From: Halopiger xanaduensis SH-6
GTDB taxonomy: Archaea > Halobacteriota > Halobacteria > Halobacteriales > Natrialbaceae
Reading direction: 5' to 3'
Assembly (NCBI RefSeq): GCF_000217715.1
Contig: NC_015666.1
Location: 1,686,270 to 1,750,269, forward strand
DNA: 64,000 bases
The notes beneath the pieces were generated by a model, which ran no database searches, was not told the DNA's origin, and saw only the letters and a list, made by a program, of their open reading frames with translations. The translations under genes were made by a program, and so were the position numbers. This document shows, piece by piece, positions 1-64,000 of the stretch (positions are counted from its first letter, which is position 1; each line of letters begins with the position of its first letter).

Positions 1-1
1 G

Positions 2-406
2 ATCAAGGGATTCACGATCTCGAACGACGTCACCGCGTCCGGCGACTGGCCGGGATGGTCGGATCCGGACCACGGCATGGTGACCGGAGTCGGCTACAAG
101 GTGATTGACACCTTCTCACCGATTCTCACCGATGTCGTCGAGAAGCGAGACGAGAGTCATTACGACAATCTCGAGGTCAAGGTCCGCGTCGACGGCGAGA
201 CTGCCGTATCCGGTTCGACCGCTCAGATGGCGTTTACCATCCCGGAGATGGTCTCCTTCGCGAGCAAGGTAACGACGCTCCGCGAGAACGACGTCGTCGC
301 ACTCGGTGACCCCGGTAACCCGACTGTATTCCTCGACGACGCCGAGTCGGTGACATGTGAGATCGAGAGCATTGGTTCGTTGACGAGCCCCGTCGAACGG
401 CTGTAG
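2..406 (+). CDS. FAH-family (fumarylacetoacetase-fold) enzyme, C-terminal part
   Basis: The gene enters from the left edge already in frame, so only its last 134 residues are present. The segment reads IKGFTISNDVTASGDWPGW, then VGYKVIDTFSPIL, the arrangement of the C-terminal catalytic domain of fumarylacetoacetate hydrolase-like proteins (N-D-V-T, then K-x-x-D-T-F-x-P). The superfamily hydrolyses or dehydrates 2-keto acids with a divalent metal. It ends 7 bases before pseG, so it is probably co-transcribed with it. A role on a 2-keto-3-deoxy sugar acid is inference from this context; the N-terminal metal ligands lie outside the window. Confidence 0.75.
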   Translation: MKGFTISNDVTASGDWPGWSDPDHGMVTGVGYKVIDTFSPILTDVVEKRDESHYDNLEVKVRVDGETAVSGSTAQMAFTIPEMVSFASKVTTLRENDVVALGDPGNPTVFLDDAESVTCEIESIGSLTSPVERL

Positions 407-413
407 GTAGACG

Positions 414-1427
414 ATGAAGGCGGTCATACGGGCAGACGGTGGCCCGGAGATTGGCTACGGGCATCTCGTTCGAACCGGAGCCGTGGCCGAGTTGCTCGTC
501 GAGAACGGTCATCGAGTGACGTACGCGACGGCGACGCCCGACTGCGTCACCGAGGTCTGTCCATCCGGTATCGAGACCCTCGAGCTACCTTCGCGAACTG
601 ACGTCTCACCGCTGCTCGAACGACTCGAGGACGTTAACGTCGTCCTCGTTGATTCCTATCTCGCCGACTGCGACTACCAGCGTGCCCTCCGGAAGATCGC
701 ACCGACTGCCGTCGTGACCGACGATACGCGACACCCGGTCCATGCCGATCTCGTCGCCAACGGGAACCTGTACGCGCCCGATCTCGAGTACGAGGTGTGC
801 GGCGAGGAGCCGATGTGGTGTTTCGGCCCGGCGTATCTGCTCCTTCGGCAGGAGATCGCACGACGCGCGAAACGAGAGCCGCCGCGTCGCGAACAGCCGG
901 AGCGTGCGCTCGTGACGATGGGCGGAAGCGACACCGCGGAACTGACGCCGACTGTGCTCAGAGCGTTCGACGGCGTCGATCTGACCGTCGACGCCGTCGT
1001 CGGACCCGGGTTTTCGGCCGCCCAGGAACGAGCGATACGCGAGGTCGCGGCAGACGTATCGGCGCGGGTTCGCGTCGTTCGTGACCCGGAAGACCTCGCA
1101 GAGCGGATGTTCTGTGCCGACCTCGCGGTGAGTACGGCGAGTACCACGACCTATGAACTGCTCGCGCTCGGAACGCCGATCGTGAGTATCCCCGTCGTCG
1201 ATAACCAGCTCCCGATCGCGGCGGCGCTCCGGGAGCGAGACGCAGCGATCGTACTTGAGCGTGACGCCGGTGAATCGGCAATTCGCCGAGCGATCGACCG
1301 ATATCTAATGTGCGCGTCGCTCCGCGCGGAACGGCGGCGGTGCGGACGGGAGCTCGTCGACGGTCGCGGTGCACGGCGAGTCTATACCGAATTGCTTTCA
1401 CTCGTCGACGGGGATTCGAAACCATGA
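414..1427 (+). CDS. pseG: PseG-like UDP-sugar hydrolase
   Basis: This 337-residue protein resembles PseG, the GT-B-fold hydrolase that removes UDP from a 2,4-diamido-trideoxyhexose before condensation with phosphoenolpyruvate in pseudaminic acid synthesis. The family signature IRADGGPEIGYGH lies at residues 5-17. A glycine-rich VTMGGSD is near 167, and a nucleotide-binding segment TTTYELLALGTP is near residue 243. The ATG follows the FAH gene by 7 bases, and the stop overlaps the next gene's ATG (ATGA). A NeuC-type hydrolysing epimerase is less likely from the N-terminal motif. Substrate stereochemistry cannot be read from sequence. Confidence 0.78.
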   Translation: MKAVIRADGGPEIGYGHLVRTGAVAELLVENGHRVTYATATPDCVTEVCPSGIETLELPSRTDVSPLLERLEDVNVVLVDSYLADCDYQRALRKIAPTAVVTDDTRHPVHADLVANGNLYAPDLEYEVCGEEPMWCFGPAYLLLRQEIARRAKREPPRREQPERALVTMGGSDTAELTPTVLRAFDGVDLTVDAVVGPGFSAAQERAIREVAADVSARVRVVRDPEDLAERMFCADLAVSTASTTTYELLALGTPIVSIPVVDNQLPIAAALRERDAAIVLERDAGESAIRRAIDRYLMCASLRAERRRCGRELVDGRGARRVYTELLSLVDGDSKP

Positions 1428-2101
1428 GCGACGAAATCGACGTAATTTTTCTCGGCATCAACGACGCCGGAATGCGCGTCTACGAGTGGCTCTGTGATCG
1501 CGATGGCGTCTTCGTTCACTCGCTGTTGACGACCCGAGAGCAACTCCGAACCATCGAGGACGTTCGGCCGGACTTCCTCGTGTCCTGTGGCTATCGACGC
1601 CTTGTTCCAGAGTCGATCCTCGAGATCCCGACCGAGGGATGCGTGAACCTCCATCCCGCGTATCTCCCGTACAACCGGGGTGCGAATCCGAACGTCTGGA
1701 GTATTGTCGACAATACGCCAGCGGGAGTGACGCTCCATTACATGGACTCGAGCCTCGATACAGGAGACATCATCGCACGCCGAACAGTGCCGACGGACTT
1801 CGAAGATACCGGCAAAGACCTCTATCGGCGGCTGGAGGATGCGCAAGTGGACCTGTTCCGGGACGCGTGGCCGGACATCGAGGCAGGAGATCCCTCGACG
1901 ATCACGCAGGATTCCGACGCCGGCACCTATCACGAAACGACTGACTTCAAAGAGCTATGTCGACTCGATCCCGACGAAACCGTGCGCGTCAAGGAGTTTC
2001 TGGACCGGCTTCGCGCACTGACGTTTCCACCGTACGACAACGCCGAGATTGAAGTGGATGGCGAGACCTACTACGTCGACATCGATATCACGAAAGCGTA
2101 G
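1424..2101 (+). CDS. Formyltransferase (formyl_trans_N family), probable sugar N-formyltransferase
   Basis: This protein has 225 residues, starting at the ATG that overlaps the pseG stop; a longer open frame upstream lies wholly inside pseG. The core is that of 10-formyltetrahydrofolate-dependent formyltransferases. VNLHPAYLPYNRGANPNVW gives the catalytic Asn75/His77, and LDTGDI gives Asp112 of the Asn-His-Asp triad. It is shorter than Met-tRNA formyltransferase (about 310 residues), archaea do not formylate initiator tRNA, and its partners are sugar genes. A sugar-amine substrate is therefore the best inference. It converges with neuB with one base between the two genes. Confidence 0.75.
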   Translation: MSDEIDVIFLGINDAGMRVYEWLCDRDGVFVHSLLTTREQLRTIEDVRPDFLVSCGYRRLVPESILEIPTEGCVNLHPAYLPYNRGANPNVWSIVDNTPAGVTLHYMDSSLDTGDIIARRTVPTDFEDTGKDLYRRLEDAQVDLFRDAWPDIEAGDPSTITQDSDAGTYHETTDFKELCRLDPDETVRVKEFLDRLRALTFPPYDNAEIEVDGETYYVDIDITKA

Positions 2102-2102
2102 C

Positions 2103-3152
2103 TCAGTCGTCGACGTCCTCCCAAGTGATACCCTTGCCCGGACGGAGATCGCGCGCGGCGACGCTCCCGACGACCTCCTCGTAGAACTTCGGCTCGAGTC
2201 CCGGCTCGCGCTCGCCGGGGCGGAGCACCTTGACGTTGTCAGTCGTCAGCGGGTCACCGGCGTCGATATCGTCGACGGCGTGGATCGCACGGCGCGCTTT
2301 GTCGTGTAGCTCTTCCTCCGCGTCGAGAACCCGTTTCTCGCCGGTTCCGAGCGCGGACTCCGTATCGCGGATCGACGAAACCATCCGCTCGAGTTCGTCG
2401 GGCTCGAGGGCGAACTCGTGGTCCGGCCCCTCCATCGACTTGTCAAGCGTGAAGTGTTTCTCAACGACGCTGGCACCGAGCGCAACGGCGGCACTCGGTG
2501 CGGTCACCGGATCGAGCGTGTGATCCGAGAGTCCGGCCGGAACGCCGAACTTCTCCCGAAGGGTTTCGACGACGCGGACGTTGATCTCCGAGAGGGGTGT
2601 CGGATACGCGGCGACGCACTGGAGGAGCGCGAGTTCGTCGGCACCGGCTTCCTTGAGCGCCGTCACCGACTCAGCGATCTCCTCGAGATCGTGAGCCCCT
2701 GTTGACATGACGATCGGCTTATCGGTCGCCGCTAAATGCTCGAGAAACGGCACGTGGCTGCTCGTGTAGGATGCGACCTTCCAGGCGGGAACGTAATCCT
2801 CGAGTTCGGCCGCCGATCGCTCGTCGAAGGGCGTCGACAGGAACTGAACTCCCCGATCGTAACAGTAGTCGTGGAGCGTCGGGATCCACTCGTAGGGCAT
2901 CTCCATCGACTCGATGATGTCGTAGATCGATCGGTCGTCGTCCAGATATTCAACCTCCCCGCTGTCCTCGACGTACATATCCTCGGCGCGAAACGTCTGG
3001 AATTTCACCGCGTCCGCACCGGCGTCGGCGGCGACGTCGATCAGTTCCTTGGCTATCTCGAGGTCGCCGTTGTGGTTCGACCCTGCTTCCGCAATAACGT
3101 ACGTTGACTCGTCAGGACCGACGGCTCGATCACCGATTTCGAATCCGTCCAT
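2103..3152 (-). CDS. neuB: NeuB/PseI-family nonulosonic acid synthase
   Basis: This 349-residue protein would condense phosphoenolpyruvate with a 6-deoxy-diamido hexose (or ManNAc-like sugar) to form a nine-carbon 2-keto-3-deoxy acid. The NeuB barrel shows IAEAGSNHNG at residues 20-29, VKFQTF near 50, then GLSDHTLDP and EKHFTLDK. A C-terminal SAF (antifreeze-like) domain spans roughly 285-349, as in bacterial PseI/LegI/NeuB of similar length. It is the last gene of the minus-strand run pseB-epimerase-pseC-neuB, 29 bases after pseC. Family assignment is firm; whether the product is pseudaminic or legionaminic type is not settled here. Confidence 0.88.
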   Translation of the reverse strand: MDGFEIGDRAVGPDESTYVIAEAGSNHNGDLEIAKELIDVAADAGADAVKFQTFRAEDMYVEDSGEVEYLDDDRSIYDIIESMEMPYEWIPTLHDYCYDRGVQFLSTPFDERSAAELEDYVPAWKVASYTSSHVPFLEHLAATDKPIVMSTGAHDLEEIAESVTALKEAGADELALLQCVAAYPTPLSEINVRVVETLREKFGVPAGLSDHTLDPVTAPSAAVALGASVVEKHFTLDKSMEGPDHEFALEPDELERMVSSIRDTESALGTGEKRVLDAEEELHDKARRAIHAVDDIDAGDPLTTDNVKVLRPGEREPGLEPKFYEEVVGSVAARDLRPGKGITWEDVDD

Positions 3153-3181
3153 ACTAGTACCGGGGGAGCAAGGGAATTAAA

Positions 3182-4369
3182 CTACTCGAGATGACGATGG
3201 AGTCGCTCGATCGAATCGATCACGTCGGCTACGTCATCGTCGCTCATTGCTGGGAACAGCGGCAAGCTGACGAGCCGGTCGTACACGCGTTCCGTTCGGG
3301 GAAAGTCGCCCCGCTCGTACCCGAACTCCGCCTGGAAGAACGGGTGATAATGTAGTGGGACATAGTGGACCTGAACGCCGACGTTCTCGGCGTGCATCGC
3401 ATCGACAAACTCCGCGCGGTCACAGCCGAATTCCTCGTCGACCTCGATCGCATAGAGGTGGTACATAGGATCTGACTCGAGCGGATCCGGCGGCGTCCGG
3501 AGGTCATCAATCTCATTGAACGCCTCGTCGTACCGGGCGATGATCTCGTCGCGGCGATCCTTGAACGCCTCGAGACGGTCGAGCTGGGCGAGTCCCAGCG
3601 CCGCCTGCAGGTCGGTGACGTTGTAGTTGTAGCCGAGGCCTTCGGTCACCTGATACCAGGGTTCGCTCTCATGGCCATCGACGTCGTAGTTCATGTCGAA
3701 CGATCGCAGCCGACGGAGCCGCTCCGCGAGGTCATCGTCGTCGGTAACGACCATACCGCCCTCGCCGGTCGTGACGTTTTTGACTGGATGGAAACTGAAG
3801 ACGGCCATGTCCCGCTGGGCGCCGATTGGTTCGCCGCGCCACGTGCCGCCGAAGGCGTGACAGGCGTCCCAGATTACCGTCAGGTCGTGTTCGTCTGCGA
3901 CTTCCAATAACTCGTCGATGTCCGCTGGATGGCCGGCGTAGTGCATCGGAACGAGTCCAGCAGTGTCCTCGGTGATCCGATCGCGAACGGCGTCGGGATC
4001 AATCGTCCGCCGATGTGGATCGATGTCGGCGAAGACCGGCGTCGCATCCGTGTACGTCGCTGCGTGCGCGGTCGAAACGAACGTCAGCGGCGTCGTAATC
4101 ACCTCGTCGCCCGGTCCAAATCCCGCCGCTTCGCCGGCGAGATGTAACGCGGTCGTCCCGGATGTCGTCGCCACTGCATGGTCGACGCCGATAAGATCGG
4201 CAACTCTGTCTTCGAACGCTTCGACCGTTGGCCCGCGCGTGATGTAGTCTCCCTCGAGGGCCTCGACGACGGCGTCTTTCTCGTGGTCAGTGATGCTTTG
4301 ACCGCCGTAGCCGAGCACCTCGTCTCGAATCGGCTCGCCGCCGTAGAGCGCTGGTTTCTCCGTCGTCAT
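3182..4369 (-). CDS. pseC: PseC/DegT-family PLP-dependent sugar aminotransferase
   Basis: This is a 395-residue DegT/DnrJ/EryC1/StrS aminotransferase. The Schiff-base lysine is K197 in FSFHPVKNVTTGEGG; the PLP phosphate-binding SGTTALHLA is at about 70-78 and the WDACHAFGG aspartate near 168. Length and motifs fit PseC, which aminates C4 of the 4-keto sugar made by PseB. It starts 3 bases downstream of the epimerase gene's stop and is followed by neuB, so it belongs to one operon. Legionaminic-type LegC is the alternative; context with a PseG-like hydrolase favours PseC. Confidence 0.82.
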   Translation of the reverse strand: MTTEKPALYGGEPIRDEVLGYGGQSITDHEKDAVVEALEGDYITRGPTVEAFEDRVADLIGVDHAVATTSGTTALHLAGEAAGFGPGDEVITTPLTFVSTAHAATYTDATPVFADIDPHRRTIDPDAVRDRITEDTAGLVPMHYAGHPADIDELLEVADEHDLTVIWDACHAFGGTWRGEPIGAQRDMAVFSFHPVKNVTTGEGGMVVTDDDDLAERLRRLRSFDMNYDVDGHESEPWYQVTEGLGYNYNVTDLQAALGLAQLDRLEAFKDRRDEIIARYDEAFNEIDDLRTPPDPLESDPMYHLYAIEVDEEFGCDRAEFVDAMHAENVGVQVHYVPLHYHPFFQAEFGYERGDFPRTERVYDRLVSLPLFPAMSDDDVADVIDSIERLHRHLE

Positions 4370-4372
4370 GTG

Positions 4373-5320
4373 TCACTTGGACCGCTGGTCTCGGAGCCAC
4401 GTCCGAAGGCGATCGACGCCCTCCTCGAGCGAGACCTCTGGTTCCCAGTCGAGCATCGCCTGAGCCTTGCTCGGATCGCACCGCAGCGTCTGGACTTCGC
4501 TCTGAGGGTGGTGGTGCTCTACGTGCGTGATCTCGGTTTCCTCACTCGCGATGAGTTCGGCCAGATCGTTGACGGAGATGTCTGATCCCGTCCCCGCATT
4601 GAGTATCTCACCGATCGCGTCGTCGCAGAACGTCCCCTCGACGATGAACCGTGCACAGTCGGTCGCATACAGGAGGTCGCGGCTCTGCGTGCCGTCGCCG
4701 AAGATCTTCAGCGGTTCACCCTGCAGGTCGCGGTCCGTGAAGATCGAGACGACGCCGCCGGCCATCCCGGTCTTCTGATACGGTCCGTACGTGTTGAACG
4801 GCCGCAAAACGACGACCGGCAGATCGTAGCCGTGGTAGTAACTCTCCGCCAGGTTTTCGGCGGCGAGCTTCGAACCGGCGTACGGCGAGGCCGGTTTGAC
4901 CGGATGCTCCTCGTCGATCCCTTCCTCGGAGTCGGCCATATCGTACACCATGCACGTTCCGACTAATCCGAGTCGCGTCTCCGTCCGCCGACAGGCCTCA
5001 AGGACGGTCTGCGTGCCGACGACGTTCGACTCGAAGTGAGACTGGGGATCCTCGAGGCTTTCCTGAACGTCGATCTCGGCAGCTAAGTGAATACAAGCCG
5101 CCGGATTGACGTCGAACAGTTCCGAAACCGTTGCGTCGTCGCAGACGTCGCCCTCGATGAGTTCGAAGTCGTCTCGGTCGCCGAACGCTTGGATGTTCCG
5201 TCGCGAGCCGTTCGAAAAGTCGTCGAGACCCCGAACCGAATACCCGCGCTCGAGGAGTTCTCGAACGACCCATCGACCGATGAATCCCGCAGCACCGGTG
5301 ACGATGACCGTCTCGCTCAT
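4373..5320 (-). CDS. NAD-dependent sugar epimerase/dehydratase (extended SDR)
   Basis: This 315-residue extended short-chain dehydrogenase has the NAD-binding VTGAAGFIG at residues 7-15, the substrate segment HLAAEIDVQESLEDP, and the catalytic YAGSK near residue 147. It resembles UDP-glucose 4-epimerase-like proteins of surface polysaccharide clusters. It overlaps pseB by 4 bases (ATGA) and lies 3 bases before pseC, so it is translated with them. It is not part of the classical six-step pseudaminate pathway; it may change a stereocentre or make another sugar of the same glycan. No substrate can be assigned. Confidence 0.8.
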   Translation of the reverse strand: MSETVIVTGAAGFIGRWVVRELLERGYSVRGLDDFSNGSRRNIQAFGDRDDFELIEGDVCDDATVSELFDVNPAACIHLAAEIDVQESLEDPQSHFESNVVGTQTVLEACRRTETRLGLVGTCMVYDMADSEEGIDEEHPVKPASPYAGSKLAAENLAESYYHGYDLPVVVLRPFNTYGPYQKTGMAGGVVSIFTDRDLQGEPLKIFGDGTQSRDLLYATDCARFIVEGTFCDDAIGEILNAGTGSDISVNDLAELIASEETEITHVEHHHPQSEVQTLRCDPSKAQAMLDWEPEVSLEEGVDRLRTWLRDQRSK

Positions 5321-6444
5321 CGGTTCCCTCCGAGGTTCGTCCGGTCGAGACCGGATCCGTTCTCGGCGGTCGTCGATTCGCCTTGATTCTCACTCGGCCG
5401 GGCGACATCCGTCCGCTCGTCGAACGTGAACAACTCTCCGTTCGCGTCGCCGCTCTCGAGGAAGTCGACGATTTCCGCTTTCGTCAACTTCTCGGCGTGT
5501 TCCGACGACCGAACGATGTTCTCGGCCTCGTCGAATCCGTCCGGATAGTCGTAAGAGAGGTACTTCGTCGTCTCTGGGATGATCGAATACATCGAGTCGT
5601 TTTCGTAGGCGCGCCGTACCTCGCGATCGGTCATGATCTCCTCGTGGAAGGTCTCTCCGGGACGGCGACCGATCAGTTCGACGTCGATCTCGGCGGGATC
5701 GTGGCCGAACTGCGGCGCGAGCGTCTCGATCATTGCCTCCGTGAGATCGACGATCCGCATTGCGGACATCTTGTAGACGAATACTTCGCCACCCTGCATA
5801 CAGTCGATCGTTTGTGCGATCAGGTCGAAGACGTCATCATAGGTGAGGAAAAACCGGGTCATCGCTTCGTCAGTCAACGTCACAGGTCCGCCAGTGCGGA
5901 TCTGATCGGCGAAAATCGGGATCACCGACTGGGAGGAGTTGACAACGTTCCCAAACCGAACAGAGGAGAGACGGAGGTCCTGACGGCCGCTATGTTTGTT
6001 TCCGGCAGTAACCAGTTTCTCCCCGAGGAGCTTTGTTGTTCCCATCGTGTTCGCCGGATTGACCGCCTTGTCGCTACTCGTGAACACGACGCGCTGCACG
6101 CTCGAGTCGATAGCAGCATCCACGATGTTCTGGAGTCCGAGCGCGTTGGTCTTCACCGCCTCGAACGGGTTGTATTCGCAGACGTCGACGTGTTTCATCG
6201 CAGCGGTATGCACGACGACATCGATGTCCTCCATAGCTCGCTCTAAGCGATCCCCGTCTCGGACATCGCCTGCGAGAAAACGGCAGCGGTCGTCGTCAAA
6301 CTGGGACTTCACTTCTGCAAGTGCCGGTTCGTTGTTATCGAATATCCTAACGACGTTCGGATCCTGCTCGAGAAAACGGGGAATAAGTGACCGGCCCACC
6401 GACCCTGCACCGCCGGTGAGTAGCACGTTCTGTCCGGTAATCAT
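5317..6444 (-). CDS. pseB: PseB/CapD-like UDP-GlcNAc 4,6-dehydratase
   Basis: This 375-residue protein belongs to the CapD/PseB branch of the SDR family. VLLTGGAGSVG at residues 7-17 binds NADP, HTAAMKHVDVCEYNP is the typical substrate segment, and SSDKAVNPANTMGTTKLLGE carries the active-site region in which Met replaces the usual catalytic Tyr, the mark of these dehydratases. It would open the pathway from UDP-GlcNAc. It is the first gene of the minus-strand run. The C-terminal 30 or so residues are low-complexity and may be a halophilic tail. Inverting versus retaining chemistry is not decided. Confidence 0.82.
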   Translation of the reverse strand: MITGQNVLLTGGAGSVGRSLIPRFLEQDPNVVRIFDNNEPALAEVKSQFDDDRCRFLAGDVRDGDRLERAMEDIDVVVHTAAMKHVDVCEYNPFEAVKTNALGLQNIVDAAIDSSVQRVVFTSSDKAVNPANTMGTTKLLGEKLVTAGNKHSGRQDLRLSSVRFGNVVNSSQSVIPIFADQIRTGGPVTLTDEAMTRFFLTYDDVFDLIAQTIDCMQGGEVFVYKMSAMRIVDLTEAMIETLAPQFGHDPAEIDVELIGRRPGETFHEEIMTDREVRRAYENDSMYSIIPETTKYLSYDYPDGFDEAENIVRSSEHAEKLTKAEIVDFLESGDANGELFTFDERTDVARPSENQGESTTAENGSGLDRTNLGGNR

Positions 6445-6529
6445 CTACTACAGACTTCGCTATTAGCCCTATCAATCTGTTGGTAGACGGTACAACAGTT
6501 GTATCGCTTGTCTGTGCCCGTGAAACTAT

Positions 6530-8329
6530 TCACGCTTGTGACGACTGGATCGCATACAGGTCGGCATACGCTCCGTCTCCCTCAAGCAGCTCCCCGTGGG
6601 TTCCGGCCTCGATGATCTCTCCGTTGTCCACGGTGTATATTCGATCAGCGTTCTTGACCGTCGAGAGTCGGTGTGCGATCGCGATGATCCCGTAGTCTCG
6701 CTCCATCGACTCAATAGAAGCCTGAACCTCCCGTTCGAGACTCGAGTCCAAATCGCTAGTCGCCTCGTCCAACACGAGGAAGTCGGCGTCTTTTAACAGC
6801 GCTCGCGCCAGCGCTACCCGTTGCCGTTGGCCGCCGGACAGTCGGACGCCGTCGTCACCGAGTTGGGAGTCGTATCCGTTCGGGAGATCATCGACGAACT
6901 CGTCGACTTTTGCGATTTCGCAGACCCGTTCGACGTCGGCCCGCGTCGCGTCTCGATTGCCGATCGTGACGTTGTTCTCGAGGGTATCGTCGAAGATAAA
7001 CGGCTGCTGTCGGACCACCGCGATCCGTTCGCGCCACTCCTCGAGGTCGTATTCTTCAATGGGGATACCATCGGCGCGAATCTCGCCGTCGTCGGGTTCG
7101 TACAGTCGCGCGAGCAGTGAGACGATCGTTGATTTCCCTGCACCAGATTGACCCACGAACGCGACGAACTCACCACGGTCGACCTCAAAGGAGAGGCTGT
7201 CAAGGACCAGTTCGTCGCCGTTATAGGAGAACAAGACATTATCGACTGCGATGTGATTGACCACCGCGACCGAACGGGAGCCGTCGGTTTCACTCCGGGC
7301 GGCGAGGTCGTCGACGAACTCCTGCGTTCGAACGAGATGAGAGAGGTTCCCCTCGACGTTGTACACCTGACTGTTCAGCCGGCTCACAAGCGGGGCGAGC
7401 CGGAACATCGCTAACAGGAAGATACCGAGCGCACCGAGCGAGAGGCCGCTGTAGATGAATCCGACGTAGATCAGGGCAAAGAGTGTGAGTGCCGCCGCGA
7501 GATCGTAGAAGTTCTGGATGGCCGCTTCGTTTCGCTTCAAATTGATCGACGAATCCGTATATTGTCGGATCGAGTCCCTGAAGGCAGTGAACATCTCTTC
7601 GGAGAGTCCGAACAGTTTCACGTCGCGAATACCCTGGGTTCCCGCTTGAACGGATTCCTGAACTCGTTCATTGGCCTCAGCGACGCGAGTCCCGACCGTA
7701 TATGCAGGCTCGATAACATTACGAAGGACGTATGTGATTACCCCTAATAGGAGCAGTGCGAGGACGGTCATCTCCGGAGCGATATAAAACATCACTGCCA
7801 GATAGATACCGACGAGAAACAGGGTTTCCAGCGCCTGAACGCAGTATTTGATTACGTCACCCGAATATCGGGTTTCGGTGATGATAGCATTGAGGATATC
7901 GTCCGATCCCTCTTCATCGAAGTACTGTACGTTCGCATCGAGTGCAGCATTGAACGCCTGCGTTCGTATCCACTCTTCGTAACGTTGTCGTAAGACCGCC
8001 TTCAGCCACGCGACGACGAACGACGCCGTAAAACGGATAGTCATTACGCCCGCGATGCCGATGATGAGGAATTCGAGGGAAAACGGAATTCCAACGAACT
8101 GATAAATATCGACAAACGTGCCGAGGAGACCGCCAGCTTCAGTGATTGGTTCGTTGGACTGTGCGACTTCGAGAATCGGATAGATGAAACTCAACCCGAC
8201 GCCCTCAAGGGCAGCCACGAGCGCACCAAGGACGATAATCCCGGCGGTAAACGCGGGCCGATATCGGGCGACTTGGACCAGCGCATCGAACTTCTCACGC
8301 CAGGTAATGGTCTCCGCTGATTCAGTCAT
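6530..8329 (-). CDS. ABC exporter, fused membrane and ATPase domains (lipid-linked glycan flippase candidate)
   Basis: This is a 599-residue half-transporter. The N-terminal part (about 25-320) has several long hydrophobic helices of the type I exporter fold. The ATPase domain has Walker A GQSGAGKST near residue 393, signature LSGGQRQR near 497 and Walker B LVLDEATSDLD near 515, followed by the AHRLSTV H-loop. Such proteins (MsbA, PglK) move lipids or lipid-linked oligosaccharides across the membrane. Sitting 85 bases upstream of pseB on the same strand, it is a reasonable candidate to flip the glycan carrying this sugar. Substrate is inference. Confidence 0.85.
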   Translation of the reverse strand: MTESAETITWREKFDALVQVARYRPAFTAGIIVLGALVAALEGVGLSFIYPILEVAQSNEPITEAGGLLGTFVDIYQFVGIPFSLEFLIIGIAGVMTIRFTASFVVAWLKAVLRQRYEEWIRTQAFNAALDANVQYFDEEGSDDILNAIITETRYSGDVIKYCVQALETLFLVGIYLAVMFYIAPEMTVLALLLLGVITYVLRNVIEPAYTVGTRVAEANERVQESVQAGTQGIRDVKLFGLSEEMFTAFRDSIRQYTDSSINLKRNEAAIQNFYDLAAALTLFALIYVGFIYSGLSLGALGIFLLAMFRLAPLVSRLNSQVYNVEGNLSHLVRTQEFVDDLAARSETDGSRSVAVVNHIAVDNVLFSYNGDELVLDSLSFEVDRGEFVAFVGQSGAGKSTIVSLLARLYEPDDGEIRADGIPIEEYDLEEWRERIAVVRQQPFIFDDTLENNVTIGNRDATRADVERVCEIAKVDEFVDDLPNGYDSQLGDDGVRLSGGQRQRVALARALLKDADFLVLDEATSDLDSSLEREVQASIESMERDYGIIAIAHRLSTVKNADRIYTVDNGEIIEAGTHGELLEGDGAYADLYAIQSSQA

Positions 8330-8442
8330 TCGACGTCATCCTCGCTTTCCATTCTCGAGTGATAAGCATGCTGCTTCACGTGAGACACTACTTACGGTCG
8401 AAACTGACCCGCAATCGCCCCGATAGCGGTATGCGGCGCGGA

Positions 8443-10248
8443 TCACTCGACGGTCACGCTCTTCGCTAGGTTCCGCGGTTTATCGATCGAGCGTCCTTTT
8501 AGGTTTGCTACGTGATACGCGAACAGTTGGAAGTACACGTTCGCGACGAGCGGTTCGAAGATCCCTACGTTCGGAACCTCGAGTCCAATATCCAGCGACC
8601 CCGTCTCGAGTCCCGCGGAGACGGCCCCGATCGCCGGCGCGCCCCGCGTCTGCGCTTCTGTGACGTTGTTCATAGTCTCACCAGCTCGAGTGCCGTCGGT
8701 TAGCACAGCCAGTACCGGCGTCTTATCGGTTACGAGCGCCAGCGGTCCGTGTTTCAACTCGCCGGCCGCGAACCCCTCGGCGTGATCGTAGGAGATCTCC
8801 TTCAGTTTCAGCGCGCCCTCGAGCGCCACCGGATAGCCGAACCGGCGGCCGACGAAGAAAAACGATTCCGAGTCCCGGAACTCACGAGCGGCCTTGAGTA
8901 CGCGGTCTTCCTCGTCGAGTACCTGCTGAACGGCACCGGGAAGCCCGCGCAGATCCCCGAGGAGATCCCGTGCGTCAGCCGTCGAGAGTGTGCCGCGACC
9001 GCGGCCGATATCGACTGCGAGCAGTGCCAGCGTCGCGACTTGCGAAACGAACGTCTTGGTCGCGGCGACGCCAATCTCGGGACCGGCGCGGATGAACAGC
9101 GTATCATCAGCCTCCCGCGTCACCGAACTACCCAGCGTGTTGGTTACTGCGAGAGTTCGCGCGCCAGCCCCCGCCGCACGGCGGATCGCGCCGAGCGTGT
9201 CCGCGGTCTCGCCGCTCTGAGTCACCGCGATAACGAGCGTGCGCCACGGGTCGCGGCCGCCGTCGAACTCGTACTCGCTGGCGATTTCCACGGTCGCCCG
9301 CACGTCGGCGACCTCCTCGAGCAGCTGCGCCGCGTACTGGCTCGCGTAGTAGGAGGTGCCGCAGGCGACGAGTTGGATCTCCTCGAGTGACTCGAGACAC
9401 CCCTGCGGGAACTCGAGATCGAGATCGACGCCGGCACGATCGAGGTCGATCCGGCCCGATAGCGCCTGTCGTAGCGCCGTCGGTTGCTCGTGGATCTCCT
9501 TTCGCATGTAGTGTTCGTAGCCGCCCTTCTCGGCCGCGTCGGCATCCCACTCGACGGTCTCGACCTCTCGGTCGACGGCCGCTCCGTCGTGATAGACCGA
9601 CACGTCACCCGCCTCGAGCGAAACGATATCTCCGTCCTCCAGATAGGTCACGTCACGGGTGTGTTCGAGGAAGGCCGTCACGTCGCTCGCGAGGAACGAT
9701 CCATCGTCCCCGTGGCCGATGACCAGCGGACTCTCGTGACGCGTCGCGACGATCCGATCGGTCCCGGCCTGCACGGCGGCGATGGCGTAGCTTCCTTCGA
9801 GCAAGTCAACGACACGCTCGAGCGCCGAAAGCAGGTCGTGGCCGTCTTCGAGTTCTCGCTCGAGCAGGTGAGGAATTACTTCCGTATCGGTCTCGCTCGA
9901 GAACTCGTAGCCCGCCTCGACGAGTTCCGTCTTCAGGGACTCGTAGTTCTCGACGATCCCGTTGTGGACAACCGCGACGGTCCCGTTCTTGCTTGTGTGC
10001 GGGTGGGCGTTCGCGTCTGTCGGTGGTCCGTGTGTCGACCACCGAGTGTGTCCGATCCCACAGACGGCGTCTGGCTCTTTGGGGAAACGCAGTTCGCTCA
10101 CCTCGCCCGCTCGCTTCGCGACGGTTAGGCCCCGATCAACGAGCGCGACACCGGAGGAGTCGTAGCCGCGGTAGTCGAGGTTCTCGAGTCCACCGTAGAC
10201 GATCGGACCGGCGGGCTCCGTTCCGACGTAACCGACGATTCCACACAT
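8443..10248 (-). CDS. glmS: Glutamine-fructose-6-phosphate aminotransferase
   Basis: This 601-residue protein begins MCGIVGYVG, so processing of Met exposes the N-terminal Cys nucleophile of a class II glutaminase. The glutaminase half carries RWSTHG. Two SIS sugar-isomerase domains follow (VACGTSYYAS near the middle, FFVGRRFGYPVALEGALKLKE further on), and the C-terminus ends KPRNLAKSVTVE as in typical GlmS. Length is normal (about 600). It makes glucosamine-6-phosphate, the entry to UDP-GlcNAc. It lies directly after glmU, with one base between the glmU stop and its ATG, so the two are co-translated. Confidence 0.96.
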   Translation of the reverse strand: MCGIVGYVGTEPAGPIVYGGLENLDYRGYDSSGVALVDRGLTVAKRAGEVSELRFPKEPDAVCGIGHTRWSTHGPPTDANAHPHTSKNGTVAVVHNGIVENYESLKTELVEAGYEFSSETDTEVIPHLLERELEDGHDLLSALERVVDLLEGSYAIAAVQAGTDRIVATRHESPLVIGHGDDGSFLASDVTAFLEHTRDVTYLEDGDIVSLEAGDVSVYHDGAAVDREVETVEWDADAAEKGGYEHYMRKEIHEQPTALRQALSGRIDLDRAGVDLDLEFPQGCLESLEEIQLVACGTSYYASQYAAQLLEEVADVRATVEIASEYEFDGGRDPWRTLVIAVTQSGETADTLGAIRRAAGAGARTLAVTNTLGSSVTREADDTLFIRAGPEIGVAATKTFVSQVATLALLAVDIGRGRGTLSTADARDLLGDLRGLPGAVQQVLDEEDRVLKAAREFRDSESFFFVGRRFGYPVALEGALKLKEISYDHAEGFAAGELKHGPLALVTDKTPVLAVLTDGTRAGETMNNVTEAQTRGAPAIGAVSAGLETGSLDIGLEVPNVGIFEPLVANVYFQLFAYHVANLKGRSIDKPRNLAKSVTVE

Positions 10249-10249
10249 C

Positions 10250-11422
10250 TTATCCCCTCCTCACGATCGCATCGGTTTCGATCCGACCGCCGACGCTGAC
10301 GCCGTGGTCGACGGTCGCGCCGTCTCCCAAGACGGTCCCGGGTTCAACGGTTCCACCGTTTCCGATGACCGCGTTATCACCGACGACACCTCCGAGATCG
10401 ATCCCCTCGTGAACTTCTCCATCGACGACCATCGTCGTGGGCTCGCCCGTAATCGTCGTATTCGCACCGACGCGGGCGTTCTCCGCGACGATTGCGTCCT
10501 GAACGACTGCCCCCGATTCGATGACGGCATCGGGGAAGACGACGGCGTTCGAGACGACGGCGTTCGGTTTGATTGTGACGTTGTTCCCGATCGAGGTGCT
10601 GCCGCCGATCGTCGCGTTTGCCCCGATCGTCACGTCGGATCCGAGGACAGCGTTGTTGGCAATTGCGGATGCTTCTCGTCGCTCTTCTGCGTCCGTCGTG
10701 TCCGTTTCATCGATCACCGACGCGTTGACGTCGAGCAGATCCCAGAGGTGAGACACGTCTAGCCACCGTCCGCGATAGCGGACGGCCTGGATTGGTCGGT
10801 CTTCGGTGATCCGCTTGAGCGTCGTCGTAATCGCTAGTTCCCCTCTCTCGGTCGGCGTCGACCGAAGCGCGTCGAAGATCGACGGATCGAACCCGTACAC
10901 GCCCGCGTTGATGAGTTCGGACGTGACCGGCGGCGCCGGTTTCTCAGTAATGTCGGTGACGCGACCATCAGCGACCGTTACGACTCCGTAGTCGCTCGCG
11001 TGCTTCGATCGCGTGACGGTCATTACCGGTCCGTTGCCTGACTCGATTTCATCGCGGACGCGTTCAACGAGCGACGTTTCGACGAGTCTATCCCCGTTCA
11101 GGACGAGGAACTGACTCGAGATAGCCGATTGGGCCTGCAAAACGGCGTGGGCCGTTCCGAGCTGTTTATCCTGTACGACGTACTCGATGTCGATGTCCCA
11201 GTCGTCGCCGTCGCCGAAGTGGTTCCTGATCCGTTCCTGTTGATACCCGACCACGAGTACGATCCGCTCGACCCCGGCATCCGCGATCGCGGCCACGACG
11301 TGCTCGAGTATAGGCTGGTTGGCCACGGGGACCATTGGCTTCGGTCGCCGATTGGTCAGTGGCTCGAGCCGCCGTCCTTCTCCGGCTGCGAGGACGACGG
11401 CTGACACGGCATCGTCATTCAT
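10250..11422 (-). CDS. glmU: GlmU-like bifunctional sugar-1-phosphate nucleotidylyltransferase/acetyltransferase
   Basis: This 390-residue protein has an N-terminal nucleotidyltransferase domain with LAAGEGRRLEPLTNRRPKPM, then a left-handed beta-helix (hexapeptide repeats such as IGANATIGGSTSIGNNVTI) from about residue 250 to the end. This is the layout of archaeal GlmU-like enzymes that acetylate glucosamine-1-phosphate and couple it to UTP. Adjacency with glmS supports UDP-GlcNAc synthesis, which feeds both the nonulosonate genes and N-glycosylation. Other NDP-sugar synthases share the fold, so exact specificity is inference. Confidence 0.88.
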   Translation of the reverse strand: MNDDAVSAVVLAAGEGRRLEPLTNRRPKPMVPVANQPILEHVVAAIADAGVERIVLVVGYQQERIRNHFGDGDDWDIDIEYVVQDKQLGTAHAVLQAQSAISSQFLVLNGDRLVETSLVERVRDEIESGNGPVMTVTRSKHASDYGVVTVADGRVTDITEKPAPPVTSELINAGVYGFDPSIFDALRSTPTERGELAITTTLKRITEDRPIQAVRYRGRWLDVSHLWDLLDVNASVIDETDTTDAEERREASAIANNAVLGSDVTIGANATIGGSTSIGNNVTIKPNAVVSNAVVFPDAVIESGAVVQDAIVAENARVGANTTITGEPTTMVVDGEVHEGIDLGGVVGDNAVIGNGGTVEPGTVLGDGATVDHGVSVGGRIETDAIVRRG

Positions 11423-11715
11423 ATGATCTGCTTGGACGATGTGGGTTTGAATACTTACCGGTGGTGATTCCGCGATTTACTGGAAGCTACTCCTAGTTCT
11501 GCCGTCTGTGTGCCAATTCCCGGGTATTTATTACATCTGTATGTGAAACGTTTCTATATTGCAGCAATCAGTACGTACAGCTATCGTAGCGCTCTCGGCT
11601 ACCTAGCAGACGGAAAGAACGTAGAGAAACGATCCCGGCGGAATCTCGAGTAGTAATATCTGTTTTAGATACGGAGTTCGAAACTGTCTAACGGCCCCTA
11701 ATCGTTCGAGCAGGT

Positions 11716-12699
11716 ATGAACGTTCTCGTAACTGGCGGTGCAGGGTTCATTGGCTCACATATCACCGAGGGCCTACTCGAGACGGGTCACAACGTAATCA
11801 CGCTAGACGTTCTCGATCCGTACTACGACCTTGGAATCAAGGAGCGAAACATCGAAATCTGTCGTGAAACTGGCGGCGATCGCTTCGAGTTCGTCGAAGG
11901 ATCGATAACCGATGAAGAGCTGGTCCGAGACATCATCTCGAGCAACGACATCGAGTTCGTCTACCACCAAGCAGCGCAGGCGGGGGTCCGAACCAGCGTC
12001 GAGAACCCCAAGAAGCCCCACGAGATCAATACGACGGGGCTGCTCAATCTCCTCGTAGCGGCCGACGACCACGGCATCAAGCGGTTCGTCAACGCTTCCT
12101 CGTCGTCAGTCTACGGTGAGGTCGAGTATCTCCCGTACGACGAGGACCACCAGAACGTGCCCCAGAGCCCCTACGGTGTCACCAAACTCACGGCCGAACA
12201 CTACTGCCGAGTCTGGAACGACGTCTATGACGTACCGACGGTCAGTCTCCGATACTTCACCGTCTACGGACCACGGATGCGGCCGAACATGGCGATCACG
12301 AACTTCACCTCTCGGTGCCTGAACGCCAAACCACCTGTCATCTACGGTGACGGACAACAGACCCGTGACTTCACGTACATAGACGATATCGTCGACGCAA
12401 ACCTCTCCCTACTCGAGACCGACGCCGCCGACGGCGAGGTGATGAACGTCGGTTCGACCGGCAATATTACGATCGAGGAACTCGCCGAACACATCATCGA
12501 CGAGACCGGGACCGATGTTGGAATCGAGTATACAGCGGCCAAGGAAGCCGACGCGCGTCACACCCATGCAGACGTGACGAAAGCTCGCGAATTAATCGAC
12601 TACGAGCCCTCGACGAGCATCCGCGAGGGCGTCTTGAAGTTCGTCGACTGGTATCGGGAGAACCGCGACTGGTACGAGCCGTTAGTTCTCGCTTCGTAA
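11716..12699 (+). CDS. NAD-dependent nucleotide-sugar epimerase (GalE/UDP-glucuronate epimerase-like)
   Basis: This 327-residue extended SDR has NVLVTGGAGFIGSH at residues 2-15, SSSSVYGE with the catalytic Ser, and YGVTKLTAEHY with the Tyr/Lys pair. Its closest visible relative is the decayed C-terminal copy at 15042-15380 (about 18 differences over about 109 aligned residues by hand). Upstream lie 293 AT-rich bases without a gene. It starts the plus-strand glycosylation segment. The family covers UDP-Glc, UDP-GlcNAc and UDP-GlcA 4-epimerases; the FTVYGPRMRPNMA stretch resembles GlcA-type epimerases, which would fit a glycan using aglM products, but this is not proof. Confidence 0.88.
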   Translation: MNVLVTGGAGFIGSHITEGLLETGHNVITLDVLDPYYDLGIKERNIEICRETGGDRFEFVEGSITDEELVRDIISSNDIEFVYHQAAQAGVRTSVENPKKPHEINTTGLLNLLVAADDHGIKRFVNASSSSVYGEVEYLPYDEDHQNVPQSPYGVTKLTAEHYCRVWNDVYDVPTVSLRYFTVYGPRMRPNMAITNFTSRCLNAKPPVIYGDGQQTRDFTYIDDIVDANLSLLETDAADGEVMNVGSTGNITIEELAEHIIDETGTDVGIEYTAAKEADARHTHADVTKARELIDYEPSTSIREGVLKFVDWYRENRDWYEPLVLAS

Positions 12700-12932
12700 T
12701 TTCCCGTACCGCAACTCACACAACTGTTCAAGATCACCACAAATAATACCGACCAGTTGCGTGTACTCAGAGTACAGATCGCAGAAGAGGTTTTCATCCG
12801 CTTCCGACCAGAAAGTCGGCGTGATACAGCACGTACTGATCGCTGATAACTCATATGAGGCCGAACGGAGTGAGGATCCCGGTCCCCTCACGACATCCAT
12901 CCGGCGAACTCGAGTCCCGAGTCGCTCACAAG

Positions 12933-12942
12933 GCATATAATC
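12933..12942 (+). promoter_or_regulatory. TATA box of the nucleotidyltransferase gene
   Basis: GCATATAATC lies about 25-30 bases before the ATG at 12965. That distance places transcription start at or within a few bases of the ATG, so the mRNA is expected to be leaderless, as is common in haloarchaea. The decayed copy at 14278 keeps a weaker AAATAT at 14245-14250 at the same distance. Confidence 0.65.
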
Positions 12943-12964
12943 CCCCACTGAAATCGTATGACAT

Positions 12965-13705
12965 ATGCAAGCAGTCGTTTTAGCCGCCGGAAAGGGAACC
13001 CGCCTCCGGCCGCTCACCGATGACAAACCCAAGGTCCTCGTAGAGGTCGACGGAAAACCACTCATCGAGGACGTCTTCGACAACCTCATCGAGATCGGCG
13101 TCACGAAACTGGTCGTCGTCGTCGGTTACCAGAAGGAGCAGATCATCGAACGCTACGGCGACGAGTACGAAGGCGTCCCCATCACCTACGCCCACCAGCG
13201 CGAACAACTCGGCCTCGCACACGCCATCCTGCAGGCCGAACCCCACATCGACGACGATTTCGTCCTGATGCTCGGCGACAACATTTTCCGAGCCAACCTC
13301 GCCGACGTCGTCAACCGCCAGCGGGAACAGCGCGCTGACGCCGCCTTCCTCGTCGAGGAGGTCCCGTGGGAGGAGGCCTCCCGCTACGGTGTCTGTGACA
13401 CCAACGAGTACGGCGAAATCGTCGAAGTGATGGAAAAGCCCGCCGACCCGCCATCGAACCTCGTCATGACCGGTTTCTATACGTTCACGCCGGCAATCTT
13501 CCACGCCTGCCATCTCGTCCAACCCAGCGACCGTGGGGAATACGAACTCCCCGATGCGATCGACTTGCTCATTCAGTCCGGCCGAACGATCGACGCGATC
13601 CGCATGGACGGCTGGCGCATCGACGTCGGCTACCCCGAAGACCGAGACAAGGCCGAAGAACGGATCACCGACGACGAGTCTGCCGTCGCAGAACAGGAGG
13701 CATAG
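12965..13705 (+). CDS. aglF: AglF-like glucose-1-phosphate nucleotidyltransferase
   Basis: This 246-residue nucleotidyltransferase has LAAGKGTRLRPLTDDKPKVL at the N-terminus (the nucleotide-binding loop and catalytic Arg/Lys), LGDNIF for the metal-binding Asp, and a C-terminal GWRIDVGYPEDRDKA. It lacks the beta-helix of GlmU, as expected of a simple UDP/dTDP-glucose pyrophosphorylase such as AglF. It would supply UDP-glucose to the aglM dehydrogenase 3 kb downstream. The start is fixed by a TATA box about 27 bases upstream. A dTDP-glucose (RmlA-like) specificity is the main alternative. Confidence 0.85.
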   Translation: MQAVVLAAGKGTRLRPLTDDKPKVLVEVDGKPLIEDVFDNLIEIGVTKLVVVVGYQKEQIIERYGDEYEGVPITYAHQREQLGLAHAILQAEPHIDDDFVLMLGDNIFRANLADVVNRQREQRADAAFLVEEVPWEEASRYGVCDTNEYGEIVEVMEKPADPPSNLVMTGFYTFTPAIFHACHLVQPSDRGEYELPDAIDLLIQSGRTIDAIRMDGWRIDVGYPEDRDKAEERITDDESAVAEQEA

Positions 13706-13783
13706 GCCCGCCACAGCGCGGAGTTGCTTCTAAGCTGAACGAATTCGCTATCAGAATCTCCCTGACGAGTTACGTCCTCGCGA

Positions 13784-14038
13784 TTACGACTCGAGTCGCT
13801 CCGTCGCCCATTGAGACAGCCGCGTCCACCCCGAGTCGCGTTCCGTGCGCTCGATGTAGCGCTCGAGAGTCAGCTCCGGGTTTTGACGCCACTCTGTCGG
13901 TATCGAACCGGCGAGACCGTAATCGTACTGCGTTTCAGGTTCGCGAAAGACGGTGTCGGTCGTCTCGTCGTAGTAGTCGAGATAGCCGTCCGTACGAATA
14001 CCGATGAGCCGGAGCTCAGAGTCGTCAGTTGCGGTCAT
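13784..14038 (-). CDS. Small haloarchaeal protein of unknown function
   Basis: An 84-residue acidic protein starting MTATDDSELRLIGIRTDGYL. A start 6 codons earlier is possible but adds residues that look non-coding. Composition is typical of haloarchaeal coding sequence (many D/E, aromatic-rich DGYLDYYDETT). No motif or family is recognised. It lies between the intact nucleotidyltransferase and its decayed copy, on the opposite strand, so it may be a relic of whatever was inserted here. Confidence 0.5.
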   Translation of the reverse strand: MTATDDSELRLIGIRTDGYLDYYDETTDTVFREPETQYDYGLAGSIPTEWRQNPELTLERYIERTERDSGWTRLSQWATERLES

Positions 14039-14277
14039 TTCGGACCACCGTTCCATCGATTCTGTTCGAGGGTTTCATGAGTGTTGCCTCCTCTCAAGCG
14101 TAGTCTCTCAAAGGCTTTCTGGAATGATGGTCCACAAAGGAGACGAGAGAGCATCCGAGCGACGGTGGGACAGAACGCGTTCCCATACGATTTTCGCAAC
14201 GGTGCAGCGTCTCTCCAAAGCTCCGTTCGCTCAGTTACCCGAAGAAATATCTCCGCAGGGGAGGAGCACCTGATCGT

Positions 14278-14529
14278 ATGCAAGCAGTCGTACTGGCCGC
14301 GGGCAAGGCACTCGCCTCCGGCCGCTGACCGACGACAAGCCAAAAGCACTCGTCGAGGTTGACGGGACGCCGCTCATCGAGGACGTCTTCGATAATCCCT
14401 TTGAACTCGGCGTCACGAAATTAGTTGTCGTAGGATGTCAGAAATAATAGATTATCGAACGCTACGGCGACGAGTACGAGGGCGTGTCGATCACATACGC
14501 CCACCAGCGCGAGAAACTCGGACTCGCGT
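14278..14529 (+). pseudogene. Decayed 5' copy of the nucleotidyltransferase gene
   Basis: The first 252 bases align by eye with the intact gene at 12965, beginning ATGCAAGCAGTCGT in both. The copy has lost one base around codon 10 (a frameshift that brings in TGA at the PLTDDK motif) and one whole codon in the VVVVG segment, where TAA TAG stops also appear. It breaks off at GGACTCGCGTT, where the intact gene continues with the rest of the enzyme. A TATA-like AAATAT is still present at 14245-14250. It cannot make a functional enzyme. Confidence 0.88.
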
Positions 14530-14947
14530 TAAGTTGGTCAATGAGGGCATCTACATAGCCTGACAAGAGATACTCGTCAGTATCCCACAATCGCTGTTTA
14601 ATTTATCGGCGATGGATCCGTCGGATCTTGTGATCTGGAAGAAGACGGAAGTGCAACAAACGCAACAAACACCGCTCGATTGTCTGCGTGTGTACGGGGT
14701 GTTTCTCCAACTTTTGTAGAATGCAGCGTTTAAAGCGACTTGACGGGTAGAGAGCAATATCTTCGAATGCTTCGTGCTCATCGAAGTAGATCCATGTCTG
14801 ATGCGTCGATCGACCGTCGAGATGATCGGGTATCTAATATCGTCCGAGTAGCTGATTGGCGATCTGCTGAGTGAACATTTCAAGGCGCTTGAATTGCGAG
14901 TACTCCTCGTCGGGAAGCCAGACCAGGTGACTAAGATCGTCACTCAT
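14530..14947 (-). pseudogene. Relic of an unknown gene with two in-frame stops
   Basis: Read on the minus strand from an ATG at 14947, one frame stays protein-like across the whole stretch: MSDDLSHLVWLPDEEY at the start, THQTWIYFDEHEAFED in the middle and WDTDEYLLSGYVDAL near the end. It is broken only by TAG at 14834-14836 and TAA at 14603-14605. The acidic, aromatic-rich content with two stops indicates a dead gene. It separates the two decayed fragments of the glycosylation genes, so it may be what was inserted between them or a neighbour carried along. No family is recognised. Confidence 0.5.
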
Positions 14948-15041
14948 TCAGAGCATCCTCCAACAGACTCTTATCGGCCCTATCAGACCCGATTTAGTGC
15001 CAGCGACACACCGTCTGAGGATACTCAATACCCAAGTAAAT

Positions 15042-15380
15042 TTCATTTACATCGACGACGTCGTCGACGCGAATCTCTCATTTCTCGAGACGGATGCTGC
15101 GGACGGCGAAGCGATGAATATCGGCTCGACGGGGAACATCACGATTGAAGAACTCGCCGAACACATCATCGACGAGACGGGCGCCGATGTCGGTCTCGAG
15201 TACGACGACGCCAAGGAGGCCGACGCGCGCCACACTCACGCCGACGTGTCCAAGGCGAACGAACTGATCGGCTACGAACCGTCGACGAGCATCTGTGAAG
15301 GAGTCTCACAATTCGTCGACTGGTATCGCGACAACCGGGAGTGGTACGAGCCGCTCGTTCTCAATTCCTGGGCGGTCTAA
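15042..15380 (+). pseudogene. Decayed 3' copy of the nucleotide-sugar epimerase gene
   Basis: From FIYIDDVVDANLSFLETD onward the frame matches residues about 219 to the end of the intact epimerase at 11716-12699, with about 18 differences over about 109 residues in a hand alignment. The N-terminal two thirds, including the NAD-binding motif and the catalytic Tyr/Lys, are absent, so it is an enzyme fragment even though the frame is open from an ATG at 14997. With the nucleotidyltransferase fragment at 14278 it forms the remains of a second gene pair. Confidence 0.85.
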
Positions 15381-15414
15381 ACTGTTTTCGGGTCCTACCT
15401 GACCGAGCACCAGT

Positions 15415-16332
15415 TCACAGGTACGGCTCACACACTCGCTCTACTCCCTCCTCGAGTCCGACATCAGGTTCCCAGCCAGCTGCGGCGCGGAACTTCGACG
15501 CGTCGGCGCAGGTGTCGTGGACATACACGTCTTCAGGGATTGGGTTCTCGACGTACTCGGGATCGACGTCCGTCCCGAGCGTCCGGTTGAGAAGGTCGAC
15601 GAGTTCATTAAACGAAGTTCGATCGCCGGTCCCGACGTTGTAGACGCCCTCGAGTTCGTGTTCGGCGGCCAGTTCAAGCGCACGAACGACGTCGGAGACG
15701 TGTGTGAAGTCGCGGGTCTGGGTGCCATCCCCATAGAGTTCCGGCGCCCGACTATGGGCGATGTCGTCGGCGAACTGCGCGATGACGTTGGCGTACTCGC
15801 CCTTGTGGCCCTCGGCACCCTCGTAGCCCTGATAGACCGAGAAGAATCGCATCCCACACATTGACATCCCATAGTGGTTCGAAAAGTATTCTGCGTAGCG
15901 CTCGCGGGCCAGCTTCGAGGCTTCGTAGCCGGTGTTGACCGCCACCGGCACGTCCTCAGGCGTCGGCTCGGTTCTGGTGCCGTAGATCGACGAGGTCGAC
16001 GCGTAGACGACGGTGTCGCAGCCGTCTTGGCGCGCCTGTTCGACCGTGTTGACGAACCCTTCGACGTTCACGCGGGTGCCCCGTGTCGGGTCTTCCTCGT
16101 GCATCGCGTATGACGAGAGCGCAGCCAGATGAAACACGACGTCGACGTCGGTCGGGAGGTCGTCCTCGAGGACGCTCGCCTCGACGAACTCGACGTCGTC
16201 AGAGAGGTTGTCCGCCTCGCCGAGATAACAGTCGTCGACGGCGATCACGTCGTTACGGCTCGCCAACTCGTTTGCAAGATTCGAGCCGATAAATCCCGCG
16301 CCGCCCGTGACAAGAATCCGGTAGTTTTCCAT
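15415..16332 (-). CDS. NAD-dependent nucleotide-sugar epimerase/dehydratase
   Basis: This 305-residue extended SDR starts at the ATG at 16332, just before RILVTGGAGFIGSN; a longer open frame upstream has no domain and overlaps aglM. It shows STSSIYG and YEASKLARERY (catalytic Tyr and Lys) and DFTHVSDVVRALELA. It is distinct from the 11716 gene. It reads toward the epimerase relic and is divergent from aglM, with 147 bases between them that should hold both promoters. A UDP-glucuronate or UDP-glucose 4-epimerase role in the N-glycan pathway is inference. Confidence 0.87.
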   Translation of the reverse strand: MENYRILVTGGAGFIGSNLANELASRNDVIAVDDCYLGEADNLSDDVEFVEASVLEDDLPTDVDVVFHLAALSSYAMHEEDPTRGTRVNVEGFVNTVEQARQDGCDTVVYASTSSIYGTRTEPTPEDVPVAVNTGYEASKLARERYAEYFSNHYGMSMCGMRFFSVYQGYEGAEGHKGEYANVIAQFADDIAHSRAPELYGDGTQTRDFTHVSDVVRALELAAEHELEGVYNVGTGDRTSFNELVDLLNRTLGTDVDPEYVENPIPEDVYVHDTCADASKFRAAAGWEPDVGLEEGVERVCEPYL

Positions 16333-16479
16333 AGGACGGCATTCGCAGAACTCCCTCAAAAAGTCGCGGATTCGATCGTCGGCGACCGCGCAACTCGAGA
16401 CGCGAGCCGCTCGGTTCGGACGCGGATCGCACCGTCGCGACCCGAAAACCACTAACGCCCGCCACGCGTTTCGCCCGCT

Positions 16480-17775
16480 ATGAACGTCTCTATTATCGGC
16501 AGCGGCTACGTCGGGACCACCGTCGCCGCCTGCCTCGCCGATCTGGGCCACGAGGTCGTCAACGTCGAAATCGACGAGGACATCGTCGACGCGATCAACG
16601 CCGGCGAAGCGCCGATCCACGAGTCGGGCCTCGAGGAGCGGATCGCCGAACACGCCGGCACAGCCCTCCGCGCGACGACGGACTACGACGAGGTTCTCGA
16701 CACCGATGTCACGCTGCTCTGTCTCCCCACCCCGCAATCGGACGACGGCAGCCTCGATCTCGCGCCGATGCGCGCCGGCGCCGAGATGCTCGGCGATGCG
16801 CTCGCCGTCAAAGACGACGACCACCTCGTCGTCGTCAAAAGCACCGTGCTGCCGGGAACGACCGAAGAGGTCGTCGCGCCGATCCTCGAGGAGCAGTCGG
16901 GAACGGCCATCGGCGACGGCATCGACGTCGCGATGAACCCCGAGTTCCTGCGGATGGGGACCGCGGTGCAGGACTTCCTCGAGCCGGACAAGGTCGTCCT
17001 CGGAACCCGCACCGATGCAGCCGCCGAACAGCTTCGCGACCTCTACGCCCCCATCTTAGAAAACGACAGCACCCACCTCGTCGAGACCGACGTCCGCGAG
17101 GCCGAACTGATCAAGTACGCGAACAACGCCTTCCTCGCCTCGAAGGTGTCGCTGGTGAACGACCTCGGCAACATCGCCAAGGAGTACGGCGCGGACGCCT
17201 ACGAGGTCCTCGAGGCGGTCGGCCTCGACGACCGCATCTCCGAGCGATTCATGCGCTCGGGACTGGGCTGGGGCGGCTCCTGCTTCCCGAAGGACGTCGC
17301 TGCCCTGCGGGCCGGCGCCCGTGAGCAGGGGTACGAGCCCGAACTACTCGACGCCGCCGTCGCCGTCAACGACGAGCAGCCGCGGCGGCTCGTCGACCTG
17401 CTCGCGGACCACGTCGACCTCGAGGGCGCGCGGATCGCCGTCCTCGGTCTCTCGTTCAAGCCGGGAACCGACGACATCCGCAAGTCCCGCGCGCTGGACG
17501 TCGTCGAGTACCTCCGCGAGCGCGGTGCTGCGGTCGTCGCGTACGACCCCGTCGCGGTGGACAACGTCCGCGAGCAGTATCCCGACCTCGAGATCGAGTA
17601 CGCCGACTCGGCCGCGAGCGCGCTCGAGGGCGCCAATGGGGCAGTCGTCGCGACCGACTGGCCCGAGTTCGACGACCTCACGTTTGACGGGATGGCCAAA
17701 CGGGTGCTCGTCGACGGGCGGCGGATCGACATCGACGAGGAGGAACTCGAGGTGTACGAAGGACTGACCTGGTAA
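16480..17775 (+). CDS. aglM: UDP-glucose 6-dehydrogenase AglM
   Basis: This 431-residue UDP-glucose/GDP-mannose dehydrogenase has the Rossmann motif IIGSGYVG at residues 5-12, KSTVLPGTTEEVV, MNPEFLRMGTA, and the catalytic Cys268 in GWGGSCFPKD. A second nucleotide-binding domain follows (VLGLSFKPGTDDIRKSRALD). Length and motifs match AglM, which oxidises UDP-glucose to UDP-glucuronic acid for the S-layer N-glycan. Followed 81 bases later by aglJ on the same strand. Family assignment is secure; UDP-GlcA as product is the normal expectation in this context. Confidence 0.93.
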   Translation: MNVSIIGSGYVGTTVAACLADLGHEVVNVEIDEDIVDAINAGEAPIHESGLEERIAEHAGTALRATTDYDEVLDTDVTLLCLPTPQSDDGSLDLAPMRAGAEMLGDALAVKDDDHLVVVKSTVLPGTTEEVVAPILEEQSGTAIGDGIDVAMNPEFLRMGTAVQDFLEPDKVVLGTRTDAAAEQLRDLYAPILENDSTHLVETDVREAELIKYANNAFLASKVSLVNDLGNIAKEYGADAYEVLEAVGLDDRISERFMRSGLGWGGSCFPKDVAALRAGAREQGYEPELLDAAVAVNDEQPRRLVDLLADHVDLEGARIAVLGLSFKPGTDDIRKSRALDVVEYLRERGAAVVAYDPVAVDNVREQYPDLEIEYADSAASALEGANGAVVATDWPEFDDLTFDGMAKRVLVDGRRIDIDEEELEVYEGLTW

Positions 17776-17856
17776 CCTCGAAGGAAGTCACAAGCGTTGA
17801 GCAGGCGATACCGTCGATCAGTACTCTTTTGCGGCCACACGAAAGAGTGACTGGCG

Positions 17857-18873
17857 ATGGAGAACGATGGGCCTCGCGCGAGCGCGGTCGCGGACGGTAG
17901 CGGAGAGATTACCGTCATGAGCGAATCCGAGACGACGCGCGAGATTTCCGCCGAGGAGGTGTGCATCCTCATCCCGACGTTGAACGAAGCCGCGACGATC
18001 GGGGACGTGATCGACGGCTTCGAGGAGCAGGGGTACACGAACGTCGTCGTCATCGACGGCGGCTCGGACGACGACACACAGGAGATCGCCCGCGATCACG
18101 GTGCACAGGTACTGGTCCAGTCCGGCGAGGGCAAGGGTCAGGCGGTTCGAGAGGCTGTCGACTACATCGACGTTCCCTACGTCCTGATGCTCGACGGCGA
18201 CGGCACGTACGATCCGAACGACGCCGAACAAATGCTCGAGCCGCTGGCGCAGGGCTACGAGCACGTGATCGGCAACCGCTTTGCTGACATGGACGACGAC
18301 GCCATGAAGGCGCTGAACGGGTTCGGCAACCGGATGATCAACCGATCGTTCCGGCTGATTCACGGGGCCGACTACGAGGACATCCTCTCGGGCTACCGCG
18401 CGTTTACGACCGACTCCTTCGACCGGCTCTCGCTGGATTCGGACGGGTTTACGATCGAGACGGAACTCGCCGTCGAGTGCGTCAAACACGGGATCGACAC
18501 GACGGTCGTCCCGGTCAGTTACAGTGCCCGGCCCGAGGAGTCGGAGACGAACCTCCACCCGGTCAGGGACGGCGGGACGATCATCCTCGCGCTGTACTCG
18601 CTCGCGAAAACCAACAACCCGCTGTTTTACTTCGGCAGCCTCGGAGCCGCCGGCCTCGTTACGGGCAGCCTCATCGCAGTCTACGTGCTCTGGGAGTGGG
18701 TCCAGTACGGAGTCGGCCACAATATTCTGGCGCTGGTTTCGGCGGCCGCAATCCTGCTCGGCGTCCAACTGCTTATGTTCGGCGTCCTCTCGGACATGCT
18801 CGTGACCCTCCACCGCGAACAGCGGCGTCGGCTCGAGCACATCGCGCGCCGAAATGACCGCGACGACGACTGA
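17857..18873 (+). CDS. aglJ: AglJ-type dolichol-phosphate hexosyltransferase
   Basis: This 338-residue protein has a GT2 domain from about residue 33 (ILIPTLNEAATIGDVI, VIDGGSDDDT, MLDGDGTYDP with the metal-binding Asp pair) and two membrane helices near 260-315. This is the pattern of AglJ, which adds the first sugar to dolichol phosphate in haloarchaeal N-glycosylation. The start at 17857 is preferred because an AT-rich stretch lies about 30 bases upstream. A start at 17917 (MSESETT) would remove only a variable extension and remains possible. Confidence 0.88.
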   Translation: MENDGPRASAVADGSGEITVMSESETTREISAEEVCILIPTLNEAATIGDVIDGFEEQGYTNVVVIDGGSDDDTQEIARDHGAQVLVQSGEGKGQAVREAVDYIDVPYVLMLDGDGTYDPNDAEQMLEPLAQGYEHVIGNRFADMDDDAMKALNGFGNRMINRSFRLIHGADYEDILSGYRAFTTDSFDRLSLDSDGFTIETELAVECVKHGIDTTVVPVSYSARPEESETNLHPVRDGGTIILALYSLAKTNNPLFYFGSLGAAGLVTGSLIAVYVLWEWVQYGVGHNILALVSAAAILLGVQLLMFGVLSDMLVTLHREQRRRLEHIARRNDRDDD

Positions 18874-18877
18874 CTGA

Positions 18878-19207
18878 TTAGAAGGGGAGCATCGAGCGGA
18901 CCTGCTGGAAGACGCCACCCGAGTTTTGTCGGCGATACTCCTCGAAAGGTTGGTGCAGTTCGTTCAACAGTTCCTGACGGGAGCGAAACTCCTGCGTGGT
19001 AACTTCCGCGAGCATCTCGCCCAGCGCAACGTCGTCCCCGTGCACGTTGTACGGGATCCGTTCGTGGCCGAGTTCGGCCGCGACGTCGTCTTTCGTCGCC
19101 GGGAAGGAGAGGTCGGAATCGCGCAGCTTCGCGTCGACAGCGGCGATGCCGAATTCGATGCTCTCGGGTTCGTCGTCGTCTCCGCTCGAGGGTGGCCGAA
19201 CGCCCAT
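18878..19207 (-). CDS. Haloarchaeal conserved protein, probably DUF5789 family
   Basis: This 109-residue soluble acidic protein contains VDAKLRDSDLSFPATKDDVAAELG and a C-terminal EEYRRQNSGGVFQQVRSMLP. From memory this matches the haloarchaeal DUF5789 family; no function is known. It converges with aglJ, the two stops lying 4 bases apart, so it is separately transcribed. Confidence 0.7.
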   Translation of the reverse strand: MGVRPPSSGDDDEPESIEFGIAAVDAKLRDSDLSFPATKDDVAAELGHERIPYNVHGDDVALGEMLAEVTTQEFRSRQELLNELHQPFEEYRRQNSGGVFQQVRSMLPF

Positions 19208-19308
19208 ACAGTGAACTAGTGAGGCAGCTTTAAAAATCGCTACGAAGACGCGACGAACGCGACGAGAGCGGTCGACACGCCTTTGGGGCCGGCGACAGAG
19301 GTTGGTGT

Positions 19309-19518
19309 ATGACCGAGTACACCACCGTCTCGATCCCGAAGGATCTCGCCGACCGCGTCGAGGAGACGATCGACGGCACGAGCTTCCAGAGCACGAGCGA
19401 CCTCGTCCGATTCCTGCTGCGCAGCATCGTCATCCAGCACCAGAAGGAAGGCGAACTGACGGAAGCCGAGTTCGAGGAGATCACCGAACAGCTCCGTGGG
19501 CTGGGCTACCTCGAGTAA
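19309..19518 (+). CDS. Ribbon-helix-helix (CopG-type) DNA-binding protein
   Basis: This 69-residue protein opens with the beta-strand TEYTTVSIPKDLADRVEETI, then a helix-turn-helix segment STSDLVRFLLRSIV, the standard ribbon-helix-helix dimer fold. The C-terminus (EFEEITEQLRGLGYLE) is acidic. It could be a small transcription regulator or a free-standing antitoxin-like protein; no toxin gene is adjacent. Divergent from the DUF5789-like gene across about 100 bases. Confidence 0.8.
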   Translation: MTEYTTVSIPKDLADRVEETIDGTSFQSTSDLVRFLLRSIVIQHQKEGELTEAEFEEITEQLRGLGYLE

Positions 19519-19655
19519 CGGCGCGAGAGCGACGGGGGCGGAAGCACTAAGCGATCCTATAGACGGTCTCACTGAGGGATGAGGCACCGACGAACGCAGC
19601 GGTCCCCGATTCTTTTCCGCCTCGAGTCACTAGTGAGACGTGGAGGTCGAGTCGT

Positions 19656-19784
19656 ATGCCACACGTACCGGGCTTCCCATCGTCGGACGACTCCGAGAGG
19701 GACGACGATCGAGACCGGCAGCGCGATAGCATCATCGGCCGAATCATCGACGACAACGGCTTCCCGACGCCCAATCCGGGCTAA
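19656..19784 (+). CDS. Possible 42-residue small protein
   Basis: A short frame starts MPHVPGFPSSDDSERDDD, has a very charged middle, and ends IIDDNGFPTPNPG. Composition is typically halophilic and the same strand offers no longer frame here. The repeated GFP-x motif (PGFPSSDD, NGFPTPNPG) bracketing a charged helix is suggestive of a real product. The call rests only on composition and on filling an otherwise empty 350-base gap. Confidence 0.4.
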   Translation: MPHVPGFPSSDDSERDDDRDRQRDSIIGRIIDDNGFPTPNPG

Positions 19785-19871
19785 CCGCCGAGCACACTTC
19801 GATTTTATACCCTTTCGGGTGGTGTTGCCTACCGCCTTCGCCGACCCGTTAGTACACCCCCACCGCACTCA

Positions 19872-20315
19872 CTACAACTTCGACTCTGACTCCGACTCGG
19901 AGAATGACTCCGCCGGCGCCTGCGCGTCGATGATCTCGAGCGGCTGCCGTTCGCCCGACCGATTGAACGCGCCGAAGGAGTCCTGACCGGTTCCCCAGGG
20001 CGGCACCGCGACGAAGATCACCTGTGCGAGGTCGTCGCGTTTCGTCACCTCGAGTTCGCGGACGGGGTGGGAGACGAATCGGCCCTGCGCTTGGCGGACA
20101 GGCGTCGTGAGGTCGACGCCGAAGACTGCGTTGACCGGGTTGCCGGGATCGGGGAGGAAGAAGTCCGTAAAGACCGGCGTCTCGGGCGGGACGGCATCGG
20201 CGTTCTCGAGGTCGCCCGCGGGCGTGACGGAGACGCCGGTCGTCACGCGATCGGGATCGGCGTCGCTGGCCAGATCGAGCAGGACGTCGACGAGCGCTCG
20301 CGTGATGTAGACCAC
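19872..20315 (-). CDS. Haloarchaeal conserved hypothetical protein
   Basis: This 147-residue protein starts MVYITRALVDVLLDLASDAD and contains TDFFLPDPGNPVNAVFGVDL and VIFVAVPPWGTGQDSFGAFN. The tail is Ser/Glu repeats (SFSESESESKL). The core, with alternating strands and helices, looks like a compact folded domain, possibly JAB/MPN-like, but the metal-binding residues of that family are not evident. No function is assigned. Confidence 0.6.
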   Translation of the reverse strand: MVYITRALVDVLLDLASDADPDRVTTGVSVTPAGDLENADAVPPETPVFTDFFLPDPGNPVNAVFGVDLTTPVRQAQGRFVSHPVRELEVTKRDDLAQVIFVAVPPWGTGQDSFGAFNRSGERQPLEIIDAQAPAESFSESESESKL

Positions 20316-20386
20316 AGGCGACGTATGGACGGGCGGTAGTTAGGTGTATTCCCCGCGCGTGCCATCGCCGCGCGGAAACCGACGCT

Positions 20387-21070
20387 TCAAACGGGGAGGA
20401 ACTCCCGGACCATTCCGGCGTAGACCCCCGGTGCCCGGCGACGCGAGTTCTGGAGTGCGTCCTCAAGTGCGACATCGGCGTTCGACAGCACGCCAGCGCC
20501 GTGGCCGACGAGGATGCGCTCGGGGTCGAACTGACCGAGCGTCTCGCGGGGCGGGACGAGTCGACGCATCGGGTGGATGCCCAGCCGTTCGTTCCCGGCA
20601 CGGAAGTAGTCACCCGTGCCGACCGACTCGGGGACGACGAGCGTATCGTCGCGCGGATCGTAGAGCGCAATTTCCTGCCAGAATCGGTTGTCGACGACCG
20701 AACGTGCTTCGATGCCGGTATCCGAGAGCTCGTCCCCGAAGCGGGCGACCGCCGCCTCGAGGTCGCCGGTGACGCCCGAAAACGAGTCGTGCAGGTAGAC
20801 CGGGACGTTGTGGCGGTTGGCAATCGTGGCGGCGTCGCGGGTGTGGCGGTCGAGCAGGACGACGACGCCGGCGACGTCGCCAAATTCGGCGAGCAGTTCG
20901 TCCAGGCCCTCGGCGTCGACGGGGTCGATTACCCAGACGTCGCCGTCGACCTCGATGGCGTGGCTCGCTCGCTGCATTTCCTCGTCCGGATGGGCGATCC
21001 AGCCGACGCCGTGGTCGTAGCGATCGATCTCCTCAAACTCGGTTGCGCGCTCGTCGATGCGGAAGCTCAT
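20387..21070 (-). CDS. Metallo-beta-lactamase-fold-like protein with altered metal motif
   Basis: A 227-residue protein starts at MSFRIDERATEFEEID; an earlier ATG adds 9 residues overlapping a probable promoter. The order of segments (ALEVDGDVWVIDPV-like strand, then VVLLDRHTRDAATIA, and RILVGHGAGVL near the C-terminus) follows MBL-fold proteins. The metal site HxHxDH is replaced by DRHTRDA. It may be a non-catalytic or differently metallated relative. Neighbours give no pathway. Confidence 0.62.
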   Translation of the reverse strand: MSFRIDERATEFEEIDRYDHGVGWIAHPDEEMQRASHAIEVDGDVWVIDPVDAEGLDELLAEFGDVAGVVVLLDRHTRDAATIANRHNVPVYLHDSFSGVTGDLEAAVARFGDELSDTGIEARSVVDNRFWQEIALYDPRDDTLVVPESVGTGDYFRAGNERLGIHPMRRLVPPRETLGQFDPERILVGHGAGVLSNADVALEDALQNSRRRAPGVYAGMVREFLPV

Positions 21071-21189
21071 AGGAGCGTCTACGGGCGTCAGTGCCATAAA
21101 CGGCCGTCACGCGGCGCGGCGTTCCGCTTCTTCCGGGAACGCGGCGATCCGGCGACGCTACTATGCGCCCGCCTCGCGTAACAATCTCC

Positions 21190-21930
21190 ATGCTCACCCG
21201 GCTCGCCTGGCTCGCGCTCGAGGTCAAGTACCTCGAGCCGGCACAGCGGTTCTACGCAGAGACGCTCGAGATGGACGTCCGCGACGGACGCGAGGAACGG
21301 ACCCGGGAAAGCGGGGAGGCAAACGGAGACGCACTCACGTTCGCAGCGGGCGAAACCGACCTCGTCCTGCGCCGGCCGACCGGCGTCCCGCGGGGCGGTC
21401 TGCACACGCACTTCGCGTTCTCGATCCCGGCCGCCGAGTACGACGACTGGTGGGACCGCCTCTCCGAGCGGTACGACGGCGACCTCAAGGAAACTCAGTT
21501 CGGCGCCGCGAAGTCGCTGTACCTGTACGATCCGGACGGAAACTGCGTCGAACTCGGCCAGCGCGACGTCGACGGCCCCGGGATTGACGGGGTCTTCGAG
21601 GTCGTTCTCGAGGTCGAGTCGCTCGAACGGGCGGAGTCGTTCTACGCCGACCTCGGTTTCGAGACCGTCGACAGGGGTAGCGAGCGCAGACGCGTGCGGA
21701 TGAACGGTCCCGAGTCGATGGATCTGGCCCTCGAGTTGTGGGAACCGCAGTTAGGGATCGCAGACGCCCGCGGCGGGGTGCACGTCGATCTCGGGTTCGA
21801 GGTCGAGGGCGAGGTGCCGACGCAGGTGCTCGAGGCCGTCCGCGACGGCGTCCGGTCAGTCGAGCGGGAGACGGACGAACGGGTCGTCGTTCGCGATCCG
21901 GACGGCCACTTTCTCACGTTCACGGACTGA
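21190..21930 (+). CDS. Two-domain VOC (glyoxalase/dioxygenase-like) protein
   Basis: This 246-residue protein starts at MLTRLAWLALEVKYLEPAQ. Two consecutive VOC modules are visible: residues about 1-120 (LEPAQRFYAETLEM, LYLYDPDGNCVELG) and 125-246 (VESLERAESFYADLGF, VVVRDPDGHFLTFT). Each ends in the conserved D-P-D-G-x-x-(V/L) strand. The superfamily includes glyoxalase I, extradiol dioxygenases and antibiotic-binding proteins; metal ligands are not obvious enough to choose. Divergent from the MBL-like gene. Confidence 0.82.
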   Translation: MLTRLAWLALEVKYLEPAQRFYAETLEMDVRDGREERTRESGEANGDALTFAAGETDLVLRRPTGVPRGGLHTHFAFSIPAAEYDDWWDRLSERYDGDLKETQFGAAKSLYLYDPDGNCVELGQRDVDGPGIDGVFEVVLEVESLERAESFYADLGFETVDRGSERRRVRMNGPESMDLALELWEPQLGIADARGGVHVDLGFEVEGEVPTQVLEAVRDGVRSVERETDERVVVRDPDGHFLTFTD

Positions 21931-22021
21931 GACAGCGGCTTTTGTCGTCCCCTTCGCGTCCCGCTCAGTTGCAAGGCGATGCCTTATTGACAGAAGCGCT
22001 GTCCGCTCACACGGATCGCCC

Positions 22022-22519
22022 ATGAGCATCGACTCAACCGAAGACCTCTTCGTATCCGGCCTGAAGCACGCGTACTACACCGAACAGCGCCTCGTCGACG
22101 CCCTCGACGAACTCGAGAGTTCCTCCTCGAACGAGGAACTGAAAAGCGGGTTCGCCGAGCACCGCGAGGAAACCCAACAGCACATCGACCGCATCGAGCA
22201 GGTGTTCGAACAGCTCGACGCGGACGCCGAGGCGGAGGAAGACCCCGTCGTCGAGGGGATGATCCAGGCCCACGAGGAGTTCATGGATCAGAACCCCAGT
22301 GACCAGGCCATCGACCGGTTCAACATCGCCGCGGGCCAGAAGTCAGAACACTACGAGATCGCCACCTACGGCAACCTCATCCCGATGGCCGACCAGCTCG
22401 GGATGGACGACGTCGCCGACATGCTAGAGGAGACGATGCGCGAGGAACAGGACGAACTCGATACCCTCTCACAGATGGGCGAGGAGTTCGATTACGGCGA
22501 ACTGACGGTCTCGGAGTAG
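22022..22519 (+). CDS. YciE/YciF-type ferritin-like protein (DUF892)
   Basis: This 165-residue helical protein starts MSIDSTEDLFVSGLKHAYYTEQ, contains FAEHREETQQHIDRIEQVFE and MREEQDELDTL; this is the di-iron ferritin-like pattern of DUF892/YciE stress proteins. Glu and His in EHREETQQH and in YEIATYG can supply metal ligands. A role in stress or iron/peroxide handling is known for the family only in outline. Stands alone between the VOC gene and a small membrane protein. Confidence 0.85.
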   Translation: MSIDSTEDLFVSGLKHAYYTEQRLVDALDELESSSSNEELKSGFAEHREETQQHIDRIEQVFEQLDADAEAEEDPVVEGMIQAHEEFMDQNPSDQAIDRFNIAAGQKSEHYEIATYGNLIPMADQLGMDDVADMLEETMREEQDELDTLSQMGEEFDYGELTVSE

Positions 22520-22556
22520 CGACGCCGGCTCGAGCGAAGGTTTCTTTTTCGACGTA

Positions 22557-22751
22557 CTAGTCGTCTCCCTCTCGGTCGGCGAACTCGAGGAGGAGTTGCG
22601 CAGCCAAGAAGAGGCCGAGAAGCCCGACGGCTGTCAGGAGAAGCCAGTTGTGGGTTTGAATGCCGTACCAGGTAAACAGCAGGAGGAACAGGCCGACGGC
22701 GAGCGCCGGATGCTCGCGGACGGACTCGTCCGTGCGGTCGACCAGTTTCAT
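22557..22751 (-). CDS. Small two-helix membrane protein
   Basis: This 64-residue protein has two hydrophobic helices: ALAVGLFLLLFTWYGI (about 16-31) and WLLLTAVGLLGLFLAAQLLL (about 36-55). The ends are charged (MKLVDRTDESV and EFADREGDD). No family is recognised. The helices and acidic termini make it a convincing small gene despite its length. Confidence 0.65.
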   Translation of the reverse strand: MKLVDRTDESVREHPALAVGLFLLLFTWYGIQTHNWLLLTAVGLLGLFLAAQLLLEFADREGDD

Positions 22752-22842
22752 CAGTTAGTTTTCCGACGTCGGGGAGGTGAATTCGCGAGATCGGCGTGCG
22801 CGCCGAGAACGGTATTCGATCGTTGACAGCTCCCAACGCCGA

Positions 22843-23133
22843 TTACAATCGATCCGTGCTGACGTCTACCCCCGGCGGCGCCACGATCAGGAAGCCCCGG
22901 AAGTGAACCAGATTGCCGCCAGCCTCCTTGACGTCGCGGGCGAAGCCTGACGCCAGTTCGTTGACCTCGCCCTCGACGCAGAGGACGAGCACGTTCCCGC
23001 TCGAGACGGTCTCGAGCCACTCGTCGTCCGACGTCGTCCCGTCGAGAACGCCGAGTACGATGCTTCCCTCGAGTTCGAGCTCCTCGTCGATGTGTTCCTC
23101 GACCGCCCGAAGGTCGAGGTCGAAGTCGCTCAT
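22843..23133 (-). CDS. Haloarchaeal conserved protein (possibly DUF5779)
   Basis: This 96-residue protein has MSDFDLDLRAVEEHIDEELE at the start, then alternating strands and a helix: SGNVLVLCVEGEVNELASG and GGNLVHFRGFLIVAPPGVDV. This looks like a small alpha/beta domain. It resembles a haloarchaeal domain of unknown function, from memory DUF5779. It is separated from the ferritin-like gene by 79 bases on the same strand. Confidence 0.62.
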   Translation of the reverse strand: MSDFDLDLRAVEEHIDEELELEGSIVLGVLDGTTSDDEWLETVSSGNVLVLCVEGEVNELASGFARDVKEAGGNLVHFRGFLIVAPPGVDVSTDRL

Positions 23134-23212
23134 GTGGCCCTCCTTGGAGCGCGACGAGAAAAACGTTCCTCTGCCCGCCGCCTAACTCATCGCGGATGAC
23201 TACGGAGGTTCA

Positions 23213-23668
23213 TCAGTCCATCGGGAACTCCTTCTGGAACCCGCGGAACTCGGTTCGGTGGGCCTCCTCGTCCGTGAGGATCGTCACCGCGACGTCCTCG
23301 GTCACCGGATCGTTCGCGTCGTCGGCGGCTTCGATGAGCGACCGGTAGGTTTCGATCGCGTCCTCCTCCGCCTGGAGCACCCCGTCGATGACCGACTGGA
23401 CGTCGGTCGTATCCGCGGGCGGCTGTAGCCCCGACTGCTTCGCCTCGAACGACTCGGATCCCGGCGGCGACTCGTCGAGTTGCTTCAACCGCTCGCCCAG
23501 TATGCGCGCGTGATCCAGTTCTTCCTGAATGTCCTCCTCTAAGCTCGCTTTGACTTCTTCGGCGTGGATCCCGTCGAGGACGATCGCGTTCGTCAGGTAG
23601 TTCATCACGGTCTCGAGTTCGTCGTTGTACGCCTCCGTCAGGAGATCGGTGATTTCGTCGGTCGTCAT
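23213..23668 (-). CDS. Ferritin-like di-iron protein
   Basis: A 151-residue protein starts at MTTDEITDLLTEAYNDELET; six extra upstream residues are unlikely. The four-helix ferritin-like pattern shows as EEDIQEELDHARILGERLKQ, EEDAIETYRSLIEAADD and TDEEAHRTEF, with Glu/His pairs (E-x-x-H) suited to a di-iron site. It is of bacterioferritin/Dps-like size. It is the second ferritin-like gene within 2 kb, suggesting an iron or oxidative-stress neighbourhood. Confidence 0.8.
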   Translation of the reverse strand: MTTDEITDLLTEAYNDELETVMNYLTNAIVLDGIHAEEVKASLEEDIQEELDHARILGERLKQLDESPPGSESFEAKQSGLQPPADTTDVQSVIDGVLQAEEDAIETYRSLIEAADDANDPVTEDVAVTILTDEEAHRTEFRGFQKEFPMD

Positions 23669-24177
23669 ACCGGGCCGGCCTACCACGAGCGCACGTAAAA
23701 TGTTGACACGCGCTTGTGCCGTCCGAAGTCGTGTGTCGGGATCTGCGGTCCACCGTCACCCGATCGGAGCGATGCGATCATTCCCGAAATTGGACGATTG
23801 AACGCGTGAGTCGCGTTGAGTCAACAGGGCACACGGATAATCGGTATCAGTAGACGAGTGTCGATCTCGACATAGAAAAATGGCTATCTGTAATCTTCGG
23901 TGATCCCTCACGCGACTGCGCTGACCGAACGTTTACTCGAGGGTGCGCGAGAGCGCGCTCGAGGTTCGTGAAGGGGCGAATCCGTCTCGATATCCGAGTG
24001 ACGCGGCAAACTGGCGCCGATCGACTGGTATGATAATAGTCGATATAGGGTGTATTAGGTCGTTGGTGTCATGCGATTTTCCGCTGTCCAGATTTCTGTG
24101 TGAAGTGGTAACTCGTCAGTTCTGGTTCGATTCAGCGGTAGATTTATATATCCAGTCCCGCCTCGGATTCTGATACA
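23669..24177. other. Gene-free 509-base divergent promoter region
   Basis: No supported gene on either strand. It separates the ferritin-like gene (minus) from the leuA-like gene (plus), so both promoters should be here; the leuA TATA box is at 24141-24150. An imperfect hairpin with CTCGAG arms lies at 23936-23963. The stretch 24025-24125 is AT-rich for this genome and is the likely place for regulator binding. Confidence 0.5.
24141..24150 (+). promoter_or_regulatory. TATA box of the leuA-like gene
   Basis: GATTTATATA ends 27 bases before the ATG at 24178. Transcription would start about 24172, giving a leader of only a few bases. This decides the ATG at 24178 as the intended start and therefore implies that the frameshift 36 bases later affects the real reading frame. 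Confidence 0.7.
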
Positions 24178-25426
24178 ATGTCTTCACAAGACGGTTCGTC
24201 CTCTGACACCAGTCAGGGGGGTCGAGTTCTTCCAGGGCACGTTAGATTCCACTGACGAAATAGAGTCAGCACGTGTCTTCGATACGACCCTCCGGGACGG
24301 CGAGCAGTCGCCCGGAACCTCGTTCTCGTATGACGATAAGCGACAGATCGCCTCGATCTTGGACGAGATGGGGACCCACGTTATCGAAGCCGGGTTCCCC
24401 GTCAACTCCGACGCGGAGTTCGAGGCCGTTCGCGATATCGCATCCTCGACGTCGACGACAACCTGCGGGTTAGGCCGCGTCGTCGACAAGGACATCGAAG
24501 CGGCGCTGGATTCCGGCGTCGAGATGGTGCACACGTTCGTCAGCACCAGCGACGTCCAGATCGAGGATTCGATGCACGCCACGCGGGACGAGGTCGTACA
24601 GCGCGCAGTCGAGTCGGTCGAACGCGTCAAAGAGGCGGGCGTCACCTGCATGTTCTCGCCGATGGACGCGACGCGCACCGACGAGGAGTTCCTGATCGAC
24701 GTGATCGAAGCGGTCACGGCGGCGGGAACCGACTGGATCAACATTCCCGACACCTGCGGCGTCGCCACGCCGAGTCGGTTCAAGGCGATGATCGAGAAGG
24801 TCGAGGCCCACACCGACGCTCGGATCGACGTCCACACCCACGACGACTTCGGGCTGGCCACCGCGAACGCGCTGGCCGGCATCGAAGCGGGCGCCGATCA
24901 GGCGCAGGTGTCGGTCAACTCCATCGGCGAGCGCGCCGGCAACGCCGCCTACGAGGAGTTCGTGATGGCCGTCGAGTCCCTCTACCAGACCGACACGGGG
25001 ATCGACACGACGCGCATCACCGAACTCTCCGAGATCGTCGAGGAGAAGAGCACCATCGAGACGCCGGGCAACAAGCCCGTCGTCGGCGACAACGCCTTCT
25101 CCCACGAGAGCGGTATCCACGCCGCCGGCGTCATCGAGAACTCCGACACCTTCGAGCCCGGCGTCATGACCCCGGAGATGGTCGGCGCCGAGCGTCGCCT
25201 GGTCATGGGGAAACACACCGGAACCCACTCGGTCCGCGAGCGCCTCGACGAGCTCGGCTTCGAGCCGACCGACGACGAGGTCCGCGCGGTCACCCGACGG
25301 GTCAAAGACTACGGCGCCGAGAAGCGCCGGGTCACGGTCAGCGACCTCGAGCGCTTCGCGGAGGAAGCCGGCGTCGATCGCCGGCGAGAGCGCGACGACC
25401 AGGAAGAGGAGGAGGTGCGCGCCTGA
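24178..25426 (+). CDS. leuA: 2-isopropylmalate / (R)-citramalate synthase, frameshifted near the 5' end
   Basis: The catalytic motif VFDTTLRDGEQSPGTS, then INIPDTCGVATPSRF and HTHDDFGLATANALAG mark the LeuA/CimA/homocitrate synthase family. The enzyme joins acetyl-CoA to a 2-keto acid at the start of leucine (or isoleucine) synthesis. The ATG at 24178 is in a different frame from the catalytic domain. Removing one G from the G6 run at 24216-24221 joins MSSQDGSSSDTSQG to VEFFQGTLDSTDEIESARVF with no stop, giving about 415 residues. The next in-frame ATG (24359) would lose the active site. The C-terminus is short, with little room for the leucine-binding regulatory domain of classical LeuA, so CimA is possible. 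Confidence 0.85.
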
Positions 25427-25631
25427 GGGATGTCCTCCCCGTTTGCCACCGTTCGCGAGCACCGGCTATACCGTTCGCGTTCGAGCGCTTCGAGTGCCGT
25501 GCGTAACTCGAACTCCTCGAGCCGACCGACTCGCGTTCGGACTCGTGATCGCACTCGCGGCGACGGCTGCAGGGGCAGACGTTGCTCGACACGCAAAGAT
25601 TATGTGAGTCGAGCAACCTACATCGTCAGTA

Positions 25632-25715
25632 ATGACGGAACGCGCAACGACGCCGGCTCGCCTTACGGTCGGCACCAGCGCGCTCGCTCCGATTCGTATT
25701 GTAGGGGCGCTTTAG
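25632..25715 (+). CDS. Possible 27-residue leader peptide of the ilv operon
   Basis: The ORF starts MTERATTPARL, directly downstream of the predicted transcription start, and ends APIRIVGAL-stop. Seven of 27 residues are Ile, Val or Leu, four of them in the last seven codons. Its stop overlaps a hairpin at 25704-25719. Its first codons resemble those of ilvB (MSERATPVTPA), but it is in another reading frame. A regulatory leader peptide is inference; a chance ORF cannot be excluded. Confidence 0.35.
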   Translation: MTERATTPARLTVGTSALAPIRIVGAL

Positions 25716-25719
25716 CCCC
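25704..25719 (+). other. Hairpin overlapping the leader-ORF stop codon
   Basis: GGGGC-GCTTTA-GCCCC forms a 5-bp GC stem with a 6-base loop. The 3' arm begins at the last base of the TAG stop of the 27-codon ORF, so a ribosome at the end of the ORF would open it. There is no T tract directly after it, so it is not a simple terminator. Confidence 0.45.
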
Positions 25720-25851
25720 ATCTCTACTAGTCCGTCGCAGCTTCGATTTCGGGTTCGCACCGTTTTCAGAGCGATCACACACCCAGCAGATGACACCGTA
25801 CCCTACACCGAAACCCACGACTGCTCGCCGCACCGCGGCGGGGGAGACTCG

Positions 25852-27675
25852 ATGAGCGAACGCGCAACACCGGTTACACCAGCCGACGCAGACGAGGAGG
25901 AACAGGCGGACGACCAGATCACGGACAGCGCGGCGCCGGACGCCGCCAAATCGGTGCCCGAAGCCGATTCGACGTCGGAGCCCGAACCGGTCACCAACGG
26001 CGCCGAGGCCGTCGTCCGCGCGTTAGAGAACGCGGGCGTCGAGTACGCCTTCGGCGTGCAGGGCGGGGCAATCATGCCCGTCTACGACGCCCTCTACGAC
26101 TCCGAGATCACGCACGTGACGATGGCCCACGAGCAGGGCGCGGCCCACGCGGCCGACGCCTACGGCATCGTCTCGGGCAAGCCGGGCATCTGTCTAGCGA
26201 CCTCGGGTCCGGGCGCGACGAACCTCGTGACGGGACTGGCGGACGCCGACATGGACTCGGATCCGCTGGTCGCGCTGACCGGCCAGGTGCCGACGGAGTT
26301 CGTCGGCAACGACGCGTTCCAGGAGACGGACACCACCGGCGTCACGACGCCGGTCACGAAGAACAACGCCTTCGCGTCCGATCCGGACCGCGTTGGCACC
26401 GACGTCAGCGAGGCCTTCGCGCTCGCCAGCGAGGGCCGACCGGGGCCGACGCTGGTCGACCTGCCCAAGGACATCACCAAGTCCGACACCGACGCCGAAC
26501 CCGACGCGCCGAAGACGCCCGACACCTACGAGGTCCAGGAGCGGGCCGACGAGGAAATCGTTGAGGCGGCGGCCGAACGGATCGAAAATTCCGAGCGGCC
26601 CGTGATGCTGCTGGGCGGCGGCGTCATCAAGGGCGAGGCCAGCGAGGCCTGTCGGGAGTTCGCCATCGAGCATGAAATCCCGGTCATCACGACGATGCCC
26701 GGCCTCGGTTCGTTCCCCGAGGATCACGAGCTCTCGCTCGAGATGGCGGGGATGCACGGGACCGGCTACGCCAACATGGCGATCACGCACTGCGACACGC
26801 TGATCGGCATCGGCACCCGGTTCGACGACCGCCTGACCGGCGGCATCGAGACCTTCGCCCCCGAGGCGGAGCTCATCCACGTCGACATCGACCCCGCCGA
26901 GATCTCGAAGAACATCTACGCGGACTACCCGCTGGTCGGCGACGCCGAAACCGTCGTCGAGCAACTGCAGGAAGCGGTTGACGAGTCGCCGCAGGCGAAG
27001 AAGTGGCGCGCGCAGTGCCAGCAGTGGAAGTCCGAGTACTCGATGGACTACGAGACGCCCGAGGACAAACCCGTCCAGCCGCAGTTCGTCGTGGAGGCCC
27101 TCGATGAGGCCACGAGCGACGAGGCCATCGTGACGACCGGCGTCGGCCAGCACCAGATGTGGGCCTGCCAGTACTGGACGTTCACCGAGCCGCGCACGTG
27201 GGTCTCGAGCCACGGGCTCGGGACGATGGGCTACGGCCTGCCCGCGGCGATCGGCGCGCGGGTCGCGGCCGACGACGATCAGGAAGTGATCTGCGTCGAC
27301 GGCGACGGTTCCTTCCTGATGACCCTGCAGGGGCTGTCGGTCGCGGTTCGCGAGGACCTTGACATCACCGTCGCGGTGCTCAACAACGAGTACATCGGGA
27401 TGGTCCGACAGTGGCAGGACGCCTTCTTCGACGGGCGCCACTCCGCGTCGGACTACGGCTGGATGCCCGAGTTCGACAAGCTCGCCGAAGCCTTCGGCGC
27501 GCAGGGGTACCGCATCGACGACTACGACGAGGTCGCCGACACCATCGAATCGGCCATCGCGTACGACGGGCCGTCGGTCATCGACGTCCACATCGACCCG
27601 CAGGCCAACGTCTACCCGATGGTTCCCAGCGGCGGCGACAACGGGCAGTTCGCGCTGACGGAGGACCAGCTATGA
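25852..27675 (+). CDS. ilvB: Acetolactate synthase, large (catalytic) subunit
   Basis: This 607-residue thiamine-diphosphate enzyme has an acidic extension of about 45 residues, then YAFGVQGGAIMPVYDAL, MAHEQGAAHAADAYG (catalytic Glu), ATSGPGATNLVTGL, and near residue 483 GDGSFLMTLQ followed by NNEYIGMVRQWQ, the ThDP/Mg-binding GDG...NN motif. It makes acetolactate and acetohydroxybutyrate for Val, Leu and Ile. The stop overlaps ilvN (ATGA). The start follows a G-rich Shine-Dalgarno-like sequence. Length is normal for the family plus halophilic extension. Confidence 0.95.
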   Translation: MSERATPVTPADADEEEQADDQITDSAAPDAAKSVPEADSTSEPEPVTNGAEAVVRALENAGVEYAFGVQGGAIMPVYDALYDSEITHVTMAHEQGAAHAADAYGIVSGKPGICLATSGPGATNLVTGLADADMDSDPLVALTGQVPTEFVGNDAFQETDTTGVTTPVTKNNAFASDPDRVGTDVSEAFALASEGRPGPTLVDLPKDITKSDTDAEPDAPKTPDTYEVQERADEEIVEAAAERIENSERPVMLLGGGVIKGEASEACREFAIEHEIPVITTMPGLGSFPEDHELSLEMAGMHGTGYANMAITHCDTLIGIGTRFDDRLTGGIETFAPEAELIHVDIDPAEISKNIYADYPLVGDAETVVEQLQEAVDESPQAKKWRAQCQQWKSEYSMDYETPEDKPVQPQFVVEALDEATSDEAIVTTGVGQHQMWACQYWTFTEPRTWVSSHGLGTMGYGLPAAIGARVAADDDQEVICVDGDGSFLMTLQGLSVAVREDLDITVAVLNNEYIGMVRQWQDAFFDGRHSASDYGWMPEFDKLAEAFGAQGYRIDDYDEVADTIESAIAYDGPSVIDVHIDPQANVYPMVPSGGDNGQFALTEDQL

Positions 27676-28361
27676 GCGGCGACGAGTTCGAACGCGGACT
27701 CGAGGGACCGGCACCCGAGAAACGCCCCTCTCCCGAGGGCCGGCGCAACAAGCAGGGCATTCGCATCGACCCCGAGGTCGAGGCGACCCACGAGCCGCGC
27801 CGGACCGTCATCTCGGCGCTGGTCGAACACGAGCCCGGCGTGCTCGCGGAAGTCTCGGGGCTGTTCTCGAGGCGGCAGTTCAACATCGAGAGCCTGACCG
27901 TCGGGCCGACGAAGGACGACGACTGGGCCCGTATCACGGTCGTCGTCGAGGAGCCCGACCCCGGAATCGACCAGATCAAAAAGCAGCTGCGGAAGCTGCT
28001 GCCGGTCGTCTCGGTCCGAGAGCTCGAGCCCGACGCGATGCAGCGGGAACTGGCGCTCGTGAAGGTCGACGCTCGCGATCCCGCCGCGGTCAGCGCCGTC
28101 GCGGACATGTACGACGCGACGACCGTCGACTCGAGTCCCGAGACGGCGACCTTCGAGATCACGGGCGCGCGACAGAAGATCGAAGCCGCGGTCGAGACAT
28201 TCAGTCAGTTCGGCATTCGGGAGATTTCCCGGACCGGGACGACGGCGCTCGCTCGCGGCACCGACGAGACGGCCGCACCGGCCGGCTCGAGTGCAGAAGC
28301 ATCGACCGCCGACGAGGCGAACCACACCCAACAACAACCGCAGACAACTTCCGATGACTGA
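27672..28361 (+). CDS. ilvN: Acetolactate synthase, small (regulatory) subunit
   Basis: This 229-residue protein starts with the ATG that overlaps the ilvB stop. The ACT domain is at about residues 42-115 ([31 protein letters not shown]). The C-terminal half carries [11 protein letters not shown] and [17 protein letters not shown] as in IlvN/IlvH, which give valine feedback control. The N- and C-terminal extensions are low-complexity and acidic. It overlaps ilvC by 8 bases, an unusually deep overlap that implies translational coupling. Confidence 0.93.
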
Positions 28362-29403
28362 CGAATTCACCACCGAGATCTACTACGACGACGACGCAGA
28401 CGTATCGACGCTCGACGACGAGACCGTAGCCGTGCTGGGCTACGGGAGCCAGGGCCACGCCCACGCGCTGAACCTCCACGAGAGCGGCGTGGACGTAGTC
28501 GTCGGCCTCCGCGAGGGCTCCCCCTCGCGCTCGGCCGCCGAGGAAGACGGACTCGAGGTCGCGACGCCCGGCGACGCCGTGGCGCAGGCCTCCTACATCT
28601 CCGTGCTCGTGCCCGACACCGTCCAGCCGGACGTCTACGAGAACACCATCGAGCCGAACTTAGAGAGCGGCGACACGCTGCAGTTCGCCCACGGGCTGAA
28701 CATCCACTACAACCAGATCCAGCCCCCCGAGGACGTCGACGTGACGATGGTCGCGCCGAAGAGTCCGGGCCACCTCGTCCGCCGGAACTACGAGAACGAC
28801 GAGGGGACGCCCGGCCTGCTGGCGATCTACCAGGACACGACCGGCGACGCCGAGGAGCGCGCCCTCGCGTACGCGAAGGGAATCGGCTGCACTCGCGCCG
28901 GCGTCATCGAGACGACGTTCCAGGAGGAAGTCGAGTCCGACCTCTTCGGCGAGCAGGCCGTCCTCTGTGGCGGCGTGACCTCGCTGGTCAAACACGGCTA
29001 CGAGACCCTGGTCGACGCGGGCTACTCGCCCGAAATCGCCTACTTCGAGTGTCTCAACGAGCTCAAGCTCATCGTCGATCTGATGTACGAGGGCGGGCTC
29101 AGCGAGATGTGGGATTCGGTCTCCGACACTGCCGAATACGGCGGCCTGACCCGCGGCGACGAGATCGTCGACGAGCACGTCCGCGAGAACATGGAAGAGA
29201 CTCTCGAGGAGGTCCAGAACGGCGAGTTCACCCGTGAATGGATCCTCGAGAACCAGGCCAAGCGACCGACCTACAGCCAGCTCCGCCAGGCTGAGAAGAA
29301 CCACGAGATCGAGGACGTCGGCGAACGGCTGCGCGCGCTGTTCGCGTGGGCCGAGGAGGAAGCGGCGGAGGCCGAAGCCGAAGAGGTTCCGGCGGACGAC
29401 TAA
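28354..29403 (+). CDS. ilvC: Ketol-acid reductoisomerase
   Basis: This 349-residue class I enzyme starts [18 protein letters not shown]; a longer upstream frame lies within ilv[20 protein letters not shown] is the NADP-binding loop, followed by LREGSPS. The C-terminal knotted domain has [12 protein letters not shown] and [16 protein letters not shown]. It converts acetolactate and acetohydroxybutyrate to dihydroxy acids. The C-terminal 15 residues are Ala/Glu-rich. No dihydroxyacid dehydratase (ilvD) follows in this window. Confidence 0.96.
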
Positions 29404-29424
29404 CGAACCCGGTGCAATGACACA

Positions 29425-29697
29425 ATGAGCGACAACGCAAACGACGTGCGAACGATGGCCGGCGTCAGCCACACCAACCCCTACACGGGGGAGACGTCCG
29501 GTCGACTGTTCAGCCGCGGCCCGACGGTCGCGGCGGACGGCGGCCGGCCGGCTGACGCCGAGGCCGCGCCAGACGAGGAACCAGATAACCGAGACGCCAC
29601 GATGGCGGACGTGGACCACACGCCGCCCCACGACGCGGACGACGCGAACCGCGTCTTCGAACGCGGGAAACAAAATCCGGTAGAGGACGAGGAATGA
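29425..29697 (+). CDS. Small acidic protein with a duplicated motif, in the ilv-leu operon
   Basis: A 90-residue protein lies between ilvC and leuC and overlaps the leuC start (ATGA), so it is translated with the operon. It contains the same pattern twice: [20 protein letters not shown] then FSRG at about residues 9-32, and [20 protein letters not shown] then FERG at about 58-81. The shared core is T-M-A-x-V-x-H-T-x-P-x(n)-R-(L/V)-F-x-R-G. The linker is Ala/Asp/Glu-rich. No known enzyme family is recognised. The repeated motif could bind two subunits of one of the operon's enzymes; that is speculation. Confidence 0.8.
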
Positions 29698-31121
29698 GCG
29701 AAGGCACGCTGTACGACAAGGTCTGGGATCGACACAAAGTCACGACGCTGCCGACCGGACAGGACCAACTGTTCATCGGCCTCCACCTCATCCACGAGGT
29801 GACGAGCCCGCAGGCGTTCGGGATGCTCCGCGAGCGCGACCTCGAGGTCGCCTACCCCGAACTGACCCACGCGACGGTCGACCACATCGTCCCGACGGCC
29901 GACCAGTCCCGCCCCTACGAGGAGGACGCGGCCGAGGAGATGATGGCCGAACTCGAGGAGAACGTCCGCGAGGCCGGCATCGAGTTCTCGGACCCGACGA
30001 CGGGCGATCAGGGGATCGTCCACGTCATCGGACCGGAGCAGGGCCTCACCCAGCCCGGCAAGACGATCGTCTGCGGCGACTCGCACACCTCCACGCACGG
30101 CGCCTTCGGCGCGCTCGCGTTCGGGATCGGCACCAGCCAGATCCGGGACGTGCTCGCGACGGGCACCGTCGCCATGGAGAAGCAGAAAGTGCGGAAGATC
30201 CAGGTCGACGGCGAACTCGGCGAGGGCGTCGAGGCCAAGGACATCATCCTCGAGATCATCCGCCGACTCGGCACCGAGGGCGGCGTCGGCTACGTCTACG
30301 AGTACGCCGGCGAGGCCATCGAGTCGCTGGGCATGGAGGGTCGGATGTCGATCTGCAACATGTCCATCGAGGGCGGCGCCCGCGCGGGCTACGTCAACCC
30401 CGACGAGACCACCTACGAGTGGCTCGAGGAGACGGACTACTTCCAGGAAAACCCCGAGCGCTTCGAGGAACTCAAACCCTACTGGGAGTCGATTCGATCC
30501 GACGAGGACGCCGAATACGACGACATCGTCCGCATCGACGCGAACGAACTCGAGCCGGTCGTCACCTGGGGCACCACCCCTGGCCAGGGAATCGGCATCA
30601 CGGATCCGATCCCGGCGCCCGAGGACCTGCCCGAAGATAAGCAGGACACCGCGCGACGCGCCCAGGAGCACATGCGCGTCGAGCCCGGCGACACGATGGC
30701 AGGTTACGACATCGACGTGGCCTTCCTCGGCTCCTGTACGAACGCCCGCCTGCCGGACCTGCGACGCGCGGCCCGCATTGTCGAGGGCCGCGAGGTCCAC
30801 GACGACGTCCGCGCGATGGTCGTCCCCGGCAGCCAGCGCGTGCAGAAGCAGGCCGAGGAGGAAGGCCTCAAAGACACCTTCGAGGAAGCCGGCTTCGAGT
30901 GGCGCAACGCCGGCTGTTCGATGTGTCTCGGCATGAACGAGGACCAGCTCGAGGGCGACGAGGCCTGCGCCTCCTCCTCGAACCGGAACTTCATCGGCCG
31001 CCAGGGGAGTAAGGACGGGCGCACCGTCCTGATGAACCCGCGGATGGTCGCCGCGGCGGCGATCCAGGGTGAAGTGACCGACGTTCGCGAACTGCCGGAA
31101 GCGGAGGTGACCGCCCGATGA
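29694..31121 (+). CDS. leuC: 3-isopropylmalate dehydratase, large subunit
   Basis: This 475-residue aconitase-family subunit has [19 protein letters not shown] and the three Fe-S cysteines in GSCTNAR (near residue 346) and GCSMCLGMN (near 407-410). It isomerises 2- to 3-isopropylmalate with LeuD. The start overlaps the small repeat protein and the stop overlaps leuD, both by ATGA. Length fits LeuC. Confidence 0.95.
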
Positions 31122-31753
31122 GCGACGAAGTTGAAATCCCTGAAGTCAACTACGTCACCGGGTCCGGTATCCCGATCCGGGGGAACGACATCGACACCGA
31201 CCAGATCATCCCCGCGCGGTTCATGAAGGTCGTCACCTTCGACGGACTGGGCGAGTTCGCGTTCTTCGACGTCCGGTTCGATGACGACGACAACCCCAAA
31301 GACCATCCGATGAACGAGGACCGCTATCAGGACTCCTCGGTGATGGTCGTCAACAGCAACTTCGGCTGCGGCTCCTCGCGCGAGCACGCGCCTCAGGCCC
31401 TGATGCGCTGGGGGATCGACGCGATCATCGGCGAGAGCTTCGCCGAGATCTTCGCGGGCAACTGTCTGGCCCTCGGGATTCCGACCGTCACGGCCGACAG
31501 CGAGACGATCCAGGAACTGCAGGACTGGGTCGACGAGCACCCCGACGAAGAAATCGAGATCGACGTCGAAGCCGAGGAAGTCACCTACGGCGGACGGACC
31601 ATCGACGTCACCGTCGACGAGGCCCAGCGCAAAGCCTTAGTCGAGGGCGTCTGGGACACGACGGCGCTGATGAAGTCCAACGCCGGGGAAGTCCGCAAGA
31701 AGGCCGAGGAACTGCCGTACGTCGAAGACGCGGCGATTCCTGAAACCGAGTAG
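31118..31753 (+). CDS. leuD: 3-isopropylmalate dehydratase, small subunit
   Basis: This 211-residue swivel-domain partner of LeuC has [16 protein letters not shown] near the N-terminus and [19 protein letters not shown], the substrate-binding segment of aconitase-type small subunits. The start overlaps leuC by 4 bases. The operon's continuity ends here: 132 bases later comes a lipoprotein gene rather than leuB. Confidence 0.95.
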
Positions 31754-31885
31754 CGTCGCGCCGGTCGCCGTTCGATCCTTCGTTCTCTCGAGTTTCCGAA
31801 TCGCCGTCTCGAAGCCGCCGCGCTAGCTACAATCGTCGTTTCAGTTTGCCGAACCGATTATGAACGGCGGCGCGTAGCGTCGGCT

Positions 31886-33643
31886 ATGCCCTCCGATCGA
31901 CGACGATTCCTGACGCTCTGTACCGCTGCCGCCGCCTCGAGCGCCGCGCTGGCCGGCTGTTCGCTGCCGACGTCGACGCCGTCGACGGCAACTGACGGGG
32001 AGCGGGTCGACGACTGGCAGTACTCGCCGGAGCGCGAGGACGACGACAACGGCCTCTGGAGTTTCGGCGGGAGCGACGACGCGGCGGGTGGCAACGGCGT
32101 CGAAATGGCGACGAGCACCGACGAAAGCATCGGACTCGCGGCCGGCGGCGCCGCCGACGTCGGCACGCTCAGGCGCAACGTCGCCGAAGGCTACCTGCCG
32201 CTCCCCGAGAGCGTGGCCACCGAGGGGCTGTTCCACGAGTACTACTTCGACACCGGCGGCGACGGCTCCTGCGGCTCGCTGTTCTGCCCGACCTATACGC
32301 CGGCCGTGGCGCCGGACCCGCTTTCCGGCGAGCCCGAGCGGTACCTGTCGGTCGGCCTCGAGTCGGGCCTCGCCCAATCTGAGTTCGAACGCCCGGCGCT
32401 GAACCTCGTGGTCGTGCTGGACATCTCGGGCTCGATGCGCGCCAGCTTCGACGACTACTACTACGATCAGTTCGGCAACCGGCACGAAGCCGAGGGCGAC
32501 ACAAGTCGGCCGAAGATCGACGTCGCGAAGGAGGCGCTGGCCGCGATGACGCGGCAGCTCCGGCCCGACGACCGGCTCGGCGTCGTGCTGTTCAACGGCG
32601 AAGCGCACCTCGCGAAGCCGCTTCGTGAGGTCGACCGAACCGATATGGACGCGATCCGCGAGCACATGCGCGAAGACGTCGAAGCCCGCGGCGGGACGAA
32701 CGTCTCGGCCGGACTCGAGTTGAGCGAGGAGTTGGTCGCCGAGTACGACGACGCCGACCGCGAGGCGTACGAGAACCGCACGATCCTGATTACGGACGCC
32801 CAGATCAACGTCGGCGAGACCGACGCCGACGAGCTCCAGGCGAGCCTCGAGGCGAACGCCGACCGGGACCACCATACGACGGTGGTCGGCGTCGGCGTGG
32901 ACTTCAACGCGGAACTGATCGATCGGTTGACGGCCGTCCGCGGCGCGAACTACTACAGCGTCCACTCCGCGGACGAGTTCGAGCGCCGCGTGACCGAGGA
33001 GTTCGAGTACATGGTGTCGCCGCTGGTCTACGATCTCTCGCTGGAACTCGCGGCCGACGGGTACGAAATCGTGCGGGTGTACGGATCGACGGCCGCGGAC
33101 TCGGCAACGGGGGAACTCATGCGCGTGAACACGCTGTTCCCGTCGGCCCGAACCGACGGCGAGGCGAAAGGCGGCGTCGTCCTCGTGCAGGTCGCGCGGA
33201 CGGACGCGGGGGACGCGGACTCGGCGGACGCGACGCTGACCCTCGAGGCGAGCTGGGAGACGCGGTCGGGCGAGCGCCGATCGACGACCGAGACCGTCGC
33301 GTTCCCGTCCGGCGACGACGAGCGCTACGGCAGTAGCGCCGTCCGCAAGGCGATCCTGCTGGCCCGCTACGCCGACCTGCTGCGGAACTGGACGATCCAC
33401 GAGCGCGAGGGCGACCTCGTCGCGGTCGACGGCGCCGACGACGGCATCGCCCCCGCTCCCGACCCCGAAGCGGATCGGCTCGGCGAGTGGGAGTTGCAGT
33501 CGGATCCGCTTACGGTGTCACCGCCGTACGACGAGCGACTCGAGCGCTTCCGCGACCACCTCCGTTCGGAACGCGAGGCGATCGGCGACGAGGCCCTCGA
33601 GCGGGAGCGAGAACTGCTCGACGAGATTCTAGCGAGCGGCTGA
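31886..33643 (+). CDS. VWA-domain lipoprotein (Tat-exported)
   Basis: This 585-residue protein has a Tat motif (DRRRFLTL, residues 4-11) and lipobox ALAGC with Cys25, so it is expected to be lipid-anchored outside the cell, as is usual for haloarchaea. The von Willebrand A domain runs from about residue 173, with MIDAS motif DISGS at 179-183, GTNVSAG and ITDAQIN. An acidic linker (25-85) precedes it, and further beta-rich domains follow. Similar proteins (YfbK-like) are of unknown function. It stands between leuD and leuB on the same strand, probably with its own promoter. Confidence 0.87.
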   Translation: MPSDRRRFLTLCTAAAASSAALAGCSLPTSTPSTATDGERVDDWQYSPEREDDDNGLWSFGGSDDAAGGNGVEMATSTDESIGLAAGGAADVGTLRRNVAEGYLPLPESVATEGLFHEYYFDTGGDGSCGSLFCPTYTPAVAPDPLSGEPERYLSVGLESGLAQSEFERPALNLVVVLDISGSMRASFDDYYYDQFGNRHEAEGDTSRPKIDVAKEALAAMTRQLRPDDRLGVVLFNGEAHLAKPLREVDRTDMDAIREHMREDVEARGGTNVSAGLELSEELVAEYDDADREAYENRTILITDAQINVGETDADELQASLEANADRDHHTTVVGVGVDFNAELIDRLTAVRGANYYSVHSADEFERRVTEEFEYMVSPLVYDLSLELAADGYEIVRVYGSTAADSATGELMRVNTLFPSARTDGEAKGGVVLVQVARTDAGDADSADATLTLEASWETRSGERRSTTETVAFPSGDDERYGSSAVRKAILLARYADLLRNWTIHEREGDLVAVDGADDGIAPAPDPEADRLGEWELQSDPLTVSPPYDERLERFRDHLRSEREAIGDEALERERELLDEILASG

Positions 33644-33720
33644 CCCCCGTCCACGGCCCGTAAAAGCGAGCGCCGAGTCAACAGGTACGTTTAACCGCGC
33701 CGACTGTCTTCGCTCGAGCA

Positions 33721-36108
33721 ATGTCCGCCTCGACGATCGGTTCTCGAGCGCGGTCCGCCGGAGTGGCGGCGCTGGTTGCATGCCTTCTCTGCGTCCTGTT
33801 CATCGGAGCCGCTCCCGGCGCGTGGGCGGCGACACCCGCTGCGTCCGCGCCGGACGATGCGACTCCCGCTTCCGCCGAACCTGCTCCCGTCGCCGACGCG
33901 CTCGAGAACGCCGACGGAACCGTCACGACGCTGATCCGACTCGAACCGTTCGACGGCGAGGCGGTCTCGAGTGTCGACGAGGGTGTTGACGAGATCGAGG
34001 TCGAGGGCGAACGCGAGGACGATATCATCGCCGCTCGACGGAGCCACGCCGAGGCGACACAGCAATCCCTCGAGCGGTACGCGAACGCGACCGAGGGCGT
34101 CACGCTCGAGCGCTCGTTCTGGATTACGAACGCAGCTCAGGTAACGGTCGATACCGAGCGCGCGTCGCTGGCGGATCTCGCGCAACTCGAGGGCGTGACG
34201 CGCATCGAGCGGGATGCCGTCGTCTCGAGTTCTTCGGTAGCCGCTCCGTCGGCGCCGAGCACGGGCGAGGCGACGGCGACGCGAGCCGAATTGGCGACCG
34301 CGGGGGAATCCTCGAGCGCGGAGTATACTGAAGGACTCGAGAAGATCCGCGTTCCCGAGGCCTGGGACGCGTTCCGAACCAGAGGAGAAGGCGTCAGAGT
34401 CGCCGTGCTCGACTCCGGCGTCGATGCGGACCATCCGGACATCGAGGTCGCGGAGTGGAAGGACTTCGACGACAACCCGTCGGCCGAGCCGGTCGACTAC
34501 GACGGCCACGGGACGCAGGTGTCGGGCATCGTCGCCGGCGGCAACGCCAGCGGAACCCACATCGGCGTGGCGCCGGACGCGACCCTGCTCCACGGGGCCG
34601 TCATGACCGACTGCGAGAACCGGAAGCGCTGCGGCGGGCGTTCCTCGACCATTCTGGCCGGAATGGAGTGGGCGCTCGAGGAGGACGCCGACGTTATCAG
34701 TCTGAGTCTGGGGTGGGACGGCCACAGTCGCGCTTCCGTCGACGCGATCGAGAACGCCCGCGAAGCCGGTACCGTCGTCGTCGGCGCGGTCGGCAACGGC
34801 GGCGAGGGAACGTCGCTGTCGCCGGGGAACGCCTACGACGTGGTCAGCGTCGGAGCGATCGATCGGTCGGACGACGTCCCCTCCTTCTCCGGCGGCGAAG
34901 AGATCGACACCGCCGGCGAGTGGCGCGGCGACGCGCCGGTCCGTTGGCCCGACTCGTACGTCGTTCCCGACGTCGTCGCACCGGGCGTGAGCGTGAAGAG
35001 CGCGACGCCCGGCGGCGGCTACCGAACGAACCTCGGGACCAGTCTGACGGCGCCACACGTCGCCGGCACGGTCGCGCTCGTGCAGTCCGCGACCGCGGAA
35101 GAGCTCTCGCCCGACGAAATCAAACGTGCGCTCGAGGAGACGGCCTGGAAACCGGAGGGCGAGGACGTTCCTGCAGCAAAAGACGTCCGCTACGGGAGCG
35201 GGATCGTCGACGCCTACGCGGCGATCGATGCGGTCGGTCAGTACGCGACGCTCGCGGGGACGGTGACCGACGCCGAAACCGGCGCCCCGATCGCGAACGC
35301 GACCGTCGAAGTCATCGGCGAGGGCGACCCGTACGAGGCGACAACCGACGCGGACGGTCGCTACGAGATTCCCGGGTTGGCCGGCGACCAGGAGTACGCC
35401 GTCGTCGTCGAGCGCGACGGGTACGAGTCGGTGACTGAAACCCGGACCGTCGCCAGCGACGAGACGTCGACCCTCGACGTCGAACTCGCCGGCAACGGGA
35501 CGATCGAAGTCGACGTGACCGACGCCCACTTCGGCGACGGAATCGAGGCGGCGACGGTCGAAGCCGTCGGACCGGCGGGAACGTACACCGGTGCGCACGT
35601 CGGCGACGGGACGTACCGCCTCGAGAACGTGCCGACGCGGGGCGAGTACGACCTCCGCGTGGGCGCTGACGGGTACGTCGACGCTGAGCGAGCGGTTTCG
35701 TTCGCCGCTGATACAGACCGACTCGCGGAATCGGTGACGCTCGACGGGGACGCCGCGCTCGCGGTCACCGTCCAGACGGAAGATAGAGAGCCGATCGAAA
35801 ACGCGACTGTGACAGTCGAACGTGACAGCGGCGTCACGTACGATGCGAACGGGACGACACGGGAGGACGGGACGCTCGAGGTCGTCGTCCCCGGAACTGG
35901 CGAGTCGTACGCCGTCGAAGCCGCCGCACCCGAGTTCGAGTCGAACGCCGTCGAGACGGGACCGGTCGCGAGCGGCGAAACTGTGAGCGTGACAGTACCG
36001 CTCCCGGCGCCGGTGCCGTTCCCCGTGACTGGAACGGTCGCCGCACTGTTCGCGCTGTGTGCCGTCCTCGGCGGCGTCTACGCGTGGCAGCGCGCTCGCG
36101 AGTCGTAA
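33721..36108 (+). CDS. Secreted, membrane-anchored subtilisin-like (S8) protease
   Basis: This 795-residue protein has a signal peptide ([22 protein letters not shown]) and a propeptide-like region to about residue 200. The S8 domain has catalytic Asp231 ([12 protein letters not shown]), His263 (GHGTQVSG), oxyanion Asn near 359 (AVGNGGEG) and Ser441 in [11 protein letters not shown], where the usual Met-Ala is Leu-Thr. Three carboxypeptidase-regulatory-like beta domains follow (from about residue 508; [19 protein letters not shown]). The end is a single helix, [20 protein letters not shown], with a basic tail. Substrate unknown; the lipoprotein just upstream may be its partner. Confidence 0.9.
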
Positions 36109-36169
36109 GGTTCGTGACCAGTTTACGTGTATCGATACCCTCTTTTCCCCCGCCGCGAGACGTTGTGGC

Positions 36170-37150
36170 ATGACTCACGAAATCGCCGTCATCCCCGGCG
36201 ACGGAATCGGTCAGGAAGTCACGCCCGCGGCCGTCGAGGTCCTCGAGGCGCTCGACGTCGACTTCGAGTTCGTCGAGGCCGAGGCCGGCGACGCGGTCAA
36301 AGAAGAAACCGGCGAGGCGCTGCCCCAGGAAACCTACGACCTCGCGGCGTCGGCGGACGCGACGCTGTTCGGCGCGGCCGGCGAGACTGCGGCCGACGTC
36401 ATCCTGCCGCTGCGCGACGCGGTCGACTCGTTCGTCAACATCCGACCCGCGAAGGCCTATCCCGGCGTCGACGCCGTCCGTCCCGAGACCGATCTGGTCT
36501 TCCTCCGCGAGAACACCGAGGGCGTCTACTCGGGGATCGAGGACCGACTGACGCAGGACGTCTCGACGCTGACCCGCGTGGTTACCGAGTCGGCCTCCGA
36601 GGACCTGGGCGAGTTCGCCTGCGAGTACGTCGAGGACAACAGCTACGACGGCTTCACGATCGCCCACAAGGCGAACGTCATGCGCGAGACGGACGGCCTC
36701 TTCCGCGACACGATCAAGCGCGTCGCCGACGAGAACGGCGTCGAAACCGACGAAGTGCTGATGGACGCCTTCGCGACGCACGTCTGTCTCAACCCGGAGC
36801 AGTTCGACGTCATCGTCTGTCCGAACCTCGCGGGCGACGTGCTCTCGGATCTGGCCGCCGGGCTGGTCGGCGGCCTCGGTCTTCTCCCGAGCGCGAACGT
36901 CGGCCCCGAGCGCGCGCTGTTCGAACCCGTCCACGGCACCGCGCCCGACATCGCCGGCGAGGGCGTCGCGAACCCGGCCGCGACGATCATCTCCGCCGCG
37001 ATGCTGCTCGAGTACCTCGGCTACGACGAGGAGGGACAGGCGGTCCACGAGGCCGTCGAGGCGACGCTCGAGGACGGTCCGCGAACGCCGGACTTGGGCG
37101 GCGACGCCTCGACCGAGGACGTGACGAACGCGATTATCGGGCGACTCTAA
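36170..37150 (+). CDS. leuB: 3-isopropylmalate dehydrogenase
   Basis: This 326-residue protein starts [17 protein letters not shown]; longer open sequence upstream runs into the protease gene. It shows [23 protein letters not shown] and [20 protein letters not shown], the substrate and metal-binding segments of the isocitrate/isopropylmalate dehydrogenase family. The leucine operon context decides for LeuB. It lies 61 bases after the protease gene and is convergent with the GH3 gene, 52 bases away. Confidence 0.93.
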
Positions 37151-37202
37151 GTTTCGCTGTCTTCGGTTATCTCTTCTCCCACCACCTCTACGACCGACGA
37201 CG

Positions 37203-39314
37203 CTATACGTCGACCTCGAGCGTGGCCTTCAGGTCTCGCGACGAGCGGCCGACAGCAATCATGTTGGTACCGTGCGCGACCGTCCAGCCGTCCGGTCCGT
37301 CCTCGCTCTCGTCGTAGTACGCGAAGTCCTCGGCCTCGAGCGAGACGGTCACCGCCGTCGATTCGCCGGCCCCGAGCGAGACTGATTCGAAGCCGACGAG
37401 TTCGCGCTCGGGGGTCGGGACGGGTGCAGCCGCCTTGGCAGCGTAGACCTGTACGACCTCCGTGCCGGCACGGTCACTCGCGTTGCTGACGCCGACGGTG
37501 ACCTCGAAGCCGGCGTCGGTCTCGGTAACAGCGGCGTTGTCGTACTCAAAAGCTGCGTACGAGAGCCCGTGGCCGAACGGGAACAGCGGTTCGCGGTCGT
37601 GCTCGTCGAAGTACCGGTAGCCGACGAAGACGCCCTCATCGTAGCTTGTGACGTCGTCGACGCCCGGGAAGGCCGCCTCGTCGGCGGTCGGATAGTCTGC
37701 CGCCGACTGTCCGAACGTCACCGGAAGCCGGCCGCCGGGATCCGCGTCGCCGAACAGCACGGCCGCGAGCGCCTCGCCGTCGGCCTGCCCGGGGTACCAC
37801 GTCTCGAGGACGGCGTCGACGGCCTCGAGCCACGGCATTGCGACGGGACCGCTGGTCCGGAGGACGACGACGGTTCGCTCGGCGGCGTCGGCGACGGCCG
37901 AGATCAGTTCGTTCTGGTCGCCGGGGAGTTCGAGGGAGTCGCGGTCTGTGAACTCCGTCGCGTCGTCCTGTGCGACGACGACCGCGCAGTCGGCCTCGTC
38001 GGCGGCTGTGACTGCGGCATCGATGCTCGCGTTGCCCTCGTCCGTCGTCTCGTCACCGTCGTCGAAGAACGACGACTCGGCGATCGGCTCGACGCCGCGC
38101 TCGAACGTAAGGTCGGCCGCGCGATCCTCGAGTCCCTCGAGCGGACTCGTTTCCGTGAACGGCGTTACCTCGGACGATCCGCCGCCGCCGAGTTTCGCGG
38201 TATCGGCGTTCGGTCCGACGAGGGCGATCGACTCGTCGTCCGCCAGGGGGAGCGCGCCGTCATTTTGCAGCATGACCGTCCCCTCGATCGCGATTTCCTG
38301 GGCCAGCCGGCGATGCTCGTCGGTGTCGAGTTCGCCCTCGGGCGCACCGTTGTCGAACCGGCCGATCGACTCGAGGAGATCGAGGAGTCGCGAGACCTTT
38401 TCGTCGAGGACCGATTCGTCGACGTCGCCGCCCTCGACGGCCTCGCGAAGCGGCTCGCCGAAGTAGGCGGGGACGTCCGGTAGCGGCGGCAGCGCGCCGT
38501 CGCCGGTCCCGCCTCCGTCGCCAGGTGCGTCCATTTCCTCCGGATCGGCGGGGAGGAACTCCTCGAGTTCGACGCCGGGCATCTCGAGGTCGAGACCGGC
38601 CAGCGCCGCGTCGACGGTGCTGCGGGTGCCCCACCAGTCGGAGACGACGAGGCCGTCGAACCCCCACTCATCCTTCAGCACGTCCGAGAGGAGATACCCG
38701 TGGTCGCTCATGTGGGCGCCGTTGACCCGGTTATAGGCAGTCATCACGGAGTGGACGTTACCCTCCTCGACCGCCGCTCGGAACGCCGGCAGGTAAATCT
38801 CGCGCAGCGCCCGCTCGCCGATGTCGGCGCTGACCTCGTAGCGGTTCGTCTCCTGATTGTTCGCGACGTAATGTTTGACCGTCGCCGCGACGCCCTCGGA
38901 CTGGATGCCCTCGATCGTCCCGACGCCGGTCCGAGACGCGAGGTGCGGGTCCTCGCTGTAGTATTCGAAGTTCCGTCCGCCGTGAGGAACGCGGACGATG
39001 TTGACGCCCGGTCCGAGCACGACGTCCTGATCGTGGGCCGCCGTCTCCCTCCCGAGCGCGGCGCCGAACTCGCGGGCCAGTTCCGGGTTCCACGACGCCG
39101 CGAGAGCGATCGACGCGGGGAACGCCGTGGCGCGTTCAGCCATCGCCCGGACGCCGAGCGGGCCGTCGACCATCCGAAGCGGCGGGATGCCGACCCGATC
39201 GTTGCCGGGCACGTAGCCGGTCGCTTTTCCGTCCGGGTCAGGCGCGCCGTGAACGAGGTCGATCTTCTCCTCAAGCGTGAGGTCGTCGACGAGGTCCGCG
39301 ATATTCGTTCCCAT
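37203..39314 (-). CDS. Glycoside hydrolase family 3 (beta-glucosidase-like)
   Basis: This 703-residue GH3 enzyme has LTLEEKIDLVHG near the N-terminus, PLRMVDGPLGVR, and the catalytic nucleophile Asp226 in GLVVSDWWG. The second alpha/beta domain carries IALVGPNADT and DQNELISAVAD. A C-terminal fibronectin III-like domain follows (LFPFGHGLSYAAFEYD). No signal peptide is present, so it is intracellular and probably acts on imported disaccharides. Beta-glucosidase or beta-xylosidase activity cannot be separated by eye. A repeat between TATA box and ATG suggests sugar-dependent control. Confidence 0.92.
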   Translation of the reverse strand: MGTNIADLVDDLTLEEKIDLVHGAPDPDGKATGYVPGNDRVGIPPLRMVDGPLGVRAMAERATAFPASIALAASWNPELAREFGAALGRETAAHDQDVVLGPGVNIVRVPHGGRNFEYYSEDPHLASRTGVGTIEGIQSEGVAATVKHYVANNQETNRYEVSADIGERALREIYLPAFRAAVEEGNVHSVMTAYNRVNGAHMSDHGYLLSDVLKDEWGFDGLVVSDWWGTRSTVDAALAGLDLEMPGVELEEFLPADPEEMDAPGDGGGTGDGALPPLPDVPAYFGEPLREAVEGGDVDESVLDEKVSRLLDLLESIGRFDNGAPEGELDTDEHRRLAQEIAIEGTVMLQNDGALPLADDESIALVGPNADTAKLGGGGSSEVTPFTETSPLEGLEDRAADLTFERGVEPIAESSFFDDGDETTDEGNASIDAAVTAADEADCAVVVAQDDATEFTDRDSLELPGDQNELISAVADAAERTVVVLRTSGPVAMPWLEAVDAVLETWYPGQADGEALAAVLFGDADPGGRLPVTFGQSAADYPTADEAAFPGVDDVTSYDEGVFVGYRYFDEHDREPLFPFGHGLSYAAFEYDNAAVTETDAGFEVTVGVSNASDRAGTEVVQVYAAKAAAPVPTPERELVGFESVSLGAGESTAVTVSLEAEDFAYYDESEDGPDGWTVAHGTNMIAVGRSSRDLKATLEVDV

Positions 39315-39317
39315 ATA

Positions 39318-39338
39318 ACTCCCTCTACGGAGTATATG
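39318..39338 (-). promoter_or_regulatory. TATA box with overlapping inverted repeat upstream of the GH3 gene
   Basis: On the minus strand a TATA-like CATATACT (39331-39338) lies about 20-25 bases before the GH3 ATG (39314). It overlaps an inverted repeat ACTCC-N6-GGAGT (39318-39333). A protein bound there would block the promoter. The pattern TACT...GAGT is reminiscent of the haloarchaeal sugar regulator TrmB's site, but spacing differs by about one base from the consensus I recall. Confidence 0.5.
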
Positions 39339-39448
39339 TCACTACCATACCATAACGTCGACCGAAGCAGAAACAGTCGCCGTCTTTCCGCCAGTATACG
39401 CCCGCGCTTTCGACGCCGGCCCGGTCGACTGCGGCGACTCCGAGACGT

Positions 39449-40222
39449 TCAGGCGATTTCGAGATGCTCCCGGTCCGCACCGGCGAGTTCGACCAGCGCG
39501 TCGGCCTCGAGGAGGTGGCATTCCCCTGGAATCACGAGCAGGTGGAGCGGGTCGCCGAACTCCCGGTCGGCGAGTTCGGTCATCGTTCCGGCCTCGACGA
39601 GCGGGTCCGGACTGCCGGCGCGGGCGACGACGACGCCGACGAGGTCCGGGTACGCCTCGGCGAGCAATTCGGCGCCCGTATCTGCAGTCATGTACTCCTC
39701 GCGCTCGGCTTTGATGTCGAGGTAGACCACCGTGTGAAGGCCGTCCGCTCTGTTCGCGTCGATCGTCTCGGTCACGCTCGCCGGGAGGCCGTCCGCCCCG
39801 TGTGCGTAGGGGAACGGCAGCGTCGTCGCCTTTCCGAACCGGTAGTTCTGCAGGCCGGTCAGCGAACTGGTCGCCGTCTGCGCGGTGACGCCGTGGATCA
39901 CGCGGGTTTCGATGCCGCGGTCGTGGGCCCGTAGCCGGAGGTCGACGTGGGTCGTCGAGATCATCGTGTCGCCGGCCGTCAGGAAGGCCACGTCCTCGTT
40001 CTCGGCGGCCTCGAGGATGGCGTCCGGCTCCTGCTCGACGCCGGCTCGGTCTCGGACTTCGATCTCGGCGTCGTGGTATGACTCGAGGTCCTCGATCGTC
40101 GTCCCGATGAGCTTGCTGGTGTAGAATTCGGCGTAGGCGCGGTCGGCGTTTCGAAGCGCCGTTTGCCCCTCGACGGTGATCGAGCGCTCGTCGTAGAGGC
40201 CGAGGCCGATGAAGGTGAGCAT
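39449..40222 (-). CDS. dphB: Diphthine synthase
   Basis: This 257-residue SAM-dependent methyltransferase starts MLTFIGLGLYDERSITVEGQ, the standard DphB N-terminus. It continues with YTSKLIGTTIEDLE, AFLTAGDTMISTTHVDLRL and HGVTAQTATSSLTGLQNYRF, all typical. It methylates the modified histidine of elongation factor 2 on the way to diphthamide. An open frame 48 bases longer exists upstream but is not conserved in character. It lies 48 bases downstream of the RidA gene on the same strand. Confidence 0.95.
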   Translation of the reverse strand: MLTFIGLGLYDERSITVEGQTALRNADRAYAEFYTSKLIGTTIEDLESYHDAEIEVRDRAGVEQEPDAILEAAENEDVAFLTAGDTMISTTHVDLRLRAHDRGIETRVIHGVTAQTATSSLTGLQNYRFGKATTLPFPYAHGADGLPASVTETIDANRADGLHTVVYLDIKAEREEYMTADTGAELLAEAYPDLVGVVVARAGSPDPLVEAGTMTELADREFGDPLHLLVIPGECHLLEADALVELAGADREHLEIA

Positions 40223-40270
40223 GGGCGGTCGTAGTGCGACCAAGTGGAATACGCTTTCGAGATAACCCAC

Positions 40271-40666
40271 TTAGCCCGGACCGTCGACGATTGCAACCGC
40301 TTCGATCTCCACGCGGTGGTCCGGATCGATCAGTCGCTGCACTTCGACCATGCTGGCTGCGGGACGTACGTCGCCGAACACCTCGCCGTGGGCTTTGCCG
40401 ATCGCCTCCCAACCGTCGATATCCGTGACGTACAGCCGCGTTCGGACGACGTCCTCGAGGCTCGAACCCGCCTCCTCGAGCGCGTCCGCGACGACCTCAA
40501 GTGCGTATTTCGTCTGTGCGTATGGGTCGCCAGGGGCGACGACGTCGCCGTCTTCACCGGTGGCGGTCGTCCCCGAGACGTGAACCTGCGAGCCGACGCG
40601 GACGGCCCGCGAGTAGCCGACAGTCGATTCCCACTCGGTGCCGCTTGAGACGGGATAGCGGTCCAT
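40271..40666 (-). CDS. RidA-family (YjgF/YER057c/UK114) enamine/imine deaminase
   Basis: A 131-residue protein has YSRAVRVGSQVHVSGTT, then DPYAQTKYALEVVADALEEA, VVRTRLYVTDIDGWEAIGKA and PAASMVEVQRLIDPDHRVEIE. The conserved Arg of the RidA active site is in VVRTRLYV, and the closing glutamate is in VEIEAVAIV. The family removes reactive enamines from PLP-enzyme reactions such as threonine dehydratase. Sits between dphB and the Rieske gene on the minus strand. Confidence 0.9.
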   Translation of the reverse strand: MDRYPVSSGTEWESTVGYSRAVRVGSQVHVSGTTATGEDGDVVAPGDPYAQTKYALEVVADALEEAGSSLEDVVRTRLYVTDIDGWEAIGKAHGEVFGDVRPAASMVEVQRLIDPDHRVEIEAVAIVDGPG

Positions 40667-40714
40667 ACGAACAGTGGTGGCTGAGCCAGAATAAATGTGA
40701 GTCAGATAACAGAC

Positions 40715-41140
40715 TCAGAATCCGATATGGGATGTCGATGCCGGCCCGTCGTCGCCGTCGTCCTCGCTCCCGTTTTCGTCGATCCCGCCCTCGCCGACGA
40801 ACGACAGGTCGCCGTCGGTGAGGATGACGCGGCCGTCATCGCGAACCGAGACCTCGACCGTCGGCAGCGTCGTGTCGGCCGCCTCGCCGTTGTCGCAGTA
40901 CCCCGAGCAGGTGTCGAACATCGACCCGTGCCGCGGGCAGATTATCTGTCCCTTGCGGATCGGCGCTCCCCGTCCCGTGTCGAACCGCTGGGCCTCGTGC
41001 GTACAGCGGTTGATCCACCCTTCGACGCCATCTTCGCAGGGGACGAGGAGCGCCTCCTCGAGTTCGCCGTACTGGTCGCGGACCGTAAACAGCCAGGATC
41101 CCTCCTCGTGGACCGTCTCGACGGTCGTAAGCTGCTTCAT
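40715..41140 (-). CDS. Rieske [2Fe-2S] ferredoxin-type protein
   Basis: This 141-residue soluble protein has the Rieske ligands Cys46 and His48 (CTHEAQRFD) and Cys68 and His71 (CPRHGSMFD). It lacks a membrane helix and a catalytic oxygenase domain, so it is a free-standing Rieske ferredoxin, possibly an electron carrier to an oxygenase or reductase elsewhere. The C-terminal acidic tail is of the halophilic kind. Divergent from the Trm5 gene across about 100 bases. Confidence 0.9.
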   Translation of the reverse strand: MKQLTTVETVHEEGSWLFTVRDQYGELEEALLVPCEDGVEGWINRCTHEAQRFDTGRGAPIRKGQIICPRHGSMFDTCSGYCDNGEAADTTLPTVEVSVRDDGRVILTDGDLSFVGEGGIDENGSEDDGDDGPASTSHIGF

Positions 41141-41247
41141 AGGTCGGCTATGATCGGCTCCCTGATAACCGTTAATCGTTCTCGATGTCTACGCGCGGCC
41201 GTCCGGGAAAACGTCACCGTTACGGCCGCCGACCGGCGAGTACCGGT

Positions 41248-42297
41248 ATGAACGTGCCCTGCGTCCGCGTTCCCCGCGAGGAGGGCGAGGCGACGCGCAG
41301 CGACCTCGCGGACGCGGACCTGATCGACGACGACTACGAGATCGCGGTCGAGGACGGCAATCTCTACATTCCGATTACGGACGCCGAAGCGGTCCCCGAC
41401 GACCTCGAGATCGTGCGCCGACCCGCCGACGAACGCCGAACGCAGACCCGGCCGGCCGACCTGCTCGGCTTCGACCCCTCCTACGAGCGACTCGGGAAGG
41501 CCGTGCTGCTCGACGAAGACGATCCCGACCGCGCCTGGGAGATCGCCGACGCCGTCCTCGAGTCCGACCTCCCGGTCGAGACAGTCCTGAACAAGGCGTC
41601 GAAGGTCAAAGGCGAGACGCGCGTCCGCGACTGGGAACTGCTGGCCGGCGAGGACACCGAGGTCGTCCACCGCGAGTACGGCTGCGAGTTCGCGCTGGAC
41701 TTAGCGGAGGTGTACTTCTCGCCGCGGCTCGCGACCGAGCGCCACCGCGTCGCCGAACAGGTGGAATCCGGTGAGCGCGCGTTCGACATGTTCGCCGGTG
41801 TCGGTCCGTTCGTCGTCCCGTTCGCGAAACGCGGCGCCGAGTGTGTCGGCGTCGACATCAATCCGGCTGCGATCGAGTACCTTCGGGAAAACGCACGCCG
41901 GAACGGCGTCGAGGATCGCGTGACGGCGATCTGTGCGAACGTTCGGACACTCGTTCCGCCTCGAGTCGACGCGAGCGAGGGCGAGGGCGCCACGGAACGC
42001 GATACCAAGGGCGCGCCCAACTACGAGAACTGGGCCGACCGAATCGTCATGAACCTCCCCCACAGCGCCGACGAATTCCTCGACACGGCCGTTGCCATCG
42101 CCGGCGACGACTGCGTCCTTCACTACTACGACATCCAGCACGAGGACGACCCCTTCGGCCCCGGCGAGCGTGCGATCCGCGACGCCGCCGAACCCGAGTA
42201 CGACGTGTCCGTCGAAACCAGACACACCGTTCGCTCGTACGCCCCCCACGAACTGAACGTCTGTCTCGACGTCCGACTCGAGCGTTCGTCCGCGTAG
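41248..42297 (+). CDS. trm5: tRNA (guanine-N1)-methyltransferase Trm5
   Basis: A 349-residue protein starts MNVPCVRVPREEGEATRSDL; upstream in-frame sequence is arginine-rich and unlike coding. SAM-binding motif DMFAGVGPFVVPFAKRG is followed by VGVDINPAAIEYLRENARRN and, later, RIVMNLPHSADEFL (the N-L-P motif). This is archaeal Trm5, which forms m1G37 in tRNA. An acidic insert around residue 240-260 is halophilic. A tRNA gene follows 88 bases later. Confidence 0.92.
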   Translation: MNVPCVRVPREEGEATRSDLADADLIDDDYEIAVEDGNLYIPITDAEAVPDDLEIVRRPADERRTQTRPADLLGFDPSYERLGKAVLLDEDDPDRAWEIADAVLESDLPVETVLNKASKVKGETRVRDWELLAGEDTEVVHREYGCEFALDLAEVYFSPRLATERHRVAEQVESGERAFDMFAGVGPFVVPFAKRGAECVGVDINPAAIEYLRENARRNGVEDRVTAICANVRTLVPPRVDASEGEGATERDTKGAPNYENWADRIVMNLPHSADEFLDTAVAIAGDDCVLHYYDIQHEDDPFGPGERAIRDAAEPEYDVSVETRHTVRSYAPHELNVCLDVRLERSSA

Positions 42298-42385
42298 GGC
42301 CCGGATCACGCAACGCGGTCACACGACCGGATCGATTCGCAATCCTTATGCCTGCTATCGCTCGTACAAATACATGCAATCGAGC

Positions 42386-42459
42386 GCCGGTGTAGCTCAG
42401 ACTGGCAGAGCGAATCCTTCGTAAGGATTAGGTCGAGGGTTCAAATCCCTCCACCGGCT
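42386..42459 (+). tRNA. tRNA-Thr (anticodon CGT)
   Basis: A complete 74-base cloverleaf without intron. The acceptor stem GCCGGTG pairs with CACCGGC, with discriminator T at 42459. The D-arm is GCTC/GAGC, and the anticodon stem AATCC/GGATT encloses TTCGTAA with anticodon CGT (reads ACG, Thr). The T-arm is GAGGG-TTCAAAT-CCCTC. CCA is not encoded. A TATA-like CCTTATGC lies about 40 bases upstream. Confidence 0.95.
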
Positions 42460-42883
42460 CTTTCTAACGGGAGTCCCGTAATATGCGGATATCGGGCCGT
42501 TTAGCGCTTCTTCTGTAGATAGCTCGTGGTTATTGTGTAGTCCTCGTCGAATCGCGGCGACGCTGTGCTCCGTCATTCCCACTGCGCCCGCGAGAATCGG
42601 GAGAACGCGGGAGCAATTCCCTCGAGAGTTGGCTACGAGGCTACGCTGGATCGAAAACCGCAGGGCGGCGCGTCGACGGACGTCAGACGGGCGTCTGCCG
42701 AAGTATTATTACTCATCACCGATACTGATTAACTGCCCATCCAGACGCGTTTCGTCTGGAGGCATCCCCCATCCGCTTGTCACTCCATCCCCCCATCTCG
42801 ATTGGCAGTTCGCGGCTGGGGCTGCGGGGAGCGAGGGGTAGCCCTCGTTCCCCACCCTCCCCTCTCCCCCACTCGCTTTTGCT
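42460..42883. other. Gene-free 424-base stretch with four hairpins
   Basis: No supported protein gene. Dyads seen: ACGGG-AGT-CCCGT at 42466-42478, directly after the tRNA and likely to help end it; CAGACG-GG-CGTCTG at 42684-42697; TCCAGACG-CGTTT-CGTCTGGA at 42740-42760; and a 12-bp stem with 4-base loop at 42826-42853 (GGGGAGCGAGGG / CCCTCGTTCCCC, one G-T pair). A TATA-like TATTATTA lies at 42703-42710 between the two CAGACG dyads. This may be a small RNA gene; the last stem could alternatively end the minus-strand ecfT operon. Confidence 0.45.
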
Positions 42884-43588
42884 CTACAGGAACGCCGTCA
42901 GACCCAATCCGACCGCAAACGCCAGCACGATCGCATCACCTCGTCCGAACGATAGCGGCGGCAGCGTCGGATTCCACGAAAAACACCGCGCCTGCATCGC
43001 GAGCGCGAGTCGATCCGCGCGGTCGAACGCCCGCGAGAGTCCGAGCAGGGCGAGCGTGCTCGCGCGGTCGACCGCGCTGCGCTCGGTGCCGAGTCGAGCG
43101 GCCATCGCATCGCGAATCGTGCGGATATCGCCCTGCAGAACGGGCAAAAAGCGAAAGACGAGTGCGATTCCGATGCCCAACAACTGGCCGGGTTTCCCCG
43201 GGATCGTCCGCTGGATCGCAGCGCGCGAGTCCCGCACCGGGGTCGACCGGACGTACGCGGCGCTGACGTGCAGGATCAACAGGACGCGGTAGCTCGCTCG
43301 AGCCGACGCGAGTCCGTCCTCGAGGACGATCCACGGCGGCCCGAGCGCGAGCGCGGCCAGCAGCGGCGCGAGCGCGAGGATGACGAACGCGAACCGGTAC
43401 GCGTACAGCGTTCGCCGGAGCGGTACCCGCGCCGCGACGAGGACGAGTGCAGCGACGGCGGACAGTGCGAGTAGGGCTCGCGCGTCGGTGTGTGCCAGCG
43501 CGGTCGCGGCGAAGCCGATCTGGACCGCGAGCTTCGAGCGCGGATCGAGCCGATGGACCAGCGTATTGTCGGGTTCGTAGGTCAACAT
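42884..43588 (-). CDS. bioN: ECF transporter membrane coupling protein EcfT (BioN-like)
   Basis: This 234-residue membrane protein has MLTYEPDNTLVHRLDPRSKL at the N-terminus as in CbiQ/EcfT, several hydrophobic helices (AVAALVLVAARV, FAFVILALAPLLAALAL), and the two Ala-Arg-Gly-type coupling motifs represented by MAARLG and MQARCF. It links the ATPase to the substrate-binding membrane protein. Its first codons overlap the end of the ATPase gene by 7 bases, and BioY lies upstream, indicating a biotin transporter. Confidence 0.88.
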   Translation of the reverse strand: MLTYEPDNTLVHRLDPRSKLAVQIGFAATALAHTDARALLALSAVAALVLVAARVPLRRTLYAYRFAFVILALAPLLAALALGPPWIVLEDGLASARASYRVLLILHVSAAYVRSTPVRDSRAAIQRTIPGKPGQLLGIGIALVFRFLPVLQGDIRTIRDAMAARLGTERSAVDRASTLALLGLSRAFDRADRLALAMQARCFSWNPTLPPLSFGRGDAIVLAFAVGLGLTAFL

Positions 43589-44310
43589 CGGTCGGTCTCG
43601 GTACGGAACGCTTCCGGGACGCGAACCTCGAGGCCCTCGAGTTCCGCGATCGCTCGCTCGGGCGCATCGTCGACGACGACGCGTCCGTCCCGCACGGCGA
43701 CGAGTCGATCCGCGAGCGCGAGGACGTCCCGCAGGTCGTGGGTCGCGAGCACGACGCCGGTGCCGGCGACCGACAGCGACTCGAGGCGCTCGAGCACCGA
43801 GCGGCGGGCGGGGTCGTCGAGTCCGGTGAACGGTTCGTCGAGGACGAGGTGGTCGGGATCCATCGCGAGCGCGCCCGCGATCGCGACGCGGGCTTGTTCG
43901 CCGCCCGAGAGCGCGTCGATCCGTTCGTCCTCGCGGCCGGCCATGTTCACGGCCGCGAGCGCGGTTTCGACCCGACGGTCGATCTCGGCGCGCTCGAGGC
44001 CGAGGTTCTCGGGGCCGAAGGCGACGTCGGCGCCGACCGTCGCGGCGACGAACTGGTCGCGCGGATGCTGAAAGACCATCCCGACGCGCGAGCGAGCGGC
44101 GACGAGGTCGTCCGTCACGGGCGTGCCGTCGACGAGGACGGTTCCCGAATCCGGCGTCAGGAGGCCGTTGCAGTGGCGCAGCAGCGTCGTCTTCCCGCTG
44201 CCGTTCGCGCCCGCCAGGACGACGAACTCGCCGCTCTCGATCGATAGCGACAGGTCCTCGAGGACGGGGACGTCCTCGAAGGCGTACGAGACGTCGCGGA
44301 ATTCGATCAT
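43582..44310 (-). CDS. bioM: ECF transporter ATPase (BioM-like)
   Basis: A 242-residue ATPase starts MIEFRDVSYAF. Walker A is GANGSGKTT (residues 34-42), then the Q-loop in MVFQHPRDQF, signature LSGGEQARVAIAGAL and Walker B LVLDEPFTGLDD, with the switch His in THDLRDVL. It powers ECF-type vitamin uptake with EcfT. An open frame 30 codons longer exists upstream but is basic and unlike the family. Operon order bioY-bioM-bioN on the minus strand. Confidence 0.93.
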   Translation of the reverse strand: MIEFRDVSYAFEDVPVLEDLSLSIESGEFVVLAGANGSGKTTLLRHCNGLLTPDSGTVLVDGTPVTDDLVAARSRVGMVFQHPRDQFVAATVGADVAFGPENLGLERAEIDRRVETALAAVNMAGREDERIDALSGGEQARVAIAGALAMDPDHLVLDEPFTGLDDPARRSVLERLESLSVAGTGVVLATHDLRDVLALADRLVAVRDGRVVVDDAPERAIAELEGLEVRVPEAFRTETDRC

Positions 44311-44371
44311 CGTATGCGTCTCCGTGCGGTCTCGATCTTCGCGCGCCTTCTCGAGGGTCGATCGCGTCCGA

Positions 44372-44959
44372 TCACGAGCGCACCGAGACGATGCGGCCAC
44401 TTTTGACGATCGCGATCGCGGCGGCCATCTTCAGGATCTCGCCCGGGATGAACGGCAGCGCGCCGGCGGTGACCGCTTCCCAGAGGTTCATCTCGAGGAG
44501 CCATGCCATGTAGCCGACGCCCATGCCGTAGATCAGCACCGTCCCGGCGACGAGCGCCGCGACGACGACCGGCAGGGGCTGGGCGGCGGGGTCGCGCAGG
44601 GCCGTACCCCGGTGGACGGCCAGCCCGATCAGCCCCGCGGCGATCGGGTACGACCAGAGGTAGCCGGCGGTTTGTCCGACGAGGACGCCGGGGCCGCCGT
44701 TCATGCCGGCGAAGACGGGGAGTCCGACCGCGCCGGCGGCGAGGTACAGCACCAGCGAGAAGGTCCCCCAGATCGGCCCGAGCACGAGTCCGGCCAGGAA
44801 GACGAACAGTACCTGCAGCGTGATCGGTGCGGGCGAGAGCGGGATCGGGATCGTTACGGGCGCGGACGCGCCGATCAGCGCCGCGATCAGCGCCGCCCGG
44901 GCGAACTGGCGGACGACGTCGCCGCTGACGCGATCGACCGACTGTCGTTCGGTTGCCAT
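44372..44959 (-). CDS. bioY: BioY, biotin-binding ECF S-component
   Basis: This 195-residue membrane protein starts MATERQSVDRV. It shows BioY motifs ITLQVLFVFLAGLVLGPIWG, LYLAAGAVGLPVFAG and GPGVLVGQTAGYLWSYPIAA, followed by LPFIPGEILKM. Six hydrophobic segments fit the S-component fold. It is the first gene of the biotin uptake operon, 61 bases before bioM. Biotin specificity follows from the family. Confidence 0.93.
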   Translation of the reverse strand: MATERQSVDRVSGDVVRQFARAALIAALIGASAPVTIPIPLSPAPITLQVLFVFLAGLVLGPIWGTFSLVLYLAAGAVGLPVFAGMNGGPGVLVGQTAGYLWSYPIAAGLIGLAVHRGTALRDPAAQPLPVVVAALVAGTVLIYGMGVGYMAWLLEMNLWEAVTAGALPFIPGEILKMAAAIAIVKSGRIVSVRS

Positions 44960-45494
44960 ACCGAACCGTGTCTCGTAAACCAAGATCAAAACTTCGGTTT
45001 CCGAGACCGACGGTCGATCGGGTCGCCGCGCGACGCTCGAGTCCCGCCGAAACCGATGGTCACGCGAACGCGAGCCGAATCAACCCGGCTGAAACGGTTC
45101 GTTCCTGTCCGGTTTCACGAGTGTATCGGTATCAGGAACGAGCGTAGAACCGGGCCGTCAGCTTGTCGAACGCTCGAGAACTGCCAGCTGCCGATTCACG
45201 ATGAAGTAATCCGGTATTGTCTCCGCGTCCTGACTGAAACGGACGGCGCGCTTATGCGCCGATTCGGTCGGGTGGTGTGAAACGAATGCGATCCGGTAGT
45301 ACGCGGTACGCACGGCGACGGCATCGCGGGGCGAGAGTAGGACGACCAGACCGCGGCGGCACGGAGCGGCGAGTTCCGGTCGGAAGGGCGGGCCCGTCGT
45401 CGAGGCGCGCGCGTGGACAGTACGCGAGAGCGCGTGCCAGTTTTGAAAGATCGAGTTCGGGCGACTGTGCCCGGGGTAACTGCGGTGATCCGCG
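44960..45494. other. Gene-free 535-base divergent region
   Basis: No gene supported on either strand; open frames here are basic and unlike haloarchaeal proteins. It must contain the promoters of bioY (minus) and the large repeat protein (plus). A dyad GGCGC-GCTTAT-GCGCC lies at about 45244-45260, 235 bases before the repeat-protein start. No clear TATA box close to the GTG at 45495 was seen, so that mRNA probably has a leader. Confidence 0.45.
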
Positions 45495-48400
45495 GTGAGC
45501 CGCACACGCGTTGGGCTCATCGCGGTCGCGCTCGTCGTCGGGGCGGTGCTCGTCGGTGCAGTTGCGCTGCCGTCGCTCGGCGTCGGCCTCGGTCCGTTCG
45601 ACGGGTCCGGAATCGGTTCGGCGGACGACGGCACCGACCTCGAGGACGGCACGCAGGCGCAGTTCCAGGACGACGACCCGTCGGATGAGGGCAGTACAGA
45701 CGAGTCGACGGAAACGGCATCGGCCGGGAACGATGGCGAATCGGACGTTCTGGCGCTCGGCGCGCCGGTAGCGATGCAACCGCAGGAGGGGGATGAAGCC
45801 GAGAGCGACGAGGCTGCGTCCTCGAGTGCGGACGCGACCGCCCAGCAGACCGAAACTGGAACCCAGGAGGACGAGGACCCCGTCGAAGCGGGCGTCGAAG
45901 ACGGAATCGAACTCGCGCAGTCCCAGGGCGTCGAGGTGACCCAGGAACAGCGCGCGGCCGCGGTCGACGGCGCGCGGCAGGCCGCCGCCCAGCACCAGTC
46001 GGCCGAGGCCGAACAGGTGCAGGCCGCGACGGCGGGTGCGGTCCACGGCTCGCTGATGCAGGAGCAGTCGGTCAACGCCACGCAGATCCAGTACGCGGTC
46101 GGCGGCGCGACCGACGGGGCGCTCGCCCAGCACCAGACGGTCAACGCCAGCCAGCTGCAGAGCGCGACCTGGGGCGCGACCCACGGCGCACTCGCCCAGC
46201 AACAGCGCGTGACCGTCGAGCAGATCCAGGTCGCGACCTACGGCGCCGCCGCGGGCGCCGCCAGCGAAGCCGGCGACAAGGGCGTCGACAGCAAACCGAA
46301 AATCCAGGAAGCGGCGCAGGGCGCGGCCTACGGCGTCTTGGAGCAGTACCAGAAGGTCACGGTCGAACAACGCCAGCAGGTCACGCTCGAGCACGTCCAG
46401 CACGCCGCGGCCGGGGCGTCGGCCGGCGCGCTCGAGGGGAGTACCCGAAGCGTCCTCGAGGCGGAACGGGAGCAGACGATCGAGGTCGAGCAACGCCAGC
46501 GCGTCGACATCAAGCAGGTCCAGAAGGCCGCGACGGGCGCCGCGAAGGGCGCGCTCGAGCAGCGCCAGTCGGTCTCGGTCGAGCAGACCCAGGCCGCCGC
46601 ACGCGGGGCGGGCAAGGGGCCGCTGAAGCAGGTCCAGTCCGTCAGCGTCGAGCAGGTCCAGCACATCTCGATCACGCAGATTCAGGAGGCCGCCTTCGGC
46701 GCGTCGAAGGGCGCGATCGAACAGAGTCAGGAAGCCAGCGTCGAGCAGATTCAGGCCGCAGCGGACGGCGCCTCGCAGGGCTCGCTCCTGCAGCGCCAGG
46801 AGGTGTCGATCGCGCAGATCCAGCACGCGGCCACCGGCGCCTCGAAGGGCGCCGTCCAGTCGGCGGTCCAGCACCAGGTCGTCGAGGTCGAGCAGATTCA
46901 GGCCGCCGCACGCGGCGCCGGCGAGGGCGCGGTGACCCAGAAGCAGATCGTCGATGTCACGCAGGTACAGACGCTTGCGCAGGGCGCCTCGAGCGGCGCG
47001 CTCTCGCAGTCCCAAGGGGCCAGCGTCGAACAGATCCAGACCGCAGCCCGGAGCGCCTGCGAGGAGACCGCGCGGGTCGTCCAGTCCCAGCGGATCAGCG
47101 TGACGCAACTCCAGACGCTGACCCAGGAGACGGCGGCGGACGCGACCCAGTACGCCGTCACTGAAGGGATCACCGACGCGACGCAAATCGTCCAGTACGT
47201 CGAGGTCACCGTCGTCCAGAAAATCGAGCAGGTCGACGAACTCGAGGGGACCGCGTCGATCGAGTTCCCCGATCAGGAGTCCGACGGCGCGAGCGTCGTC
47301 GTCGACAGCGTCGAACTCTCGGAGGGCGGCTTCGTCGCGATCTACGAGGGCGTCGCGGTCGATACCGATCCCGACGCCGTCGTCGGCACCTCCGCCTATC
47401 TCGAGGCCGGCGAACACGAGGACCTCGAGATCGCTCTCGACGAGCAGCTCAACGAGAGCCAGGCGCTCGTCGCGGTCGTCCACCACGATACGAACGACGA
47501 CGGGTCGTTCGACTACGTGGACTCCGACGGCGCCGAGGACGAGCCCTACGTCACCGCGGGTGGCGGGCCGGTGCTCGACGGGGCGTTCGTTACGGTCGCC
47601 GACGATACCGACCGCGAGGCCACGCTCAACGTGACCGACCAGACTGGCGACGGCGAAACGCTCGTCGTGGACGAGGCCAACGCCTCCGTCGACTACGCCG
47701 TCACCGCCGAGTACGACGGCGAGCGCGTCGACAGCGAGTCGTTCGACGCGGGCCAGTCCGTCGAGAATCTCGAACTGGACCTCGAGCCGCTGCTGGAGGA
47801 GAACGCGACCGTCAACGTGTCCGTTCGCGCGCTCGAGGACGACGCCGAACTCGCGAACGAGTCGATCGCGTATACGGTCGCGACCGAACCGTCTGAACCC
47901 GAACCCGAAGCGACGCTCAACGTGAGCGATCAGGAAGGCGACGGCGAGACCCTGCTGGTCGACGATGCGAACGCGTCGGTCGAGTACGTCGTCAGCGCCG
48001 AGTACGACGGCGAACGGGTCGACAGCGAGCCCTTTGCTGCCGGCGAGGCGGCCGAGAACGAATCGATTGCGCTCGAGCCGCCGCTCGAGAACGACACGAC
48101 GGTCGACGTCTCGGTGCGCGACGCCGCGACGGACGAGGCGCTGGCGAACGACTCCGTCGCGTACGCGGTCGCGGACGAGGGGCCGGAACCCGGGCCCGAA
48201 CCCGAACCGGAAGCGACGCTCGACGTCGGCGACCAGACCGGCAGCGGCGAGGCCCTCGTCGTCGACGAGGCCAACGCCTCCGTCGACTACGCGCTCGCCG
48301 TGACCGACGAGGACGGCGAACAACGCGCCGCGAGCGACGCGTTCGCGGCCGGCGAAACGGTCGAAAACGAGTCGCTCGCCCTCGAGCCGCCGCTCGAGGC

Positions 48401-49772
48401 GAACGCGACGCTCGAGGTGGCAGTCGTCGCAGCCGACGGCGACAACGCGACGGCCGACGGCAACGGGACCGCCGCCCCGCTCGCGAACGAGACGATCGAG
48501 TACACGGTCGACGAGTCGCCCGCGTTCGGCGTCGAGTTCGTCGACTGCTCGCGCGCGGAGGTGACGGGCTCGTTCGAGGACGGCGATACGGTCATCGTGG
48601 CCACCAGCTTCTACGAGTCCGGCGGCTTCGGCAACTCGATGGGCGAGTACGCGTTGAGCGTCGGCGAGAACATCGAGGGTCCGGTCGAGGGGACGGTCGT
48701 CTTCGAGACCGGCGAGGACTTTGCCGTCTCCGAGACCGAGGACGGCGCGTACGTCGAGGTCCCGCAGGGGCAGTTCGGCTCCGCGATCACCGGCATCGTC
48801 TCGCCGGACGCGACCCCCGGCTCGATCGACTACCCGAACCCCGACGCCAGCGAGTGCCTCGAGCAGGTCCGGCCCGAACAGCCCGAAATCGGCGTCAAGG
48901 AGACGACGCCGACGGACGACGGGGAGGCCGTCGAGGTCACCTTCGGCTACGAGAACCCCAACGACGCGCCGCTGTTCGTCGACAGCGCGTTCGTCGAGGG
49001 GACGACCGACGACGAACCGCCCGAAGAACTCGAGTCCGGGACGGGCGAGTTCACCGTCGAGTGGACGCCCGAAAGCGACGACGAGCAACTGGTGTGGGAA
49101 GTCGATCTGAGCCGCTACGACTACGAGGAGGCGCTCACAGCCGAAACGGCGACTGCGGGCGAGATCGCGCCGACCGAACCCGCCGCGTACGAGGTCTCGA
49201 TCGCGGATACAAACGCACCCGTCGAGCAGGGCGAGTCGCTCACGATCAATGCCGACGTCGAAAACGTTGGCGGCGAGGCCGCCGAACAGCCGGTCACGCT
49301 CGCCGTCGCCGGCACCGAAACCGACTCCGTCTCGGTCGGGCTCGATCCCGGCGAATCGGAGACCGTGACGCTGAACGCCGAGACGGCCGAGTTAGAACCC
49401 GGCGAGTATCCGATTACCGTCTCGAGCGAGAACGATACGGTCGAGACGAGCGTGACGATCGAAGCGGCCGCCGAGTCCGATGCCGGCGACGCGGGTGCTG
49501 CCGGTGCCGGTGCGAACGACTCACCGGAAGCGCCGCCCGAAGACGGAACGGACACCCAATCACCCCAGGGGCCGCCCGAAACGCCTGACGAGTCGCCGAA
49601 CTCGGGAGCGACTGACGACACGGCTGATTCCGGAACCGAGCCAGCCGACGAACCGACCGGTCCCGGTCCGTCGCCGGAGCCGAACGGGTCGGCCGACGCA
49701 GCCGACCAGTCCGGCGACTCGCAGCCACCGGCTGAACCGACCGCCGGCGAACCGGGGATAACAGTGGTCTGA
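45495..49772 (+). CDS. Giant surface protein with Gln-rich 23-residue repeats, DUF7282-like and CARDB-like domains
   Basis: This 1425-residue protein begins with GTG: a stop codon lies 9 bases upstream in frame and the signal/anchor helix (VGLIAVALVVGAVLVGAVAL) starts at residue 6, so the start is certain. Layout: acidic linker about 30-135; about 17 Gln-rich repeats at 135-580; a DUF7282-like beta domain at about 585-705; three related beta modules of about 100 residues (705-1010) joined by EPEPE-type linkers; a Cys-containing domain (FGVEFVDCSRAEV); a CARDB-like beta domain (YEVSIADTNAPVEQGESLTI, about 1235-1320); and a Pro/Ser/Asp-rich tail of about 100 residues without a membrane helix. 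It must be outside the cell, anchored at the N-terminus or released. Function unknown; a structural or adhesive role is inference. Confidence 0.88.
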   Translation: MSRTRVGLIAVALVVGAVLVGAVALPSLGVGLGPFDGSGIGSADDGTDLEDGTQAQFQDDDPSDEGSTDESTETASAGNDGESDVLALGAPVAMQPQEGDEAESDEAASSSADATAQQTETGTQEDEDPVEAGVEDGIELAQSQGVEVTQEQRAAAVDGARQAAAQHQSAEAEQVQAATAGAVHGSLMQEQSVNATQIQYAVGGATDGALAQHQTVNASQLQSATWGATHGALAQQQRVTVEQIQVATYGAAAGAASEAGDKGVDSKPKIQEAAQGAAYGVLEQYQKVTVEQRQQVTLEHVQHAAAGASAGALEGSTRSVLEAEREQTIEVEQRQRVDIKQVQKAATGAAKGALEQRQSVSVEQTQAAARGAGKGPLKQVQSVSVEQVQHISITQIQEAAFGASKGAIEQSQEASVEQIQAAADGASQGSLLQRQEVSIAQIQHAATGASKGAVQSAVQHQVVEVEQIQAAARGAGEGAVTQKQIVDVTQVQTLAQGASSGALSQSQGASVEQIQTAARSACEETARVVQSQRISVTQLQTLTQETAADATQYAVTEGITDATQIVQYVEVTVVQKIEQVDELEGTASIEFPDQESDGASVVVDSVELSEGGFVAIYEGVAVDTDPDAVVGTSAYLEAGEHEDLEIALDEQLNESQALVAVVHHDTNDDGSFDYVDSDGAEDEPYVTAGGGPVLDGAFVTVADDTDREATLNVTDQTGDGETLVVDEANASVDYAVTAEYDGERVDSESFDAGQSVENLELDLEPLLEENATVNVSVRALEDDAELANESIAYTVATEPSEPEPEATLNVSDQEGDGETLLVDDANASVEYVVSAEYDGERVDSEPFAAGEAAENESIALEPPLENDTTVDVSVRDAATDEALANDSVAYAVADEGPEPGPEPEPEATLDVGDQTGSGEALVVDEANASVDYALAVTDEDGEQRAASDAFAAGETVENESLALEPPLEANATLEVAVVAADGDNATADGNGTAAPLANETIEYTVDESPAFGVEFVDCSRAEVTGSFEDGDTVIVATSFYESGGFGNSMGEYALSVGENIEGPVEGTVVFETGEDFAVSETEDGAYVEVPQGQFGSAITGIVSPDATPGSIDYPNPDASECLEQVRPEQPEIGVKETTPTDDGEAVEVTFGYENPNDAPLFVDSAFVEGTTDDEPPEELESGTGEFTVEWTPESDDEQLVWEVDLSRYDYEEALTAETATAGEIAPTEPAAYEVSIADTNAPVEQGESLTINADVENVGGEAAEQPVTLAVAGTETDSVSVGLDPGESETVTLNAETAELEPGEYPITVSSENDTVETSVTIEAAAESDAGDAGAAGAGANDSPEAPPEDGTDTQSPQGPPETPDESPNSGATDDTADSGTEPADEPTGPGPSPEPNGSADAADQSGDSQPPAEPTAGEPGITVV
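45900..47240 (+). repeat. Tandem coding repeat, about 17 units of roughly 69 bases
   Basis: Within the giant protein each unit reads approximately V-E-Q-(I/V)-Q-x-A-A-x-G-A-x-x-G-A-(L/V)-x-Q-x-Q-x-V-S, for example VEQIQAAADGASQGSLLQRQ, IAQIQHAATGASKGAV and VEQIQAAARGAGEGAV. Short extra units of 8 residues (VEQRQQVT, VEQRQRVD, VEQVQHIS) repeat only the first part. Units differ at DNA level as well as in protein, so this is an old, selected repeat rather than a recent expansion. Confidence 0.88.
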
Positions 49773-49965
49773 GAGCGAAAGAGACGACTGCCGAGTACAT
49801 CGCGTCGCTCGAGCAGGATCGCCGACGTGCGATCCTGACGCGGAGGACAGCTCTGTGAGTATGCAGCTAGCGGTCGTAGAAATTGCGACGGTCGAGTCCG
49901 CAGCACGACGGTCCCGCACCCGAAGGACTGCAGCGATCGACCGTTATTCGACGTTCAGTTGCGCG

Positions 49966-50256
49966 TTAGTGCTGGTGGCCGGTCGCTTCGCCGAAGGTGA
50001 CGCCGAACCGCTCCTCGAAGAGGTCCATGATGCGCTCCTCCTGGGCCTCGAGGTCCTCGTCCCCGCCCTGGCCGTGGTGAACCATGTGGTGGGCGCGGCT
50101 GGCGAAGGATAGCAGGACGATGTCGCCGACCGTCTCGGCGGACGTCTGGTCGCCTTCCGCGACGAGGTCCACGAGCCCCGCGGGGACCGTCACGTCGTCT
50201 GTCGTTTCGTCGTCGGCCGTGATCGAGACGGTGATCGTCTCCACGTCGTCGGACAT
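49966..50256 (-). CDS. Haloarchaeal conserved small protein
   Basis: This 96-residue acidic protein starts MSDDVETITVSITADDETTD; upstream in-frame sequence is basic and non-coding in character. A helix with several His follows (SRAHHMVHHGQGG) and the C-terminus is EERFGVTFGEATGHQH. The His-rich segments could bind metal, but that is speculation. No function is recognised. Confidence 0.65.
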   Translation of the reverse strand: MSDDVETITVSITADDETTDDVTVPAGLVDLVAEGDQTSAETVGDIVLLSFASRAHHMVHHGQGGDEDLEAQEERIMDLFEERFGVTFGEATGHQH

Positions 50257-50391
50257 ATCCCTACGGTCGGGAAGCGTGCCTAAAGGTGCTGTGGCTTGCG
50301 ACGACGGGTTGGACGGGTTGCGGACCGGCAGAAACGCCGGCGAGGAGGGGTGCCCGTGGCGTTTTTGCCCGTTGACGTCGAAGTTTCGCAC

Positions 50392-50535
50392 ATGCCCACC
50401 GTCGAACTCGAGGAGGAGACGATCGAGCGACTGGACGAACTGCGCGTCGACGACGAGTCCTACGACGAACTGGTCACCGAACTCATCAACATCTACGAGA
50501 CCAGCGAGTACACGCTCTTTCGCGCCGGCGACTGA
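50392..50535 (+). CDS. 47-residue protein, DUF7557-like (antitoxin-like)
   Basis: A short protein reads MPTVELEEETIERLDELRVD then DESYDELVTELINIYE and ends TLFRAGD. This pattern (a strand, a Leu-rich helix, a second helix) recurs in haloarchaea as a small family, from memory DUF7557, and resembles the DNA-binding half of VapB/RHH antitoxins. No toxin lies next to it. A longer in-frame start upstream gives a basic, unlikely N-terminus. Confidence 0.7.
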   Translation: MPTVELEEETIERLDELRVDDESYDELVTELINIYETSEYTLFRAGD

Positions 50536-50634
50536 CGGTGCGGTCGGGCGTCGCCGATCCGCAGGCGTTGTCCCCGGTCGGTGCTCGGTTGTCGCCGAAT
50601 AGCGGTCGTCGGTCGGCCGACCGTATCGCGCCGA

Positions 50635-51117
50635 TCAGTTCTCCGCGGCGATTTCTCGAATCGACTCCCACTTGCCGTTCGACTCGAGTTTCGACTGGAG
50701 CTCGTCGGCGTACTCCTGCGTGAGCCGTTCGGCCGCCTCGCGTTTCGCGCCCTGTCCGCTCCCGCCGTCGCCGCCGAGGCCGAGCGCGCCTTTGATCGAG
50801 TCGACCAGACCGCCGCCCGAGCCGCTCGCGTTGCCGGCGCCGCTGCCGCTGCCGCCGCCGGCACCCGGACCGCCCATCGCGCCCATTCCCTGATCCACGT
50901 TCTCGAGTTCGGGCATGATCTGATCGACTTTGTCGGTGTTCGCGACGATCCGGGCGCGCTCGGGATCGTCGGCGTGCTCGATCTCGAGTTCGGTCGCGGT
51001 CATGATCAGGCTCCACTGCTGGTTCGAGAACCGCGACTCCGCGATTCGCGAGGAGAACTCCTGATCGAGGGTCATCCGCGCCCCGACGATCCGGTCGGTC
51101 CAGTCGGTGTCGCTCAT
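50635..51117 (-). CDS. Haloarchaeal conserved protein, probably DUF5799
   Basis: This 160-residue protein has a conserved N-terminal domain (MSDTDWTDRIVGARMTLDQE, FSNQQWSLIMTATELEIE), a long Gly/Ser/Met linker (about residues 76-115) and a C-terminal charged helix ending KWESIREIAAEN. It matches my memory of haloarchaeal DUF5799 proteins; no function known. The glycine-rich linker is unusual for a protein of this size. Confidence 0.7.
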   Translation of the reverse strand: MSDTDWTDRIVGARMTLDQEFSSRIAESRFSNQQWSLIMTATELEIEHADDPERARIVANTDKVDQIMPELENVDQGMGAMGGPGAGGGSGSGAGNASGSGGGLVDSIKGALGLGGDGGSGQGAKREAAERLTQEYADELQSKLESNGKWESIREIAAEN

Positions 51118-51244
51118 GGCCAGCGATTAGCACGGTGCGCGTATCAGCGTTTCCCTCGACGGACGCCGATACCGGGGCGAACGGCTCTCGCGGCCGCGAT
51201 TACCGCATCGGTTGCTCGGCCGGCCTCGTTCCTCCGCCACCTCG

Positions 51245-51745
51245 TCAGTCCAGCCGTTCGGACGACTCGGCGTGGCGTCCCGCGAGGTCGACGTACCGAT
51301 CGGCGGTCGCCTCGAGGTGCGGGTCGTCGACCTCGGCTTTCGGCTCGGCGGGCGCGCCGGCGACGAGCGTCGACGGTGGAACCTCGGTGCCCTCGGTGAC
51401 GACGCTGCCGGCGGCGACGACGGCCCCCTCGCCGATCCGGGCGCCGTCGAGGACGGTCGCGTTCATCCCGACCAGCGCGCGCTCGGCGACCGTAGCGTCG
51501 TGGACGATCGCGCTGTGGCCGACCGTCGCGTACGGCTCGAGTTCGGCGTTCTCGTGGAGAACGGCGTTGTCCTGAATATTCGCACCCTCGCCGACGACGA
51601 TCTGTCCGTGGTCGCCCCGGAGGGTGGTGTTCGGCCAGACGCTGGCGTCGGCTTCGACGACGACGTCGCCGATGATCACGGCGGCCTCGTCGACGTACGC
51701 GGAGTCGGCGATCTGCGGCGTCGTGCCGTCGAACGAACGGAGCAT
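51245..51745 (-). CDS. Gamma-class carbonic anhydrase-like protein
   Basis: A 166-residue left-handed beta-helix protein starts MLRSFDGTTPQIADSAYVDE. LRGDHGQIVVGEGANIQDNA, then VLHENAELEPYATVGHSAIV with HDATV, supply three His in the spacing of the zinc ligands of gamma-carbonic anhydrases; hexapeptide repeats follow. CO2 hydration is the family activity, though many relatives are inactive or act as assembly factors. An in-frame extension upstream is basic and unlikely. Confidence 0.85.
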   Translation of the reverse strand: MLRSFDGTTPQIADSAYVDEAAVIIGDVVVEADASVWPNTTLRGDHGQIVVGEGANIQDNAVLHENAELEPYATVGHSAIVHDATVAERALVGMNATVLDGARIGEGAVVAAGSVVTEGTEVPPSTLVAGAPAEPKAEVDDPHLEATADRYVDLAGRHAESSERLD

Positions 51746-52079
51746 GTCTCGTCTCACCGTGGATCGGGAGCGCCCTTGAATCTGTGCGCCGCGTTCGGCG
51801 GTTCGACCACCGACCCGTCGTATCGCCTCGCGTCCAGCCACGTCGGCCGATCGCGACGAACAGAACGTATTCTGTCATAACTACCAACGTGATTTGGCAT
51901 TACGGCTAAGATCGATCCTACGAAATAAACGATTGCAGCGGGCGTTCTGGCTTCCCCCGGCCACCGTTCCGCTGAGTGTCATCCCACCACCTCACCCCAT
52001 CTACCCAACCGGTGAACAGGGGTCGAGTCGAACCCCCCTTCGTTCCTCCCCTGTTGCTGCACTCGTCGTGCCCGAGTCC
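51746..52079. other. Gene-free 334-base stretch
   Basis: No supported gene. It contains the promoter region of the minus-strand carbonic anhydrase gene and the 3' flank of the DUF3006-like gene. A short GC-rich imperfect dyad (GGGGTCGA...TCGAACCCC) at about 52019-52036 is the only structure seen. Nothing else stands out. Confidence 0.4.
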
Positions 52080-52508
52080 CTACTCGTCCGATAGCCGCTC
52101 CGACAGTCGATCGAACCGGTCCTGCGCTCGGTCTCGACGGTCCCGTTCCCGCTCCGGATCGTACGTTACCTCGAGCAGCGCACCCGCCTCGATGTCAGTC
52201 TCGTCAGCGTCTTCGTCGTCCGCAACCACGACCTCGAGCACGGCGCCCTCGTGAGCGCCGTCTACCGGGAGTCGGTCGACGGGGACCGTCCGCTCGTCGA
52301 CGACCTCGCCGTCGGCCTCGAGCAGGAGGACGGCCAGTTCGACGCGGTCGCGTCCCGGTTCGCCGTCGGTGCGTTCCTCGGGTTTCGGTTGCTCCCCGCT
52401 GGATGGCTCCGTACTGTCACCGCCCCTATCCTCGCTTTCGCTCGCTCGCTCGCCCTCGCTCTCGGCCTCGACGATGCGATCGAGGACCGCAGTGTAGCTG
52501 GTGCCCAT
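52080..52508 (-). CDS. DUF3006-type small protein partnered with an MBL hydrolase
   Basis: This 142-residue protein has MGTSYTAVLDRIVEAESEGE, a very acidic low-complexity insert (about 20-55), then RVELAVLLLEADGEVVDERT and a C-terminal DPERERDRRDRAQDRFDRL. The strand order fits the small beta-barrel DUF3006 family. Its ATG overlaps the stop of the MBL lipoprotein (TAATG), so they are translated together, an arrangement often seen for DUF3006 next to ComEC-like hydrolases. Confidence 0.72.
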   Translation of the reverse strand: MGTSYTAVLDRIVEAESEGERASESEDRGGDSTEPSSGEQPKPEERTDGEPGRDRVELAVLLLEADGEVVDERTVPVDRLPVDGAHEGAVLEVVVADDEDADETDIEAGALLEVTYDPERERDRRDRAQDRFDRLSERLSDE

Positions 52509-53593
52509 TAGCCCACGGTACGCGCGGGAACCACATCAATCGCGGGTGACGCTGGGCCAGGGGAGATCGACAAGCCCACGCTGTTGGCGGCGCTGTCGTC
52601 GTTTTCGTCGTGTTTCCGCTCGAGCAGTTCGGCCGCGTCGGTCGGCCCGTCGCGCTCGGTCGTTACCGAGACGTCGTCGCCGCCGTCGACCGTGATCACC
52701 GTATCGCCGTGCACGCCGGTCCAGTAGGTTTCGATACCGCGCTCGGCGAGGCTCTCGAGCACCTCGTCGTGGGGGTGGCCGTACTGAGAGTCGAGCGCGC
52801 TCGAGATCACGGTGACTTCGGGGTCGACGGCATCCATGAAGGGATCGCTCGAGGAGGTCGACGACCCGTGGTGGCCCGCTTGGTAGGCGTCGGCCGCGAG
52901 GGTGTCGCCGTGCGCGTCGATCAACCGTCGTTCCGTCGTCCGTTCGATGTCGCCCGTCGTGAGGTAGGTGAACTCGCCGTACGCGAGCGAGAGGACGACG
53001 CTGTTCTCGTCGACGCCGTCGCTGTGACGTTCCTCCGGCGGGTTCAGGACGGTCGCTTCGAGCGTCGCGTTGCTTCCGTCGGCGCTCGCACTCTCGAGGG
53101 GGAGTCGATCGCCGGCGACGACTTGGAACAGGTCGACGTCGTGCTCCTCGATCGCGTCGAGGTAGTTCTCGTAGGTGGCGCTCGTGTGCGCGACGCCGGA
53201 GTCGTAGGCCGCGCCGACGCCCTCGCCGTTTTCCTCGAAGTGTTCGATGACGGCCGGGTGGCCGCCGATGTGGTCTGCGTGGCCGTGCGTCGCGACCAGG
53301 TGGTCGATGCGCTCGATATCCTGGGCCTCGAGGTAGTCGATGACGGTCTGGCCGTCGTCGCGCCAGTCGCCCGTATCGATCAGGATCGTTTCGTTGGCCG
53401 GCGTGACGATCAGCGTCGAATCGGCCTGCCCGACGTCGATATGGTGGATCTCGAGGTCGCCGGCGGCATCGACGGAGGCGGCGTCCGTGCTGGAATCTGT
53501 GGACGTACCGAGATCAACGCCGCCGGCACAGCCCGCGAGAACGACCGTGAGTCCGACGGCGACGACGAGGGCGGATCGTTGCACGTTCCCCAC
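52508..53593 (-). CDS. MBL-fold (ComEC C-terminal-like) lipoprotein
   Basis: This 361-residue protein has a lipobox signal (VVAVGLTVVLAGC, Cys about 22), then the MBL core: [33 protein letters not shown] (the HxHxDH zinc site), GDIERTTERRL and QAGHHGSSTSSSDP. This order is that of the hydrolase half of ComEC/Rec2, which degrades one DNA strand during uptake in bacteria. Here it is a stand-alone extracellular lipoprotein, so a nuclease or phosphodiesterase role outside the cell is plausible but unproven. Confidence 0.9.
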   Translation of the reverse strand: MGNVQRSALVVAVGLTVVLAGCAGGVDLGTSTDSSTDAASVDAAGDLEIHHIDVGQADSTLIVTPANETILIDTGDWRDDGQTVIDYLEAQDIERIDHLVATHGHADHIGGHPAVIEHFEENGEGVGAAYDSGVAHTSATYENYLDAIEEHDVDLFQVVAGDRLPLESASADGSNATLEATVLNPPEERHSDGVDENSVVLSLAYGEFTYLTTGDIERTTERRLIDAHGDTLAADAYQAGHHGSSTSSSDPFMDAVDPEVTVISSALDSQYGHPHDEVLESLAERGIETYWTGVHGDTVITVDGGDDVSVTTERDGPTDAAELLERKHDENDDSAANSVGLSISPGPASPAIDVVPARTVG

Positions 53594-53693
53594 GACGCCC
53601 TCGCGGGATATGGTGGTTCGGAGCGGTCGGCTTCCCGACCGGTTTTCAGATTGAAGGGTCTCGGCGTGAAAAGAGCGGCAACGAGTCGGCAGG

Positions 53694-54089
53694 TTAGACG
53701 GCGCCGCCCTCGAAGCTCGTCTCCGCGTGGAGGTCGTCCTTCAGGGCGTCGTGAACCTTGCAGAGTTCGAACGCGCGCTCGACGATCTCCTCGCCCGTTT
53801 CGTCGTCCACGTCGGCCTCGACGCGGATGTCGAAGGCGATCGACTCGAGTTTGTCGTCGTCGTTGAGATCGCCGGTGATGTCGATCTCGATCGTCCCGAG
53901 GTCGTCGGCGCCGCGCTGCTGTCCGCCGACGCGGAGCGCGGGGACGTAACAGGAGCCGTAGGCGGCCAGCAGCGCCTCGAGCGTGTCGGGCGCGTCCTCC
54001 CCGTTGGCGTCGATGGTCGTCTCGAAGTCGCGGATCTCGTTCGTGGCGCTGTATCCCTCCTCGGATACCGTGGTGACTTGCTTCGCCAT
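53694..54089 (-). CDS. OsmC-family peroxide-detoxifying protein
   Basis: A 131-residue protein starts MAKQVTTVSEEGYSATNEIR. The two family cysteines are in LLAAYGSCYVPALRVG and in ELCKVHDALKDDL, the redox pair used to reduce organic hydroperoxides. An acidic middle (GDLNDDDKLESIAFDIRVEA) is halophilic. It stands 100 bases upstream of the MBL lipoprotein on the same strand and is divergent from the membrane protein at 54346. Confidence 0.88.
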   Translation of the reverse strand: MAKQVTTVSEEGYSATNEIRDFETTIDANGEDAPDTLEALLAAYGSCYVPALRVGGQQRGADDLGTIEIDITGDLNDDDKLESIAFDIRVEADVDDETGEEIVERAFELCKVHDALKDDLHAETSFEGGAV

Positions 54090-54345
54090 AGCAGGCGGAC
54101 CGTCCACGGGCGACGCTGTAAACGTTTGGTGGGGCGCGGAAGAAAGCGGCGGCGACGGCTCTTCACCTTGCGTTTGCAGCGGAATCTCCTTTCATTTCGC
54201 TCGAAAGACGATCTGGACGAACGATGACGAATCTCAGGACGGGATCGAGTTGGCGGTCGCGACCGGCGTCGCTTCGACGGCGACGACCGCGTGTGCGATC
54301 GGTCGGAACCCGAAAACGGCTTCGACGACTGCCACTCGAGTGAAA

Positions 54346-54960
54346 ATGGTCGACGTAACCGGTCACTTCGGCATGGCGCTGGTGTTCGCCGCGCCCGCGT
54401 GGATGATTTGGGGCCGCCGAGCGGCGCTCGGATTCACGGCCTTTACGCTCGTGACGGCGATGCTCCCGGACGCCGATCTGGTGTTGCAACACGTCCTGCC
54501 GATCTCCCACCACGGGATCACTCACACGCTGGTGTTCGTCGCGCTCGGGGGCGCGGTCGGCGGCGCGGTCGCGTCGACGTATCTCACCGCCCGGCTCAAC
54601 GCCCACCGCTGGATTCGGAGTACGGAAATCGAATCCGAGACGGTCTTCGTCTTCGCGACGGCGGGCCTGATCGTCGGCGGCGTCAGCCACCTGTTCGCGG
54701 ATATCCTCTCGGCGCCGGACATCGCGGCACCGCTTACACCGTTCTGGCCGATCTACTCAGAACCCGTAATCGTCGACGTCATCTACTACAACTCGCCGGT
54801 CTGGAACTATGGACTGCTCGCCGTCGCCGTCGGACTCCACCTGCTGTTGGCCCGGTACGAGCGGTACCCGCTCGAGACGCGCTACCGGATCGGAAGCCGA
54901 GACGGAGAGGACGCTCGAGACGACGGTGCCGATCAGTACCGCGCGAGCAGGACCGATTGA
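54346..54960 (+). CDS. DUF457 (YdjM-like) membrane metal-dependent hydrolase
   Basis: This 204-residue protein starts MVDVTGHFGMALVFAAPAWM; a longer frame upstream is not protein-like. It has four or so hydrophobic helices with embedded polar metal-ligand motifs: MLPDADLVLQHVLPISHHGI (P-D-x-D), THTLVFVALGG and GGVSHLFADILSAPD. These match the DUF457/YdjM family of inner-membrane proteins predicted to be metal hydrolases. The substrate is unknown. The C-terminus is a short charged tail. Confidence 0.87.
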   Translation: MVDVTGHFGMALVFAAPAWMIWGRRAALGFTAFTLVTAMLPDADLVLQHVLPISHHGITHTLVFVALGGAVGGAVASTYLTARLNAHRWIRSTEIESETVFVFATAGLIVGGVSHLFADILSAPDIAAPLTPFWPIYSEPVIVDVIYYNSPVWNYGLLAVAVGLHLLLARYERYPLETRYRIGSRDGEDARDDGADQYRASRTD

Positions 54961-55112
54961 CGAGCAGTCGAGGCGCCGAACGGCGAAAACGGCTGTTCTA
55001 CGGGATTACGGGCGACGGGATCGCGCCCCTCGTGTCAGCGGTCGACCGCCGGAGATAGCGTAAATCCGGGATAAGAAGTCGTATTGCGGCCCGTCCGGAT
55101 CGAGCCGTGCGG

Positions 55113-55841
55113 TCAGCTCTCGAGTTCGAACGGCTCGTCGGCCTCGAGGACCTGCACCTCTGCGTCGCCGCCGGTCGCGTCGACCTCGCGCTCGAAGTCC
55201 GCCGGATCCTGCTCGATCGGCGGGAAGGTGTCGTAGTGCTGCGGGAGGGCGACGTCGACGTCGAGCCAGTCGACGGCGATGGCGGCCTGCTGGGGACCCA
55301 TCGTGAAGTGGTCGCCGATCGGCACGGCGGCGGCGTCGGGCTCCAAGTACGGACCGATGACGTCGCGCATCTCGGTCATGAGCGCGGTGTCGCCGGCGTC
55401 GTAGAAGGTCGTCGACTCCTCGTCGGCGATCTGCGTGGGCTTCGTATCGGAGATGACGAAGCCGGTCGGCATGCCGGCGTCGACGTCGTACTCGGTCATG
55501 ATCCCGTTGGTGTGGTCGGCGCGGTGCATCGTGACGTAGGCGTCGCCGCACTCGACGGTGCCGCCGAGGTTCATCCCCATCCCGCCGACGGCGTCCTCGT
55601 AGCCGAACTCGTCCTCGCAGTAGGAGACCAGTTCCGGCGTCGCGACCAGCGTCGCGTCGGAGAACTCCCCGGCGTGGGAGATGTGGTCGGCGTGGCCGTG
55701 GGTCAACAGCACGTAGTCGGGCGTCTCGACGTCCGACGGGTCCAGCTCCGTCTTCGGGTTGTCGAAGAACGGATCGATCAGCAACTCGGTGTCGCCAACG
55801 GTGACGTGCCACGTCGAGTGGCCGTGCCAGGTGAGTTCCAT
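55113..55841 (-). CDS. UPF0173 metal-dependent hydrolase (MBL fold)
   Basis: This 242-residue protein starts [20 protein letters not shown]. Motifs are [15 protein letters not shown] (HxHxDH), [20 protein letters not shown] and [12 protein letters not shown], with a final [14 protein letters not shown], all typical of the UPF0173/YtkL-like hydrolases. Extra in-frame sequence upstream (59 residues) lacks features and is ignored. No neighbouring pathway gives a substrate. Confidence 0.9.
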
Positions 55842-56042
55842 AGCGGTCGAACGTTGACGCGAAACGGACTTAAAACTGGGTGCGCGGGCAGCGATTTCCG
55901 CGGGAGCGGTAGACGAATCGATACCGCCTCCTCGAGCGGCCTCCGGTTCGATACCGAGACCCGCGCGGCTAATTTGCGACGTTTTCGGCACGGATGAAAC
56001 GTACACGATCACCAACATTTATGGGACGCCCATCGCAACGGT

Positions 56043-56264
56043 AGCAAGCCGCACGCGTATTGACACACCGCGCATGCGGTCGATCGCTGTCAGTAGCGAT
56101 CGGACGAGCGGCGATCGGTGTTGCAGGACCAGTCACACGACATTCCAGGGGGCTCGAACGCAACGGCGATATCCCGCTCGCTCGATTTTCGTGACGACGG
56201 CACGGAGCGGTCCTCCGAATGTCGCCACCGGGCTGCCGGTGGCGACGATGCCGTGTCGTTTTTT
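56043..56264 (+). ncRNA. Candidate structured small RNA
   Basis: The start (about 56043) is inferred from 25-30 bases downstream of the TATA-like box at 56012-56021; the end is set at the T6 tract. Two adjacent hairpins lie at 56067-56102 and a terminal 11-bp stem at 56221-56246. No known archaeal RNA (7S, RNase P, tRNA, box C/D) is recognised. This is a prediction from layout only. Confidence 0.3.
56221..56264 (+). terminator. Terminator-like hairpin with T tract
   Basis: GTCGCCACCGG-GCTG-CCGGTGGCGAC is a perfect 11-bp stem with a 4-base loop. It is followed 12 bases later by TTTTTT (56259-56264). Archaeal termination needs mainly the T tract; the stem may protect the RNA end. The same T tract could serve as the TATA element for the gene at 56287, about 24 bases downstream, so the two readings compete. 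Confidence 0.45.
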
Positions 56265-56286
56265 ACGTCGACCACGTACGGCGGGT

Positions 56287-56550
56287 ATGCTCGCACTGAC
56301 GCTCGAGGACTTCATGGTAGAGCTCAACGACGGGTCGATCAAGAACGTCGGTCCGAAGAACAAGTCGGCGACGGTCAAGCTGTTCGACGTCGAATCCGCC
56401 GAAGGCCGGGAGTTCGGCGACAAGCGGGTCAAACTCGTTTTCGAGGACGACGACGAGAACGAGATCCAGGTGTCGCTGTTCCCCGAGCAGGTCCGCGAAC
56501 TCGCCGACGACATCGAGCGGCTCGAGGAGGAGTCGGCGGCGTTCGACTGA
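56287..56550 (+). CDS. Haloarchaeal conserved hypothetical protein
   Basis: This 87-residue protein reads MLALTLEDFMVELNDGSIKN, then KNKSATVKLFDVESAEGREF and VKLVFEDDDENEIQVSLFPE, ending in a helix (EQVRELADDIERLEEE). The pattern of strands plus a C-terminal helix suggests a small beta-barrel domain. The start is supported by an AT-rich element about 24 bases upstream, implying a leaderless mRNA. No function known. Confidence 0.65.
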   Translation: MLALTLEDFMVELNDGSIKNVGPKNKSATVKLFDVESAEGREFGDKRVKLVFEDDDENEIQVSLFPEQVRELADDIERLEEESAAFD

Positions 56551-56685
56551 CTAGAGGACTGAGCGGTCGGTACAGGACCCCAGCGGATCGCACTGCGATC
56601 AGCAACCGGTACCCGCAGACGTGTCGGTCGACCGACGGACGCATTTCGACAACCGTTTTAGGGCGAACCTGCTTGAACCGAATAG

Positions 56686-58836
56686 ATGGGTAACTGTATC
56701 ATCTGCGGCACACCCGTTGACGGGCAGATCTGCGAGAGTCACGAGGAGGACGCGGTCTTCGAGTTCCGCGGGTCCTCGGCCTCGCAGCTCTCCCCCGGTC
56801 GCTACTACCGGGGCACCGTCGACGGCTACGCCGACTTCGGCGTCTTCGTCGACGTCGGAGATCACGTCACCGGCCTGTTGCACAGAAGCGAACTCGACAA
56901 ACGACTCGAGAGTCTCGACTGGGAACCGGGCGACGACGTCTACGTCCAGGTGCTCGACGTTCGGGACAACGGCAACGTCGACCTCGGCTGGTCGATCCGC
57001 CAGCGCGAACGCGAGTTCCGCGGCAAGCTGATCGACACGGGCGACTCGGAGGTTCTTCCCGAGGAGTTCGAGGACGAGGGTGAGGGAGAGAGCGAGTCGG
57101 ACGTCACCGACTCCTCCGACACCCAGGAGAGTCAGCGCGAAAGCGACCAGCAGTCGGCAGACGTCGACGCCGGCGAACTCCAGACGGCCGCCGACGACAC
57201 CGGTCCGTCCGACGAACAGCCCGCCACCGCGGGCGCGGCGTCCGCCGGCGGCACCGTCGCGACCGAGAGCCCGACGTCGACCGCGGCCACCGACGACGCG
57301 GCCGACGCCGAGCCCACGACCGAGGACGCGCCGCTCAAGCGGACGACCGTCGACGCCATCGACAACCAGGTCGGCAGCGTCGTTCGCCTCGAGGGCGAGA
57401 TCACCGGCATCCGCCAGACCAGCGGCCCCACGGTGTTCACGCTGCGCGACGAGACCGGCACCGTCGAGTGCGCCGCATTCGAGGAAGCCGGCGTTCGCGC
57501 CTATCCCGACGTCGAGATCGACGACGTCGTCGCCTTAGAGGGCGAGGTCGAACGCCACCACGGCGACCTGCAGGTCGAAACCGAGACGCTCGAGATCCTC
57601 GACGGCGAGGACCGCGAGGCCGTCGTCGACCGCTTAGAGAGCGCGATCGAACGCGAGGCCCGACCCGCGGAGGTCGAGTTCCTCGCGGACCACGACGCCG
57701 TCACCGCCGTCGAGGACGAACTGCTCGACGCCGCGACGGCCATCCGCCGCGCGGTCATGGAAGCGCGCCCGATCGTCGTCCGCCACGGCGCGACCGCCGA
57801 CGGCTACGTCGCCGGCGCCGCCATCGAACGCGCCGTGCTCCCGCTGATCCGCGAGAAGCACACCCGCGAGGACGCGGAGTACCACTACTTCGAGCGCCGC
57901 CCGCTCGACGGCCGCGTCTACGGCATGGACGCCGCCACCGACGACGTCACTTCGATGCTCGAGGCCCGCGACCGCCACGGCGAGCAACTGCCGCTGATCG
58001 TGCTCGTCGACGCCGGCGCGACCGAGGAGTCGGCCGACGGCTACGAACTGCTCAGCCTCTACGGCGCCGACGCGCTCGTCATCGACGACAGTCGCGCCGA
58101 CGAGGAGATCGTCGACGCGGTCTCGGTCGCCGCGACGCCGTCGCTCGCGGGCGCCGACGTCGCCGACGTCACCTCGACGGCGCTGGCCGCGAACGTCGCC
58201 GCCCACGTCAACGACGACGTCCGGGACGACCTCCGGCACCTCCCCGCAGTCAGCTACTGGGAGAACGCCCCCGAAGCCTACCTCGAGCTCGCCACCGAGG
58301 CCGGCTACGACGAGACGGCCATCTCGGAGCGCCGCGAAGCCGTCGCGCTCGAGGCCTACTACCAGTCCTACAAGGACAAGCGCGAACTCGTCGCCGACCT
58401 GCTCTTTGACGACGACGGCGACCTCGCGGCCCACGTCTCCGAGCAGTTCCGCGCGAAGCTCGACACCGAACTCGAGACGGCCCGCGAGAACCTCACGACG
58501 GAGGAAGTCGACGGGATCACCGTTGCCGTCCTCGACACGTCGGCCTTCACCCACCGGTACAACTTCCCGACGACGACGATGCTGCTGGACGAACTCCACC
58601 GTCGTCAGCGCGACGAGGGGCCGTTCGTGACGCTGGGCGTCGGCGACGACGAACTGCACGTCCGCGCGACCGAGTCGCTGAACGTCCGCGACCTCGGCGA
58701 CGCTATCAAGGCGGCCGCGCCCGACGCCGGCGTCCGCGTCGTCGGCGGCCAGGACGGTCACATCGAGTTCCTGCCCGGCGAACGGGCAGCCGTCCGCGAC
58801 GCCGCGCTCGCAGCGCTCGACGAGACGCTCGCGTAA
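56686..58836 (+). CDS. RecJ/DHH-like protein with zinc knuckle, S1 and OB-fold domains
   Basis: This 716-residue protein has a zinc-binding start (Cys4, Cys7, Cys16, His19), an S1 RNA-binding domain (about 37-105: GRYYRGTVDGYADFGVFVDV), an acidic low-complexity linker (about 120-215), an OB-fold (about 225-310: GSVVRLEGEITGIRQTSGPT) and a DHH-type phosphoesterase region from about 340 (IVVRHGATADGYVAGAAIER, LIVLVDAGATEESADG, ALVIDDSRADEE). Haloarchaea encode several such RecJ-like proteins linked to DNA repair or replication. The usual DHH triplet is D-D-S here and the HxDxDG motif is HGATADG, so activity is uncertain. The ATG follows a TATA-like GTTTTAGG by about 30 bases. Confidence 0.85.
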   Translation: MGNCIICGTPVDGQICESHEEDAVFEFRGSSASQLSPGRYYRGTVDGYADFGVFVDVGDHVTGLLHRSELDKRLESLDWEPGDDVYVQVLDVRDNGNVDLGWSIRQREREFRGKLIDTGDSEVLPEEFEDEGEGESESDVTDSSDTQESQRESDQQSADVDAGELQTAADDTGPSDEQPATAGAASAGGTVATESPTSTAATDDAADAEPTTEDAPLKRTTVDAIDNQVGSVVRLEGEITGIRQTSGPTVFTLRDETGTVECAAFEEAGVRAYPDVEIDDVVALEGEVERHHGDLQVETETLEILDGEDREAVVDRLESAIEREARPAEVEFLADHDAVTAVEDELLDAATAIRRAVMEARPIVVRHGATADGYVAGAAIERAVLPLIREKHTREDAEYHYFERRPLDGRVYGMDAATDDVTSMLEARDRHGEQLPLIVLVDAGATEESADGYELLSLYGADALVIDDSRADEEIVDAVSVAATPSLAGADVADVTSTALAANVAAHVNDDVRDDLRHLPAVSYWENAPEAYLELATEAGYDETAISERREAVALEAYYQSYKDKRELVADLLFDDDGDLAAHVSEQFRAKLDTELETARENLTTEEVDGITVAVLDTSAFTHRYNFPTTTMLLDELHRRQRDEGPFVTLGVGDDELHVRATESLNVRDLGDAIKAAAPDAGVRVVGGQDGHIEFLPGERAAVRDAALAALDETLA

Positions 58837-58944
58837 CTCGCGCCCTTCTCCGTCGTCCGTACGCACTGCATAGCGATTGCGCCGCCGCCCCAGAAATGAT
58901 GGCTGGACGACAACTGTCTTTACCGTCGAGCGCGTCGCTCCGGT

Positions 58945-59520
58945 ATGAGACGGACCGGACCGCCCGGCCGCGACCGCAACGGCGGCGAGGGACCGGCGGC
59001 GCGACTCCGCGAGAACGTCACTGAAATCACGGTGCTGGTCGCCACCGGCCTGCTTCTCGTCGCCGGTTTCTCCGGACTGATGTGGTTGCTCCCGTTCGCG
59101 ATCGTTGGCTACATCGTCGTCGTCCCGCTCATCACGATGCTGTTCGGGAACGACGGGGAGTATCGAGCGTTGGTCGGCGAGAGCGGCCAGCGCTCGAGTG
59201 CGGACGCGGACACGGCCGCAAATCGAGAGCCGGGGCGGACCGAGCCGCGATCCGGTAGTTCGCATCGGTCGCAGACCGACGAATCGGACCGGCGCGATGC
59301 CCTCGAGACGCTGCGCGATCGGTACGCCGCGGGCGAGTTGACGGACGAGCAGTTCGAGCGCAAACTCGAGCGGTTGCTGCACACGGAGACGCTCGAGGAC
59401 GTCGCAGATTGGGTGGAGGACCGATCCGCGCGGGGACGCGCTCAAGACGGGACGAGCGACGGTGCGGACGGCCGCGAAGGCGAGAATCGGACGGAACGCG
59501 ACTACGAGTACGAATCGTAA
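58945..59520 (+). CDS. SHOCT-domain membrane protein
   Basis: This 191-residue protein has two adjacent hydrophobic helices (ITVLVATGLLLVAGFSGLMW and LLPFAIVGYIVVVPLITMLF, about residues 27-68), a hydrophilic linker, then a SHOCT domain (about 115-145: ALETLRDRYAAGELTDEQFE, RKLERLLHTE). The C-terminus is acidic. The layout is common in haloarchaea; SHOCT domains are thought to mediate oligomerisation. It converges with the mnh operon. Confidence 0.85.
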   Translation: MRRTGPPGRDRNGGEGPAARLRENVTEITVLVATGLLLVAGFSGLMWLLPFAIVGYIVVVPLITMLFGNDGEYRALVGESGQRSSADADTAANREPGRTEPRSGSSHRSQTDESDRRDALETLRDRYAAGELTDEQFERKLERLLHTETLEDVADWVEDRSARGRAQDGTSDGADGREGENRTERDYEYES

Positions 59521-59548
59521 GCAAGTCCGCCGCGAGCGAGACGGTGCG

Positions 59549-59944
59549 TCAGTCGTCGTCGGTCGCTTCGGACCCGGTTCCAGTCCCGGTCTCGGAACGG
59601 GACTCGGTTCGCTCGTCCCGCTCGACTGCCGACGGATCCGGCCACGTAACGCTCCCGAGGAACGGAATGCCGATCCGCTCGGCGGCGCGGGCGATCATGT
59701 GCGCGCCGGTCGGCACGGTCAGGAGGAGGAAGGCGATGCCGAGCAGCGCGGTCAGGCCGTCGCCGCCGGGGCCGAACTCGACGAAGCCGGCCAGGAAGAT
59801 CGCGGCGGTGCCGAGCGTCGTGGGCTTGCTCGTGGCGTGCATCCGGTTGTAGACGTTCGGCAGGCGCAACAGGCCGATCGTGCCGACCGTCAGGAAGAAG
59901 ACCCCGACGACGACCAGCGCGAGGATGACGATATCGTGGATCAT
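59549..59944 (-). CDS. mnhG: Na+/H+ antiporter subunit G (MnhG/MrpG)
   Basis: This 131-residue membrane protein has three helices and family motifs GTIGLLRLPNVYNRMHATSK and TALLGIAFLLLTVPTGAHMI, ARAAERIG. It is the last gene of the Mrp-type operon. It starts by overlapping the mnhF stop by 4 bases. The C-terminus is a charged halophilic tail after the third helix. Confidence 0.93.
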   Translation of the reverse strand: MIHDIVILALVVVGVFFLTVGTIGLLRLPNVYNRMHATSKPTTLGTAAIFLAGFVEFGPGGDGLTALLGIAFLLLTVPTGAHMIARAAERIGIPFLGSVTWPDPSAVERDERTESRSETGTGTGSEATDDD

Positions 59945-60234
59945 TCGATCACCTCACCTTCGGTGACGAACTTGGCGACCGCGACGGTCGCGATGAAGCC
60001 GATGATCGCGAGCACGAGGCTCACGGTTAGGAACAGGCCCCGCTCCGTCTGCAGCGCGAACAGCACCGCGATCGCGACGACGTTCGTCGCGATGGCGTCG
60101 AGCGCGACCACCCGGTCAGGATTCGTCGGCCCGCGGATCACCCGGTAGCTACAGAGCACGCAGAGCCCGCTCACGATCACTAACGCCGCACTGATTACCG
60201 TCTCGAGCAGCGCCGGGTCGGTCGCCTCACTCAT
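59941..60234 (-). CDS. mnhF: Na+/H+ antiporter subunit F (MnhF/MrpF)
   Basis: A 97-residue protein starts MSEATDPALLETVISAALVI. The conserved YRVIRGPTNPDRVVALDAIA is followed by two further hydrophobic segments, as in MrpF. It overlaps mnhE by 8 bases and mnhG by 4. An open frame 15 codons longer lies within mnhE. Confidence 0.93.
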   Translation of the reverse strand: MSEATDPALLETVISAALVIVSGLCVLCSYRVIRGPTNPDRVVALDAIATNVVAIAVLFALQTERGLFLTVSLVLAIIGFIATVAVAKFVTEGEVIE

Positions 60235-60892
60235 CGTCGACACCTCGTCGTTCGCGGTCCGCGGGTTTGTCGGTTTCACTCTCAGTTCTTCCTCGATTGT
60301 GGTCCTCGTTCGCTCCGTTTCCGCCGCGGTCCCGTTCCCCGCCGGAGACGACGATTTCGGGTGGCGCGTCCTCAGGGGAGGCGTCCTCGTCGAACATCTC
60401 GAGGGCGTAGTCCTCCCACTGCCGGATCGGCGCGGCGATCGCCTCGGGGTCGCGGCCGTCGACGGCGTGGACGTAGAGCGCGTTCGTCTCCGCGTCGTAG
60501 TCCAGCGCGACGGTGCCGGGCGTGATGGTGATGCTGTTGGCCAGCAGCGTGATCGCGACGTCGGTCTCGGCCCGCAGCGGCACCAGGATCACCTCGGGTT
60601 CGATCGGTATCCCCGGGGCGAGCACCCGGTAGACCATGTCCGCGTTCGCCCGGACGATCTCCCAGGCGAACGTCGCGAGGTAGAGCCCGGCGTAGGGCAG
60701 CGCGCGGACGCCGCGGCCGAGGTCGATCCGCTCGACGTACAGCCGGCGGAAGACGAACGCGATCGGCAGGCCGATGACCAGCCCCTCGAGGAACTGCCCC
60801 AGAAGCGCCGCCGGTGAGAGCCCGATCCCGCGGACGAAGATCCACAGGACGGCGAAGGCGGCGCCGGCGAGGGGCCAGGTTTTGACTCTCAT
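60227..60892 (-). CDS. mnhE: Na+/H+ antiporter subunit E (MnhE/MrpE)
   Basis: This 221-residue protein has membrane helices in the first 110 residues (MRVKTWPLAGAAFAVLWIFV), the family motif NSITITPGTVALDYDAETNA and LYVHAVDGRDPE, then an acidic tail of about 60 residues (from about 160) with low complexity. The tail is an extension relative to bacterial MrpE (about 160 residues). Start and mnhD stop overlap as TAATG. Confidence 0.9.
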   Translation of the reverse strand: MRVKTWPLAGAAFAVLWIFVRGIGLSPAALLGQFLEGLVIGLPIAFVFRRLYVERIDLGRGVRALPYAGLYLATFAWEIVRANADMVYRVLAPGIPIEPEVILVPLRAETDVAITLLANSITITPGTVALDYDAETNALYVHAVDGRDPEAIAAPIRQWEDYALEMFDEDASPEDAPPEIVVSGGERDRGGNGANEDHNRGRTESETDKPADRERRGVDDE

Positions 60893-62619
60893 TAGTGTCC
60901 ACCTCCGTTTTCGGTTTCGTTGCCAGCGCCGTCATCCGGCATCTCGAGCTCGCTCGCGTCCGCCGGATCGACGGCCTCGACGTACGCGTCGGCGTCGACT
61001 GCGGCGTTCGCGGCCGCGTCGGCGAACTCGTAGACCGGTTCGAAGCCGACGCCGACCAGCACGATCGCCGCGGCGAGGACGGCGAGGACGGCCAGTTGCA
61101 CGCCGTCCGTGGTCGCGTTCTCGACCGCCGGCGTTCGGTTCCCCCAGAAGCTCCGATTCCACACCCGCGTCGCGTACGCGATGGTCAGCAGCGAGCCGAC
61201 CAGCAGGAGGACGACGACGGGCGCCGCCTCCGCTCGAGCGGCCGAATCGAAGACGAGGAACTTCCCGAAGAATCCCGACAGCGGCGGGATGCCTACGAGC
61301 GAGAGCGAGGCGATGAAGAAGGGGATCGCGAGCATCGGCGACCGCTCCGCCAGCCCGCCGAGGTCGGCCAATCGGCTCGTGCCGGTCGCCGAGCGGACCG
61401 CGCCGACCGCCAAAAACAGGAGCCCCTTCGCCAGCGTGTGGTTGAGCGCGTACACCAGCGCGGCGACGAGCGCGAGGTGGCGCAGTTCGGCGCTGGCCGT
61501 CGTCGCCGCGATCGCGACCGGAATCGCGATGAAGCCGACCTGCCCGATGCTCGAGTACGCGAGCACGCCCTCGATGGAGTTGCGGCCGACGGCGCCGATC
61601 CCGCCGACGAGGATGCTGGCGGCGGCCATGACGAAGAGGGCGGCGCCGACGAAGACGAGCGGCGAGTCGCCGACGATCCCGATGCCGGTACCCGGAATCG
61701 AGAGGTCGACGGCGATCGGCGCGTCGGCGAACACCGTAAAGGAGAGTCGGATGATCGCGTAGATGCCGACCTTCTTCGTCGCGCCGGCCAGCAGCGCGCT
61801 GATCTGGGGCGGCGCGGCCCGGTAGGCGGTCGGAATCCAGAACTGGAAGGGGACGAGGCCGGCCTTGATGGCGAACACCGACAAGAGCAGGGCGTAGAGC
61901 CCGAGGGCCGCCTCGGGTTCGATCCCGAAGGCGGCGGGATCGGCCAGCCGCCTCGAGAGGTCGGCCATGTTGAGCGTGCCGGTCACGGCGTAGACGCCGC
62001 CGACGCCCAGCAGGAAGACGGCGCTGGCCAGCAGGTTCAGCGAGACGTACCAGAAGGCGGCGCGGGTGTGCTGGGGGCCGCCGTAGTAGGCGACGAAGAT
62101 GTAACTCGCCATCAGCATCACCTCGAACCAGACGAACAGGTTGAACAGGTCGCCGGTGAGGAAGGCGCCGGTGACGCCCAGCGCCAGGAAGTGAAAGAGC
62201 GGGAAGTAGTAGCTCCGCCGGTCGATCTCGGGAAGCACGCGCGTCGAGAACACCAGCGACGCGATCCCGAGGACGGCGACCATCGTCAGCATGAACGCCG
62301 AGAGGCCGTCGACGACGAGCGTGATGCCGACGGGGGCGACCCAGTCGCCGACCTGGTAGGTCACGATCCCCGGCGCGCCCGGTGCGAGGACGACGTACCA
62401 GTCGATCGCCGCGACGGCGACGGCGTAGGCCGCTCCGCCCGCGAGGCTGACGCCGATCCGGGCGCGGGGCCAGCGACCGAGCAGGAGGCTGGCGACGGCC
62501 GCCACGAGGACGATCAGCATCGGGGCGATCACCAGTTGCGACTCGGTGCCGACCGGCAGCGCCGCGAGCGGCAGCGGCGGCATCGTCGTCGCGGTCGAGC
62601 ACAGCGCGGACAGCGTCAT
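60892..62619 (-). CDS. mnhD: Proton-translocating antiporter subunit D (MnhD/MrpD, NuoN-like)
   Basis: This 575-residue protein has about 14 hydrophobic helices and the Complex I-like antiporter core: LFNLFVWFEVMLMASYIF, KAGLVPFQFWIPTAYRAAPP (key Lys in helix), GGIGAVGRNSIEGVLAYSSI and YALNHTLAKGLLFLA. The extra hydrophilic C-terminus (from about 525) is acidic. Belongs with subunits A-G in the sodium/proton antiporter that keeps cytoplasmic sodium low. Its ATG overlaps mnhC's stop. Confidence 0.93.
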   Translation of the reverse strand: MTLSALCSTATTMPPLPLAALPVGTESQLVIAPMLIVLVAAVASLLLGRWPRARIGVSLAGGAAYAVAVAAIDWYVVLAPGAPGIVTYQVGDWVAPVGITLVVDGLSAFMLTMVAVLGIASLVFSTRVLPEIDRRSYYFPLFHFLALGVTGAFLTGDLFNLFVWFEVMLMASYIFVAYYGGPQHTRAAFWYVSLNLLASAVFLLGVGGVYAVTGTLNMADLSRRLADPAAFGIEPEAALGLYALLLSVFAIKAGLVPFQFWIPTAYRAAPPQISALLAGATKKVGIYAIIRLSFTVFADAPIAVDLSIPGTGIGIVGDSPLVFVGAALFVMAAASILVGGIGAVGRNSIEGVLAYSSIGQVGFIAIPVAIAATTASAELRHLALVAALVYALNHTLAKGLLFLAVGAVRSATGTSRLADLGGLAERSPMLAIPFFIASLSLVGIPPLSGFFGKFLVFDSAARAEAAPVVVLLLVGSLLTIAYATRVWNRSFWGNRTPAVENATTDGVQLAVLAVLAAAIVLVGVGFEPVYEFADAAANAAVDADAYVEAVDPADASELEMPDDGAGNETENGGGH

Positions 62620-62978
62620 TCGCGATCACCCAGTTCCGAGACGTCAAGCGTGTCGTGCTCCTCGTACACCCGGTAGGACAGCACCAGCGCGAAGGCGGTC
62701 ATGCCGAAGCCGATCACGATGGCCGTCAGCACGAGAGCCTGCACGAGCGGGTCCGCGATTCCGACCGGGACGTGGATATCGTGGCCGTGACCCTCGAGGA
62801 CGGGCACCGTCTCGGCGGTCCCCTCCGTAATGCCGCCCATCGCGAGCAGGTAGACGTTCGCGGCCTGGCTGATGATCGCCAGCCCCCAGACGACGCGGAT
62901 CAGGTCCCGCCGGAGCAGCAGGAAGGTCCCCAGTGCGAACAGCGCGCCGACCACGGCTGCGAGGACGACGGCCGTCAT
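62616..62978 (-). CDS. mnhC: Na+/H+ antiporter subunit C (MnhC/MrpC, NuoK-like)
   Basis: A 120-residue protein with three helices starts MTAVVLAAVVGALFALGTFL. RRDLIRVVWGLAIISQAANV and DPLVQALVLTAIVIGFGMTA are NuoK/MrpC signatures. A short His-rich loop (LEGHGHDIHV) links helices 2 and 3. Overlaps mnhB upstream and mnhD downstream by 4 bases each. Confidence 0.94.
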   Translation of the reverse strand: MTAVVLAAVVGALFALGTFLLLRRDLIRVVWGLAIISQAANVYLLAMGGITEGTAETVPVLEGHGHDIHVPVGIADPLVQALVLTAIVIGFGMTAFALVLSYRVYEEHDTLDVSELGDRE

Positions 62979-63571
62979 TCGGCTCCCACCACCGAGAGGA
63001 TCGTGAGCAGGCCGCCGACGACCACGCAGTAGACCCCGAAGTCGAACGCCATCGCGCTCGCCACCTCGACGGTGCCGTAGATCGGCACGTCCTCGAACAC
63101 CCAGTAGGTCTGGGAGAGGAAGGGCAGATCGAACAGTAACGGCACCAGCCCGCTGACGACGGCGATCGCGAGGCCATATTCGAAGATTCGGCGGTAGGCC
63201 ACGACGACCCGGTCCCGCGAGGGTTCCTTCCCGGGTTCGACGTCGCGCCCGAGCACGCCGCGCTCTAAGAAGTCCAGCCCGAAGGCCAGATAGAGCACGG
63301 CGAAAGCCGTCACCGTGAGCACGCCGCCGATGAAGCCGCCGCCGGGGAGGTTGTGCCCCTCCACGAACAGCGCGATGGCGACGACCAGAATGATCGGGAC
63401 GATCGCCCGCGCGGTCGTGCGCATGATGACGGTTGTCATCGGCACCCACCTCGGCTGGAGGTGCGGGTTCGCTGTCGGCGACTGCGGGTGCGGATCCGGT
63501 GTCGGTTTCGACCTCGGTCTCCTCGAGTCGATACCACCGTCGAAGGGCGTCGTCTCCGTCTCATTCGTCAT
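62975..63571 (-). CDS. mnhB: Na+/H+ antiporter subunit B (MnhB/MrpB)
   Basis: A protein of 198 residues if it starts at MTNETETTPFDGG (63571). The core is TARAIVPIILVVAIALFVEG, GHNLPGGGFIGGVLTVTAFA and PIYGTVEVASAMAFDFGVYC, typical of MrpB. The preceding 44 residues are hydrophilic and Pro-rich. A second ATG at 63439 (MTTVIMRTTAR) would give a normal-length protein. The earlier start overlaps the upstream stop by 11 bases, in keeping with the operon. Choice of start is not certain. Confidence 0.9.
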   Translation of the reverse strand: MTNETETTPFDGGIDSRRPRSKPTPDPHPQSPTANPHLQPRWVPMTTVIMRTTARAIVPIILVVAIALFVEGHNLPGGGFIGGVLTVTAFAVLYLAFGLDFLERGVLGRDVEPGKEPSRDRVVVAYRRIFEYGLAIAVVSGLVPLLFDLPFLSQTYWVFEDVPIYGTVEVASAMAFDFGVYCVVVGGLLTILSVVGAE

Positions 63572-64000
63572 CTCCTCGAGTGTGACTGGTACCGTCCACA
63601 GTGGGATCTGTCCCGTCGGCTCCGCCGGCACCGCCGGTCCGCATGACGATCAGCGTCAGGATCGAGATCGCGGCCAGCGCGACCACGACGAGTTCGCCGA
63701 GGGTGTCGAAGCCGCGGAAGTCCACGAGGGTGACGTTGACGATGTTCGTGCCGCCGCCCTCGGGAACTGCCAGATTGGCGTAGGCCTCCGCGATGTCCGT
63801 GTTCCCGTCCGGGCGGGCGTCGGTCGCGACCAGCACCGTGATGAACGCGGTCGCGCCGACGGCCACGGAGACGACGGCGTCGCGGACGACTCTCCCGATC
63901 TCCACTTCGTAGTACTCCGGAATCTCCTCGATCACGAGCAGGAAGATCAACAGCACGAGCGTCTCGACGACCAGCTGGGTCAGCGCGAGGTCCGGCGCGC
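63561..64000 (-). CDS. Antiporter subunit with DUF4040/MbhE-like region (MnhA C-terminal type), 5' end outside window
   Basis: The gene runs off the right edge; about 145 C-terminal residues are present. The segment begins APDLALTQLVVETLVLLIFL, the DUF4040 (MbhD-like) signature, and ends with helices (LGELVVVALAAISILTLIVM) like the MbhE/MrpA C-terminal domain. It may be the tail of a full MnhA or a separate small subunit; the missing sequence decides. It overlaps mnhB by 11 bases. Confidence 0.82.
   Translation of the reverse strand, partial: APDLALTQLVVETLVLLIFLLVIEEIPEYYEVEIGRVVRDAVVSVAVGATAFITVLVATDARPDGNTDIAEAYANLAVPEGGGTNIVNVTLVDFRGFDTLGELVVVALAAISILTLIVMRTGGAGGADGTDPTVDGTSHTRGDDE

Follow-up and report, generated by a model that had tools for sequence, protein, structure and literature searches.

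A glutamine-rich 23-residue repeat domain in apparently exported proteins of Halobacteriales, with a predicted all-helical, solenoid-like fold

Results

A modular, apparently exported protein with a Gln-rich repeat domain

The window analysed here, a 64,000-nucleotide stretch of Halopiger xanaduensis SH-6 DNA, contains a + strand ORF (45495-49772, GTG start) encoding a 1425-aa protein whose Gln-rich repeat domain (aa 128-586; 45876..47252, + strand) is, on balance, probably a folded, haloarchaea-specific alpha-solenoid of about 17 single-helix 23-residue repeats, which would serve a modular, apparently exported protein as its constant part for scaffolding or recognition. The repeat domain is real and apparently undescribed, and none of the family models searched covers it. 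The ORF has collinear homologs across Natrialbaceae, and its repeat domain showed a dN/dS of 0.15 against a same-genus relative. An antisense ORF at 45252-49088 (1278 aa) was rejected as a mirror of the conserved coding strand without independent support.

The protein begins with a hydrophobic segment (aa ~1-40; 45495..45614) that holds its N-terminal hydropathy maximum (2.79), lacks a lipobox cysteine and, judged from its sequence, may be a signal peptide or a signal anchor. An acidic low-complexity linker follows (aa 41-127; 45615..45875), and aa 1-127 as a whole are weakly conserved. Behind the repeat domain lie a DUF7282 domain (PF23951, E 8e-37; aa 587-700; 47253..47594) and about three repeats of ~97 aa (aa ~705-1010; 47608..48524), which have a 291-bp tandem period, start at aa 709, 806 and 907 and are probably Ig-like domains with a beta-sandwich fold. 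Relatives carry similar ~97-aa repeats in other copy numbers. The next domain (aa ~1011-1218; 48525..49148) is conserved, has no Pfam match and is of unassigned type; it was also matched in haloarchaeal loci without a matched Gln-rich repeat (e.g. L065-L069, L071, L072 and L074). A CARDB domain (PF07705, E 2.9e-06; aa 1235-1314; 49197..49436) precedes a Pro/Glu/Asp/Ser-rich C-terminal tail (49452..49769) without a membrane segment. All of these parts are on the + strand. DUF7282 and CARDB are the only Pfam assignments on the ORF, and NCBIfam and PHROGs gave no match for the protein. Hydropathy revealed no C-terminal membrane anchor in the Halopiger protein, which might have an uncleaved N-terminal anchor. 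The first-pass annotation had described a solenoid-like domain in a giant surface protein; the solenoid-like repeat stood, and the protein, with its signal-like N-terminus, is apparently exported and would be located at the cell surface.

Period, units and composition of the repeat

Shifting aa 131-590 by 23 residues gave 28.6% self-identity, whereas the highest value at any shift in 500 shuffled sequences was 16.7%. A 23-residue profile built from 14 hand-placed units detected 17 units in the Halopiger protein, in agreement with the roughly 17 repeats of that length noted in the first-pass annotation, and 18 main helices were predicted in the domain. The repeats lie within the region named in that annotation (45495-47240), except that the domain reaches a little further, to about 47252. 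The 8-residue half units said to punctuate the array were found at aa 288-295 (VTVEQRQQ; 46356..46379), aa 329-336 (IEVEQRQR; 46479..46502), the latter adjoining the lowest-confidence stretch of the structural model (aa 324-334), and aa 383-390 (VSVEQVQH; 46641..46664), all on the + strand. Across the whole sample, the profile counted 9 to 22 units per protein.

The family consensus from 472 distinct units is [VAI][TSDN][VIA][ETK]Q[IV]QxA[AT]xG[AG]xxG[AS][LVI]xQxQx, in which Q5, Q7, G12, G16, Q20 and Q22 were set by the search pattern, so that their invariance in the consensus table carries no evidential weight. The linker and the start of the helix follow a strict alternation, L-x-Q-x-Q-x-V-x-V-x-Q-x-Q, which the half units retain. 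The domain comprises 17.0% Gln, 2.6% Asp and 2.8% Lys, compared with 2.2%, 9.9% and 0.1% in aa 701-1425; the earlier description as Gln-rich and Asp-poor thus applies, but not that as Lys-poor. Net charge per 100 residues is -5 in the repeat domain and -24 in aa 701-1425. Hydrophobicity is low, with a maximum 19-residue hydropathy (KD19) of 0.69.

Searches against known families and folds

Each of 51 members was scanned against Pfam with no credible match to the repeat; TPR, HEAT, ARM, TAL, Sel1 and LRV were absent from their matches at E up to 10, and Curlin matched none of them. Weak Pfam matches (Rhabdo_glycop_CD, DUF1833, Gp7_6th and others) were dismissed as scattered, inconsistent between members and, where curated cut-offs are given, under them. 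The repeat profile had no credible match among all PDB sequences, and the open-licence papers searched neither mention DUF7282 nor describe the repeat. The first-pass statement that the repeat belongs to no recognised family is therefore borne out in Pfam, NCBIfam, PHROGs and PDB sequences.

Foldseek searches against the PDB returned local matches to TAL effectors and designed repeat proteins. Among the 50 matches listed per search, none was a global fold match (TM above about 0.5), the best TM being 0.41 by target length. The similarity to TAL effectors (Foldseek E 1e-5) was set aside, with a TM of just 0.10-0.16 reflecting a local helix pattern only. A viral origin was likewise rejected: related proteins were absent both from phage records and from viral contigs, no PHROG matched, and Foldseek gave no match to viral structures at E below 0.001.

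Distribution and architecture of relatives

The repeat domain was matched in 103 of 125 Natrialbaceae genomes (about 82%), including Natrinema, Natronorubrum, Natrialba, Natronococcus and Halopiger. Copies in this family are mostly single, collinear and 58-92% identical over ~447 residues. Two Natrialbaceae genera, g2 (six genomes) and g10 (five genomes), had no detected copy and offer a natural contrast for function. A sample of 394 genomes from the order contained 121 with the repeat, 78 from Natrialbaceae and 43 from four other families, and a phylum sample of 394 genomes gave no match outside the order Halobacteriales. Plasmid matches were confined to Halobaculum and Halomicrococcus and are annotated as hypothetical.

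A hydrophobic N-terminal segment is present in 63 of 64 long members. A divergent short relative of 556 aa (L092:3562-5229) has a twin-arginine signal and nine repeat units, and its genome (G107) also holds a long form. In nine members the C-terminus is a membrane segment with basic residues after it; as far as the listed C-termini show, they belong to other families and not to Natrialbaceae. The part constant across members is the Gln-rich repeat domain, and the C-terminal modules change from one lineage to another, comprising DUF7282, Ig-like repeats, CARDB, beta-helix/NosD, TSP3 repeats and tails rich in Thr/Pro or Glu. Some haloarchaeal exported proteins have C-terminal modules of the same kinds (DUF7282, CARDB, NosD/beta-helix or TSP3); these modules have been described, but their models miss the N-terminal repeat.

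Predicted structure

Two AlphaFold2 runs each predicted an all-helical domain. Run 1 (Halopiger domain, 51 sequences) gave a mean pLDDT of 88.4 and a pTM of 0.86 with helices only; its model scores were 88.4, 81.6, 60.7, 53.7 and 49.9, three of the five being poor, and aa 324-334 and aa 385-388 fell below pLDDT 50. Run 2, on a relative from another family that is ~50% identical, gave a pLDDT of 89.8, a pTM of 0.88 and 18 helices in 419 aa, with four of five models good (89.8, 88.6, 88.0, 83.7 and 32.2). Its alignment comprised 33 sequences, none from Natrialbaceae, and shared about ten rows with run 1. The domain as a whole is thus not predicted to be disordered, the check that the first-pass annotation had proposed, although pLDDT values of 88 and 90 on a repetitive sequence are to be read with the caveat that AlphaFold2 can impose order on it.

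In the models, each repeat forms one helix of ~16 residues (approximately unit positions V3 to L18) and a linker of ~7 residues (QxQxVxV), and neither model contains a strand of three or more residues. The predictions point to tandem all-helical units of the alpha-solenoid structural class. This differs from the alpha/beta solenoid suggested earlier, in which V-S-V-E-Q-I-Q was strand-like: in both runs the linker takes up V-S-V, and E-Q-I-Q is part of the predicted helix. The G-x-x-x-G small-residue spacing ascribed to the helical part is present and probably serves close helix packing.

Conservation and a putative binding face

The repeat domain is the best conserved part of the protein, with 66-77% identity between genera, followed by DUF7282 (63-71%), aa 701-1425 (49-59%) and the N-terminus (31-41%). 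Its length is near-fixed within Natrialbaceae. Orthologous units are 72% identical, compared with 39% for units within one protein, which indicates that the array is old and that, within Natrialbaceae at any rate, its units do not overwrite each other. Identities at helix positions 8, 11 and 15 are 0.07-0.09 between the units of a protein and 0.58-0.67 between orthologs.

Residues kept at single units include His184 (helix 3, unit position 15; 46044..46046), found in 95% of its own family and 68% of other families; the stretch from the aromatic residue 226 to His230 (helix 5, unit positions 11 and 15; 46170..46184), in which residue 226 is W in Natrialbaceae and Y/F/W in other families, and His230 is kept in 97% and 95%, respectively; Glu272, Gln275 and Tyr279 (helix 7, unit positions 8, 11 and 15; 46308..46331), at 97-100% in the own family and 81-100% elsewhere; and Lys340 (helix 9, unit position 4; 46512..46514), at 100% in both (all + strand). 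When small and aliphatic residues and Gln are left aside, the kept residues are H184, H230, E272, Y279 and K340 on helices 3, 5, 7 and 9, the exception being E299 on helix 8, which is also kept across families but more weakly; the thresholds were picked after viewing the data, and the pattern is suggestive only. Helices 3, 5, 7 and 9 would lie in one layer of the solenoid, where their conserved polar residues, presumably exposed, suggest a putative binding face.

Helix arrangement from couplings

The direction of the helices was deduced from direct-coupling analysis of unit pairs (effective ~130 sequences). Adjacent units showed a 17-10' coupling at 5.7 sd (5.5 sd in the other families alone) with size compensation (A-T, S-V, G-T, V-A), and the weaker adjacent pairs 9-18', 8-17' and 18-9' share an antiparallel line with it. 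The strongest adjacent coupling, 9-16' (6.3 sd), was discounted because it came from a single orthologous unit class. Units two apart were coupled at parallel offsets (17-14' at 4.8, 9-6' at 3.9, 15-15' at 3.5 and 8-8' at 2.6 sd), and no coupling rose above 2.4 sd when the units were separated by three to six positions or the pairs were shuffled. Neighbouring helices are thus quite likely antiparallel, and the couplings fit, and suggest, a two-layer solenoid with every second helix side by side and two repeats of the same type per turn. A parallel arrangement, first considered because helix and linker cover equal lengths, is disfavoured on the strength of these couplings.

Genomic neighbours

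BioY/ABC/CbiQ transporter genes are located upstream of the ORF and DUF7545, DUF5799 and hexapeptide genes downstream. Most neighbour genes are syntenic in nearly all of the 18 loci compared, and the DUF7545 and DUF5799 genes (window 49966-51117) are beside the repeat-protein gene in 18 of 18. A functional link to these neighbours was considered and rejected: the synteny is present, but their apparent functions are unrelated and nothing connects them with the repeat protein. Elsewhere in the window, 2103-16824 encodes NeuB (nonulosonic acid synthase), a DegT aminotransferase, epimerase/GDP-mannose dehydratase types, an SIS/GATase (GlmS-like) protein, a pair of nucleotidyl transferases and an ABC transporter whose membrane part is fused. 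This region, mostly of lower GC content (56-66%), looks like a set of surface glycan genes for a sialic-acid-like sugar pathway.

Discussion

If the predicted fold is correct, the Ala/Gly face of each helix (A9, G12, A13, G16, A17) would allow very close helix packing, an extended QxQxVxV linker of ~7 residues would follow each helix, and antiparallel consecutive helices would place two repeats in each turn and alternate helices in one layer. The repeat domain would then be a constant N-terminal module, with C-terminal modules varying between lineages: a rigid cell-surface scaffold that displays variable domains and that may bind a partner or ligand through the face on helices 3, 5, 7 and 9. 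A bolder proposal, which we put forward only tentatively, is that single-helix 23-residue repeats with Ala/Gly faces and Gln-rich linkers make up an undescribed solenoid fold restricted to Halobacteriales, whose role would be that of a conserved receptor or platform for assembly at the cell surface, with a defined alternate-helix binding face.

TPR, HEAT, ARM, ANK, Sel1 and TAL proteins resemble the predicted fold of the Halopiger domain in stacking tandem helical repeats into an elongated all-alpha solenoid, TAL effectors being the best local Foldseek matches. Units of TPR, HEAT, ARM, ANK and Sel1 repeats have ~30-44 residues and two or three helices each (PMC11514114). The Halopiger repeat differs in having one predicted helix per 23 residues, no sequence match to these families and the low TM to TAL effectors given above. 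TAL repeats fall within the same range of unit length and helix number. Designed helical repeat proteins (DHR; 5cwf, 5cwg, 5cwc), also regular helix-loop-helix arrays, gave the highest TM (up to 0.41), but they are designed, have short loops and larger hydrophobic cores and lack Gln-rich linkers. The leucine-rich variant (LRV) repeat is built from units of ~24 residues that combine a single alpha helix with a 3-10 helix and have a core rich in Leu; it shares the short unit and single alpha helix, but the Halopiger repeat has no Pfam LRV match.

The strict Q/V alternation that even the half units preserve could be taken to point to an alpha/beta solenoid, with V-S-V-E-Q-I-Q as parallel strands stacked on one another and a short helix in the Ala/Gly part; with E-Q-I-Q helical in both predictions and strands of three residues or longer absent from both, we regard this as quite unlikely. 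Curlin repeats have beta structure and conserved Gln, and the Halopiger repeat is similar to them in length. Together with the 17% Gln and regular QxQ motifs, this might suggest a curli-like or amyloid-like fibre domain with Gln side chains in ladders, but none of the 51 members matched Curlin, both predictions (pLDDT 88-90) were all-helical, and the units are not interchangeable (72% vs 39%), unlike those of a homogenised fibre array; such a fibre is highly improbable. Low hydrophobicity (maximum KD19 0.69), low complexity and a unit number of 9-22 between families would suit a spacer, flexible or weakly ordered, that does no more than lengthen a surface protein and whose sequence follows composition rather than fold. 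A spacer would hardly be expected to be the best-conserved part of its protein, under purifying selection, with near-fixed length in Natrialbaceae, unit-specific conserved residues and confident helical predictions, and this explanation, too, seems improbable.

Most helices contain G12-x-x-x-G16, and one of the 51 members weakly matched Gly-zipper_YMGG (E 0.0055), as might be the case for a membrane-active glycine zipper, with oligomers of GxxxG helices in or on the membrane. The presence of Gln and charged residues in the helices, and a maximum 19-residue hydropathy far under membrane level, make a zipper extremely unlikely. A rival of another kind concerns function and is compatible with the helical fold: the protein could be a classical fibrillar adhesin whose repeat is an adhesive tip or stalk for cell-cell aggregation. 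The features of adhesin type seen here are the signal-like N-terminal segment, CARDB and the ~97-aa repeated domains, which may form a stalk, and the family shows a multidomain layout with CARDB, Ig-like domains and Thr/Pro-rich stretches. Known adhesive Pfam domains are lacking, as is a C-terminal anchor in the Halopiger protein, so we consider an adhesin possible but rather doubtful. We retain the single-helix alpha-solenoid, probably acting as scaffold or recognition module, as the preferred reading.

Should the fold hold, it would be an alpha-solenoid whose units have a single helix each rather than two or three, with little hydrophobic core, and presumably stable in molar salt while carrying far less negative charge than the other parts of the protein. 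Fold classification, protein design and the study of the little-known haloarchaeal cell surface could all profit from it, and the unit-specific conserved residues render the idea of a binding face directly testable. Since the repeat domain is kept in about 82% of the Natrialbaceae genomes searched and in four other families, and is the best conserved part of its own protein, it is probably needed by the cells that carry it.
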